From the NCBI RefSeq assembly GCF_002775205.1, contig NC_036454.1:29374783-29438782 (forward strand): a stretch of 64,000 nucleotides of DNA, given 5' to 3'. The DNA is from Xiphophorus maculatus (Eukaryota; Chordata; Actinopteri; Cyprinodontiformes; Poeciliidae). Below, piece by piece: positions 1 to 64,000 of this stretch (position 1 is the stretch's first letter; every line of letters begins with the position of its first letter). The position numbers and the translations under genes were made by a program. The notes under the pieces are model-generated. The model was not told the origin of the DNA and searched no databases. It was given only the letters and a program-made list of their open reading frames with translations.

Positions 1-229
1 CCTCTGGTTCCAATTCCTGCACCTGAGAATCTTCAGTTATCTGGATCTGTGGGTCAAAGTTGTCCAGATCTGCGTTGTCTTCAAGAGGAACAAAGGCCTC
101 AACAGGCGACACTTCGTCAACCTGGACGCTCAGAGTCGGCTTACCTTCATCTGGAGAGGTTTCCGGTAGGTTCGCTGGAGTAACCTTAGAGGAATGTTTG
201 GGAGCAAACTTGCTGAAAAACCTCTTCAT
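1..229 (-). CDS. Unrecognised ORF, copy 0 (N-terminal part only)
   Basis: This is the N-terminal third of the same protein found complete at 9632-10312 and 19573-20262. The ATG is at 229 (MKRFFSKFAPK...) and the frame runs off the left edge. The frame also extends upstream of the ATG with a hydrophobic stretch, but the only extra initiator there is GTG, so I start at the ATG. In the region visible it matches copy 1 without a break. Function is unknown; see the complete copy. Confidence 0.6.
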   Translation of the reverse strand, partial: MKRFFSKFAPKHSSKVTPANLPETSPDEGKPTLSVQVDEVSPVEAFVPLEDNADLDNFDPQIQITEDSQVQELEPE

Positions 230-488
230 CTTTCCTGTCAACAGATCTGGGCTCTGCGGCGAACAAGTGCAAAGTGACGGACAGAGAAAAAGAAGGAGCA
301 AATAAAGACCCTGCCTATGACGTCCGTCCACACGTAATAGGCATCAAACCCGCCCGAACAACAGTCTGATGTCAGTCTGACGTCCTCACGTTGCGTCAGC
401 AGCCACTCTACTGCGCATGTCGCCTTCAGACTATCTATCTATTTCTATGTACAGTTGGGCTGCGGCGTCTGCAGCCATCAGGTTTCAG
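1..488. repeat. Tail of a tandem-array unit (copy 0)
   Basis: This stretch reads essentially identically to 10084-10571. It ends at the same junction word (...ggtttcag), after which the next unit starts with tgaaaaatatt. It is the last 488 bp of a third unit whose remainder lies left of the window, so the array boundary on that side cannot be seen. Confidence 0.93.
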
Positions 489-715
489 TGAAAAATATTA
501 CAAAATGTTTAGAAAATAAATTTAAACAAAACTCATTATCAAGTGAGAAAGACTAACATTTTGAGCATCGCGATCTGTTTCATATATCTGCAAACATTTT
601 CCAAGTTGTCAGCATAAATAAAATGAAATAAAAACTTAACATTTCCATTAATGATTAATTTGATATATTTTAATCCGGTTGCAATGATCTTTTTAATCTT
701 TTTATTGCTCTATTG

Positions 716-932
716 CAGCGATGTCAAACTCCAGTCCTCAAGGACAGGTGTGCTGCAGCGTTTAGATGAGCCTCTGCTGCATCACAACCGAATAAAATAA
801 TTAGTTCATTAAGGCTCTGGAGAACCGATCTACACAAGGAGGAGGTCATTAAACCATTTCATTCCAGGGTTTTGTACATGTGGCTCATCTACAGGCTGCA
901 GGACATCTGAGGACTGGAGTTTGACACTTGTG
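716..932. mobile_element. Short MITE with terminal inverted repeats
   Basis: The left end cagcgatgtcaaactccag and the right end ctggagtttgacacttgtg form imperfect inverted repeats around the complementary core gtcaaactccagtcctc/gaggactggagtttgac. At 217 bp with no coding capacity it is a MITE of the hAT-like type common in teleosts. The flanks (ctctattg and ctcttggc) are only a rough 8-bp duplication, so the superfamily is tentative. Confidence 0.6.
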
Positions 933-1059
933 CTCTTGGCACCTTTGCCAATAAAGATTGAAGTAGGCATTTTACACATCCGCGAAAGAAAATAGTTTCA
1001 AAGAACATCTGAATAAGGAGGACGACAATATTTATTTATTTTTGTTTGAGCACGTTTTT

Positions 1060-1103
1060 GAGTGTTACATCGGTTTTACATTTGTCAAACCGATGTAACA
1101 CTC
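1060..1103. repeat. Perfect 17-bp inverted repeat (hairpin)
   Basis: Stem gagtgttacatcggttt (1060-1076), ten-base loop, stem aaaccgatgtaacactc (1087-1103). All 17 pairs match, and the second array unit retains it at 11143-11186. It lies a little upstream of the transposase relic and may be part of that transposon's end or subterminal region. I found no partner copy at the other side of the transposon. Confidence 0.75.
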
Positions 1104-1149
1104 TCACAATTCATCTTGAATTTCACGGAAAACGTGAAATTAACTGCGG

Positions 1150-1237
1150 ATGGATATGCCGTTTCACACTCCAACGTATTCTCCTCATCGGTCCGTTCGC
1201 GCGGAGTCTGCAGGTTGGCTGTCCTACGAAACCATCT
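1150..1237 (+). other. Possible 5' exon of the transposon gene
   Basis: An ATG (atggatatgccg) opens a short frame that reaches a strong donor, accatct|gtaagt, at 1237/1238. No acceptor could be tied to it with certainty, so this is only a candidate leader or first exon of the transposase gene downstream. It is conserved in the second unit (exon start 11233). The remaining sequence from 1240 to about 1735 shows nothing else beyond a T-tract near 1370. Confidence 0.25.
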
Positions 1238-1735
1238 GTAAGTATTTCTCTTCTGTCTGTTTTACCTGCAATATATCAAATTTTAGGGAGATTTTAAATC
1301 GCCAGTTAAAGAAATGTGCTGGTCGTGGCAGATCGGATGACCGGCGTACCCCAAAAGATTATTCATGGTTTTTTTTTTTTTTTTTTATCCTTTCCTGTGA
1401 CAGTTTTTTCTGATATTGTTAAAACACACACAATAAGTTATCTACCATCATTAAGATAAGAACATTTTGGTGCAGAGCTATTTCAAACTCCGTATTGTTT
1501 TGGGCCAAAACATGTTCAAATATTGCGGCGCCATTATTTGCTGAGCTGCCATTGGTTCATTTGAGCGCTGACGCGGCAGAATAAATTCGGTTCACTAAAG
1601 AATCTAAGTTGCTAGCAGAATTTGTTTCAGTGTCTTGACACAATAAAACCACTTGCATGATTTAAAAAGAGTAACTGTTGTGATTTCATTCTATGGGCTT
1701 TTAATAATCTTTCTCCCAGTCATTCTAGAAGTCTT

Positions 1736-3225
1736 TTGTCAACTCCCAAAACCTTTGAAGTGAAAGAAATGGGACATGGTATTTACCATCATTTTGGACT
1801 GGCTAAGACACTAACTTCACAGCTTTTAAATGACTCTCATCTTTCAGTTGATACGTTGACTCTCCAGGTGAACATTGATGGCTTACCGCTCTTCAAAAGT
1901 TCAAAAATGGAGTCGTGGCCTATTTTTGGCCATGATTAAGGAATTTCCAAAATCTGGTGTGTTTATCATTGGCTTGTATGCAGGTGTGGCCAAGCCCGAC
2001 TCTGTCACGAAATACTTGAAAGAGTTTATTGAAGACCTGAAGTCAGTAACTCAAGAGGGTTTGAGTTACAGAGGAAAACATTTTAATGTTGCACTTCCAG
2101 ATGCCTTCATCTGTGATGCACCTGCTCGGGCATTTTTGAAATGTATCAAAGGTCATTCTGGCTACAGCTCCTGTGAACGCTGTGTAGAGCATGGAATTTA
2201 CATGGATAAGAAGGTTGTGTTTCCTGATTGTACAGCACCTCTACGAACAGATGAAACTTTTGAACTTTTGACAGATGAAGACCACCATCATGGAGTTTGA
2301 CCCTTGCAGCAGCTTGGTGTAGGAATGGTGTCAAGCTTTGTGCTTGACTATATGCATCTGGTTTGTTTAGGACATGTTAAAAAAAGTTATAAGTTTGTGG
2401 ATCAAAGGACCTTTAAGGTGTCGTCTGTCTGCAGTTACCATTTCAATTATTTCTAATCACTTGAAATCAGTGAGAGATCACCTTCCTAGAAATGTTTCTA
2501 GAAAACCACGTTCACTGATGGAGTACAGTCAATGGAAGGCAACAGAATTCAGACAATTTCTGTTGTACACTGGCCCAGTGGTTCTTCAAGGACGACTATC
2601 AGCACAAATGTACAACAACTTTATGTTGCTCTCAATAGCAATGACAATTCTTCTCAGTCCTGTTTTGTGCTGTAAATACTGTGGCTATGCTGGAAAACTG
2701 TTGAAGTGTTATGTTACCAATTTTGCGAAGTTGTATGGAACAGAACACTTGGTCTACAACACCCACTGTCTCATATATTTAGCTGATGATGCCAGAAAAT
2801 ATGGTGCCTTGGGCAATATTTCATGTTTTCCCTTTGAAAATTATCTTGGGACATTGAAGCGACTTGTACGAAGACCCCAAAACCGTCTACAGCAAGTCGT
2901 CCGGCGTTTAGCTGAAAAACCCATTCTGGGAGAAGATGGAAGACAGAGTAAAGCTCAAATTCCACATTCATGTGGTCCAACTCTCCCAGACTTTCCTGCT
3001 CACATGCAGTTCAGGCAGTACAGACATGAGGGAACCGTCATATCATGTTGTGTAGGAGATAACTGTTTTGATGTTGAGGGCAGAGTTGCTGTAATAAGGA
3101 ATATAATACAGTTGTTATCTGAAGCCATGTACACTGTGTGTCAATTTTATGAACAACAAAACTGTTTCTGCAGATACCCTATTGATTCATCTTGTCTAGG
3201 AATCAGAACTATGACAACTTTCTGA
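1736..3225 (+). pseudogene. Tnp2/EnSpm-like DNA transposase relic (copy 1)
   Basis: Three consecutive frames read as one degraded transposase. The first has a ...NIDGLPLFKSS motif. The second contains a cysteine-rich block with CDAPARAFLKCIKGH and CERC, ending in DEDHHHG. The third has YMHLVCLGHVKK followed by a long segment with FPFENYLGTLKRLVRRP. The layout resembles Tnp2-type transposases (CACTA/EnSpm-like) of animal genomes; that assignment is from memory and no CACTA termini were found. Breaks visible: a frameshift near 1925, an in-frame TGA at 2298-2300, and a frameshift in the A-run near 2379. All are shared with the second unit, so the gene was dead before duplication. It probably formed one transposon with the DUF4806 gene that follows. 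Confidence 0.6.
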
Positions 3226-3339
3226 CCATCTTTATGGTGTACCAGTGACAAGCCTGACAAAAAAACTGGTAGTCCTTCCTTTGCGGAACGGTCATGTTGT
3301 TTGTCCTCAGTTACATGACCACTAATTTACTTAATATGA

Positions 3340-7190
<3,851 letters not shown>

Positions 7191-8417
7191 TATGCGAGCT
7201 TTCAAGTGTAAGCATGCATGTAGGTTATTCTAAAAGGTTTTGTGAAAGGTGTGTGTATGTACCAGTAAACAAGTTTGTTGTTCAAAAATGCCATGTGAAC
7301 AATTTTGTAGATTTTTAATTTGTTTTTGTTGTTGTTGTTGTTTAAGAGCGCCATTTGTGCTTGTGGCACCTTTTGCTTTGTTAATTAAGTTCTAATAATT
7401 GCTGAGGTATAAAATAACTTCTGATTACAAAATAAAAAGCCTTGACCAAAGGAAATTTCTTTTTTTCTCTAAACAAATTTTGTGATAAAGCGTTTTAGGA
7501 CTTTGGTTTGTTTAAAACTGCATATCTATGAATGTTATTCATTTCAAGGTTAGGTGAGAACAACCCCATTGTTCCTATAAGGATTAAGGCATCTGGCTCC
7601 CACTGAAAACCCAGTCAGGGCGTGTGTGTGTGTGTGTGTGTGTATAGGATGACTTCCTTACATTTAAGAGGCATGTACAAATGAGCTCGGTATATTTGTC
7701 TGTTTATATTGCTTCCCTTTTTGTATCCTTTGTAATTGTACATGTCACGTTGTATGCTAAGAGAGAGCGCAAAATAAAGAGACGCGGGTGACAGCGGAGC
7801 ACACAGTGAAGGTTGAGTCCTGCTCAGCCGCCTCAGCTCTCTACTCTGTCCCTGTATGTATTTCAATTTATTCATTTTGTTTTTATTTTTTCCTTTCTTA
7901 GCAAGAACTCTGTACATTTTAACATAAAATGGAAATAAATTATGTTGAGCCACTCACGTTTCTTTCCTGATGAAGGCGCTCGTCGCCTGGGAGGATTTTT
8001 AGGCTTGGTTCGTTCCACGTAAAGTGAACTCACAACGAGCTTTCTTATGTTTTAGGTCGGTTCGAATAACCAAAATGATTTCTTTTTGCTAAATACCTCT
8101 GTTGTGATGTCAGAGATTAATTCATTAATGTCTTCACAATCGGAAGTGTCCTTACAGATTGATTACCGTCTCTTTAAGCAATGAGGGGAAATCCCAGACG
8201 ATGGTGATATGTCTTTGGAAACCTGATAAACGACACATTTGAGTTAATTGGAGGCACACTAAATAAATAACTTTTCTTTGTTGAAAATTCGGCCAAGATA
8301 TCAGAGAGTTGTGCAGCAGCACAAGCTTGATTCACCATTTTGAGCAATTTACCAATGCTCGAAGGTGCCTTGCTCATCTTCTCAATTTTATGCCAGTACA
8401 GACATGACGTAAATGTC

Positions 8418-9080
8418 CAGTCATCGTACCGCTCTGGAAGGAGACCGATGTCCCAAAGATAAACGTGTTTTGGTCAGAATTTTGCAAATTGACCCCAGAA
8501 CAAAAAAACCACAAAGACCTTGTGAAGACGCCGGCTGAAGCTGGTAAGACCGAATCATTGTCCACAGTGAAATGTGTCCAGATTGCAGTTTGCCAGTGTA
8601 CACGAGGACAAAGACCTTCACCAGTGGTCCAATGAAACCAAACTGTTAAGACCATCATTACATTTGGGAGGAAGTGGCAGAAAAACCATCCCAACGTGAA
8701 GCATGGTGGTAGCGTCATCTTTGTGGGGCTGTTTTGCTGCAGGAGGAGCTGGTGCACTTTGTAAAATAGACGGCGTCATTCCTAATGATGTTATGAAGCA
8801 ACATCTACAGACATAAGCCAGGAAGTCAAAGTCCAGGTGCAAGTGGCTTCCAGACAACAAAGTCAATTTTTGGTTTGTCCAACCAAGTCCCTGATCTCAG
8901 TCCTGTAGAGAATTTGTGGGTAGAATTTGTGGGCAGGGCAGCCTACAAATCTGACTCGGATCCACTGGTTCTGTTAGGAGTAATGGACCAGAACTCCTGC
9001 AAACTATTGTGACAAGGCTGTGGCCCAAAACATTTGACCCAAGTCACACAGTTCAAATTCTGAGGAAATGCATGTAGACC
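8418..9080 (+). pseudogene. Tc1/mariner transposase relic (copy 1)
   Basis: Scattered fragments on the plus strand resemble the Tc1 catalytic region, chiefly NVKHGGSVIF followed by a run equivalent to the conserved GCF motif near 8695-8735, and a tail with the LSPVENLWVEF-like block near 8905. Stops and frameshifts occur throughout, so it is a dead fossil. It is shared with the second unit (18487-19150). Confidence 0.7.
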
Positions 9081-9116
9081 TCTGCTTTTGGAACTGCAGC
9101 CAGAAAAGACCTAAAT

Positions 9117-9590
9117 CCTTAACAAGTTTAAAATGAACTAACTACTTAACACAAGTTTAAAATGAACTAACTACTAAGTATAAAAAGACCTAACTATTAA
9201 ATATAAAAAGACCTAACTACTTAACAAGTTTAAAATGAACTAACTATTAAATATAAAAAGACCTAACTACTTAACAAGTTTAAACTGAACTAACTATTAA
9301 ATATAAAATGAACTAACAAATATAAAAAGACCTAACTATTAAATATAAAAAGACCTAACTACTGAACACATGTTTAAAATGAACTAACTATTAAGTATAA
9401 AATGAACTAACAAATATAAAAAGACCTAACTACTGAACACAAGTATAAAATGAACTAACTACTAAGTATAAAAAGACCTAACTATTTAACACAAACAAAT
9501 TTAAAATGACCTAACTAGTAACCAAGTATGAAAAGACCTAACTATTACGTTTAAATTGAACTAACTACTAAAAAGAACTACCTATACTAA
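9117..9590. repeat. AT-rich minisatellite (copy 1)
   Basis: About 470 bp of imperfect tandem repeats built from words such as tttaaaatgaactaactac, ttaacacaag and tataaaaagacctaac. The basic period is near 29 bp, with shorter variants interleaved. In the second unit the array is shorter (about 330 bp) and arranged differently. This accounts for most of the 146-bp length difference between units. Confidence 0.85.
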
Positions 9591-9631
9591 TTTTTCCTCG
9601 GTTTTTGGCTTTTCAAAAGGCTGCCATTCAT

Positions 9632-10312
9632 TTAGATCCAAATATAAAGCCTGTGCTGGTTTTCTCTCAGGTTTTCTGTTGCTTCTTCAAAAGCCTCTTT
9701 AATCAAACTCAGCGAATTCCACCGAGTCTGAAGACGGTTTCTGATAGTTGAGAGGATATTTTTCTCAAATATCGGCGTCTGTGACTCCAGGAGGAGCAGG
9801 ATGTTCTCTGCTTTGCTGCACTCCCTTATCAGGTCCTTGAAAATGGCCTTGCCCTGTCTTGCGATCCTTTCTGGGCTCATGTTGAGGACTTTGTCTTCAG
9901 TCTCAATCCAGAGTTTCTCAAACAGACAATCAACGATGGTATTACGTTTTTCTGGAGGGTAACCGCTCCGTCCCGATTTCTCGATAATCCTCTGGATCAG
10001 ATCGCTGACTAAGCTTCTCATGGCCATTTTTCTGATGCTTACCTCCTCGGTCTCGCTTTGGTTTTCCTCCGGTTCGCTGATGGCCTCTGGTTCCAATTCC
10101 TGCACCTGAGAATCTTCAGTTATCTGGATCTGTGGGTCAAAGTTGTCCAGATCTGCGTTGTCTTCAAGAGGAACAAAGGCCTCAACAGGCGACACTTCGT
10201 CAACCTGGACGCTCAGAGTCGGCTTACCTTCATCTGGAGAGGTTTCCGGTAGGTTCGCTGGAGTAACCTTAGAGGAATGTTTGGGAGCAAACTTGCTGAA
10301 AAACCTCTTCAT
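9632..10312 (-). CDS. Unrecognised intronless protein, array copy 1 (226 aa)
   Basis: I do not recognise this protein. The frame is open from ATG 10312 to TAA 9632-9634. The open frame continues 34 codons upstream, where a leucine-rich run could be mistaken for a signal peptide, but the only initiator there is GTG. The N-terminus is basic (MKRFFSKFAPK). Residues of about 20-105 are acidic and Pro/Glu-rich (ELEPEAISEPEENQSETEE) and probably disordered. The C-terminal half looks helical (SLVSDLIQRIIEKSG, GYPPEKRNTIVDCLFEKLW, IARQGKAIFKDLIREC). There are no membrane segments or catalytic motifs. Three copies with an intact or open frame in a young array, differing by a few residues and one 3-codon indel, suggest selection for coding or simply recent duplication. 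The upstream region has several TGACG elements. Confidence 0.65.
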   Translation of the reverse strand: MKRFFSKFAPKHSSKVTPANLPETSPDEGKPTLSVQVDEVSPVEAFVPLEDNADLDNFDPQIQITEDSQVQELEPEAISEPEENQSETEEVSIRKMAMRSLVSDLIQRIIEKSGRSGYPPEKRNTIVDCLFEKLWIETEDKVLNMSPERIARQGKAIFKDLIRECSKAENILLLLESQTPIFEKNILSTIRNRLQTRWNSLSLIKEAFEEATENLRENQHRLYIWI

Positions 10313-10394
10313 CTTTCCTGTCAACAGATCTGGGCTCTGCGGCGAACAAGTGCAAAGTGACGGACAGAGAAAAAGAAGGAGCAAATAAAGACCC

Positions 10395-10505
10395 TGCCTA
10401 TGACGTCCGTCCACACGTAATAGGCATCAAACCCGCCCGAACAACAGTCTGATGTCAGTCTGACGTCCTCACGTTGCGTCAGCAGCCACTCTACTGCGCA
10501 TGTCG
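10395..10505 (-). promoter_or_regulatory. CRE-rich upstream region of the array ORF (copy 1)
   Basis: Within about 100 bp upstream of the ORF there are full or half CRE/ATF sites: tgacgtcc at 10401, a tgatgtcag word at 10450, tgacgtcc at 10461 and gcgtcag near 10477. It is GC-richer than its surroundings and includes cccgcccg. It reads as a compact CREB/ATF-responsive promoter; activity is inferred only. The copy 0 equivalent is about 312-422. Confidence 0.45.
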
Positions 10506-10798
10506 CCTTCAGACTATCTATCTATTTCTATGTACAGTTGGGCTGCGGCGTCTGCAGCCATCAGGTTTCAGTGAAAAATATTACAAAATGTTTAGAAAAT
10601 AAATTTAAACAAAACTCATTATCAAGTGAGAAAGACTAACATTTTGAGCATCGCGATCTGTTTCATATATCTGCAAACATTTTCCAAGTTGTCAGCATAA
10701 ATAAAATGAAATAAAAACTTAACATTTCCATTAATGATTAATTTGATATATTTTAATCCGGTTGCAATGATCTTTTTAATCTTTTTATTGCTCTATTG

Positions 10799-11015
10799 CA
10801 GCGATGTCAAACTCCAGTCCTCAAGGACAGGTGTGCTGCAGCGTTTAGATGAGCCTCTGCTGCATCACAACCGAATAAAATAATTAGTTCATTAAGGCTC
10901 TGGAGAACCGATCTACACAAGGAGGAGGTCATTAAACCATTTCATTCCAGGGTTTTGTACATGTGGCTCATCTACAGGCTGCAGGACATCTGAGGACTGG
11001 AGTTTGACACTTGTG
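10799..11015. mobile_element. Short MITE, second-unit copy
   Basis: Counterpart of the element at 716-932, at an offset of exactly 10,083 bp and with the same inverted ends. Confidence 0.58.
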
Positions 11016-11142
11016 CTCTTGGCACCTTTGCCAATAAAGATTGAAGTAGGCATTTTACACATCCGCGAAAGAAAATAGTTTCAAAGAACATCTGAATAAG
11101 GAGGACGACAATATTTATTTATTTTTGTTTGAGCACGTTTTT

Positions 11143-11186
11143 GAGTGTTACATCGGTTTTACATTTGTCAAACCGATGTAACACTC
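11143..11186. repeat. Perfect 17-bp inverted repeat, second-unit copy
   Basis: Same hairpin as at 1060-1103, without a mismatch in the stem. Confidence 0.75.
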
Positions 11187-11818
11187 TCACAATTCATCTT
11201 GAATTTCACGGAAAACGTGAAATTAACTGCGGATGGATATGCCGTTTCACACTCCAACGTATTCTCCTCATCGGTCCGTTCGCGCGGAGTCTGCAGGTTG
11301 GCTGTCCTACGAAACCATCTGTAAGTATTTCTCTTCTGTCTGTTTTACCTGCAATATATCAAATTTTAGGGAGATTTTAAATCGCCAGTTAAAGAAATGT
11401 GCTGGTCGTGGCAGATCGGATGACCGGCGTACCCCAAAAGATTATTCATGGTTTTTTTTTTTTTTTTTTATCCTTTCCTGTGACAGTTTTTTCTGATATC
11501 GTTAAAACACACACAATAAGTTATCTACCATCATTAAGATAAGAACATTTTGGTGCAGAGCTATTTCAAACTCCGTATTGTTTTGGGCCAAAACATTTTC
11601 AAATATTGCGGCGCCATTATTTGCTGAGCTGCCATTGGTTCATTTGAGCGCTGACGCGGCAGAATAAATTCGGTTCACTAAAGAATCTAAGTTGCTAGCA
11701 GAATTTGTTTCAGTGTCTTGACACAATAAAACCACTTGCATGATTTAAAAAGAGTAACTGTTGTGATTTCATTCTATGGGCTTTTAATAATCTTTCTCCC
11801 AGTCATTCTAGAAGTCTT

Positions 11819-13308
11819 TTGTCAACTCCCAAAACCTTTGAAGTGAAAGAAATGGGACATGGTATTTACCATCATTTTGGACTGGCTAAGACACTAACTT
11901 CACAGCTTTTAAATGACTCTCATCTTTCAGTTGATACGTTGACTCTCCAGGTGAACATTGATGGCTTACCGCTCTTCAAAAGTTCAAAAATGGAGTCGTG
12001 GCCTATTTTTGGCCATGATTAAGGAATTTCCAAAATCTGGTGTGTTTATCATTGGCTTGTATGCAGGTGTGGCCAAGCCCGACTCTGTCACGAAATACTT
12101 GAAAGAGTTTATTGAAGACCTGAAGTCAGTAACTCAAGAGGGTTTGAGTTACAGAGGAAAACATTTTAATGTTGCGCTTCCAGATGCCTTCATCTGTGAT
12201 GCACCTGCTCGGGCATTTTTGAAATGTATCAAAGGTCATTCTGGCTACAGCTCCTGTGAACGCTGTGTAGAGCATGGAATTTACATGGATAAGAAGGTTG
12301 TGTTTCCTGATTGTACAGCACCTCTACGAACAGATGAAACTTTTGAACTTTTGACAGATGAAGACCACCATCATGGAGTTTGACCCTTGCAGCAGCTTGG
12401 TGTAGGAATGGTGTCAAGCTTTGTGCTTAACTATATGCATCTGGTTTGTTTAGGACATGTTAAAAAAAGTTATAAGTTTGTGGATCAAAGGACCTTTAAG
12501 GTGTCGTCTGTCTGCAGTTACCATTTCAATTATTTCTAATCACTTGAAATCAGTGAGAGATCACCTTCCTAGAAATGTTTCTAGAAAACCACGTTCACTG
12601 ATGGAGTACAGTCAATGGAAGGCAACAGAATTCAGACAATTTCTGTTGTACACTGGCCCAGTGGTTCTTCAAGGACGACTATCAGCACAAATGTACAACA
12701 ACTTTATGTTGCTCTCAATAGCAATGACAATTCTTCTCAGTCCTGTTTTGTGCTGTAAATACTGTGGCTATGCTGGAAAACTGTTGAAGTGTTATGTTAC
12801 CAATTTTGCGAAGTTGTATGGAACAGAACACTTGGTCTACAACACCCACTGTCTCATACATTTAGCTGATGATGCCAGAAAATATGGTGCCTTGGATAAT
12901 ATTTCATGTTTTCCCTTTGAAAATTATCTTGGGACATTGAAGCGACTTGTACGAAGACCCCAAAACCGTCTCCAGCAAGTCGTCCGGCGTTTAGCTGAAA
13001 AACCCATTCTGGGAGAAGATGGAAGACAGAGTAAAGCTCAAATTCCACATTCATGTGGTCCAACTCTCCCAGACTTTCCTGCTCACATGCAGTTCAGGCA
13101 GTACAGACATGAGGGAACCGTCATATCATGTTGTGTAGGAGATAACTGTTTTGATGTTGAGGGCAGAGTTGCTGTAATAAGGAATATAATACAGTTGTTA
13201 TCTGAAGCCATGTACACTGTGTGTCAATTTTATGAACAACAAAACTGTTTCTGCAGATACCCTATTGATTCATCTTGTCTAGGAATCAGAACTATGACAA
13301 CTTTCTGA
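11819..13308 (+). pseudogene. Tnp2/EnSpm-like transposase relic (copy 2)
   Basis: Duplicate of 1736-3225 with the same frameshifts and the same in-frame TGA (12381-12383). A few substitutions separate the copies, for example two residue changes in the third frame (Y to H and G to D). No break is private to one copy by eye. Confidence 0.6.
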
Positions 13309-13422
13309 CCATCTTTATGGTGTACCGGTGACAAGCCTGACAAAAAAACTGGTAGTCCTTCCTTTGCGGAACGGTCATGTTGTTTGTCCTCAGTTACATG
13401 ACCACTAATTTACTTAATATGA

Positions 13423-17281
<3,859 letters not shown>

Positions 17282-18486
17282 TATGCGAGCTTTCAAGTGT
17301 AAGCATGCATGTAGGTTATTCTAAAAGGTTTTGTGAAAGGTGTGTGTATGTACCAGTAAACAAGTTTGTTGTTCAAAAATGCCATGTGAACAATTTTGTA
17401 GATTTTTAATTTTTTTTGTTGTTGTTGTTGTTTAAGAGCGCCATTTGTGCTTGTGGCACCGTTTGCTTTGTTAATTAAGTTCTAATAATTGCTGAGGTAT
17501 AAAATAACTTCTGATTACAAAATAAAAAGCCTTGACCAAAGGAAATTTCTTTTTTTCTCTAAACAAATTTTGTGATAAAGCGTTTTAGGACTTTGGTTTG
17601 TTTAAGACTGCATATCTATGAATGTTATTCATTTCAAGGTTAGGTGAGAACAACCCCATTGTTCCTATAAGGATTAAGGCATCTGGCTCCCACTGAAAAC
17701 CCAGTCAGGGCGTGTGTGTGTGTGTATAGGATGACTTCCTTACATTTAAGAGGCATGTACAAATGAGCTCGGTATATTTGTCTGTTTATATTGCTTCCCT
17801 TTTTGTATCCTTTGTAATTGTACATGTCACGTTGTATGCTAAGAGAGAGCGCAAAATAAAGAGACGCGGGTGACAGCGGAGCACACAGTGAAGGTTGAGT
17901 CCTGCTCAGCCGCCTCAGCTCTCTACTCTGTCCCTGTATGTATTTCAATTTATTCATTTTGTTTTTATTTTATTCCTTTCTTAGCAAGAACTCTGTACAT
18001 TTTAACATAAAATGGAAATAAATTATGTTGAGCCACTCACGTTTCTTTCCTGATGAAGGCGCTCGTCGCCTGGGAGGATTTTTAGGCTCGGTTCGTTCCA
18101 CGTAAAGTGAACTCACAACGAGCTTTCTTATGTTTTAGGTCGGTTTGAATAACCAAAATGATTTCTTTTTGCTAAATACCTCTGCTGTGATGTCAGAGAT
18201 GAATTCATTAATGTCTTCACAATCGGAAGTGTCCGTACAGATTGATTACCGTCTCTTTAAGCAATGAGGGGAAATCCCAGACGATGGTGATATGGCTTTG
18301 GAAACCTGATAAACGACACATTTGAGTTAATTGGAGGCACTCTAAATAAATAACTTTTCTTTGTTGAAAATTAGGCCAAGATATCAGAGAGTTGTGCAGC
18401 AGCACAAGCTTGATTCACCCTTTTGAGCAATTTACCAATGCTTGAAGGTGCCTTGCTCATCTTTTCAATTTTATGCCAGTACAGAC

Positions 18487-19150
18487 ATGACGTAAATGTC
18501 CAGTCATCGTACCGCTCTGGAAGGAGACGGATGTCCCAAAGATAAACGTGTTTTGGTCAGAATTTTGCAAATTGACCCCAGAACAAAAAAACCCCAAAGA
18601 CCTTGTGAAGACGCCGGCTGAAGCTGGTAAGACCGAATCATTGTCCACAGTCAAATGTGTCCAGATTGCAGTTTGCCAGTGTACACGAGGACAAAGACCT
18701 TCACCAGTGGTCCAATGAAACCAAACTGTTAAAACCATCATTACATTTGGGAGGAAGAGGCAGAAAAACCATTCCTAAGTGAAGCATGGTGGTAGCGTCA
18801 TCTTTGTGGGGCTGTTTTGCTGCAGGAGGAGCTGGTGCACTTTGTAAAATAGACGGCGTCATTCCTAATGATGTTATGAAGCAACATCTACAGACATAAG
18901 CCAGGAAGTCAAAGTCCAGGTGCAAGTGGCTTCCAGACAACAAAGTCAATTCTTGGTTTGTCCAACCAAGTCCCTGATCTCCGTCCTGTAGAGAATTTGT
19001 GGGTAGAATGTGTGGGCAGGGCAGATTACAAATCTGACTCTGATCCACTGGTTCTGTTAGGAGTAATGGACCAGAACTCCTGCAAGCTATTGTGACAAGG
19101 CTGTGGGCCCAAAACATTTGACCCAAGTCACACAGTTCAAATTCTGAGGA
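18487..19150 (+). pseudogene. Tc1/mariner transposase relic (copy 2)
   Basis: Duplicate of the relic at 8418-9080, with its own small substitutions. It includes the VKHGG-like motif near 18780 and the same disrupted catalytic region. Confidence 0.68.
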
Positions 19151-19197
19151 AATGCATGTAGACCTCTGCTTTTGGAACTGCAGCCAGAAAAGACCTA

Positions 19198-19530
19198 AAT
19201 CCTTAACAAGTTTAAAATGAACTAACTACTAACTAAGTTTAAAAAGACCTAACTATTTACCACAAGTTTAAAAAGACCTAACTACTTAACACAAGTTTAA
19301 AATGAACTAACTACTTAACAAGTTTAAAAAGACCTAACTACTTACCACAAGTTTAAAAAGACCTAACTACTTAACACAAGTTTAAAATGAACTAACTACT
19401 AACTAAGTATAAAAAGACCTAAGTACTTAACACAAACAAGTTTAAAATGACCTAACTAGTAACCAAGTATGAAAAGACCTAACTATTACGTTTAAATTGA
19501 ACTAACTACTAAAAAGAACTACCTTTACTA
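19198..19530. repeat. AT-rich minisatellite (copy 2)
   Basis: Same word set as at 9117-9590 but about 140 bp shorter, and richer in tttaaaaagacctaactac with fewer tataaaatg variants. Repeat number and order have changed since duplication. Confidence 0.83.
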
Positions 19531-19572
19531 ATTTTTCCTCGGTTTTTGGCTTTTCAAAAGGCTGCCATTCAT

Positions 19573-20262
19573 TTAGATCCAAATATAAAGCCTGTGCTGG
19601 TTTTCTCTCAGGTTTTCTGTTGCTTCTTCAAAAGCCTCTTTAATCAAACTCAGCGAATTCCACCGAGTCTGAAGACGGTTTCTGATAGTCGAGAGGATAT
19701 TTTTCTCAAATATCGGCGTCTGTGACTCCAGGAGGAGCAGGATGTTCTCTGCTTTGCTGCACTCCCTTATCAGGTCCTTGAAAATGGCCTTGCCCTGTCT
19801 TGCGATCCTTTCTGGGCTCATGCTGAGGACTTTGTCTTCAGTCTCAATCCAGAGTTTCTCAAACAGACAATCAACGATGGTATTACGTTTTTCTGGAGGG
19901 TAACCGCTCCGTCCCGATTTCTCGATAATCCTCTGGATCAGATCGCTCACTAAGCTTCTCATGGCCATTTTTCTGATGCTTACCTCCTCGGTCTCGCTTT
20001 GGTTTTCCTCCGGTTCGCTGATGGCCTCTGGTTCCAACTCCTGCACCTGAGAATCTTCAGTTATCTGGATCGGTGGGTCAAAGTTGTCCAGATCTGCGTT
20101 GTCTGACGGATCTTCAAGAGGAACAAAGGCCTCAACAGGCGACACTTCGTCAACCTGGACGCTCAGCGTCGGCTTACCTTCATCTGGAGAGGTTTCCGGT
20201 AGGTTCACTGGAGTAACCTTGGAAGAATATTTGGGAGCAAACTTGCTGAAAAACCTCTTCAT
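19573..20262 (-). CDS. Unrecognised intronless protein, array copy 2 (229 aa)
   Basis: Paralogue of the ORF at 9632-10312: ATG at 20262, TAA at 19573-19575. It differs by a 9-bp insertion near 20104-20112 that adds three residues in the acidic middle region (giving EDPSDNAD), by several substitutions such as H-to-Y and A-to-V near the N-terminus, and by few changes in the helical C-terminal half. The indel preserves frame. No function can be assigned. Confidence 0.62.
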   Translation of the reverse strand: MKRFFSKFAPKYSSKVTPVNLPETSPDEGKPTLSVQVDEVSPVEAFVPLEDPSDNADLDNFDPPIQITEDSQVQELEPEAISEPEENQSETEEVSIRKMAMRSLVSDLIQRIIEKSGRSGYPPEKRNTIVDCLFEKLWIETEDKVLSMSPERIARQGKAIFKDLIRECSKAENILLLLESQTPIFEKNILSTIRNRLQTRWNSLSLIKEAFEEATENLRENQHRLYIWI

Positions 20263-20345
20263 CTTCCCTGTCAACAGATCTGGGCTCTGCGGCGAACAAG
20301 TGCAAAGTGACGGACAGAGAAAAAGAAGGAGCAAATAAAGACCCT

Positions 20346-20375
20346 GCCTATGACGTCCGTCCACACGTCATAGGC
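20346..20375. promoter_or_regulatory. Palindromic CRE pair upstream of array ORF copy 2
   Basis: gcctatgacgt (20346-20356) and acgtcataggc (20365-20375) are perfect 11-bp inverted repeats around an 8-bp spacer, presenting two facing TGACGT sites. In copies 0 and 1 the right arm reads acgtaataggc, so the palindrome is imperfect there. Another CRE, tgacgtcc, follows near 20398. Likely part of the same CRE-type promoter; function inferred. Confidence 0.5.
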
Positions 20376-20508
20376 ATCAAACAGTCTGATGTCAGTCTGA
20401 CGTCCTCACGTTGCGTCAGCAGCCACTCTACTGCGCATGTCGCCTTCAGACTATCTATCCATTTCTATGTACAGTTGGGCTGCGGCGTCTGCAGCCATCA
20501 GGTTTCAG

Positions 20509-20958
20509 CTCAAACCTGCTGCTTGTTCATTTCTGACGGCTTATAGTTTGTCTACATGGATGCAGCTGCATCTTCATTTTTGCCCTGGTTGTGACCAAAA
20601 CAGGAAGAATTTATTTTTATTTGTCCTTTGCACGCCAATAAACCGCAACTTCGAGTTGCGGTTTATTGATTTTCATGAAGACGGACATTTTAGGAAAATC
20701 CCGTTCCGGTGTCCTTCTTGTTCACCACGTCCGTCTCATTTAGAGAAACTCTGCTCATCTCACGGAGAGCTGATGATTTTACCGGGAATAAAATCGCCTT
20801 ATTGTTGCTAGTTAGTAATATCGATGTTTCGGGGATTTTTCTCTCACCTGCATTTAATCCTTTCGGCTCATCAAGGCGGTGAGAGATGCGAGTTAGAATC
20901 ACTTATTTTATCAGGCTGTAAACTGACTGACGTCATGCTAGCTAATGCTAAACTTGTT
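20509..20958. other. Unique flank right of the array, with a hairpin
   Basis: First sequence not shared with the array. No gene is recognised. It contains a perfect 15-bp inverted repeat, caataaaccgcaact (20636-20650) and agttgcggtttattg (20654-20668), with a three-base centre. Short open frames here have no recognisable content. Confidence 0.6.
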
Positions 20959-21890
20959 CGTTTTTTTTTGTTTTTTTTTTAACTTTATTTACAGATAAAG
21001 AATATACAATTACAGACAGCAGTATGCTCGAGGTGCTGGGGTAACAAATCCATAGGATTCCATGAGAAAAAAGGAAAAGAAAAAAATAAAATAACATTTT
21101 ACAAATCAAATTCATCGCTTAAGGTTATAAGTTTCGTAGCTTTAGAGTTGGTGCACAATCTTAAAGAGTCCAATAAAACATCTTACATGAGCTCTAGAAA
21201 CAGTGAGGTTGGGTTTGTTTTTATCAAATTTACAGGCACTGAGCCAACAGAATAAGAAAGTTCAGAATATATTCTTTCCCAGACATACTGTTATTGGGAA
21301 TACCAAAGAAAACATGTTTAACATTCAAAGGAATAAGTATATTACATTTCTGACTGAAGAAAGTATTGAAGTCACACCAAAATGTTTTACTGAAAGAGCA
21401 TTTCCTAAAAAGGTGGGTTAATGTTTCCTGTTTGATGTGACAAAAGGAACAAAGAGGATCAATATTTGGAATATATTTAGTCAGAGCTGAATTTACAGGG
21501 AAAAGCCTGTGTAGAATTTTAAGAGACGCCTCTCGTACTTTATTTGAGACAAAAGACTTTCTTGGCAATAACCACGTTTGTTCCCAATCAATATCTGTAT
21601 AGAGATTGTTCCAAAAAAAGATTGAAGCAGGTTTGCTAATAGTATTCTTCTGGATTATTTCTCTAATATGTTTACTTCCAGTTTTAATACCACGGAAAGG
21701 ATCTGAATTACCAATAAATAACTCTGGAAATCTGGGATATTGGACATGGGCTGCGCCTGAGGTTGATGTGAGAAATTTCAAACCTGCTGGACTAGCATCG
21801 GAAACAACAGCAAATTCTTTAGGGGTCACAGGGAATTTATATTTACAAAGAAATTCACCATAATTAAATAACCAATTGTTCGTTCAACAG
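20959..21890 (-). mobile_element. 5'-truncated L1-clade LINE
   Basis: Minus-strand frame 21230-21829 encodes the C-terminal part of an ORF2: hydrophobic and basic blocks followed by a Cys/His zinc motif (CSFCHIKQETLTHLF, then CSFSKTFW), typical after the reverse transcriptase of L1-clade elements. The 3' end is marked by a T-rich tract (A tail on the minus strand) at 20959-20981. The reverse transcriptase and endonuclease are missing, so it is a dead-on-arrival copy. It is related in layout to, but distinct from, the longer L1 at 39026-61729. Confidence 0.75.
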
Positions 21891-22117
21891 TGTCCCCATT
21901 AATACAAACCTGTGTGTGAGTGTGTGTGATGGTCCATCCTGCTCCTCTCAGTGATCAATTTGAGGAAAAAAATAATAAAATTCAAATGTTACTAACAGAG
22001 TGATGAGTGTTGGTCCTCTGTGCACAAACACAAACAGAAACCCAACGTCCATGTTGGATTCAGTTGTGCTACAATAGCCACTTAGTGTGTGTGTGTGTGT
22101 GTTTTGACTTGGCAAGG

Positions 22118-23276
22118 CAACTTTATTTATGTAGCACCTTTCAGAAAAAGACAATTCAAAGTGCTTGTACAAGAAAATTAAAAACAGAAGAAAAAAAAAT
22201 CAAGCAGATTAGAAATAAACAAAATAAACATTACAATTTTGAATATAAGAAATGAATAGAACAAAAAAATTAAACAAAATTTAAGAGTAGGCAATGTCTA
22301 ATAAGAAGGTTTTTAACCTTGCTTTAAATAAACTCACGGTGGGGGCAGCCTTACAGAGAGCAGGAAGATTATTCCAGAGTGTTGGAGCATAAAAACTCAA
22401 AGCTGTTTAGTTCTGATTCTCGGAATAGTTAGTAGGTTTGATTCTGATGATCTTAAAGGTCTGAGTGGTATACAGGGTTGAAGAAGATCCGAAATGTAGT
22501 CTGGGTTTCTATTATGAAGTGCTTTGTAAACCATTAAGGAGATTTTAAGTTCTATTCTTTGAGCAACAGCCAGTGCAGGGATCTTAGAACTGGACTGATG
22601 TGCTGATCTCTTTTTGTTTTAGTTAGGACTCTTGCAGCAGCATTCTGGAGAAGCTGGAGCTCTCTTATTGCTTTTTTTTGATAATCCAGTAAAAATGCCA
22701 TTGCAGTAATCGAGCCTACTAAAAACAAAGGCATGAACTAATTTTTCAGAATCTTGTGGGGACATGAGTCGTGTAATTTTAGCAATATTTTTTAGATGGT
22801 ATTATGATGTTTTTATGATAAATTTGATGTGGTTATTAAAGTTCAGATCAGGATCCATGATCACCCCCAGATTCTTGGCTTTGTCAGAGCATTTTAATCC
22901 AACAGACTGAAGGTGGGTGATTATATTTAATCTATGCTCTGTTGGTCCAAACACTAATATTTCAGTTTTGTTTTTATTTAGTTGGAGAAAATTTTGGCCC
23001 ATCCAGACATTAATCTGCTCAATACATTTAGTGAGTATTTGAACCTGACTGTAATCTCCCGGTGAAAGACTAATGTATAGCTGTGTGTCATCGGCATAAT
23101 TGTGGTATTCTATCTTATTATTTCGTATAATTTGAATTAATGGAAGCATATAGATATTGAAAAGAAGCGGGCCCAGGATGGATCCTTGGGGAACTCCATA
23201 GGTAATTTTGTTCAGTTTGGATTTAATCATGTTGACTCTAATCAGGATTTGCCTATGGCCTCTGAAAAGCTTAATA
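22118..23276 (-). mobile_element. 5'-truncated L2-type LINE
   Basis: Minus-strand fragments encode the reverse transcriptase catalytic region: YGVPQGSILGPLLFNIYML, then YADDTQLY near 23100, then LQLNKNKTEILVFGP (within 22802-23230). A C-terminal piece follows, with NAAARVL...LHWLL (22552-22734). These are hallmarks of the CR1/L2 group abundant in fish. The 3' terminal part near 22118-22170 is the familiar ggcaaggcaactttatttat tail. Stops and frameshifts break it, and the endonuclease is absent. Confidence 0.75.
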
Positions 23277-23321
23277 CCAAGTAAATGCTTAATATATAAA
23301 GCATATTAAGCATTTACTTGG
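23277..23321. repeat. Perfect 19-bp inverted repeat
   Basis: ccaagtaaatgcttaatat (23277-23295) and its exact reverse complement (23303-23321) surround a 7-base loop. It sits immediately beyond the LINE remnant and downstream of the tetraspanin stop, so it may lie in that gene's 3' UTR or be a MITE end. Confidence 0.75.
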
Positions 23322-23638
23322 TGAGAACTGATTAGAAAATTCCAGATTCAAAGTCGCCTTAGCAACGTCTCTGTTGCAGAGAGACGGCATATTCATGCAT
23401 ATTCATTTTGTGCTTCAGCATTAAGAGGTGCTACATGTCAGAGGAGCTTTTAAAATCAGCAAAGTGATGACATTTGGAATATGGACCATACTGGAAACTC
23501 AAAACCCATAATTAGAACTACTGTACACTACCATCCCTCCCGTGTGTTATTTTTCTGGGGGACAGGCAGCACTTTAATAGACTCCAGATGACCTTGTTGG
23601 CGTGAACGATGTCCTAAGTTGGTCCACGGAGTGTTTTC

Positions 23639-26600
23639 TCACTTGTAGCCCAGTCCTCTTCGCCTGAAGTGGCAGAACAGAGGGACGGTGACGCTCAGGC
23701 ACACGAACTGGAAACAAAGACGACGAGGACGCTGATGAAGCTGCACCCAATCACGGCTCGCATCATTTCAAAGCATGAGGTGAAAACTAGACAGCAATTT
23801 CTAGAAATTCATTTAGCTAGACTGTACAATTAATACAAGGTGCACTTTCTTTCTAGCAACAGCAAAAGACGACAACCAAGGTCAGCGAACAGGATCTTCT
23901 AACTCAACACCTGGGTGTGTCTTTGTGATGTTCATCATAACTTTGGTGCCATAAACAAGGATTTCTCTGACCTCATGGTTACTTTAGACACCTGGTGACT
24001 GAAGTTAGCTAAGATCGAGTGGAGGCTGAGAAATAGAAAGTTGCATTTCCTCATAGATATGGTAAGGGCTGTTGTAGAGTTTCTGCACATTGCAGGTTGC
24101 ATGTGGACAGTTGGGATTGATTGTTTGCTTTTCCTTTGATTAAACTGAGAAAAACACACCCTGTAGTTGCTACATTCAAGGCATCCGACAGGGATGCGTA
24201 TATTTTGATTAGTCCATGTGGTTTTCACGGTTACAAACAGGACCAGTGACCTGGACACTGGCATCAATACGCTTCTATGTGCATTCATAAAGCCAACGCA
24301 TGATTATGGAAACGGGGACGCTGAATGAACCGTACCTGAATCATGAACATGGCGACCACTCCTGACGCAGTGCTGAGGTAGTTTGTAGCAAACCAGTTCC
24401 TGAGTTTCACCAGGCAGCCCTGCAGGTCCAAGCACACAGGAGGCTTTATTCCTGCAGACCTGCAGCTTTACCAGTGAAACGGAGGGAGCTGCCTCTGAAA
24501 GCTACACAAAGTCACTAGATACACCAAACAAAGTTAGTTGTGTTTTTTTTCCCTATATGATCTTAGGATCGGGTTTTAAGCTCCTACAAGTTTCAAGGTT
24601 TCTCTTTTTTTTTTTTTTCCCCTCCAGTTTTGTCTGCAGGGATACTTTAGTGAACACAGTTCCTGATTCGAACACTGCAGCTCACTTTGCTTTTATTTAC
24701 TTCTGCTGTGACTTTCGTCCCGCTACGTTCACATCCAAATACAGAACTGAAAGGTTGCAGACTTTTGTGTTTTTGATTTGAGTTAAAATGCTACAGAGGT
24801 TTAGATGATAAACACCTTTTTCACATCATAGATACAGAAAAAAAAAAAAAAAAAAAATTGGACCAAATACAAAAAGCAGCTTTAAACTAATTATTCATTC
24901 CCTCCTGCCTGGCAGCTCTTTATTGAGCACATTTGGACCAAAATACCCCAACCCTTCCTCTGTCAATCAGAACTACCCTGTTGTCTGCAATAAATCTGCT
25001 TAGTGACAACCTACGCTGCTTTACAAAAAGCATAAAGACCTCCTGAACTTTTCCCTTCGTCTCATTTCATCCACAAACGTCAGAGGAGTTTATTGTGGTC
25101 TGTGTGGAAAAACCAACACAGAGCAAAACCTGATGATGAAGCGGAAAAAAAAAAAAAAAGAGACGAAAATGTTTGGCAAATAAACATTTGAAAATGATTT
25201 TTGTGCATTTGTATTTTCTTCTTCTCTTTTTGCTCGTCACAGTGAATCATCTGTCTCTGTTTGTAAAAAAATAAAATAAAAAATTAAACAGTGTGTACAC
25301 ATTTTTAGCCGTTGTGCATTATGCATAATAGCAGTGCGGTTTCTTTTCTTTTTTGACTACTCTCATGTTTTTCCTACCCTGCTTGGTTTCTCCAATTGCT
25401 TTGTTAAATAACAATCTTTAAAATGTTTTTTTTTAAAAAAACCAAAAAGTGGTGAACTGGAGCTGGGCCTCGCTAGTATTGTCCTCGTCTCAAATGTATG
25501 TTCAGCAAAACTCTCTGCAGAATGTCTTCATGAGACGTAATGAAGACATTTCAGACTGATCTCCTGACCCACATCCCGCTCATGTTAGTGAGTTCGTGCC
25601 GTGAATCACCTCCTGCCAGTTGGGCTGGTCAGCAATGTTGCAGGGATCCTTGGTGCAGCAGGACAGCGGCGCTTTCCCCTTCCAGTCATCTGGGCCGTGA
25701 ACTCCACAGCACTTAAACTGGAGAGAGGAGGAGTTAATGTCGCCACGGGAACCACAGTAGAAGCTGCTGCCTTTAAGCTGCAAAACACGACTGACATTCA
25801 GTCAAAGTTTTAAAAAAAAAAGAAAGAAAGAAAGAAAGGAAAAAGAAAGTTGGCCCCCCTCAATACCTCTGGGCTCTTTCTGGTTTTCATACATCAAGTG
25901 TTTCTCAGGTCTCTTCATTTTATAGCACACAGAAAGGTGAGCTGTTCAGGGACGTTGTTCTACGCAGTCATGAGAGAAGGTTGAAGACATTTTTAGAAGT
26001 CGGCGAAGGCCAGAAAACGTATCAATTAATCTCTAAAATTGACAGAAGGTGGATTTTCACCATGACTGCGGCCATGCAATTTCTTTGGTGATAAGTTTCA
26101 GAAAAGCGTTGCTAGAGTTGACCAGAATTTAACTTTAGCCGGAGACAGATTTCTGATTTCTCCTGTTTTCATATAAAGACGTAGAATATTTAAAAGAAAA
26201 TTTCAATTGATCTAAAATATCTATACGATGAGTGAATTATTGGCGTTCATTCTATATTACGTACCAAAGCACCCGACGACTACATTACTGCTTTCACATT
26301 TTAGCATCACACAAAAATCACATTTATTTCATCATAACCCACCAAAGTCCATTTTCTGGATTGAATATTTTATTAACAATTTCATTAATAAACTGAACTT
26401 GACTGCATTGATTTCTCATTAGGATCAGGTTGGAATGGAGGAGAGTTCGACTGAATTGACTTTGGGGTTTTTTTTTGTAAAATGCCTTGAGGCAACCTGT
26501 TGTTAACTGGCTCTATATTAATAAGATTGAATTAAAGTGAACCGGGTGTTATTACAGTGATAAAGAAACCTTTTTAGTACAGCTTTTTAATCAATGTGCT

Positions 26601-29600
26601 AAAAAGGTGCACTCCATAAAATGGTTGTTAAGGGTCTATTACTGTCACTTAGTCAAAATTTGTGACAACCGATGCAGCGTCAAGAAACGCTGTTGCAGTC
26701 GGACCTTCCAGATATGTATTTTCATAAACAGAGACATTAAAATGAGTGGTTTATCATTTACCAGGTACTGGACGGCATCAAAATCCTTCTTAATGGTTTT
26801 GTTCCCCTCTGGGCCGGACTCCATGTAGACGTCCAAGCTGCGGGTCAGGTCCTTCTCAAAGTATGTGTCGATCTGTTCAAGACAAAGGCCAACATGGCAG
26901 TCAGGACAACATGCTGCATGTAGGAAAGGTGAAGGGAGCCTTCACTTGCGTCTGTGGTCACAGTGATGGACAACCATTTTTTCGGGGGGGGGGGGAATGT
27001 GCATGCAGTGGTGGTTTTGATATGGGCAGTTGCCCAGGGCACCTTCCGAAAGGGTTGAGGCACAAAGTCACAATTTCTTGAGTGATTTCCAAAAGTTTCT
27101 GCAATAATAAACAAAATGTGTCTCAAGTTCCCATCACTTTCCTTAGCAATTAAATTCAATGTATGCAGTAAGACTAGCCGGGTGTTACTAGTGCTGACCA
27201 TTGTCTTTGTAGCGTGTAACCCTGACCGGTTCTGGTCGCTAGTCTTTGTAGAATTGTTGTAATTCAGCTGCACTGGAGGGCTTTCCAGCATCAACAGCCT
27301 TCTTTTAAGGTCATATCACTGCATTTAAATAGTATTCAGGTCAGGACTTTGACTAGGCCACTTCAAAGTCTTCATCTTGTTTTTCTTTAGGTGCACTTGC
27401 TACTGTGTTTTGGATCAAGGTCCTGCTGAAGAACCCAAGCTGGTCTCAGCTCCAGGTCAACCACAGATAGCCGGCTGCAATATTCTTCACCTTGGTTTCC
27501 TGCACATTTTGATGAGATTATGTTTTTTTTTTTGTTGTTTTGTTTTTAAATAAAAACATTGATTTTGAACAAATGCAAACCTCTTATTGCAACCAGTCTG
27601 CTAATGAGGTCGACAGAGATGGAGTGACATCAGCTGGAGTCTGTCACGCCGTCTGATCTTATGACTGAAGTCCGGTCAGTGCTGCTCGTTTTCAGGGAGC
27701 AGTACTTAAATTCCTTCCTATCTTGTCGGCCTCTTCACAGCCAGGTACGGAGCTGCTAGTGAGACTGGATCCAAATCAACCATTTATTGCATCGTCTCCA
27801 TAGAACTTCATGGAGATCGGCTCAACTCCTCAGGTTGTTGCGTTGAGGGGTAAAAAAAAAAAAAGTTTTTATTCCTGTTGCTATGAATACGTATGTGGAA
27901 GATTCTACAGGTCAGGACAGGATGACTGGGTCAGCCTCTGATGTGGTAATCACTGTCTGAGCCGGCACCGATAACACACTCAGCTGGAGCGCAAACAACC
28001 CCTGGACACACACACACACACACACACACTAAATACACGGAGAGCAGAATTCTCTCCAGGCATTTCTCAGTCAATCTCAATGATAATGATAATGAAGTGT
28101 GTCAAAGGAGTAGCTATTACAGAAAACCTACTGAGGACTGACCCGCCGTTGTAATGTCACTGACACATTATTTGTCTTGTATGAAACCGAGTCTGATTGT
28201 TTTAGTTGTTTTTTTTAAGGAGGAAAACGGTGGATTTCTCAAACATGCATGAAAGAATCAGAGCAACACTCCCAAGTTTCTGACGAGGGAATAAAATAAC
28301 GTCATGCGAAGCTCAAACAAGTCAATTTTACATGACATTAGAGCTGTAAAATTGGCAAAAACTATATTCCCATCAGTCTCAAAACTGTCCACAATGGCAA
28401 TGGGTTTTTGGCAGTCAATGAATATTTTGATGCGACTCCAGCCTTTTCGTTGAATCCATGCACATCTGATCTGTGCACCAACCTAAAGGAGATGGGGATG
28501 ATCATAAAAGCAAAAGTATTCAAGTTTAAAAAATCATAACATTTGTTTTAGATCACAAAAAATGTATAGTTTTGGTGGCGACAGTAATCTTAAGGCTGTT
28601 TCAGCACACTTGATCAGAAAAGACATCAGAGCAGATTCCCTACCAGACATATGAATACCAGAAGTCTCCCACCTCTCTGTTGTAGACGAAGAACACACAG
28701 GCCATGGCCAGCTCCACCAGCATCAGGACGAACAGTAGAACATAAAACTGGGACACAGAAAGTCAGGTCGTTTTTTGAAGCGTCTCATTTGGCCATTCAG
28801 TGAATTCAGCCCACTCAGACAGTAAACGCCACGTCTCCTCCCACTCACAGTGATGAGCATGCAGCGGTTCTCCCTCATGCCTCCCAGCACTCCCAGGTAA
28901 CAAACGCAGGTGACGATGGCACCGGTCACCACGAGCGCGTTGGCCGGGTAGATGGGCCAGAAGGTGGTGACCAGAGAGGCGAACTTGGAGTGCGTCGTCT
29001 GGAATTCCCCGAACGCCACCACCAAGGCTCCACACAGCTCCAGGGGAGGCAAGAGAGACGAGGCAAAGCTCACATTATGAGAGTCGGACGTTCAGCTGTG
29101 TGAGACTGGGCCTCAATCTGTCTAACAACCTTTATGGACACCAGCAAAGACAACCTCTCCACTTAATAGAAGATGCACAAAACAAGCATGCAGAGTCCTG
29201 GACAGGCTACACAACACAGACCTGGATTTTCATCTCCAACCTTAATTCCAATGAAGTTGGGACGTTGGGGAAAAAAGAACATAAACAAACAGAGAATATA
29301 ATGGTTTGCAAATCCCCGCTCAGTGGAATTCACTACAAAGAGAAGATGTTCAGTGTTCAAAGGGATGAGCTTCATATTATCCATTTAATGACGCCTGCAA
29401 CACGTTGTAATGTCACTCCGGGTCGCCAGGTGGAGCTGCCGATGAAAATTCAGATTGGAACTGGGATACGTTCCAAAACTTGCACGTGTTCATACATTCA
29501 TTTTTGTAGTAGATGATAAACTTTCCTTAATGTTTCATATGAACTATTTAAAAAAATATATAAATTATGTGGGTTAGCTGGAGATAGGCACCAGCACCTC

Positions 29601-30315
29601 CTGACCCCACTAGGGACAAGGGTGCAAGAAAATGGATGGATGGATAAATGATGTGGTTGAGAAGTAAACTGGTCCCTCTGGTGACATACTTATGAGATAT
29701 TTTTATTCAATTAATTTCAGGCTTGTAGGCATTTATTTAATGAATAACTCAGAAGTTGGTGCCCAAGATAAGAAAAATAACTAAACTAATTAAGTATGCA
29801 TAGAAAAAGAAAACTAGAAATCTGCATTATTAAACACCAAGAAACATGAGAAGAAAATACTTTAATACTGATTTGGAGTTCAGTGAGTTAGACTTTAATG
29901 GATTCATGACACAATGATGGAAAGTTTGCTACTTACATTTCAAAACGTGTATAAAATATATTAAAGCTGCACCCAGCCACAGTCTAGTTCACTTCCTTAG
30001 TTTGCCAGTTTGTATTTAATTTCTTTTTCCTTAATATTTTGTACATAACTATTTCCTAAAGCCGCTGATATCAGTTTATCGTTTCATGAATTACTTTAAG
30101 TCTGAAAAACACCAACATCTTATTTATATTTCATAGCACTTGTCTTTTTGACAACAGGATCACACAGCACAGCAACCCATGTTAGGACTACAAAGTCACG
30201 ATCTTTGAAGCAAAAAAAAGACACGACAATCCTAATATAGTCAGAAATACAAATTTACGTGCGTGTGTATCTGTGTCACTCTGTGACAGAGAGGACGACC
30301 GGATCTAACCAGCCG

Positions 30316-30346
<31 letters not shown>

Positions 30347-30427
30347 GTGCCCTCACCACCTTACCCAGCAGAGGAAGTGGAGAGACACCACCAGACTTTT
30401 CAGACAGCCGACGCAGGAGCTATTCAT
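23639..30427 (-). CDS. Tetraspanin (complete, seven coding exons, 232 aa)
   Basis: Exons on the minus strand, 5' to 3': 30365-30427 (ATG, MNSSCVGCLKSL), 28849-29037, 28673-28747, 26762-26872, 25610-25717, 24336-24419 and 23639-23707 (ends LGYK, TGA). Every intron is GT-AG and all junctions are phase 0, giving 21+63+25+37+36+28+22 codons. Four hydrophobic segments, a small first loop, and a large second loop with the diagnostic CCG (FKCCGVHG), a second CC (LSCC), DPC and GC give the six-cysteine tetraspanin pattern. There is one likely N-glycosylation site (NKT) in that loop. Tetraspanins organise partner receptors and integrins into membrane microdomains. I could not settle which subfamily this is. 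It lies upstream of lman2l in the same orientation, separated by 5.5 kb. Introns contain only repeats. Confidence 0.9.
25808..25848. repeat. (GAAA)n microsatellite
   Basis: A-run followed by gaaagaaagaaagaaagg in a tetraspanin intron. Confidence 0.8.
26440..26545 (+). repeat. Interspersed-repeat 3' tail
   Basis: The run tgtaaaatgccttgaggcaac...tctatattaataagattgaatt resembles the short 3' tail of common fish LINE/SINE copies that end in a gaatt-type repeat. No coding part remains. Intronic in the tetraspanin gene. Confidence 0.4.
27300..27480. repeat. Degraded DNA-transposon fragment
   Basis: The phrase ggactttgactaggccacttcaaag together with the ggatcaaggtcctgctgaagaac block recurs in fish genomes as part of old Tc1-like composite repeats. 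A related phrase occurs at 38070 in this window. Intronic and non-coding. Confidence 0.4.
28005..28030. repeat. (CA)n microsatellite
   Basis: About 13 CA units inside a tetraspanin intron. Confidence 0.9.
29240..29650. repeat. Fish interspersed-repeat relics in tetraspanin intron 1
   Basis: Two recognisable phrases: aattccaatgaagttgggacg...tggtttgcaaatcc...cactacaaagag (29240-29400), an old DNA-transposon remnant seen widely in teleosts, and ggttagctggagataggcaccagcacctcc...gatggatggataaatg (29572-29650), a common repeat tail. The plus-strand frame across 29100-29516 is part of this repeat and not a gene. Confidence 0.5.
30318..30346. repeat. (GT)n microsatellite next to tetraspanin exon 1
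   Basis: About 14 GT units just inside intron 1, roughly 20 bp from the donor of the first coding exon. Confidence 0.9.
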
Positions 30428-31196
30428 CCTTCTTCTTCTAGCTGTGAGGAGGAAAAAATACAACACACACACACTTGTCTTTAAGATCTGTATAGGTGGA
30501 GCTGTGGCCCCATTCAGCCGAGTGTTTACAGGACTCTGCTGTTTGATATGGCAACACTGAGCCATGAGCCACAATGGACCCCCTTGTTGGCCGTGTTAAT
30601 CATTATTATCTGCTCTTATCGCCAGATGAACTTTTTGTCACAAGTTTCAGACTCGGTTAGCTGGAAGCAGCTTCAGCTTCCCGATTCTCAGCAGCCTGAA
30701 AATGTAATCAAGACTTTTCCCGCAGGGATTATTTGAAACGTGCCCGTCAGTTCTTCAGTTTTCATAATAACTGAAAATATAGTAAATCAGAAGTCATAGG
30801 AAAACTTATGTAAAAAGCTTACCTTAATTACAGGGAAATATCCAGTAATGTCCAAGCGACTGGGAAGTTAATTTGACGTTCCCAGCATTCCAAAGAATAA
30901 CTGAGATCAGGCAGGAACGGCAGGAGTTAAAGCAGGAGGAGCGGAGGGGAGGGGGGGGGGGCATGGCTGAGTTTTATCAACTAATATTTACAGAAGCAAC
31001 AATAAAGAGAAGGAGGTGGAAGGAGAGTGGGAGGGCAGCACATAGTTACACTGCTAACCTCCAGCAGGGCTGAATGAAGGCTTCTGTTGCTGTGTGTGTG
31101 TTGATGTGTTCAGAGATGCTGAGTTAAGCTAGGGGTCAGGGGTCACTGATCAGTCTGAAGTAAACAGAATGAATGATCTGCAACTAGACCAGATCA

Positions 31197-31223
31197 TTGC
31201 TCTAGAATCTGATTCTAGAGCAA
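31197..31223. repeat. Perfect 13-bp palindrome
   Basis: ttgctctagaatc, one central t, gattctagagcaa. The words gatctg/cagatc around it make a longer imperfect dyad, so it is probably the centre of a small palindromic MITE. Confidence 0.6.
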
Positions 31224-32586
31224 CAAGAGTTTTTCCTGATCTGGACTCCTCCAGCTTCATCAGACACATGGTTCTCAGGAACAGCGTGGATATTTGGAGA
31301 TACATGTACATGCATAACAACAACATGATAAACACTGGATTTAAAGGGACAGTAAAATCAACTTTTTTGAACTCTCCATCATGTTCCCTCATTCCTTCAT
31401 CATAAACATTCCTAAAGGTTGTCTTGTATGTTGCATTCTCCCACTCCTCTCCCTTTTGCATTATCTGCTGTCATTTCGACTATTAACTGTTTTGTATTTT
31501 GGTTCACACACACCAAATAAAAACAGCGCAAGTTTCGCCAATATCCATACCGATACCAATACTTGTTATAATTCCGGTTTGATATATCAAACTTCTGACA
31601 TTTAGACATGATGTTAATATTTTGTTAAAACCTAAGCAAGAAATTGAACAAAGTTGGTAGGTGTGTAGAAAATACGTTTACGCTCAGCACAATAGAAAAT
31701 CAAAAATAAATGTGCGGACATTCTTCCTAAATAAATAAAGTAATACAAATTTTATTTCACATCAGATCAAGACATCTTATTTTAGTTAAAGTTGAGAAAC
31801 TACAAAACCAAAATGAAATCTTAAACTAATGCATGGATCCGATGCTGACCTGGTATAGAAACTTTCAATATTTTTGGATCAATCTGCCCACATTTACTCT
31901 GTGGTGTGGAGTTGAGGCACAAATGGTCCTGGGGCCTCACTTTGGCCCCCCTGACCTAAGGAGTAAGGACAGTAGGTCTTCAGCCAATTCCAAAAAGCCA
32001 GTTAAAGCCCAGCACTCTACCGCTGATGTGCAGATGTACCGCAGTCATCCTGCTGCTTCCTCCCTGACGATGGAGGCTCATCAGGACCCGGAGGCTGCAG
32101 GTCGGTTTGCCCCCGGACCAATACGTCCCCTTCTTACTTCCTGCTCATCTCCGGTTTGGTTCAGTCTGATTCTCTTTGTGCTTAAGAGTGAGCTAATAAT
32201 AAACGAACGATTTCAATGGAAACATGAAGCAAACAAAAATGGGGACCAGATTAAGGGAAGAGTAGAAACTTTAATGGAAAGATCAGCGTCAGCATTGATT
32301 TCTTCACTGACATTTAAAACTACAGAAATAATTGGTTCACACTGAAATGAATGATTGAGGTAAATGGCTCAAAGATGCAAAAAATTTGTATCTGCATTAA
32401 AAAAATGAAAACATGACGATCTGACGGACGGAGAGTCACTGGATCTCCAGGTCCTCCCAAGAAGGTTTCGTGGACAGAACTGTAGTCATGTTGGGTGATA
32501 AATGGCATTGCTTGGATCCTCACAGGAAAAAAACTGGTTTCAAAACGATACAGTAGAGAGGAAGGTCTCTGTCGAATCGCATAAAC

Positions 32587-33172
32587 CAGGGGCGTCCAAA
32601 CATTTTGCAACATAGGGCAAAAAAATAAAATAAAAATGGTTTTAAAAGTAAAATCAAGTTTGGAGATTTTTTTCAAGAATAAACTAAGCACTAAATATTT
32701 AAATTAAATAAGAGTCAGATTTGTTGTATGACACGAATGTGGTCGTCATTTAAAAGGGTTTCTCAAGTTTTCTTTGTTGAAGGAAACTGAAAGAAAGATT
32801 TAGCCAATTCTCAGCAATAAAAAACATGATAGAGGTCCCTGTTTATTTTTTAAAACGCTTGATAAATTTGGCCAAGTTTTAATAGTGTAATTAAAAGCAG
32901 CTTTTGGTGCACCAAACTCTGCTGTAGTGTACCAGTCAGTGGGTAGATGTGGTCCAGAAAGTTTGGTTAGGAAAAGATGAATACTTTGTGGGGTAATTTA
33001 ATTTTTTAATTTGCGGGTCAATAAAAAAAATGAAAAAAAAAAATTAAAAAACTAATTGATTTTTTCATTTCAATTAGTTTTTTTTTTCCTAATTAAAAAA
33101 AAAAAAAAAAAGTCACATTTGTATCATTTAGAAACTGCAAATGGCCCCCAGGCCACAGTTTGGACGCCCCTG
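32587..33172. mobile_element. hAT-like MITE
   Basis: Starts caggggcgtccaaacattttgc and ends ccacagtttggacgcccctg: 15 matched bases of terminal inverted repeat (caggggcgtccaaac). The interior is AT-rich and non-coding. No clean 8-bp target duplication is visible. Confidence 0.65.
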
Positions 33173-33779
33173 TGTCTAGAAACAACGGCTTAAAGCTGCA
33201 GACGGACAGGACCGTCTTTACTGGTCCTAATGAGGCACTTCAACGAGACTCCAGCAACAATCCACAGCTTGGCTGTTTGGTCATAGCAGCTACATTTCAG
33301 ATTGAAGTGGAGGTCAAAGTTAAACGGGCGGCAGGTTGAAATGAAGACTGCTGGTTTGGTTGGATTAGCAAAACAAGGACTGGAGGACAGGAGAGTGGAT
33401 AATCTCAAACAAACGGTTACCTGATGGGACCTGTTCCCGTCTGTGGATGTGTCTGCTTCAGTGCGTCACAGGGAACCAGTGAAAAATATGCTTTTTCTTT
33501 TTTTTTTTTATGGGTCTCATTACTTAGCAGCGATAAGGTCACTAGCTTGTACATCAACTTTTTCATAGGCAGCAGCTGGAAAGTCAGCCGGTTTCCTGAA
33601 TATGATGCCAGTGTGGAAAAGAGTTGAGATCTGCAATGACAAAAAATATCTGAACTAAAGAGAAAACTACGGAACCCGCTAGGGGACATTTTGTTCTGTG
33701 CGTTAAGTCACAAAGATATTGCATTCCCTCGCAATAAATGAGCAAATACACCCTGGTCTCATTTGTATGCAGTCATAAT

Positions 33780-34289
33780 TACCGTATTTTTCGGACTATA
33801 AGCCGCTACTTTCCCCCCACGTTTTGAACCATGCGGCTTGTAGCCCGGTGCGGCTTTTCTGTGAAAGGTTTTTCAACCGCCACAGGCTCTTTAGCAGGAA
33901 ATGAGTCATTGGAAATAGAGGAAGAAAGAGCAAATTTTCATTTAGAACAAGCACATGCTAGCAGCAGGCACGATGGAGAAATTTCTTCAAACTCATACCC
34001 CCTCATCACGGAAACCACACAAAGGGAAAGATGCCTCTTTTAAGTTGAGGGCTATCGATCTGGCAGTACGGGAGGGAAACAGAGCGGCTGCACGTAAGCT
34101 CGACGTGAACGGATCTATGGTTCGCTGTTGGAGGCGCAGGGCTGCGTCCTTGTGAAAAACCGAGAGCGGCGGAGATACCAGCGGCTTATAGCCCGGTGAG
34201 GCTTATATGTGTACGCTTCCAGTGTGTCAAAAAATTTGTAGGTGTGGCGTATAGTAAGGCGCACTCTATAGTCTGGAAAATATGGTATA
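33780..34289 (+). mobile_element. Deleted Tigger/pogo-like element
   Basis: The ends are imperfect inverted repeats (accgtatttttcggactataag at the left; ctatagtctggaaaatatggta at the right) next to TA. Inside, plus-strand 33955-34155 keeps the N-terminal helix-turn-helix of a pogo-type transposase (FKLRAIDLAVREGNRAAARKL...VRCWRRR) with the catalytic domain deleted. It is a MITE-like derivative of a Tigger element. Confidence 0.65.
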
Positions 34290-35885
34290 ACAAATGTCAA
34301 TTTAAAATTTTAACATGCAATATGCATGTTAAAAGAGCCTCAGTGAAAACCTGTTTCTACATCCTTAACTCATTGGTGCAGAAACTGGTTGTTTGTGTTT
34401 GAGATGGGACTGCACATGAAAACGGCCCTATATTAACCACACTGCCACCACCAACAAGACATAATGTAGGATGAATTCATTACCCCATGAAAATAACTCA
34501 AAAATAGTTCAAATACTTTGGATGTAGTTTTTCTTTCTTAAAGAAAGTTTCTGTTTTGAATGAAAGCCCATCTTCATTTGTATCTTAAAGAAAAAGGTTT
34601 AAAAGTTGAGATATCTCAGAAATGAGATATTAACATACATGGAAGAACCTTACAAAACCCTTATATTGTAGTAGAAAAACTTTCAGTATTCAAGATTCAA
34701 CATGAACTGATTCGCGCATTATTGCGAGAGAACGCAAAAAATTTGTGAGGGAACCTAATACTTTTGCTAGGTATCGTTAAAAAAAAAAGAAAAGAAATCC
34801 CTTCATGTCCCTGGGGAGTTTCAGAGGAACTAAAACTCGAGTTTTAGTGAAACTCGAGAAAACTTTTTTTTTTTTTCCCCCCCAGGAATCACATTGTCTG
34901 GAACTCCTGCGCTCTGAATACTTCTGATGTTTTCACACCTCAAACTGATTGGACAGCCTGGACTTAATGCCAAACCTAGTTGTCCAATCAAAGGACAGCC
35001 ATTGCTTACAGAATTATTTAGATCACTGAGGCAGAGTCAATCTGTCCACTGATTGGATAATTAGATTTGTGATGTCACCGATATAAAAATTGGAGCTAAA
35101 TTTACACTCATAACAGAACAAAGGAACTTAAAGAGATAGTTCAGATTTTTTTTGTGACTTTGCTTCACCAATGATTTTCCTGTTGAAACTGGCAGTGAGA
35201 ACAGAGGATGTAAAGACACTGTCTGATTAAAAACACAGGCAGTAAGTAAACATTTGTTGGCATGTCCATTTAGATAAACCCAGATGAGTTGTTCCAGGAG
35301 CCTGAAGATGGCGGTTGGAACCATCTCATTATTACAACCCTTTCACTTTCAGAGCTACTGACTGAGAAACCAATGGCTAGACAGGAAGTAGAGGTGGTGC
35401 GTCCCCAATAAATGTCCTGCTGAGAACGGAACTTGTTTAGGGTCAAACTTCCTGCCTGGTGTAACAGCAAAGCAGTGCTTATATTTACACCGCTTTACTT
35501 TCCTACCAGACATTTGTCCGTGTTTCCCACAGGGAGATGATTGGTGGTGCGCTGCCTTAAACTTCAGCATTAGCTCCCGTATCATGATGTCAGTGAAGTC
35601 CACACAGCAATTTGATTCTGGACACTTGATTCTTTTGTTGCCTCCTGTTGGTGAGGACAGAGTCTCACTCAGCAGATAACCTGCTGAGACCTTCACATCC
35701 TCCAGAGAACTTAAAGAAAAAAAAAAGATATTAAAACACTATCCACCTGACTTATCTGTCCATCCCGCTCGTGTTCTCTCCACGTTCGACCCAGAAGGTC
35801 GTCAGTCTCAGTTCCAGTCACAGCATGGCGGTCTCTAGTTGATCTAATGTGCACCGAGGACCTGTGTTCTGAGAAGCAGCGCCTC

Positions 35886-38800
35886 TCAGTAGAAGCGTTT
35901 GCGCTTGTTTTCCTTCCAGCGGCCGTAAAGCACCAGTCCCACCACGGCCAGCACGGCCAGGCCCAGGACGGAGAACAGCAGGGTGAAGAACAGCTGCAGC
36001 CCACTCATCCCCTCCTCCTCCACGTCCACTGGGAAGCCCAACATTAAACCACCATGAAGCCTCAGCTTTGAAGGATCACTTTCAGCCACTTGATAGAAAT
36101 GTTTCTACCTTGAAACTGGTACATGTCGTCCACCCGCGGGATGGTGACCACCTCTTCCTCCTCTTCCTCTGGAGTCCTCTCTACCGTCAGCTGGTACACT
36201 TTCATTGAGATGATGTCGTGGTTATCTGTCGGACAAGCCGGTGGGCAACATTAGAACATGAGACTTAGCAAGATTTCTGTACTTCATCTACTTTGAACAA
36301 AAAAAAAAACACACAACATAATCTTATGTTTTATAACATAAGATTTATCTACCGTACTTGTCTGAAAAGGAGTGAGAAGTTTACAGTTTTTTAATCCCCA
36401 CCTAATTATGCTATTCTTCAATATACACTTATGTTACATGTGACAGTATAGGACATAGCAATGTCTTCTATAGATTTTTAAATAAGATAAAAAATCTTAG
36501 AAGTTCTGTTCTCAGTGCGTGTTTCTACATCTCCATGTCTCGATATCAATAGTTATACTTTCCTCCAAGTGATAACATTTGGAAATATGTCATAATTGAA
36601 CTAAAATAATCTGCCAGTAGAACTACTGCTTTTACATAATCAATATTAAAGATTTGTTGACCTAAAACAAGCTCCTATATCTTGCTGGAAAGTGACTTGC
36701 TTGCTAGATTTTTCTTCTTTCAAAGTATGCCAAGATATTTGCACTAGAAGCCAGATCAAAAATACTTAAGATTTTGTGTCAATAATTTTACATAAATTTG
36801 TATCATTCTTAAACTGCAGCTGGACGCCACACAAAATCACTTAGGACAACCTGCTATAGGCTGTTTGAATGCTGGATACCTGACAAGTCTCCAGTAACAG
36901 AGGAGGCACCCAGGTAGTATCCAGTGGGAAGCCTCAGCCCACTGACTTCAGCACAGTCTCTCCATTCCTGTTTCCCGTCCACATCCACCATGAGCTGCAG
37001 ACACACACACCAGCAGTTTGATACACTCGGCGTTTATTAATGGATTTACAGCAGAGGAAAGTCAAAGTCATTTTGTTTCACATCGGTGGTGTCCAAACAT
37101 TTTAAGTTAAAGTAAGTCACGGGCGACAAGACCCTTGGAACACTGAATTAATTTTATGCTTTACCTGCTCAACCATCGACTAAGTTTGAATTTTTTCAAG
37201 TTAGTTTCTCAGGAACTGCAGTGGAAGGAAACTTAAAATCATTTCAAGGGCCAAAAATGGCCCCTGAGCTGCACGCTGAACCCCCAGTATGTAAGATTTC
37301 ATACGACTTAAAGTTAGTAGCTGAATCCCCCCGTCTACAGAACAGCTCTAAACATTTATCAATTCTTTCATGGTGTTCAGATGAGCAGTTTCACCCCCAT
37401 CCCACTAGATAAAAAACCGTTGCCATACCGTTAACTTGTTCTTTGAGTATCTGACCAGCAGGAAGGTGTCATAAATGGAATTGCGCGTCATGGCCGTGCA
37501 TCCTCCGAGCTCGGTGGTCCGCCCGTCATGGTCGTGGTCGTACGTCAGGGTTCCGTTTCCCAGCATTACCGAGACGTACGGAAAGGTCCTCTGCAACAGA
37601 GGAGCCAACCGGAGTTAAACTCTCCCTCAGAGTGGAGCTCGTCTCACCCACGGCCGGCCGCAGGACCCCGGAGCGAAGGCGGCCATGTTGTTGGGTCGTG
37701 TCTGAGCAGCAGGTACGTTTCCTGTCCTGCAGAGACGCCGACTCACTTCCGGTCCCTGCTGGAGCCGCCTCACTCACAGAGAGCGCGGCTGAGCCCCAGC
37801 AGAGACAGGGAGACGTTGCGCTGCGGCAGGTTAGCATGCTAAGCTCCGCCTACACCTGTCTGCATGTTCAGCAAAACACATCTGAAACAGAGCGTCTTAA
37901 AAAGAATGAGAAGCAGAGCGGAAATAAGACATGTGAGCTTTTATATTTTTTTAACAAATCTAAAAAAGTGTGGAGTGCTCTGGTATTCAGCTCCTTGAAT
38001 CAAAACGCTGCAGAAACACCTTTAACTGTAGCTACAGTTGTTTCTTCAGGTGTTTTCATAGATTCTAAACTGGACTTTGACTAGGTCATTCTAACATGAG
38101 TGCGTTTTCCTGGTGGAAAGTGAAGTCAACACTTCAGCAGCTTCTGGTTTGCTGTCAGAGTTCTGTTGTATTACCTAGATCCATTTTCTGACCAAATGAG
38201 CAGATTTGTTGTCTTGTCTGAGAAAAAGCATCCCCACAGAATGATACTGACACCACTATGTTTTTCACTGAGTTGATGTGCAGCATTAGTTTTACAACAC
38301 AGAAGCTACAGCAATACAAACAAAAAGGTTACATTTTGGTTTGTTAAAGAGGTTAAAGAAAAAAAAAAAATCTCGATGGCTGCTGTTGCCACTGTTACCA
38401 GCTGATACAACTGAAACTACGGTAATTAAGATGAGTAATAAACCATTAATAATCATTAACAAAACACTGAATCCCAGAACCACAAGAAATCATCAATAAC
38501 AACAATTATTCTGACTTGATCATTTAAACTAAAAACTTCAGGCTGAGAACAGGATGGAGAGAGATGTCGGAGGTTTTACTCACATCGTGGGTTTTATCTG
38601 CGTTTGGGTAAGTGTCCACAAATAGTCCAAGTCCAACAAACTGGTTCATGTTGCCGAAAACGGGACCTGGAGACGTCGAGGCGGAGCAGAGCGTGGTGAG
38701 GGAGGGACACACAGGAATTCAATCAAGTTCAGTTTATCTCTATAGAGCCAATTCAGAATAAATATCCTCTTGAGGCGATTTGCAAAAAAATCATTTCAAT

Positions 38801-41800
38801 TCAATCAGACATGCACTCTAAATGACCCCAGCTACAGCAGGCTCAGTTTATTAGTCAAAGTAGTTTCAAGCGTTTCTGACTAAGGCAGTGGTTCCCAAAG
38901 ATTTTCTGGGCCCCCTATGAAATACAATTAAATTCCCCCCCCCAAAAAATATCAAATAGGCACACACATCGTTCAACCAGACAAAACCTAAACACATATT
39001 TTGTTTTCAAACTCCACTGAAGTTTTTTTTTTTTTTTTATACTCTTTATTTAACATTTTTCATTACAATAAAACATACAACACACACACACAGAACTAGG
39101 GGCACTGATACTTAGATAAGTAGAAAGACAGAAACAAAATAATACATTACAAGATGATACACCTTGTTATGCTTCCTTGCTCTTGTACGTCAGCCATTTA
39201 GACCAGCGTTTGTTGTAAGAATGTCCTTTCATACGTAAAAGATATGTCAGTTTTTCCATGGAGTGAATCTCCTCCACGACATCTCGCCAGTGGTTCAGCT
39301 GTGGTGGGAGTTTCTTTAGCCAAGACCGTGTAATTGCTTTTTTGCTTGCAATTGACAGAACTTTAAAAAGGTACTGATCTTCTTTTTGAAACACCTTTTC
39401 GGACATCAACCCCAGCAGAAAAATTCTAGGGTCCTTGGGGATGACATACCCCAAAATTATCCCAGTAGTCTGACAGATTTCATCCCAATAAGTTGCCAAC
39501 TTTGGGCAGGACCAAAATACATGAGTGGTTGGCGTTCTGATGGCCACACTGTCTCCAACATTGCTGTTCTTCTCCTCTATGTCTACTAGTAATTTGAGGT
39601 GTAATAAAGTATCTGATTAAGCACTTCCATCCGAATTCCTTCCATCTTTTGGAGCTAGTAGATGTCTGTTGTGTCACACACATTGAAAGCCAATCATCCT
39701 CTGTAATTATTACTCCCAATTCTCTTTCCCATTTAGACTTAATGTTCAAGGTGTTATTTCCATTATGTTTCTGCAACCCTTTATATAGTTTGGAAACAAT
39801 TTTACAAGGGAGGCGAGTATAAGCTTTCGTAAAAATGTTCACAACAGCATTACCTTCTGGAGGAACACCTTTTTTTATTTTTGTATTGTAAAAATGTCTT
39901 ACCTGGAAATATTTAAATAAATCTCTGTTCTCAAGATTATAATCCCTTTTCAGTTGCTCAAACGTTTTAAAGGTGTTACCTTCTACAAACTGGCACAAAG
40001 CCACAAGTCCTCTATCTTTCCAGCCTAAAAAAGAAGAATCTAATTCTCCTGGCCGAAAGTCAGAGTTACAGGAGGGCCACATCAGGAGTCCAGTGACATC
40101 CGCCAATCTGTATCTATCAACCACTTCCTTCCAGATTAACAATGTGCCTTCAACTATACCATTCCCATTTTTGTCTGTGACTATTTTACCTCCCAGACGT
40201 GTTTGGGGTTGGGCCCCACCCTGCCTTAGTTCTATCTGTTTCCATCCGGTCTCCATTTCTGGTGAGCACCAGCAGACCATGAATCTCATCTGAGATGCAT
40301 AATAGTATTCCCTCAAATTTGGAAGGCCCAGACCCCCCTGGTCCCTGTTAATTTGGAGTATTTTAAATTTTATTCTTGGTCTGGTCCCGGACCAAATAAA
40401 TCTGGAGATCAACCTGTCCCAGGTATGGAACTGTGCGCTAGATATTCTAATAGGCAATGACATGAAAAGATATAAAAATCTAGGAAGCAGATTCATCCTG
40501 TCAAGAAAACTGGCATAGGGTGTGAGATCTTTCCGGGTGCATGCAGAAAAGGTGCATAGAGGCCTGAGAGAAAATAAGTAATCTTGTAGTTTGATTAAAA
40601 GCTAATTAAATTGAATATGAAGGAATAGTAAAATGAATACAAGTAATCACATAATAACCTTCTGAAATGTATTATCTGAAATGTGATCTGTAATGATTTC
40701 TGTAATGAATTAACTGTGGAAAGATTATGGTTGATGAATTATAATAAGTAAGAGATGTGATTGATTGTTAACTAAGGATCAAACTTGTGATGATGTGAAG
40801 TTGTAATCATTTGAAATTAATTCAAACAGGTTTAACAACAGATTTAATGTGTTTAATGAGCTATAATACATAATAGTGGGTTATAGAAAAAGAGAGGAAT
40901 ACAGCACAGTCCTGAAACAGGAAATGTCGCAAGCAATTCTGAACAGATGGTCAGAGCGCACAGGATGGTTGGAGTGTTGAGTTTGGCTGAAGCAACGGAG
41001 AAAGGGGAAGTACGGGACTTTCCACCATGGTCAGCAGAAATAGATTGGGCAATGTGAGGACTTTTTCATGAGATACAGCAGATGTGGAGAAAGTCACGTA
41101 GGCCAAACCTCCCCATACACACACATGGTGGAGAGATGCATAAAAAGGGGCTGAAAAGAGGAACCAGCCGTTCCCAGTCCGACGGCGCAGAAGGAGAGAC
41201 AACTTGCTGAAGCAGATTGAGCCACGGACCGCACTTCAGAACCACGGGGGAGCTCGGACTTCACACCGCCAAGAAAGGACTGGGTTCCATCGCCCCATCC
41301 CTGGTTCTTCATTCGATCGTCGGTCTCGTCTCAGCCCAGCAATTACAAACTCTGCAACAAGACTTGAAGGAAGGACAAAGCTCCCTTAGGGATGAGGAAC
41401 TGGGTTTTGCAAAAGGATTCGGACTCGTTCTGCTTTGTTTCCTTTCTAAAGAGGGTTTTTTCTACACAAGGCAAAGACCTCAACCAAGGATGCTAGAAAT
41501 TCCTGTTGCCAAAGATCCACCATCGTCTGGGTATGAGTTGAGTCTGCTCATTGAAATTCCATTTCAGAACTTGCGACTTTAGTCAGGGAAAAGAGGACAG
41601 GGTAGTATGATTGTACATGTAAATTTTATTACACTGTTTTTGAATTATTTACGATTGATTATTGATTTGTATGTCGCATATCCCTGCTTAAGCTTGCTTA
41701 ATAAATTTATACTATAAAATTCTAAAGAGGTTGGTGGACATTGGAATTAATAGAGTCATTTAATCTTCGTTCAGTTCTTTTAATTAAGGTAAAACTAATG

Positions 41801-44800
41801 TACATGATTCCAGTAAATAGGAGGCTTCATAATTTCCTTTGGTGAGATTAAATAATGACCCTGGGACTTACATCTAAGTCACTAAACATAATCTAGCCGG
41901 TTCCAAGTGCAAGTTATGATTTAGAAAGTGGGCTACCGTTAACAGAAGTGGTTATTGGAATTATGCAGCTGTGAGGGCTACTCAGCTGATTGTTTCTTAA
42001 CTGTAAAGGGTCATAACTTCTGGATTGGAGGTAGTTAGAGCTAGACGAATCACTTTCGCCACCAGTTTAAATAGATCATCTCTTATAGAGTACTTTTAGG
42101 GTAATACCCAGGTCTCAGAGATTTTCCGGACCTGTTAGACAGAGAACTGGTCAGTAGGCAGCCCTGTGAAGTAGTGAGGAGTGGGCGGGGCTGACTATTG
42201 CAGGATAACCTTCATGGCGCCCAACGTGGGGCGGCGCACAACTGAGTAGGCGGGCCCCAAAGACACCAAGTCAGTGAAAACAGATGCGAGACTCTGAATA
42301 GCTCACTTGGGTTTCTAACTCTTAGGGAAGAGAGTTAGTGGTGACTGATAAGGCCATCAGTCACAACCCTCGCAGTAACTGTATAGCATACAGGTGAGGG
42401 AAAGCTTCTACTGAGGATAGAATGACCAGATCCAGACAGTGAAGCCAGTAGCCAACACAGCCTGGACCCATCCCTACTCGAAAGCGCAAAGAGAGGCTTT
42501 GGGGGATAGGCGACTCGAAAGACAAAGACAACTATGAGTGAAGAAGAAGAAAGAGGGGAACTGGAGCCCCTACAAAAGCCAGCAATGGAACAAGAGGCAA
42601 GCAACAACAGCCGGGATGGGAAGAATCATCAATCCCATCTTTCCAAATCTACATTATCGCAATTTCCTGTAATGTTGATATTACTTGGTGATGGATTGGA
42701 ATCCTGGACTGAGATAAATAAAAAGATGTTCTTTGATTCTCACTTCACCATGAGCAGGGACGTGGCTCGGAGCCCAATGGAAATCATAGTGCAAAAACGG
42801 ATATACTATTGCACCCAGCTTAGACACGGCCACCGACTGGGAGTCGTCAGATGCCCAGTGAAAGTGGCTAGGAAGTCGGAGGTTAGAGGATGGCTGGAAT
42901 GGTTCGCTGACCTCCTTGAAGGATGGGTGGATGGTGAGCTACGAATTGTCCACAGCCCCTCCGAAAAGTATGACCGCGTAGTAAAAACAGCTACCTTGGC
43001 GGCGGGCATCGATGGAATCCTGGTGGACCCAAACGTCAAGGGGGTGAGCCAGTACAAAGACTACACCGAGGCCATGCAGAGACTTTCAACCTACAAAGAA
43101 GGCAAAGAAAAGGAACAAGCCCTCGAAGAGGCAAGGTCGGAGGTGGCTGAGCCTCCGTCCCGACTGCCCAGCAGAGCCCCGACACCGACTCGCCCGCAGA
43201 AGCAACCTCCGAGGGATCTGATAGACCTGACGGCCGGCAGCAACGACAACGATGGCGGTGACAGCGGCGACGACAGCAACAACGATGACGACGGAGGCAT
43301 CCCTGCTCAACCGGGTCCATCGCGGAACGAGGACATCCCACCTGCACCGGCCAATGAGGAAGACCCCGAGGGACAGCTCGTCGGCAGTCTCACCGAGGAG
43401 CAGTGGGAGCAAGCGGTCAGGGATTGGTCCACTGAACGGGGTCGGGAGCTCGGGTTTCATCCCCGAGTCCACAGCACGGAGAAGAAGCATCCACTGCAAC
43501 CTACGGAGACCCCAGCAGCCAGCAGTTCCGACGAGGACGAGGAGGAATCGGACGAGGAGCAGCGGGACCCCGGTCGCCCTAAGAAGAAGACTCAGAAATC
43601 GGACACCTGGAGGATGGCCCGAGAATTAGCCGAAATACCACCGGGGGCCAGCAACTTTAGACTGCAGACCGGCCTCCGGATTTATCAGGTTATTGGAAGA
43701 ATATGGGATCTTGAGGGTGACGGACTGATTGTGTTCACCAATGACAGATACAAGATCCACAATCGAAAGTTCAGACGCAGCCTTGAGGACCAAGCAGGGC
43801 AATATTACCAAGCGGATTCAAAATTGCTAGAAGCCACCTGTAGCCCAAAGACAAGGGGAGAAGTAGTCTTGATGAACGGCTATAGTCTCCCTTATGGAGC
43901 TGTAATCCTAGTCCCGATTGACGTCTACCGAAAAGGAGAGAGTTTGGAGGAATATCGGAAGAAGATGTGGCATGGACTCGAGCGGGGCCTGACAGCAGCC
44001 AGCAACGAATGCATGAGAAGAGTGATAGTGAGTGTACAAGGACTGAGATCGCCAGATCTGCCAAGGGACACCGCCAGATCAATCGCGGAGAACGGAGTGG
44101 TGAATATAGCCAGGACCAACAGTCATTTCTTTGTGTTCAAAGAAGTGGTGGTGGTGATTGACCCCCGTCTGCATCGACTCCGCACTGAGCAAGGGGTGAA
44201 ATTGGCAGCTGAGATGGAGGAGCAATGCCGCATTAGCCATCCATCGCAAGAAATCAAGAAATATCCCTTAAAAATTCCACAGAGTGAGGTTTCAAACACC
44301 ACCCAGATCGGTAAAGCCAAAGCCGTGCAGCCACCCAGGATAAAGATAAAGGAGGCACCTGTTGAACCAGAGTTCTCCGCAGCAAGGTACGTTAAGGAGT
44401 TCTCGTTTGAAGAGAGCCGCAGTGAACTGAAAAAACCCAATGCGGGAAAAGTTAAGAATAAGCAGCCGACGGTCCCGAAAGAAGAAGGACCGATGAAACC
44501 AGCTAAGATTCGACCGCTGAACTCCCCCAGGAGAGAACCTCTTCGACAACAGCAGTATGAGGACATCAGCGACTCGGAGGACGAAGAGGAGCAACCGGAG
44601 ATCGAACATCCTGGAGAAGAAGAAGAGGAGAGCGATCACGGCAGCGTCTTCTCCGACCCAAAGCAACTACCGGCCGAGCATAAGACACTCCGAACAGGAC
44701 AGCATCGGGGTAAGAAGAAAGAAATAGAAACCTTTGACATCGAAGGATCTTCTGAGAGACTGGCAAGAGACGTGACCTGGGGTCCCGTGCAGGCTAAGGA

Positions 44801-47800
44801 CGGACGGTGTACGTATGTACCAGAGGTCGGCCAAACCGAGTACCAGATCCCGGCAGAATGGGCCAGCAGATTGGGAGACCGGGTGCGGCTCGAGGTGGAA
44901 GCGACAATCGGAGAATGGGCTAACATCCTGATGACACCATCCTGCTCCACTCTGACAGCACACTATTCCCTGACTACCAACTTCAGGAATGCATACATTG
45001 GAATAATGTATGATGTGATGCTGCGACGACTGAAGAAAGCCGCCTTCAAATACTCCAGGGAGGCTCGACAGAAGCTGGACGAAGTGTCGGCTGATGAAGA
45101 GGAACCTCAGGCGACGTCTTCGGAGCCAGGACCACAGATCCCAGTGAGACCACCAGGGGCGTTGGCTCAGCTACCTGCCGCTAATACGGGACAGGACGCT
45201 TACGCCGAGCTGAAGAATCTAAGGCTGGTGATTAGGAGTAAAAACGCAGACGAAAACAATGAGGAGTATCTGAAAGATGTTTGGCCAACCGTGTTGTCTA
45301 CCACCAACCACGAGGGAGCCAAAAAGTTGTGGCTGACCAGCGTGACCTCGGACCCGATGGTTGGAACAGATTCAGCACAGAGCAACTATGAAAGGCTGGT
45401 GTTGGAGGACATGGATGATGAAGAGTCCCAGGTGAAGAGAGCTAGAGGACGACTGGACAAGGGAAGCCGGTTGGAACCGCTGTGGCACACACTTAAACAG
45501 ACCGTTTCCCCTGCGAGATATGTGAAAGTACTGCGTGAGGTGACAAAAGGACGCAGAGGGGAGATCGTGTTCGTGAAGTTGCCAGTGAGAAGCACGACGG
45601 TCGCTCAGATGGATGTAGCGGTGCAGGGATTCGACCTGGAACAACAGTACTACGAGGACAAAAGGAAGAAGGAGGCTAGCCAACCGGCAAAGCCACCTGG
45701 AAGGGTTAACATCAGACAACCAGCCAACTTCCAGGGTAGACCGTTCCAGCAAGGAGCACCGCCATCCAACTTCCAGAGCAGACCGTTTCAACAAGGAACA
45801 CCGCCATCCAACTTCCGGAACCGGCCGTTCCAGCAGAAACCACCAGGACCGCAAGGGAAACCGACCAACCCTCCGGCTTCATCAAACCAGCCAGGAAAAG
45901 GTCAGTTCCTGACAGATGAGGAGTATAGGAAATTGAGCCAAGAAGAGAGGACGGCCCTCCGTGAGTCCCGTAAAGCCGGGGCCGGAGGGTCACCAAAGTA
46001 ATGGCGTCCAGGTCGCGGGTCGTTTTAGAAAATGCCTACTGGGAAGGGGACGAAATCTACGCTAAAGTGGAAGGAGTGCCCTACCTAGTGGACACCGGAG
46101 CGGAGGTGTCGATGACCCGCAAAGACCTAAAAACAGCAGGACACCTGAAGGTTCAGTTTGCCAATGGAAAAATAGAAGAAATGCCATATGGAACCTGGAA
46201 AGGAGTAGTATGGGTGAAAGGTCCCTACAATCTCCTCACAGTAAAAGACTTAGACGAACTCAGTAAAAAGAAAGGCACACATCGCCGACTGGAGCGAAGG
46301 CTGACAAGTTTGAAAGCAAGATTGGTGAAAGTCGGCCCGACTCAAGCAGGGTCAGAAAAGCAAGACTGGTACAAACCGGTCGACATACCAACGGTGACAG
46401 AACAGAAACTTGAAGAGAGTGACTTCTCCCCGGCTGGGAAAGAGGAGCTACGTGAAATCATCGCTACAGCACAGGTAGCACGGTTCAAAAATGATTGTGG
46501 AGATTTGGGCCCAAAGTTTGTTCATCACATCGAAGGTGGGGTTCATCCACCTGTTCGGCAGTACCCGTTGAACCCAGGAGCAGTCGAGGAGATGGACAAG
46601 ATCGTGAAGGAGCTGGGCGCCCTAGAGATCATCAGAGAGGAGCTCAACCCGATCACCAACAGCCCCATCCAGGCGGTGAAGAAACCTGAATCGGCTGGAG
46701 GGGGTTGGAGGCCAGTTATCAACTTCAAGGCCCTGAATCGGAGAACAATAGCAAACCGAGCCAGTTTGATCAATCCACAAGGAGCGTTGAAAACTCTTCG
46801 AGTCAAAAAGTTCAAGTCCTGCATCGATCTAGCCAATGGATTTTTCTCTCTACGCCTCGCTAGACAGTCGCAAGGTAAAACTGCATTCACTCACAAAGGC
46901 AAAAGCTATGTGTGGCAAAGGTTACCCCAGGGATACAAGAACTCCCCAAACGTGTTCCAGTCAGCAGTGATGGAAGTATTGGGGGACGTGGGTGCAACTG
47001 TGTACATTGATGATGTTTTTATTGCTGATGACACAGAAGAAGAACACCTAGAGAGGCTACGAAAAGTGGTTGAAAATCTCACCAAGGCAGGTTTGAAGCT
47101 AAACCTCAAGAAATGTCAATTTGGACAGTTCCAAGTGAACTATCTGGGTTTCCAAGTCACGTCGGACTTGGGACTCTCGGATGGGTACAGAGAAAAGCTG
47201 ACGAACATTCAACCACCACAGTCAGAAAATGACTTGCAGAAAATATTGGGACTGTGCAACTATGTCAGAGACCATGTACCCAACTATCAGAAATATGCCA
47301 AACCTTTGTACCACTGCCTGAGGAAAAGTGAGGATGACGAGAAAGACGGAAAAAGACCCTGGGTTTGGACAGCAGCAAATCAACAGAACCTAGAGGAACT
47401 GAGAAGGGCCATTCAAGCAGCTGTGAGATTGGAACCAAGGAGTTTGTCAGAAAGACTGGTGGCAGAGATCAGCTGCGAGAATGACGATGCCATGATCAAA
47501 GTGAGTAACGAAAATGGAGGCTTGGTTACCCTGTGGAGTTACACCCTAACTTCTGTTGAAAAGAAATACCCGCAGGAAGAGAAAGAGCTAGCGGTGTTAG
47601 CCCGCTATTGGGGTGTGCTGAAAGATTTAGCACAAGGACAACCAGTCAAAGTCATCACACAAAGCCAAGTTCACAAGTACCTAAGAAAAGGAACTGTGGA
47701 AAGTACTAAAGCAACCAATACTCGGTGGGGAAGATGGGAGGACATCTTGCTGGACCCGGAGCTTGAAATTGGGCCAGCACAACCTACCAGTAAGAAAAAA

Positions 47801-50800
47801 CCACAAGAAACACTTGAGAAGCCAGGACAACCGGAATGGACAATCTACACCGATGGATCCAGAAAGGGGTCCGACCAGTCGGCATACTGGGGATTTATTC
47901 TGAAGCAGGACGGCAAAGAGAAATGCCGCCGGAAAGGAAAGGCCCCCGGTAGTGCTCAAGCCGGAGAAGTGACGGCAGTACTGGAAGGATTGCTGGAGCT
48001 GGTGAAAAGGAAAATCAAAAGTGCCAGGTTAGTAACCGACAGTTACTACTGTGCTCAGGCCCTTAGAGAGGACTTGGCCATTTGGGAAGAGAATGGTTTC
48101 GAGACAGCAAAGGGCAAGCCAGTGGCACACAAAGACTTGTGGAAAAAGATTGCTGAGCTAAAACTGCAGTTGGAAATAGATGTCGAGCATCAAAGAGCAC
48201 ACACGCATGAGGGAGCTCATTGGCGTGGGAATGATGAAGTGGACTGTTATGTCCAACAAAGGAAGATCGTCTTTGTCGGTACCGAGAAGTGGGACAGAAC
48301 TCCCAAAGGACGGGAGGTCCCAGAAGAATACGTGGTCGAGGTCGTGCGGAGCGTGCATGAGGCCCTTGGACATGCAGGCGTGCGACCTACCCGTAAGGAA
48401 CTGGAGGAGCAAGACCTTTGGATCCCAGTGAAACAAGTCCAACGCGTGCTAAGGGACTGTGAAGTGTGTGGTCAATACAACGCAGGTCGCCGAGGGCAGC
48501 GGATGGATGGGTTGTCCATCAAAAGCACGGTCCCCTGGGGCTCAGTCTGCATGGATGTTGCAGGACCCATGGGGATAACAGGAAGGAGAGGTGAGAAGTA
48601 CCTCTTAGTGCTGGTGGATTCTATGTCGGGGTTTGTAACTACAAAAGCAGCCAGGAAAGCAAACGGCAATAGCGTTGTCGGCATGCTGGAACAAGTATGC
48701 AGTGCCCTGGGAATCCCGAAAGAGCTGCGCACGGACAATGGGACTCATTTCCGTAATTCACAGGTTGACCAGTGGTGTCAGAAGTATGGAGTAATGCGAG
48801 TTTACTCGCCACCCTACACCCCACAAGCTAACGGAGTGGTGGAACGAGCCATAGGGTTAGTGAAAAGCTGGATAGCTAAAAATGCTAACACCAACAGTTG
48901 GAGCACCCAAGCGGTGGAAATAGGGCAGGCCCTGAACGACAGAAGCAGAGCCGAAAGACCCGCCCCTGCGATGGAACTCAACCAACGGCCGTTCACCACG
49001 AAGGAAGTGGGGCGGGGCTCCAGCGACAAAAAGGAGAAGCTGACGCCCAGAGTGCCATTCCGAGAGGGACAGCGCGTGTGGGTCAAAGCAAGAGAACAAC
49101 CTGTACATGCAGCAGTAAAACCCAAGTTTGAGACAACTGACATCGTCAAGAGAGTACTGGATAGGAACACAGTATTGCTGGAAAGAAAAGGGATCCAAGG
49201 AGTCGAGCAGCTCAAGCCGGTTCCTGACTAAAGCGAAACAGAAGCCGGTGAAATGGCCAGTGAATCATGTACCATTCCACCCTATCTCGGACTGGCCACC
49301 GTGAAAGGGGTGGTTGTAATTAGAAGAACACCTTCAGGGATTTGGGCAGGACGAGCCCTGAAGAAATTGGATTGGGCCAAAAATGGAGTCCTGTCGGAAG
49401 ACAGAGAGATGCTGGTTTGGAGGAAAGCTAAAAGCGGCTGCCCGGTTTGTTTAGCCGACCACCATCTTCCCATTATCTGGGAAGGACCGGGCCGTGAGAA
49501 GCCAAGACACCAGGAGGCTACCGCAGAGATGCTACAACACCTTCGCGTCTCCCCAGTCACGGTATTGAACAACACAGTCTGTGGGAACTGCCGAGTGGGT
49601 TACCTGCCCCGGCTTAAGTTGGAAACCCAATGGGGGTGGCTCCAGGAAAAACCAAGAACTTGTTATTGCACGTGGGACGGAGATGAGCTACACCACTGCC
49701 CTGTGTGCAAGGAACAGCTGAAGAGTGGAGAGGTAACACTGACAGGCGAAGCTGAAGGGTGGCAAGTGACAAGGTTTTACAGCTCGCTGCGATATTACAG
49801 AACCTATGGGCAAGTGCAGCCGAACTATGGGAGCTCCATACCGATAATATTACCAGGACCTTCCGCCCCTCCGAACACTCCAGAGGAACTGGACCCATGG
49901 GTGTGGAAGAGGGAAGAAGGGCCCCATGATGTCCTGTGGGATTCTGTTCAAGCCGCCTGGCCATATGACGCTGCTAGAGCATCCCTGTCATGTCCACCAT
50001 TGAATGCCAACCACTCTCCGGTGGTCTTCCGGGTACATCGGCCTCACGCATACCAACCATCAGCTGAGGAGCTAAGTGCACTCCCAGATGATGCCCGAGA
50101 GCAAGCCGTTAACGGTGGGTGGACAGGCCCCTGGGAACTAACCACCTGGGCACATCTAATTTTGGAGGTCATCAATGACTGCACGATACCCATAGTGGAT
50201 CTGCCGGATGTACCAAGAGAAGATGGGGTGCGCAGCTCGGATGTGTATTACTACACCACAGAGGTGGAAGGATGGGGCAGCAATGCGGTGAGACCAAAGG
50301 AGAAGTCTTGCCTGTACTGGGTCACAGCGGAATCCCAGTTTCGGGATGGAGTTTTGCAACACCCAGGAGGAGTGGCTCACAGGGCGAGTACGCCCTCTGA
50401 TCCTAGCACCTCCTGTCGAGTCCAGCTGTCAGTGCGCATGATCACCGTTCCCTATAAAGGGATCTACTCAGTCGGAGCAGCCATCAAAGTGGTACCAAAC
50501 GAGCAGACTTACGCCACCGTGTCCAGTACGGAGCCGGAGCCTCCCAAGAAGAAACCCAAAACTCACGCCTGGCAGAAGCTTGCCTCAGCATTTCCATGGA
50601 GAAAGACAAGCCAAGACTGATGGACGCACCGGAAGGAGGAAAACGAGTCGTCAAGTCTGAAGGTCAGCAAAAAACCAAAAAGCGAAAGGGGAGACAGTGT
50701 TTTGTGACTAGATTGTTCAAAGTGGGGGTTGGAGTCTCATCGGGACTATCAGACAGAGGCCCGTTTTTAAAACTCCCTACCACCTCCATTCTACTAGATA

Positions 50801-53800
50801 TGCCAAGAGAAGATTTCACTGTTTCCAATCCGCTCACTGAGGCCTATTTTCTTAAGTATCTCATATATCTCCGACCCACCAATTTCCAAAACGTAAAAGA
50901 GGTGGGGGAAAGCGAAGAATACACGACGCCCCCTGCCATGAAGCCACATTTATTTATCCCTACCGCACCGCCCGCTTGGAAAGGAAGAGGATCCGACAAC
51001 ACGGTTAATGTTGCATCAATCTCCCCTATGTGCCCAAGATCTCTACCATGGACTTTTAATACAGTGTATTTCAGGTTACAGGGGATCGAGCTACGGATTA
51101 GGTGGGGTCCCCATTATCTTGAACCACTGCAAGGACTGTATTGTGAAATTTCACTTAATGACATGATGATTTGGACCACTTCACCAAGTATGGCGAAAAC
51201 CATAGTAAGGAGGGAAATAAATCCTGAATGTTATATATTTAATAACACCAAGCTTCCATTAAAATTGGAAATAGATAGGGTCTACCCCAATCCACCACAC
51301 CAGAGGATTTTTACTCCGTCAACCTGGGGGTACCGCACTAGACTAACTCTGCATGGACAATCATTGTACACCTACGTCTCAGTACCTGCCCCAATAGGGT
51401 ACAAACACGAATCCTGGCAAGACCAGGCGCTGAAAAATGGAACCGCCCCAGGCCCATTCCCTAGGCCGGACTACTGGAGGGTGTTCCACTGGAAGTGGGT
51501 GTGGAGGGGGTTGGAGCCTGATTTACCCTACCCCTCTCCCATATATACAGCCCTACAGCAGAGAAGGGCCACCAGACGGGTTGGAAAGAACCCTGCCAAC
51601 CAAGGCCACCTCAACTCTTTGAGAAAAATCTGTACAGCGCCTGATACAGCGGATCCCAGAGAAGCACTAATCTGGCCAGGATGGATGCTATCGGCATGAG
51701 GCGCCGACCTACAGACCCGGAGTTGCTGGATGTTACATCGGAATCAGACAGCTCTACTGACACCGACGACGACTCGGAAATCTCTAACGAACCCTTGCTA
51801 CGGAAAACGACTACGATAACCAGAAAAACCCTATGCCTGAAAGGGCTGCTAACGCTTCTTGCCCTGCTGTTTGCTGCTGCTGTTCTTGCTACTATCTTCT
51901 ACTTCATCGGAGTTGGACCGTGGTATCTTACGCATACAAGGGTCACCTATGGACATTCTAAGTACGCTAACTTCAATTGTTGGAATACAAGCACTACGGC
52001 TATTTTTGTACCATGGAACAACGACACATCTGTCCAGAACCGAACCGGGCTGTTCGCCAAAGACAACGGGAAAAAGTACGTGGAGCGCCGAGCCTTCGGA
52101 TTGAACGACTCCACTCTGGACGACCTTCTGAATCGCACCTGGGAGATCTACAACTATGACTTCCTCGAAACTGGAGTGCTCTGCTGGATACGGGTTCTGC
52201 GAAACAAAGAACGACGGACCGTCAGATGCAACTGGATTCACCCGGACCGAGGTATGCCAGAATGGCATTGCAACATGGCTTGTCGATCGCTGCTATTGAT
52301 GCCAAGTCAAGGGTACTGGGATACCGAAGTAGTATACCCAGCCCCACACAGGTCCTCAGGCTGTCGGGCCTGGCTTCCACGAGGGGAGTTTTGGGGAGAT
52401 ATCCACCTGAACTGCAGAAAGGATGACATCATCCCAACAGCACCGACGGGCAACTGGACCTATCGAAATGCCTCCCGAGGTAATCTTCCAGTCAATACAA
52501 CGATGCTGCCTACATCAGCCAATTTGACCAACATGACGGCTTTCCTGATCAGACAAGGACCTAGACGGTTTATGTATGAGGAGGAGCAAAAGCACTGTTA
52601 TAGACACCACTTTAGTTGGTTAAATCCTTGCCTCTGGAATAAGTTTGTGCAATGTGCAGGACGGAATTACATAGTTACAGCCATAGAAGAATACTGGGCT
52701 GATTTGTGGCACTCTACACGCACAATCCGTACAGAAGTTGAAACCTGGCTGAACAACTCATTCCCATGGACATACATAGCCAAAGACCAGACGTTCTTTA
52801 TGGGAGACTTTCCGGAGGGAACGGTTCGCTCTCATACTGGGTTGGAGGAGCTACACATTGCCAATTTGCGTACACAACCCCTTCCAACTCCTGATGACCT
52901 TCTGAAAGTTCCTAGAAATGACTTTGCAAAAATTGACAAATGTGTCGCCAAAAGAATTTTTGAGAGCCTTAATGACACCTGTTGGAGGAAAACCCACTCA
53001 TCGCCACGTTGTGACCTCTGGCAAACGGGGAACGCTCTTCACTCCACCTGGAGGTACAACTGCCCTGATCCTGAAAAAGCACCTACTGCCAAATGGGCTT
53101 TGCGAGCCTGGTACGAGGATTACACTCGAAATTGGGACTACGAGTGGTGGGGACTCCAACAAGATGAGTTTGAAGCTTGGGTAACACCATGCCTCACGGA
53201 ATCAACAAACTACTGGGTCAAGTACCAGTACATCGCCACGGTTTATTCGAAAGACCGCATGATTTGGCCTGGAGTTTTTTGGAGACCTGACAGTTATGTC
53301 AACCCGAGACCTTGGCGCATGACCTGTAGAAACACAACAAGACGGGTCCTCGAATGCACAATCAGTTTGGCCAGAAGACCCTGCCAAACCGTCCGAGGTT
53401 GGGAAAGCTACTGCCAGGAACATTATGCAGATGAGTATGACACTCACTCTTCTGAGGTTACTTGGCGGAAAATCAATGGCACATGGCGGAGGGCCATAGT
53501 GAGCGGACGGACATGCACCGACGCAATCCTAGGATATCATCTCCAGAAGCGCAAGAGCATTCTTGGGCTACCCGTTCCGTTCATTCCAAATCCCCTTATA
53601 GCCATCGCCGAAGGACATGCTTTTCGGAAAAGTCTGTGTGAAGGGAACATAGACTCAGGGTTTGACTGGGTAGGACCCAACCTGTTGTATTCCAATCTCA
53701 CCTGCTCCACCACTATGGAGCATTGGCAGCAATGTGGAGAAGGCTCTAATAGACATGACTGTTTCTGGTATGAGACTATGGGAGCAACTTTGGTGGCCGT

Positions 53801-56800
53801 CGCCACCGACGTTGTGGAAGAAATTGCTCATGTGGTAGAAGAAGGCCTCAACATTGTTGAACAGTGGCTGCTAGACGCTTTGAGCGTGCTATGGCCATAT
53901 CTCTTAGGACTCCTGGGCGTCGCCGTAGCAATACTCATCGGCAAAATCGTCTTGGAGGCGTGGCTGAAAGCACTTTGTCGTTGCAAAAAGAGGAACTACC
54001 AGCCCCTCCCCCCTAAGGAGGAGCCTACTTCTGCATAAGAGAGAGCTGCCGTGTGCCTGCGAGCCATTCAACCTTCATCGCAGCTGCCGACAGGATCTGA
54101 TCCAGAGCGACCATCATCTCACATCATGGAAAACAACTCTTCGACCAACTCATCAAATCCCAACTCACTTTTTGCACCGATTCAAGTGAGTACCATTGAG
54201 CACTTAGGGATTACCCTGGCCTGGGTAGTCTTCTGCCACACCGGTCCTTGGCCCAAGGGACATCCTATGAGGATCTTCGTCGCGCTACAAGGATATGCCA
54301 AGCTTATCCTCCGTCCAATCATTCTCCACAGATGGGGGTTGGCTTCGTCCCTCTTTGCCTGTTACTTGATGGGCCGTACTCGCATCAATTGGCGCAGGGG
54401 CGTTGTGGTCTGCCTGTGGCTCATCACCGATACCGCAGCCCTGATACTGGAATTGGTCCTGGGGGGCGCACAAGCTACACGAACCGCCCCATTTAAGATT
54501 CTCACAGCCATTCTAGAAGGGCTTTTCGCAGTATCTATCCTCATCTACTTAGCGCGCCAGGCCTTGGCTATCAAGGGTCGAGGACGGCGAATTTGGATGC
54601 AAAAGTGGGTAATTCTGGCTCTTTGGGCAACGGTTTGGGGGATCCTGGTGGTCCTCTACTGGCTTCATGAGACCTCGGACCTCGCCATTGTTGTCTGGCT
54701 GATGACCTACGCGGCAATATTCCATGATTCAGCTCATGTCTATGATCGAGGTGAACCAGCACCAGATCATGACATTTCGGCTCCTGTGATTAATTCACCT
54801 TGGCTCGCAAAACAAGCTGGCACACGGCCTTAAAACCAGCTTACTCTCTCAGCTTTCGCTTTAGCATTTTCGTCATTGTAAGTACATGTAGTTAATCGAT
54901 AACCACTAATCATGAAGTTACCTGGGTTACTGTTTCTCCTCAGGCATCAACCTGCTGTGTGGGATGTGGGATCACCGCAGAATCCTATGGATTCATTTGG
55001 GTGGCATCGTCCGCCCGCTGGTGTCACAAATGCGTGAGCAGCCATTTTAATGATGTAACGGCAATTCTCTGCGCCACAGGGCTGGAGGATTTGCCCTACA
55101 TAGCGGATTCCACATCTAGATCCCTGGAACGGGTGCACAAAATCGTGTGGACCTCTGCATTTGGCCTAGCCGACGACGACTTCCCAGCATCTCCATTGTA
55201 TACGGGGCTACGGCTGCCCGTAATTCATAAGTTGTGGGAACACCAACTTACTCGGCAATGCCTCCCAACTTTACATCTGTTGGATGGCCGAATTGTGGCG
55301 GTGGGCGACTATCTTCCGCCTACACGTCCCGTGTCTCCGGATTTGTTTATCGACGTCGGATGCCAAGCCAGCAGTGCGACTAACGAGAGAGGTACCCAAA
55401 CTGAGAACCTCAGTTCATCTCCCCAAGCATGCCAGACTGAGGACATCCTTTCCCCTTCATCTCCATCACCAAGTGATATGGATTTCCAGGATCTGCTGGC
55501 AGAGTTGGACGGCTACTGCAACAATCCATCAACGCTGCCAGACTTCGGCATGGACTTGCCTTCGCCTCTGCCGCCTCCGCTGGAACGTTCCACCCTTTCC
55601 GTCTCAGGTGACTCTACACTTGACACCGATTTGGGCGCAGAACGCTGGCTTTCTCCGCCATCCAATCTGTCGGAGTATGCGGTTGTGGATTCCTGGACAC
55701 CTTCATTGTCTCCGGTTACCTGCTATGAGCGGGACATCCTCACTATCACTTGTGATGATGGACTTGATCTCTTTTGACTTTGGACTCTGTGTTTTCTGCG
55801 AAGCACCGTCCGATCTCATGGAGGGGGTGTCAAGAAAACTGGCATAGGGTGTGAGATCTTTCCGGGTGCATGCAGAAAAGGTGCATAGAGGCCTGAGAGA
55901 AAATAAGTAATCTTGTAGTTTGATTAAAAGCTAATTAAATTGAATATGAAGGAATAGTAAAATGAATACAAGTAATCACATAATAACCTTCTGAAATGTA
56001 TTATCTGAAATGTGATCTGTAATGATTTCTGTAATGAATTAACTGTGGAAAGATTATGGTTGATGAATTATAATAAGTAAGAGATGTGATTGATTGTTAA
56101 CTAAGGATCAAACTTGTGATGATGTGAAGTTGTAATCATTTGAAATTAATTCAAACAGGTCTAACAACAGATTTAAAGTGTTTAATGAGCTATAATACAT
56201 AATAGTGGGTTATAGAAAAAGAGAGGAATACAGCACAGTCCTGAAACAGGAAATGTCGCAAGCAATTCTGAACAGATGGTCAGAGCGCACAGGATGGTTG
56301 GAGTGTTGAGTTTGGCTGAAGCAACGGAGAAAGGGGAAGTACGGGACTTTCCACCATGGTCAGCAGAAATAGATTGGGCAATGTGAGGACTTTTTCATGA
56401 GATACAGCAGATGTGGAGAAAGTCACGTAGGCCAAACCTCCCCATACACACACATGGTGGAGAGATGCATAAAAAGGGGCTGAAAAGAGGAACCAGCCGT
56501 TCCCAGTCCGACGGCGCAGAAGGAGAGACAACTTGCTGAAGCAGATTGAGCCACGGACCGCACTTCAGAACCACGGGGGAGCTCGGACTTCACACCGCCA
56601 AGAAAGGACTGGGTTCCATCGCCCCATCCCTGGTTCTTCATTCGATCGTCGGTCTCGTCTCAGCCCAGCAATTACAAACTCTGCAACAAGACTTGAAGGA
56701 AGGACAAAGCTCCCTTAGGGATGAGGAACTGGGTTTTGCAAAAGGATTCGGACTCGTTCTGCTTTGTTTCCTTTCTAAAGAGGGTTTTTTCTACACAAGG

Positions 56801-59800
56801 CAAAGACCTCAACCAAGGATGCTAGAAATTCCTGTTGCCAAAGATCCACCATCGTCTGGGTATGAGTTGAGTCTGCTCATTGAAATTCCATTTCAGAACT
56901 TGCGACTTTAGTCAGGGAAAAGAGGACAGGGTAGTATGATTGTACATGTAAATTTTATTACACTGTTTTTGAATTATTTACGATTGATTATTGATTTGTA
57001 TGTCGCATATCCCTGCTTAAGCTTGCTTAATAAATTTATACTATAAAATTCTAAAGAGGTTGGTGGACATTGGAATTAATAGAGTCATTTAATCTTCGTT
57101 CAGTTCTTTTAATTAAGGTAAAACTAATGTACATGATTCCAGTAAATAGGAGGCTTCATAATTTCCTTTGGTGAGATTAAATAATGACCCTGGGACTTAC
57201 ATCTAAGTCACTAAACATAATCTAGCCGGTTCCAAGTGCAAGTTATGATTTAGAAAGTGGGCTACCGTTAACAGAAGTGGTTATTGGAATTATGCAGCTG
57301 TGAGGGCTACTCAGCTGATTGTTTCTTAACTGTAAAGGGTCATAACTTCTGGATTGGAGGTAGTTAGAGCTAGACGAATCACTTTCGCCACCAGTTTAAA
57401 TAGATCATCTCTTATAGAGTACTTTTAGGGTAATACCCAGGTCTCAGAGATTTTCCGGACCTGTTAGACAGAGAACTGGTCAGTAGGCAGCCCTGTGAAG
57501 TAGTGAGGAGTGGGCGGGGCTGACTATTGCAGGATAACCTTCATGGCGCCCAACGTGGGGCGGCGCACAACTGAGTAGGCGGGCCCCAAAGACACCAAGT
57601 CAGTGAAAACAGATGCGAGACTCTGAATAGCTCACTTGGGTTTCTAACTCTTAGGGAAGAGAGTTAGTGGTGACTGATAAGGCCATCAGTCACAATAAAT
57701 AAATCTGGAGATCAACCTGTCCCAGGTATGGAACTGTGCGCTAGATATTCTAATAGGCAATGACATGAAAAGATATAAAAATCTAGGAAGCAGATTCATC
57801 CTCACTATTTCCATTCTAGCTGTGAAGTCCAACAATAACCCTGACCAGGCTGACAAGTCTTTTTGTATGTTTTCAGTAAGGTTATCAAAGTTCAAACTAA
57901 GTAACTCATCCAAATCTTGAGAAATAAATACTCCCAGGTATTTTAGCTTTTTGGCATCCCACTTAAGTCCATAGTTCTTTCTTATGAATTTACTAGGGGA
58001 GTAGTTAATTGCCAGGACCTGTGTTTTTGTGATGTTTAGACTGTAGCCCGACAGTTGACCAAACTCCGTTAGAGCTGACATAACCTTAGGGAGCGTTATA
58101 TCTGGGTTTTGGAGGTATGTGATTACATCATCTGCAAAAAGGGCAATTTTGTGTTCAGTATTTGCAAAACTAATTCCCTTTATTCCATTATCCTCTCTAA
58201 TGGCCTGTGCCAAGGGTTCAATGAATATTGCAAAAAGCGATGGGCTTAGACAACAACCCTGACGGGTTCCTCTGTGTAGTTGGAAGCTGTTTGTTAGGTG
58301 CCCATTGATTTTAACCCTGGCCCGTGGTTCATCATAAAGTGACCGCAAGCACCTAATAAACTGGTTATTAAAGCCCAGGCGTTCTAGTACCTTATATAGA
58401 AAGGTCCAGTTGACCCGATCAAAGGCCTTTTCTGCGTCTAGACTAATTAATGCGGCGTTGAGACCCTGCTTTTTGGTTTGGTCTAAGATATGTAATGTTC
58501 GTCTTATGCTGTCATGAGTTTGTCTGCCTTTGATGAATCCCGTCTGGTCTTCGTGTATTAGGTCTAACAAGTAATACTCCATTCTCCGAGAAATTATTGA
58601 TGTAAAAATTTTATAATCGACATTCAGGATAGAGATTGGGCGATATGATTCACAGTATTCAACATTTTTCCCCTCTTTAGGGAGGACAGATATTACAGCC
58701 TCTCTCCAAGATGGTGGGATCTCAGCTCTGCTCAATGTCCAGTTCAAAGATTCGAGCAGGACAGGAGAAAGCTCCTTCCTGAACGTCTTGTACCATTCAT
58801 TTGGAAATCCATCGCTGCCTGGGCTCTTATTACTTTTCAATTGTCCAATAACTGTATCTAATTCTTTCTGCGTAATGGGAGCAGATAGAGTTTTGTTTTG
58901 GATTAGACCAAGTGAGGGTAGATCCAAAGCTGCCAAATAATCCTCAATAGCAGTTACGTTAACTGGTCCTGGAGCAGAATATAGTGTTTTAAAGTAATTT
59001 TCAAAGGTCTTGTGTATTTTATCCATGTCATAGGTTAAGTTACCAGTAGAGGATTCTCTAATTTTGGTAATCGAATGCTTCAAATGGTGTTTACGAAGTT
59101 GTCTAGCTAAGATCCGTGTAGCTTTTGGGCCTGATTCATAAAATGTTTGTTTGCAGAAACGTAATTTTTCCTCAAGTTCCTCAAGTATCATATCATTTAT
59201 TTTGTTTTTAGTTTTTGTTATTTGTTCTGAAAATCCTCCATTATTAGTCATTTGCTGTTTTAATTCTAATTTCCTCAATGTTTTTTCCAATTCATCGTAT
59301 TTTAACCTTTTTATTTTTTTCAGATAAGCAGTTCTAGAAATTAGTCTCCCTCTCATTACTGCCTTGACAGTGTCCCAAACTAAGGTGGGATTTACCTGCC
59401 CATTATTATTGTCCTTTACACACTCCGTTATTTCTTTTCTAATTTCCTTTGTTGTGGTTTCATTATTAAGAATGCCTATATTTAGGCGCCATAATGTTGT
59501 TTTAGGCCTATTATACAAACCGATGGTCAGATAAATAATGTTGTGGTCTGAAATATCCGATGTTCCAATTAAGCATTCCTTCACTTTAGATCTATCAATG
59601 GTGTTCATCAGAAACAGGTCAATCCTGGAGTGGACCTTGTGAGTAGAAGAGTAATGAGTAAATTCTCTTTCTTTAATATGAAGATCCCTCCAAACATCAA
59701 ACAGGCCCATCTCCCTGATCAGGATATTTAGATCTTTTGACCGACCAGTTTTTTGTTTCTTATGGCTAGTTGTATCTAGGACATAATTAGGGATTGTGTT

Positions 59801-62800
59801 CCAGTCTCCAGCACAAATAAGAACTCCTTCACTAAATGAGATAATGGTATCAAAGAACATCTTCAAGAAAGCCCTGTCGCTCTCTGGCGGTACATATATA
59901 TTAGCAATTGTGACCACAACATCATCAATTCTCCCCTTTATTATAACAAATCTGCCCTCTTTATCTCCCTTCTCAGATATCAATTCAAAGTTCAATGAAT
60001 TAGAAATTAGGGTGACTACCCCCCTCTTTCTACTATTTCTACAGGAGCTATAAAACGTGTTCAGGTAACCAAATGACTTAAACTTGTCATGTTCTTGTTT
60101 AGACATGTGTGTCTCTTGTAAAAGAGCGATTTGTATCCCATCTTTCTTCAATTTAGCTAAGACCCTTTTTCTTTTCACTGGACTATTCAAACCGTTTACA
60201 TTCAAGGAAGCAATTTTTAAATTATATGACAGTAATGTATAGAAATACCTTGATTGATTTGGCCCCTGAATCCAGAACACGAACAATAACAAAACAAAAC
60301 AAAACAAAACAGTAACAAACTGACTTCCAAGGTGAGGAGAAGCTCCCTCTTCTCACTCATGACCCCGTTGGCAAGTCGAGGGTTAAACCTCTCGAACTGA
60401 GAGGGCCCAAAAAGGACAGTAGAAGCGCCTTTAGGAAAAAACACGTCCATCCTATTAGTCCAACGTTGAAAAAAAAAACAACCAGTGTCCTCTCCCACCA
60501 AATAGAAAATCAGAGCCCAGTCAAAATAATGCTGCGTTATGTTATGTTATTCTGCCTATTTTCACTCGGCTATGCTCCGCTGGAAATCCTGCAGTTTGTT
60601 CTTGGCTCTCAGCGCAACCGCAGCGCCGGTGCTATCCGCCGGCTGCCAGCCCAGCCGCTCCCGGAGACTCCACTCCGCTCTGGATCCACCGTCAGCTGTT
60701 ACCGGTTCCTCCGACTGGATTCCTCGTCTCTTCAGCTCGTTGTAGGCTTCCCGAGCGCTGGAATATGTGCGGGTTCCTGATTCCCAGTGGATCCTCATGT
60801 TGGTAAACGGTGTTTGGAAGCGGATGCCTTTCGCTTTGAGCGCTTTCTTGATAACGTTATATTCTCTGCGCTTCTTCACTATCTCAGGTGCATAATCGTG
60901 GTCGAAGTGAATAGTAGAAGAGCCCACCTGAATCTTGCCCTTTTTCCACACTTCTCTTAAGATCTTTTCCTTTGTGGAAAATTCCAGAAAATTGACAATA
61001 ATCGCCCTCGGTGGTGAGTCGGGTGGGGGTTTAGTTGCCAGAGTGCGATGTGCGCGCTGTATGTTCAAGTCCAGGTCCTCCGGTAGTTGTAGCTGGCTTC
61101 TCAGAAACGTCTCGATATACTGTGTAGTTGAGTTCCCCTCCTTTCCCTCTGGTACCCCAAATACACGGACGTTGTTTCTTCTGGAGCGAGACTCTAAATC
61201 AAGCACCTTAAGCTGTGTTTTCCTCTGTTGTTCGATGCAGAAGCACAGCGCCTCGGTTGCCTCCTTTGCCCAGGTCTCCACTTGATGAACGCGGGCCTCC
61301 GCCTCGTCAACCCGCTCTGCCAGGCCCTGGACCTCAGTAGCAATATTGTCCAGCTTACCGTTGATCTCATGTCCCAGATGGTCAATATTTTGTTGCAGCT
61401 TTGCGTTATCACCCTTTAGAGCAGTCTTCAAATCATCGATAGCCTTAATTATTCCCTCCGAGTCCATGTTCGTTCCGGGGCTCTCAGCTTCCGAACTAGC
61501 CACGTTAGCTTGCTTCAGACACGTGTTAGCCTGAGCTACTTGGGCACTTTTATCCTGAGCTTTGGGCATTTTTGTCAATTTTTTATGGCTCGACATGTTT
61601 CTCCTTCCGTTCACAAATTATTTTATCTAAATAGTGACCAGATTAACGAGTTTTGAACGGAGTATTTTGAAATTAAGGTGGGAGAGAGGCTCTGACGCAC
61701 CCGTCTACTCCATTTGCCGACATACACTCCAAACTCCACTGAAGTTTATTTCACCACTTCAGGTTGCAACAAAACACACTACAAACCATCTTTACAGTGA
61801 AACACTTTTGTGTAATTGGTTTTATTTTTTTCATCTCCCCCCACCCCTTCCCTCCAACTGCAATGGCACGACGACCCCCTAGGGGACACGCCCCACATTT
61901 TGGGAACCACTGGTCTAAGGAAACCCATCAGATCGCATGAAGTTATTGACCTGCAGCATACACCGCTCCTGGACCAGCAGGGGGCGACAGTGGAGAGGAA
62001 AAAAACTCTCCTTTAACAGGAAGAAACATCCAGCAGAGGTGGACAGACGTAAGACAGATGTAGCATTCAGGAGGACTGATGAGCTCCTCTGCCTTCATCC
62101 ATTTAATGTCCTTTAATTTAACTTTCTTTTGGGATCAATAAATAATTTTTGAATTAGAATTACATTTTCTTCATCCAGTCAGTTGTTTATGCCTTACAGC
62201 TTTGACTGTGTCTGCAAAGTACTGAGCATAGAAACAAAGGAGTGACTTCAGTACTTATCTGTGTCAATGTTGCCAACTTACCATTCTGCATGCGATCTCT
62301 GGTAAGCCAGATGGCAAGTCCATCTCCGTTTAGGTTTTTCTTTCCGATGCCATGGATTTTAAAGTGAACTCTAAGTTCCCAATCCCTCAAGACGAACGGC
62401 TGCACCACAAAAAAATGAAGAGCAACAGAGGAGAACATGACCCTACCATACACATCAAAACCAATACTGGGGAAGGTTTTCTGCAGTGAAACTACAGTAC
62501 ATGTGTAGCAGCATATTGTGGTGGCACGGTTTGTCAGCAGCTGTGACAGAATGACGCAGGAAGTGGTTGGCTAACGTGGAAGCATGTGATGCAGCTGCAG
62601 ACTTACGATCCGGCTCCACACCGCTCCCTGTCTGCTCTGCTGGTCTGGGGTCAGCCTCACATGGTCAGGCGTCACCATGGCGGTTCCCATCAGATCCCAC
62701 TGGGAGGAGCTGGAGAAGCCCAGTCCTGCAGAAACAGGAAAGGTCGCCTTTCAACTGGAGCTGCACCCTTAATACTCGCTCTTTTTTTTTTTTTTTTTTT

Positions 62801-64000
62801 TTAAAGCGTTATATCAAATATCTTTTAGAAGTTTGTACAGTAGGATATCTGAACGAGAACGGCAGTTCCAAGGTCATCGCCTTTCATCCCTAACAAATAG
62901 AACAAATATCTGATTTTTACTAAACCCACAGGAGTTCATCCTTCACTTTTCCCACAGTAAAATTCAAGCACTTTTGAAGGTTACTTTAGAGATAAAAAAC
63001 TATTAAAATGAACTAAAAGAAACATTATGCAATATAATTCATTTCTGTTATTAATAGTGTGATAACATTCGATATTCTATGGCAGGAAAAATAGAACAAA
63101 ATTGTGTGTTTTCAAAATGTCTCTCACACACACCTTATACACCTGACTGGTAAGGGAACAAAACACTAATTTGACAAAAATAAAATTACCCCAATTTCAA
63201 TAACATGTCTAAAAAAAATAAAACATAAGTTAACCTTAATTTCAGTTACACAGGTCAATAAGAAACTGAGCCATTAGGAATAATTAATATTTGCTACATT
63301 TTAAAAAGCCAAACAAATCATGCTAACCTTCCTGTTGAAATTTGATGCTAAACACAAAAAATAACAATCTCTAAAAGAAAAAACATATTCAAGTTTTCTG
63401 TTGTTTACAAATAGAAATAATTTTTGGTCATCCTATCTGAGCTAAAACAACAGAAGTTGGTTCCGATTTCACTTCAAACAGAGCACATTGAATTGCACAA
63501 TGTTCATTTCTTTTGGAGAACAGAAAAAAGTAAACTTCAGTATTTGACGATCAGAACCAATCAACGTGAAATGATCTGACTCCGACATGGATGTTAACAC
63601 CCCCTTAGTGAAACATCCACAGCGCTGATCAGTGAGACCAAATCAACCTACATCCGCCTGTGGAACCTGCACTGACTTTACTGGTTTCCGCCTGCTGAGA
63701 TTTAATACCAGCTCTGCCGTTTAGTTAGGAGAGCAAAGTTCCTCTTAGTTAATTATTATCCGCTGCAGCTAATATGGCGAGCCGACAGGTCAGTCAACAA
63801 AGGAGCTCAGCGCTGAGTTTTGTCGGGAGGACATGTTGCTATTGTTGGTTGATATTAATAAGTTTGAAGCGGCTCCAAGCTGTCAGCCGCCGTGTTCGCT
63901 AGCGCTGCCAGTAAACTCACCTCGATACGGTTTCACCAGAGAAAACTCCCGCTTCAGAAAGTCCTCGAGAAACTCCTGCTGCTCTGCCTGCGTCAGGACG
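35886..64000 (-). CDS. lman2l: L-type lectin VIPL/LMAN2L (5' end beyond the window)
   Basis: Exons on the minus strand, 5' to 3': 63921-64000 (continues right), 62607-62725, 62282-62399, 38584-38666, 37429-37590, 36880-36994, 36109-36225, 35886-36028 (TGA 35886-35888). Splice phases agree at every junction. Conserved L-type lectin blocks are FLKREFSLVKPYRG, VRLTPDQQSRQGAVWSR, HFKIHGIGKKNLNGDGLAIW, NQFVGLGLFVDTYPN, YDHDHDGRTTELGGCTA, LPTGYYLGASSVTGDLSDNHD, then a short stalk (QLTVERTPEEEEEE), one C-terminal membrane segment and a cytosolic KRKRFY end. The VERTPEEE word and KRKRFY favour LMAN2L over LMAN2. Family role: binds high-mannose glycans on glycoproteins in the ER/early secretory pathway, with retrieval by the basic-aromatic tail. 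The 23.6-kb intron 38667-62281 contains the nested transposons and the antisense provirus; no exon is damaged. Confidence 0.9.
37620..37860. other. GC/CpG-rich island inside an lman2l intron
   Basis: This is the only strongly CpG-rich patch in the host part (cggccggccgcagg, gagcgaaggcggcc). It contains ggcggccatgttg, close to a YY1-type element, and possible splice-like sites. It could be an internal or antisense promoter or a decayed inserted retrocopy. No coding exon is convincing. Confidence 0.35.
38030..38290 (-). repeat. Tc1-like relic
   Basis: Contains ggactttgactaggtcattctaac and, near 38230, gcatccccacagaatgatactgacaccactatg. The second is the reverse complement of the degraded GGGS..W transposase motif region of Tc1 elements. 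No frame is left. Confidence 0.45.
38715..38830 (-). repeat. Interspersed-repeat fragment
   Basis: aattcaatcaagttcagtttatctctatagagccaattcagaataa is a typical reversed 3' tail of fish LINE/SINE copies. It lies beside exon 38584-38666 and is non-coding. Confidence 0.4.
39008..39025. repeat. L1 target-site duplication, left copy
   Basis: caaactccactgaagttt, identical to 61730-61747. It directly precedes the T-run that represents the L1 poly(A) tail. Confidence 0.92.
39167..40498 (-). pseudogene. L1 ORF2, C-terminal part (after the provirus)
   Basis: Continuation of the L1 ORF2 cut off by the retroviral insertion. The first part (to about 39545) is open in one frame and carries the region after the reverse transcriptase (SGTRPRIKFKILQINRD, GGLGLPNLREYYYASQ). 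It then needs a frame change near 39545, where the terminal Cys/His zinc motif lies (CWRQCG in one frame, THVFWSCPKLATYW in the next). The stop is at 39167. The first 35 codons are also present at the other side of the provirus because of the 105-bp duplication. Confidence 0.8.
40394..40498. repeat. 105-bp flanking duplication, left copy
   Basis: L1 sequence from aaataaatctggagatcaac to cagattcatcc directly abuts the 5' LTR. The same 105 bp recur at 57697-57801 on the far side of the provirus, with no mismatch seen by eye. L1 sequence continues leftward from this copy and rightward from the other, so this is a true target duplication. Confidence 0.92.
41140..41147 (+). promoter_or_regulatory. 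TATA-like box of the 5' LTR
   Basis: ataaaaag in the context gcataaaaagggg. It is the best core-promoter candidate, with start of transcription expected near 41165-41175. The counterpart in the 3' LTR is at 56469. Confidence 0.55.
41700..41705 (+). terminator. Poly(A) signal in the 5' LTR
   Basis: aataaa in gcttaataaatttat. The copy that would process the viral RNA is at 57029-57034 in the 3' LTR. Confidence 0.65.
42215..42232 (+). promoter_or_regulatory. Primer binding site, tRNA-Lys1,2 type
   Basis: tggcgcccaacgtggggc, immediately after the terminal CA of the LTR, is the 18-nt PBS complementary to tRNA-Lys1,2 and used by spumaviruses and several other retroviruses. The same 18 nt recur at 57544-57561, outside the 3' LTR. 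Confidence 0.93.
42341..42364 (+). promoter_or_regulatory. Leader hairpin, possible dimerisation or packaging element
   Basis: gtgactgat, loop aaggcc, atcagtcac: a perfect 9-bp stem with a GGCC palindrome in the loop, like retroviral dimer-initiation hairpins. The direct repeat shared with the 3' end stops one base after this hairpin (42365). Confidence 0.5.
42393..42394 (+). promoter_or_regulatory. Candidate major splice donor
   Basis: catacag|gtgaggg lies between the leader hairpin and gag. It is the best donor in the leader and could serve the downstream ORFs. Confidence 0.4.
42534..46001 (+). CDS. gag: Gag-type structural polyprotein with a macro-domain-like segment (1155 aa)
   Basis: Starts at ATG 42534 and ends TAA 45999-46001, which overlaps the pol ATG by one base. 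It is far longer than usual retroviral Gags. Layout: an N-terminal globular region (about 40-200); an acidic, Pro-rich linker (about 200-360); a segment at about 375-545 with macro-domain hallmarks (GDGLIVFTND, then an alanine/glycine helix, then GEVVLMNGYSLPYGAVILVPID, then FKEVVVVIDPR); a second acidic linker; a presumptive capsid-like region (about 740-1040); and a C-terminal nucleic-acid-binding tail with three tandem 14-residue repeats of the NFQGRPFQQGAPPS type near 1065-1105. There is no Cys-His knuckle. Role as capsid/packaging protein follows from position; the macro-like fold is my inference. The GGG loop typical of ADP-ribose binding is not conserved. Confidence 0.85.
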   Translation: MSEEEERGELEPLQKPAMEQEASNNSRDGKNHQSHLSKSTLSQFPVMLILLGDGLESWTEINKKMFFDSHFTMSRDVARSPMEIIVQKRIYYCTQLRHGHRLGVVRCPVKVARKSEVRGWLEWFADLLEGWVDGELRIVHSPSEKYDRVVKTATLAAGIDGILVDPNVKGVSQYKDYTEAMQRLSTYKEGKEKEQALEEARSEVAEPPSRLPSRAPTPTRPQKQPPRDLIDLTAGSNDNDGGDSGDDSNNDDDGGIPAQPGPSRNEDIPPAPANEEDPEGQLVGSLTEEQWEQAVRDWSTERGRELGFHPRVHSTEKKHPLQPTETPAASSSDEDEEESDEEQRDPGRPKKKTQKSDTWRMARELAEIPPGASNFRLQTGLRIYQVIGRIWDLEGDGLIVFTNDRYKIHNRKFRRSLEDQAGQYYQADSKLLEATCSPKTRGEVVLMNGYSLPYGAVILVPIDVYRKGESLEEYRKKMWHGLERGLTAASNECMRRVIVSVQGLRSPDLPRDTARSIAENGVVNIARTNSHFFVFKEVVVVIDPRLHRLRTEQGVKLAAEMEEQCRISHPSQEIKKYPLKIPQSEVSNTTQIGKAKAVQPPRIKIKEAPVEPEFSAARYVKEFSFEESRSELKKPNAGKVKNKQPTVPKEEGPMKPAKIRPLNSPRREPLRQQQYEDISDSEDEEEQPEIEHPGEEEEESDHGSVFSDPKQLPAEHKTLRTGQHRGKKKEIETFDIEGSSERLARDVTWGPVQAKDGRCTYVPEVGQTEYQIPAEWASRLGDRVRLEVEATIGEWANILMTPSCSTLTAHYSLTTNFRNAYIGIMYDVMLRRLKKAAFKYSREARQKLDEVSADEEEPQATSSEPGPQIPVRPPGALAQLPAANTGQDAYAELKNLRLVIRSKNADENNEEYLKDVWPTVLSTTNHEGAKKLWLTSVTSDPMVGTDSAQSNYERLVLEDMDDEESQVKRARGRLDKGSRLEPLWHTLKQTVSPARYVKVLREVTKGRRGEIVFVKLPVRSTTVAQMDVAVQGFDLEQQYYEDKRKKEASQPAKPPGRVNIRQPANFQGRPFQQGAPPSNFQSRPFQQGTPPSNFRNRPFQQKPPGPQGKPTNPPASSNQPGKGQFLTDEEYRKLSQEERTALRESRKAGAGGSPK
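46001..49231 (+). CDS. pol: Pol polyprotein: protease, reverse transcriptase, RNase H, integrase (1076 aa)
   Basis: Own ATG at 46001 inside TAATG, in a different frame from gag; stop TAA 49229-49231. Protease active site DTGA (Asp31). Reverse transcriptase catalytic YIDD at residues 335-338, preceded by LPQGYKNSP. A connection-like region precedes RNase H, which has YTDGS (Asp618), QAGEVTAV and VTDSYY. The integrase has an HHCC zinc site (H786, H792, then C and C in DCEVCG) and a D852, D912, E948 triad, which is the D,D35E spacing. All expected residues are present and the frame is uninterrupted. The segment after YIDD resembles spumaviruses. Pol with its own start fits the spumaviral mode, but here the start sits exactly on the gag stop, so either splicing or termination-reinitiation could be used. 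Confidence 0.93.
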   Translation: MASRSRVVLENAYWEGDEIYAKVEGVPYLVDTGAEVSMTRKDLKTAGHLKVQFANGKIEEMPYGTWKGVVWVKGPYNLLTVKDLDELSKKKGTHRRLERRLTSLKARLVKVGPTQAGSEKQDWYKPVDIPTVTEQKLEESDFSPAGKEELREIIATAQVARFKNDCGDLGPKFVHHIEGGVHPPVRQYPLNPGAVEEMDKIVKELGALEIIREELNPITNSPIQAVKKPESAGGGWRPVINFKALNRRTIANRASLINPQGALKTLRVKKFKSCIDLANGFFSLRLARQSQGKTAFTHKGKSYVWQRLPQGYKNSPNVFQSAVMEVLGDVGATVYIDDVFIADDTEEEHLERLRKVVENLTKAGLKLNLKKCQFGQFQVNYLGFQVTSDLGLSDGYREKLTNIQPPQSENDLQKILGLCNYVRDHVPNYQKYAKPLYHCLRKSEDDEKDGKRPWVWTAANQQNLEELRRAIQAAVRLEPRSLSERLVAEISCENDDAMIKVSNENGGLVTLWSYTLTSVEKKYPQEEKELAVLARYWGVLKDLAQGQPVKVITQSQVHKYLRKGTVESTKATNTRWGRWEDILLDPELEIGPAQPTSKKKPQETLEKPGQPEWTIYTDGSRKGSDQSAYWGFILKQDGKEKCRRKGKAPGSAQAGEVTAVLEGLLELVKRKIKSARLVTDSYYCAQALREDLAIWEENGFETAKGKPVAHKDLWKKIAELKLQLEIDVEHQRAHTHEGAHWRGNDEVDCYVQQRKIVFVGTEKWDRTPKGREVPEEYVVEVVRSVHEALGHAGVRPTRKELEEQDLWIPVKQVQRVLRDCEVCGQYNAGRRGQRMDGLSIKSTVPWGSVCMDVAGPMGITGRRGEKYLLVLVDSMSGFVTTKAARKANGNSVVGMLEQVCSALGIPKELRTDNGTHFRNSQVDQWCQKYGVMRVYSPPYTPQANGVVERAIGLVKSWIAKNANTNSWSTQAVEIGQALNDRSRAERPAPAMELNQRPFTTKEVGRGSSDKKEKLTPRVPFREGQRVWVKAREQPVHAAVKPKFETTDIVKRVLDRNTVLLERKGIQGVEQLKPVPD
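49253..50620 (+). CDS. Unknown ORF3, cysteine-rich (455 aa)
   Basis: I do not recognise this protein. ATG at 49253, stop at 50618-50620. It is in the same frame as pol and begins 21 bases after its TAA, so stop readthrough would fuse it to Pol. The N-terminal third has paired cysteines (C63-x2-C66, C110-x2-C113, C137-x-C139, C149-x2-C152, with LHHC histidines), consistent with two zinc-binding sites. The middle is aromatic and proline-rich. The C-terminus carries a basic PPKKKPK nuclear-localisation-like motif. No retroviral gene is normally placed between pol and env of foamy-like viruses. Possible roles include a regulatory nuclear protein or nucleic-acid-binding protein; neither is shown. 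Confidence 0.75.
   Translation: MASESCTIPPYLGLATVKGVVVIRRTPSGIWAGRALKKLDWAKNGVLSEDREMLVWRKAKSGCPVCLADHHLPIIWEGPGREKPRHQEATAEMLQHLRVSPVTVLNNTVCGNCRVGYLPRLKLETQWGWLQEKPRTCYCTWDGDELHHCPVCKEQLKSGEVTLTGEAEGWQVTRFYSSLRYYRTYGQVQPNYGSSIPIILPGPSAPPNTPEELDPWVWKREEGPHDVLWDSVQAAWPYDAARASLSCPPLNANHSPVVFRVHRPHAYQPSAEELSALPDDAREQAVNGGWTGPWELTTWAHLILEVINDCTIPIVDLPDVPREDGVRSSDVYYYTTEVEGWGSNAVRPKEKSCLYWVTAESQFRDGVLQHPGGVAHRASTPSDPSTSCRVQLSVRMITVPYKGIYSVGAAIKVVPNEQTYATVSSTEPEPPKKKPKTHAWQKLASAFPWRKTSQD
50596..51699 (+). CDS. Unknown ORF4 (367 aa)
   Basis: ATG 50596 lies inside the end of ORF3 (25-base overlap, different frame) and its stop (51697-51699) overlaps the env ATG by 19 bases. The N-terminus is very basic (KTKKRKGRQ, residues about 26-34). 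The remainder looks globular, with many Trp, Tyr and Pro residues, no signal peptide and no clear membrane helix. Nothing in it matches a family I know. The tight overlaps with both neighbours argue that it is a real gene expressed from a shared or alternatively spliced message. Confidence 0.75.
   Translation: MEKDKPRLMDAPEGGKRVVKSEGQQKTKKRKGRQCFVTRLFKVGVGVSSGLSDRGPFLKLPTTSILLDMPREDFTVSNPLTEAYFLKYLIYLRPTNFQNVKEVGESEEYTTPPAMKPHLFIPTAPPAWKGRGSDNTVNVASISPMCPRSLPWTFNTVYFRLQGIELRIRWGPHYLEPLQGLYCEISLNDMMIWTTSPSMAKTIVRREINPECYIFNNTKLPLKLEIDRVYPNPPHQRIFTPSTWGYRTRLTLHGQSLYTYVSVPAPIGYKHESWQDQALKNGTAPGPFPRPDYWRVFHWKWVWRGLEPDLPYPSPIYTALQQRRATRRVGKNPANQGHLNSLRKICTAPDTADPREALIWPGWMLSA
51681..54038 (+). CDS. 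env: Envelope glycoprotein (785 aa)
   Basis: ATG 51681 to TAA 54036-54038. The N-terminal 50 residues are acidic and cytosolic (TSESDSSTDTDDD), followed by a hydrophobic membrane segment at about 52-78. That is a signal-anchor leader like spumaviral Env rather than a cleaved signal peptide. The ectodomain is cysteine- and tryptophan-rich with about fifteen N-glycosylation sequons. Basic sites that may be cleaved are KERR near 177 and QKRK ending at 625; the latter precedes a hydrophobic glycine/proline stretch that could be a fusion peptide, which would leave a short TM subunit of 160 residues. The membrane anchor is at about 730-760 and the tail contains YQPL. The overlap with ORF4 is 19 bases. 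Subunit boundaries are inference. Confidence 0.85.
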   Translation: MDAIGMRRRPTDPELLDVTSESDSSTDTDDDSEISNEPLLRKTTTITRKTLCLKGLLTLLALLFAAAVLATIFYFIGVGPWYLTHTRVTYGHSKYANFNCWNTSTTAIFVPWNNDTSVQNRTGLFAKDNGKKYVERRAFGLNDSTLDDLLNRTWEIYNYDFLETGVLCWIRVLRNKERRTVRCNWIHPDRGMPEWHCNMACRSLLLMPSQGYWDTEVVYPAPHRSSGCRAWLPRGEFWGDIHLNCRKDDIIPTAPTGNWTYRNASRGNLPVNTTMLPTSANLTNMTAFLIRQGPRRFMYEEEQKHCYRHHFSWLNPCLWNKFVQCAGRNYIVTAIEEYWADLWHSTRTIRTEVETWLNNSFPWTYIAKDQTFFMGDFPEGTVRSHTGLEELHIANLRTQPLPTPDDLLKVPRNDFAKIDKCVAKRIFESLNDTCWRKTHSSPRCDLWQTGNALHSTWRYNCPDPEKAPTAKWALRAWYEDYTRNWDYEWWGLQQDEFEAWVTPCLTESTNYWVKYQYIATVYSKDRMIWPGVFWRPDSYVNPRPWRMTCRNTTRRVLECTISLARRPCQTVRGWESYCQEHYADEYDTHSSEVTWRKINGTWRRAIVSGRTCTDAILGYHLQKRKSILGLPVPFIPNPLIAIAEGHAFRKSLCEGNIDSGFDWVGPNLLYSNLTCSTTMEHWQQCGEGSNRHDCFWYETMGATLVAVATDVVEEIAHVVEEGLNIVEQWLLDALSVLWPYLLGLLGVAVAILIGKIVLEAWLKALCRCKKRNYQPLPPKEEPTSA
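54126..54833 (+). CDS. ORF5: multi-pass membrane protein (235 aa)
   Basis: The open frame extends upstream to 54051, but that start is GTG; the first ATG with good context is 54126 (catcATGG), which I choose. After a short Asn/Ser-rich N-terminus (MENNSSTNSSNPNS, likely glycosylated) there are about five or six hydrophobic segments, including WVVFCHTG, GVVVCLWLITDTAALILELV, ILTAILEGLFAVSILIYLA, WVILALWATVWGILVVLY and LAIVVWLMTYAA, separated by basic loops. The soluble C-terminal tail is short and acidic. A polytopic membrane protein is not a standard retroviral gene product. It could be an ion channel or viroporin-like factor, a receptor modulator or a captured host gene; none is shown. Confidence 0.75.
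   Translation: MENNSSTNSSNPNSLFAPIQVSTIEHLGITLAWVVFCHTGPWPKGHPMRIFVALQGYAKLILRPIILHRWGLASSLFACYLMGRTRINWRRGVVVCLWLITDTAALILELVLGGAQATRTAPFKILTAILEGLFAVSILIYLARQALAIKGRGRRIWMQKWVILALWATVWGILVVLYWLHETSDLAIVVWLMTYAAIFHDSAHVYDRGEPAPDHDISAPVINSPWLAKQAGTRP
54878..54943 (+). other. Candidate 66-bp mini-intron before ORF6
   Basis: A strong donor (cattgtaagtac) at 54878, a branch-like cactaat near 54905, and a polypyrimidine tract ending tttctcctcag at 54943. In the ORF6 frame the intron contains a stop, so splicing at this acceptor (from this donor or one further upstream) is needed. Confidence 0.5.
54944..55777 (+). CDS. ORF6: putative transactivator, 3' exon (about 277 codons)
   Basis: Open from the acceptor at 54943 to TGA 55775-55777. 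There is no ATG in the N-terminal two thirds (the start usually called by ORF finders is GTG), so an upstream exon must supply the start. The N-terminal part has clustered Cys/His (CCVGCG, WCHKC, then SHF), possibly zinc-binding. The middle is Ser/Pro-rich. The C-terminal third is acidic with hydrophobic spacing (DMDFQDLLAELDGY; final ITCDDGLDLF), typical of acidic activation domains. Its position between env and the 3' LTR is that of the spumaviral Tas/Bel1 transactivator. Sequence homology to Tas is not evident to me; the role is inferred from place and composition. Confidence 0.65.
   Translation, partial: ASTCCVGCGITAESYGFIWVASSARWCHKCVSSHFNDVTAILCATGLEDLPYIADSTSRSLERVHKIVWTSAFGLADDDFPASPLYTGLRLPVIHKLWEHQLTRQCLPTLHLLDGRIVAVGDYLPPTRPVSPDLFIDVGCQASSATNERGTQTENLSSSPQACQTEDILSPSSPSPSDMDFQDLLAELDGYCNNPSTLPDFGMDLPSPLPPPLERSTLSVSGDSTLDTDLGAERWLSPPSNLSEYAVVDSWTPSLSPVTCYERDILTITCDDGLDLF
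55819..55827 (+). promoter_or_regulatory. Polypurine tract
   Basis: tggaggggg immediately before the TG of the 3' LTR: the plus-strand primer site. It confirms the 5' boundary of the LTR. Confidence 0.85.
55828..57543 (+). repeat. 3' LTR (1,716 bp)
   Basis: Same length and ends as the 5' LTR. Two substitutions seen by eye, both in U3 near 56160 and 56176. The TATA-like box is at 56469 and aataaa at 57029-57034. Confidence 0.92.
57544..57694 (+). repeat. Extra 151 bp: second PBS plus leader after the 3' LTR
   Basis: Identical by eye to 42215-42365, including the 18-nt PBS and the 9-bp hairpin. It then joins L1 sequence after two bases (at). A normal provirus ends at the last base of the LTR, so this is an abnormal right end. 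Confidence 0.93.
57697..57801. repeat. 105-bp flanking duplication, right copy
   Basis: Repeats 40394-40498. To its right the L1 ORF2 continues without a gap (cctcactattt...). Confidence 0.92.
57697..60307 (-). pseudogene. L1 ORF2, N-terminal part (endonuclease and reverse transcriptase)
   Basis: APE-type endonuclease first (LNVNGLNSPVKRKRV, QETHMS, AGDWNTIPN, SRIDLFLMN, SDHNIIYLTI), then the reverse transcriptase with SPGSDGFPNEWYK, LDAEKAFDRVNW, GTRQGCCLSPSLFAIF and catalytic FADD. The frame is open to the provirus junction. No ATG precedes the endonuclease in this frame (the apparent start at 60307 is TTG), so translation would need reinitiation or a non-ATG start. It is cut off from its C-terminal third by the provirus. 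Confidence 0.85.
60562..61596 (-). CDS. L1 ORF1 protein, RNA-binding (344 aa)
   Basis: ATG at 61596 (MSSHKKLTKMPK); the frame opens six codons earlier at a GTG. An N-terminal basic/acidic part is followed by a coiled coil (about residues 55-130, LKTALKGDNAKLQQNIDHL and on), an RRM-like region (SRRNNVRVFGVPEG) and the C-terminal L1 domain (AIIVNFLEFSTKEKIL, HFDHDYAPEIVKKRRE). This is the L1-type trimeric RNA chaperone that forms the retrotransposition particle with ORF2p. The frame is intact, unlike ORF2. Confidence 0.85.
   Translation of the reverse strand: MSSHKKLTKMPKAQDKSAQVAQANTCLKQANVASSEAESPGTNMDSEGIIKAIDDLKTALKGDNAKLQQNIDHLGHEINGKLDNIATEVQGLAERVDEAEARVHQVETWAKEATEALCFCIEQQRKTQLKVLDLESRSRRNNVRVFGVPEGKEGNSTTQYIETFLRSQLQLPEDLDLNIQRAHRTLATKPPPDSPPRAIIVNFLEFSTKEKILREVWKKGKIQVGSSTIHFDHDYAPEIVKKRREYNVIKKALKAKGIRFQTPFTNMRIHWESGTRTYSSAREAYNELKRRGIQSEEPVTADGGSRAEWSLRERLGWQPADSTGAAVALRAKNKLQDFQRSIAE
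61730..61747. repeat. L1 target-site duplication, right copy
   Basis: caaactccactgaagttt, matching 39008-39025. It marks the L1 5' end. Confidence 0.92.
62726..63920. other. lman2l intron, no feature recognised
   Basis: AT-rich with a T-run near 62783-62802 and the unremarkable frame 62567-62893. No exon, repeat family or regulatory element could be supported. Confidence 0.6.

What the first reader, a model, noticed from the sequence alone, without database searches (positions are those of the whole stretch)
40499..57694. A 17-kb, seven-ORF spumavirus-like provirus
LTR to LTR it is 17.0 kb, well beyond the usual retroviral size, with gag, pol, env and four further open ORFs of 235-455 codons. 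PBS type, Pol, Env topology and 3' genes point to the foamy-virus side, but the gene content is unlike any spumavirus I know. It may represent an undescribed lineage.
Basis: partly seen in the sequence, partly recalled or inferred. Interest (0 to 1): 0.9.

Follow-up and report, generated by a model that had tools for sequence, protein, structure and literature searches.

The report
Young 17-kb fish foamy-like provirus
This is a very recent copy, with its genes unbroken, of a large foamy-virus-like retrovirus of a kind already described in ray-finned fishes, including swordtails; what is unusual here is how its right-hand end was joined to the host DNA.

Summary
The provirus is real. Terminal repeats of 1,867 bp with 2 mismatches enclose gag, pol, two frames between pol and env, env, and two 3' frames, all open. 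Pol is nearest to foamy viruses among solved structures and sits in a clade with Poecilia, Larimichthys, Zoarces and other fishes. It is not an undescribed lineage. PMC5512871 (2017) described 17.4-kb ray-finned-fish FLERVs with the order gag-pol-acc3-acc4-env-acc1-acc2, similar gene sizes and a tRNA-Lys PBS. A 2025 preprint (PMC12642411) reports intact, polymorphic 17-kb endogenous foamy viruses in Xiphophorus. ORF3 (acc3) has relatives at 94%, 42% and 23% identity with six invariant cysteines.
New here: the exact tRNA-Lys PBS lies inside both terminal repeats. So the 3' end carries LTR + PBS + leader (151 nt) + 2 nt, then a 105-bp duplication of its target, a LINE-1 ORF2. The best reading is uncoordinated integration of viral DNA with an overextended U5 end. 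Whether other copies share these ends is untested: the genome search could not be reached (20 attempts). No ORF4 relative was found.

The parts
40499..42214 (+). 5' LTR proper (TG...CA, 1,716 bp)
   Evidence: direct repeat with 2 mismatches to the 3' copy; ends at the PBS
42215..42232 (+). primer binding site, complementary to tRNA-Lys1,2
   Evidence: exact match of the 16 bases searched; the tRNA assignment of this sequence is recalled and agrees with the tRNA-Lys PBS reported for AciFLERV/AliFLERV
42233..42365 (+). leader stretch that is repeated, with the PBS, at the 3' end of the provirus
   Evidence: 151 of 151 bases (42215-42365) identical to 57544-57694
42341..42364 (+). 9-bp hairpin with GGCC in its loop (dimerisation-type hairpin, inference), at whose foot the repeat ends
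   Evidence: fold of 42340-42440, which also holds a second hairpin: z -2.88, 0 of 200 shuffles as stable
42534..46001 (+). ORF1, putative gag (1,155 aa; no CCHC box; three 14-aa repeats near the C-terminus)
   Evidence: no Pfam match above its cut-off and no PDB match at E<=1, so the label rests on position
46001..49231 (+). ORF2, pol (1,076 aa): protease DTGA, RT YIDD, RNase H, integrase HHCC + DDE; its ATG overlaps the gag stop (TAATG)
49253..50620 (+). ORF3, acc3-type gene (455 aa) with six cysteines (C110, C113, C137, C139, C149, C152) invariant over four aligned rows
   Evidence: relatives at 94, 42 and 23% identity
50596..51699 (+). ORF4, acc4-position gene (367 aa)
   Evidence: open frame; no relative found
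51681..54038 (+). ORF5, putative env (785 aa; hydrophobic segments at about 49-83 and 729-766; 15 N-glycosylation motifs; 27 Cys)
   Evidence: no PDB sequence match at E<=1; label rests on position and topology
54126..54833 (+). ORF6, acc1-position gene (235 aa from its ATG; three hydrophobic segments)
   Evidence: relatives not searched
54944..55777 (+). ORF7, acc2-position gene, probably a spliced 3' exon (acceptor-like pyrimidine tract + CAG ends at 54943; no early ATG)
   Evidence: the splicing is inference; relatives not searched
55820..55827 (+). polypurine tract next to the 3' LTR
   Evidence: sequence
55828..57543 (+). 3' LTR proper
57544..57694 (+). second copy of PBS + leader beyond the 3' LTR (overextended right end)
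57695..57696 (+). two extra bases between viral end and target duplication; the first also equals the next leader base (42366), so only one may be untemplated
40394..40498 (-). left copy of the 105-bp target duplication (LINE-1 ORF2, antisense)
   Evidence: identical to 57697-57801; corresponds to L1 ORF2p residues 815-849
57697..57801 (-). right copy of the 105-bp target duplication

Best explanation
A young, full-length provirus of the acc3/acc4 clade of ray-finned-fish foamy-like endogenous retroviruses, in a poeciliid-like fish. It works like a complex foamy-type retrovirus. The LTR drives the genomic RNA; tRNA-Lys primes minus-strand synthesis at the PBS; Gag and a separately started Pol make and copy the particle; Env has a cytoplasmic leader with an N-terminal anchor. 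ORF3/ORF4 between pol and env and ORF6/ORF7 behind env are accessory genes. ORF3 probably folds around zinc bound by three cysteine pairs, and ORF7 is probably joined by splicing, as Bet is in foamy viruses. This copy entered an antisense LINE-1 with open ORF2 about 0.04 Myr ago by the LTR clock. The left end was joined at the authentic U3 terminus. The right end was abnormal: the viral DNA ran 151 nt past U5 into PBS and leader. The two ends were therefore inserted without coordination, which left a 105-bp instead of a 4-6 bp target duplication. Shown: anatomy, open frames, Pol kinship, ORF3 conservation, PBS in both repeats, 105-bp duplication. Inferred: gag/env labels, splicing, zinc binding, the order of events at the right end. 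The confidence given is for what the element is and how it works in the main; for the history of its right end alone I would say about 0.75.
For: Terminal repeats with 2 mismatches in 1,867 bp, about 37,000 years at the fish rate quoted in PMC5512871. Seven open frames. Pfam RT, RNase H and integrase core. Best PDB matches among the 60 of 284 shown: foamy PR-RT-RH at 282 and 271 bits, against 126 for 8r0s ('Enzymatic polyprotein'), 112 for Ty3 and 93 for the best 'p80' RT. For integrase, PFV at 58 bits against 47 for HTLV-2 (60 of 130 shown). Tree: window + Poecilia latipinna 100/100; clade of 11 rows (the window, six rows with fish names, four unnamed) 100/100; equine foamy virus on the near side of a 100/100 branch from six Ty3-like rows. 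ORF3 relatives in Xiphophorus hellerii (94%), on a contig of the same length (11,346) as that of Pol relative P0002 (42%), and in Syngnathus (23%). Exact PBS in both repeats. The right flank matches L1 ORF2p residues 7-849 and the left flank 815-899, so residues 815-849 (35 codons = 105 bp) are present twice. With one copy counted in the script the L1 frame reads through for 1,174 codons. Precedents: a 273-bp duplication at 1 of 15 XMRV sites, where one viral end was defective (PMC2857682, passages), and duplications of usually hundreds or thousands of bp next to the aberrant end in HIV, which can also be joined to further viral sequence (PMC5041404, passages). Gene set, order, length and PBS type agree with AciFLERV. 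The one Xiphophorus copy whose duplication is given has 6 bp, so 105 bp is abnormal for near kin.
Against: No AciFLERV/AliFLERV or Xiphophorus ERV DNA was at hand, so identity with acc1-acc4 rests on order, size and ORF3 relatives, not on direct alignment. ORF4 had 0 relatives among 637 candidates; ORF1, ORF5, ORF6 and ORF7 were not given to that protein search. In the codon-usage score, ORF3, ORF4 and ORF5 are the best of six frames, but ORF6 and ORF7, though best of the three + frames, score below all three minus-strand frames, except that one ORF6 minus frame is within 0.003 of it. No Pfam foamy Gag, Env or Bel match. No furin-type R-X-K/R-R site was found in Env. In the tree the equine foamy virus branch is long and its place unsure (tool's warning). 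The extended end terminates in ACA and mirrors the U3 terminus in 4 of its first 6 bases, against 2 of 6 for the PBS-bounded end (over 15 bases, 5 against 6), which mildly favours the extended end being a real LTR terminus. No other copy could be read.
Confidence: 0.87

Rival explanations
1. The long terminal repeat with the PBS inside it is the normal LTR of this lineage: minus-strand synthesis regularly starts downstream of the tRNA-Lys site, beside the leader hairpins.
For: The repeat ends in ACA opposite TGT and at the foot of a hairpin. PMC5512871 words the AciFLERV PBS as lying 'on the 3' end of the 5'-LTR'.
Against: No tRNA-type TGG start lies at the repeat's end; the next TGG is at 42463. 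No complement of 9 nt or more between the repeat and the 115 nt behind it, as self-priming would need. The flank is not a flush 4-6 bp duplication, although the one near relative reported shows 6 bp. The same paper places the AliFLERV PBS 'after the 5'-LTR'.
Confidence: 0.12
2. The right end is secondary: a tandem or recombined provirus whose second copy was cut back to 151 nt, or an assembly error.
For: PBS + leader directly behind an LTR is what a tandem provirus would show (inference; the arrangement itself). The assembly could not be checked against reads.
Against: The 105-bp target duplication flanks the whole structure, so the 151 nt were probably there at insertion. A later deletion would not create it.
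Confidence: 0.12
3. An undescribed retroviral lineage with its own gene set.
For: Only 28-33% Pol identity to equine foamy virus and to the next groups of hits; no Pfam match at its cut-off for gag, env or the extra frames.
Against: Same length, order, like gene sizes and PBS type as the FLERVs of PMC5512871, which lists Poecilia and Larimichthys among its hosts; 16 hits at 59-91% Pol identity, the named ones all fishes.
Confidence: 0.04
4. ORF4, ORF6 and ORF7 are chance open frames in a young element.
For: No ORF4 relative; ORF6 and ORF7 score below all three minus-strand frames in the codon test, and ORF7 has no early ATG.
Against: 0 of 2,000 shuffles keep any of ORF3-ORF7 open. The five other frames hold 8-22 stops over ORF4, 9-16 over ORF6 and 5-14 over ORF7. 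Genes of like size stand in the same places in AciFLERV; acc4 was detected in 10 and acc1 in 12 of 27 ray-finned-fish FLERVs, acc2 in 5 of 27.
Confidence: 0.04

Closest known systems
AciFLERV and AliFLERV, ray-finned-fish foamy-like endogenous retroviruses (PMC5512871)
   Same: Length 17.4-17.5 kb; gag-pol-acc3-acc4-env-acc1-acc2 (AciFLERV) with similar sizes; tRNA-Lys PBS; young LTRs
   Different: Described from reconstructed ancestors because the single copies were broken; AciFLERV has acc1 twice; AliFLERV lacks an acc4 frame; the window copy is open throughout and has an overextended right end and a 105-bp target duplication
ERV-foamy-Xeve / ERV-F.1-Xeve-chr-15 of Xiphophorus evelynae (PMC12642411, preprint)
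   Same: 17 kb; gag, pol, env plus at least three frames, one with a membrane segment; identical or near-identical LTRs; poeciliid host
   Different: 6-bp target duplication (TAGTTA) and a captured C3 fragment in that copy; sequence not available for alignment
Mammalian foamy viruses (Spumaretrovirinae), e.g. equine foamy virus
   Same: Pol domains and best PDB sequence match; tRNA-Lys PBS; Env with N-terminal anchor (foamy topology recalled); frames behind env
   Different: 28% Pol identity; genome about 10 kb and no acc3/acc4; no Pfam spuma gag, env or bel match in the window

Membership tests
[quoted passage not shown]
   17,196 bp between outer repeat ends
[quoted passage not shown]
   455/367/785/260(235)/272 aa against acc3 465, acc4 334, acc1 251-253, acc2 234 aa (env size not given in what I read); by order and size only
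[quoted passage not shown]
   ORF3 has relatives in fishes; ORF4 none; AciFLERV sequences not held
[quoted passage not shown]
   exact match at 42215
[quoted passage not shown]
   clade of 11 Pols, 100/100, including Poecilia and Larimichthys; no named FLERV row in the tree
Spumaretrovirinae (foamy viruses) | Pol closest to foamy Pol | tested here: met
   best PDB matches for RT-RH and IN are foamy; the tree has 24 rows and no epsilon- or lokiretrovirus
Spumaretrovirinae (foamy viruses) | Gag without CCHC zinc knuckle; Pol with its own start | tested here: met
   no CCHC; pol ATG at 46001 in another frame than gag. That these define the group is recalled
Spumaretrovirinae (foamy viruses) | Pfam spumavirus Gag, Env or Bel domains | tested here: not met
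   no such match for the window's frames at E<=1, though the filters drop most weak matches; relative P0002 has a weak A9 protease hit, E 0.063, below its cut-off
Spumaretrovirinae (foamy viruses) | internal promoter in env and transactivator | not tested
   -
Epsilonretrovirus / lokiretrovirus | RT and IN tree position | not tested
   no such sequences were obtained; the paper on lokiretroviruses was seen as outline and abstract only

The most novel reading that the evidence does not exclude
The 1,867-bp repeat with an internal tRNA-Lys PBS is the regular LTR of this poeciliid lineage: its minus-strand start lies downstream of the PBS at the leader hairpins, so every new copy carries PBS and part of the leader at both ends. 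That would be a mode of retroviral replication not known to me.
Probability: 0.1. Interest if true: 0.75.

Novelty: new member of a known kind. Interest (0 to 1): 0.32.

Why it matters
It shows an all-open copy of a large fish foamy-like retrovirus; the 2017 description had to rely on reconstructed ancestors, while the 2025 preprint already reports intact copies in Xiphophorus. It fits the reported ongoing invasion of poeciliid genomes, gives acc3 a concrete feature (a six-cysteine core) to test, and may be a germ-line example of uncoordinated integration caused by a faulty viral DNA end, which in the papers I read was seen in cell culture.

Tried and rejected
Rejected: (1) that there is no PBS. 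At first no TGG was seen right behind the repeat; one search then found the exact PBS inside it. (2) LINE-mediated insertion of viral RNA: the 5' end starts at the U3 terminus, not at R (inference). (3) A 105-bp repeat already in the LINE: human L1 ORF2p has that segment once; a private duplication in this LINE is not excluded. (4) Self-priming by complementarity between the repeat and the 115 nt behind it: none of 9 nt or more.

Led nowhere: Rfam on 40000-58500, 0 matches at gathering score. Relatives in viral contigs with Pol, Env, ORF3 and a PBS pattern and in genome contigs with Pol: none confirmed. ORF4 protein search, none. PDB searches with Gag and Env, none at E<=1; with the ORF3 alignment only a chance-level match, E 0.23. 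tRNA scan of the window, none. The Pol protein search scored only the 8,000 candidates sharing most words. The tree used 23 of the 62 hits plus the window. The ORF3 alignment used 3 of the 4 hits; P0065 was left out.
Full report
WHAT IS THERE. Positions 40499-42365 and 55828-57694 are direct repeats of 1,867 bp with two mismatches (40832/56161 and 40848/56177). Between them lie seven large + strand open frames: ORF1 42534-46001 (1,155 aa), ORF2 46001-49231 (1,076), ORF3 49253-50620 (455), ORF4 50596-51699 (367), ORF5 51681-54038 (785), ORF6 (235 aa from its ATG at 54126) and ORF7 (272 aa from a GTG at 54959). ORF2 has RT, RNase H and integrase domains, protease DTGA, RT YIDD and an integrase HHCC motif; integrase D852 and D912 are invariant and E948 nearly so over 12 rows. 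The pol ATG overlaps the gag stop (TAATG); ORF3/ORF4 and ORF4/ORF5 overlap as well. For each of ORF3-ORF7, 0 of 2,000 base-shuffles stayed open.

WHICH KIND. By sequence, the PDB chains nearest to Pol are foamy PR-RT-RH (282 and 271 bits; then 126 for 8r0s 'Enzymatic polyprotein', 112 for Ty3, 93 for the best 'p80' RT) and PFV integrase (58 bits; HTLV-2 47). In the protein search, 16 of the 62 hits listed at E<=1e-10 have 59-91% identity to the window; those with a name are all fishes: Poecilia latipinna (91%), Zoarces, Syngnathus, Knipowitschia, Scophthalmus, Anarrhichthys, Larimichthys, Scortum and Xyrichtys. The only hit named as an exogenous retrovirus is equine foamy virus (28%). The tree (24 rows, rooted by choice on six Ty3-like rows) puts the window with P. 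latipinna (100/100) in a clade of 11 rows, fishes where named (six rows named, four not, and the window; 100/100). Equine foamy virus falls on the near side of a 100/100 branch, but its long branch makes its exact place unsure. Gag has no CCHC box. Env has one hydrophobic stretch after a 48-residue N-terminal part and one near its C-terminus. This is the foamy arrangement (recalled), but no Pfam foamy Gag, Env or Bel match was found and no furin-type site.

IT IS DESCRIBED. PMC5512871 (abstract, sections 6 and 8, and passages) reports AciFLERV and AliFLERV of 17,409 and 17,490 nt. AciFLERV has eight frames: gag, pol, acc3 (465 aa), acc4 (334 aa), env, acc1a/acc1b (253/251 aa) and acc2 (234 aa). 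[quoted passage not shown] The window copy has the same order and like sizes. PMC12642411 (outline, section 9 and passages) reports a 17-kb endogenous foamy virus in Xiphophorus evelynae with Gag, Pol and an intact Env and at least three further frames, identical LTRs and a 6-bp duplication, 4-11 complete copies per assembly at 18 places, and kin throughout Xiphophorus and its relatives. A review (PMC3814592, passages) already mentions endogenous foamy viruses of the platyfish. The finding's 'undescribed lineage' is therefore not upheld.

THE EXTRA FRAMES. ORF3 has relatives in Xiphophorus hellerii (94%), on an unnamed contig of the same length as that of Pol relative P0002 (42%), and in Syngnathus scovelli (23%); a fourth hit is a Xiphophorus hellerii protein named PHTF2, 96% identical over 16% of ORF3. 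Over the four aligned rows (window, P0063, P0064, P0066; P0065 left out) C110, C113, C137, C139, C149 and C152 are invariant, which suggests a zinc-binding core (inference). ORF4 had no relative among 637 candidates, so its conservation is not shown here. ORF6 has three hydrophobic segments. ORF7 lacks an early ATG and is preceded by a pyrimidine tract ending in CAG at 54943, which fits a spliced exon, as for Bet in foamy viruses (recalled). In the codon score ORF3, ORF4 and ORF5 are the best of their six frames; ORF6 and ORF7 score below all three minus-strand frames.

THE ENDS. The exact tRNA-Lys site is at 42215 and again at 57544, so it is inside both repeats (two matches against a mean of 0.17 in shuffles at up to 3 mismatches). 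The LTR proper ends in CA at 42214, and the 151 nt 42215-42365 recur without a difference at 57544-57694. Behind them stand two bases, the first of which also equals the next leader base, and then 105 bp that repeat the left flank exactly. The target is an antisense LINE-1. The right flank aligns to human L1 ORF2p 7-849 and the left to 815-899 (plus 1049-1138); the shared residues 815-849 are 35 codons, i.e. 105 bp. With one copy counted, the LINE frame is open for 1,174 codons. So the insertion duplicated 105 bp. Retroviral duplications are 4-6 bp. One of 15 XMRV sites had 273 bp, where a viral end had lost its CA. In HIV, aberrant ends most often go with long duplications and can carry further viral sequence. 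I conclude that the U5 end of this viral DNA was overextended into PBS and leader and that the ends were inserted separately. The overextension may have come from a minus strand started downstream, or from plus-strand synthesis running on around the circular intermediate; the data do not choose. A lineage-wide long LTR is the bold rival: the outer end reads ACA and mirrors the U3 end in 4 of 6 bases (2 of 6 for the PBS-bounded end), but over 15 bases the PBS-bounded end is as good (6 against 5).

AGE. Two differences in 1,867 bp give about 37,000 years at 1.46e-8 per site and year (rate as quoted in PMC5512871; computed). Gene conversion could make it look younger.

LIMITS. The own-genome search was unreachable (20 calls), so no second copy was seen. 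Gag and Env labels rest on position and topology.

Noticed in passing
57697-61614 and 39480-40393: Antisense LINE-1 with an ORF1 (L1 RBD domain, 60562-61614) and an ORF2 that would read through for 1,174 codons without the provirus: a young, possibly active LINE-1.
   Followed up: partly
1-9431 and 10084-19524: Tandem duplication of about 10 kb at 98.4% identity, each copy with a 283-codon frame; the first frame has no Pfam match at E<=0.01.
   Followed up: no
9104-9584 and 19188-19513: Short, diverged tandem repeats within both copies of the 10-kb duplication.
   Followed up: no
45720-45845: Three tandem 42-bp units near the gag 3' end (100, 86, 71% to the first), coding for 14-residue repeats.
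   Followed up: partly
55284-55847: A 187-codon ATG frame overlaps ORF7 in another frame and ends just inside the 3' LTR.
   Followed up: no
P0065, P0066: A Xiphophorus hellerii protein named PHTF2 carries a piece 96% identical to ORF3, and the Syngnathus ORF3 relative ends in two C2HC zinc-finger stretches (PF01530): possible gene-model fusions or domain gain.
   Followed up: no
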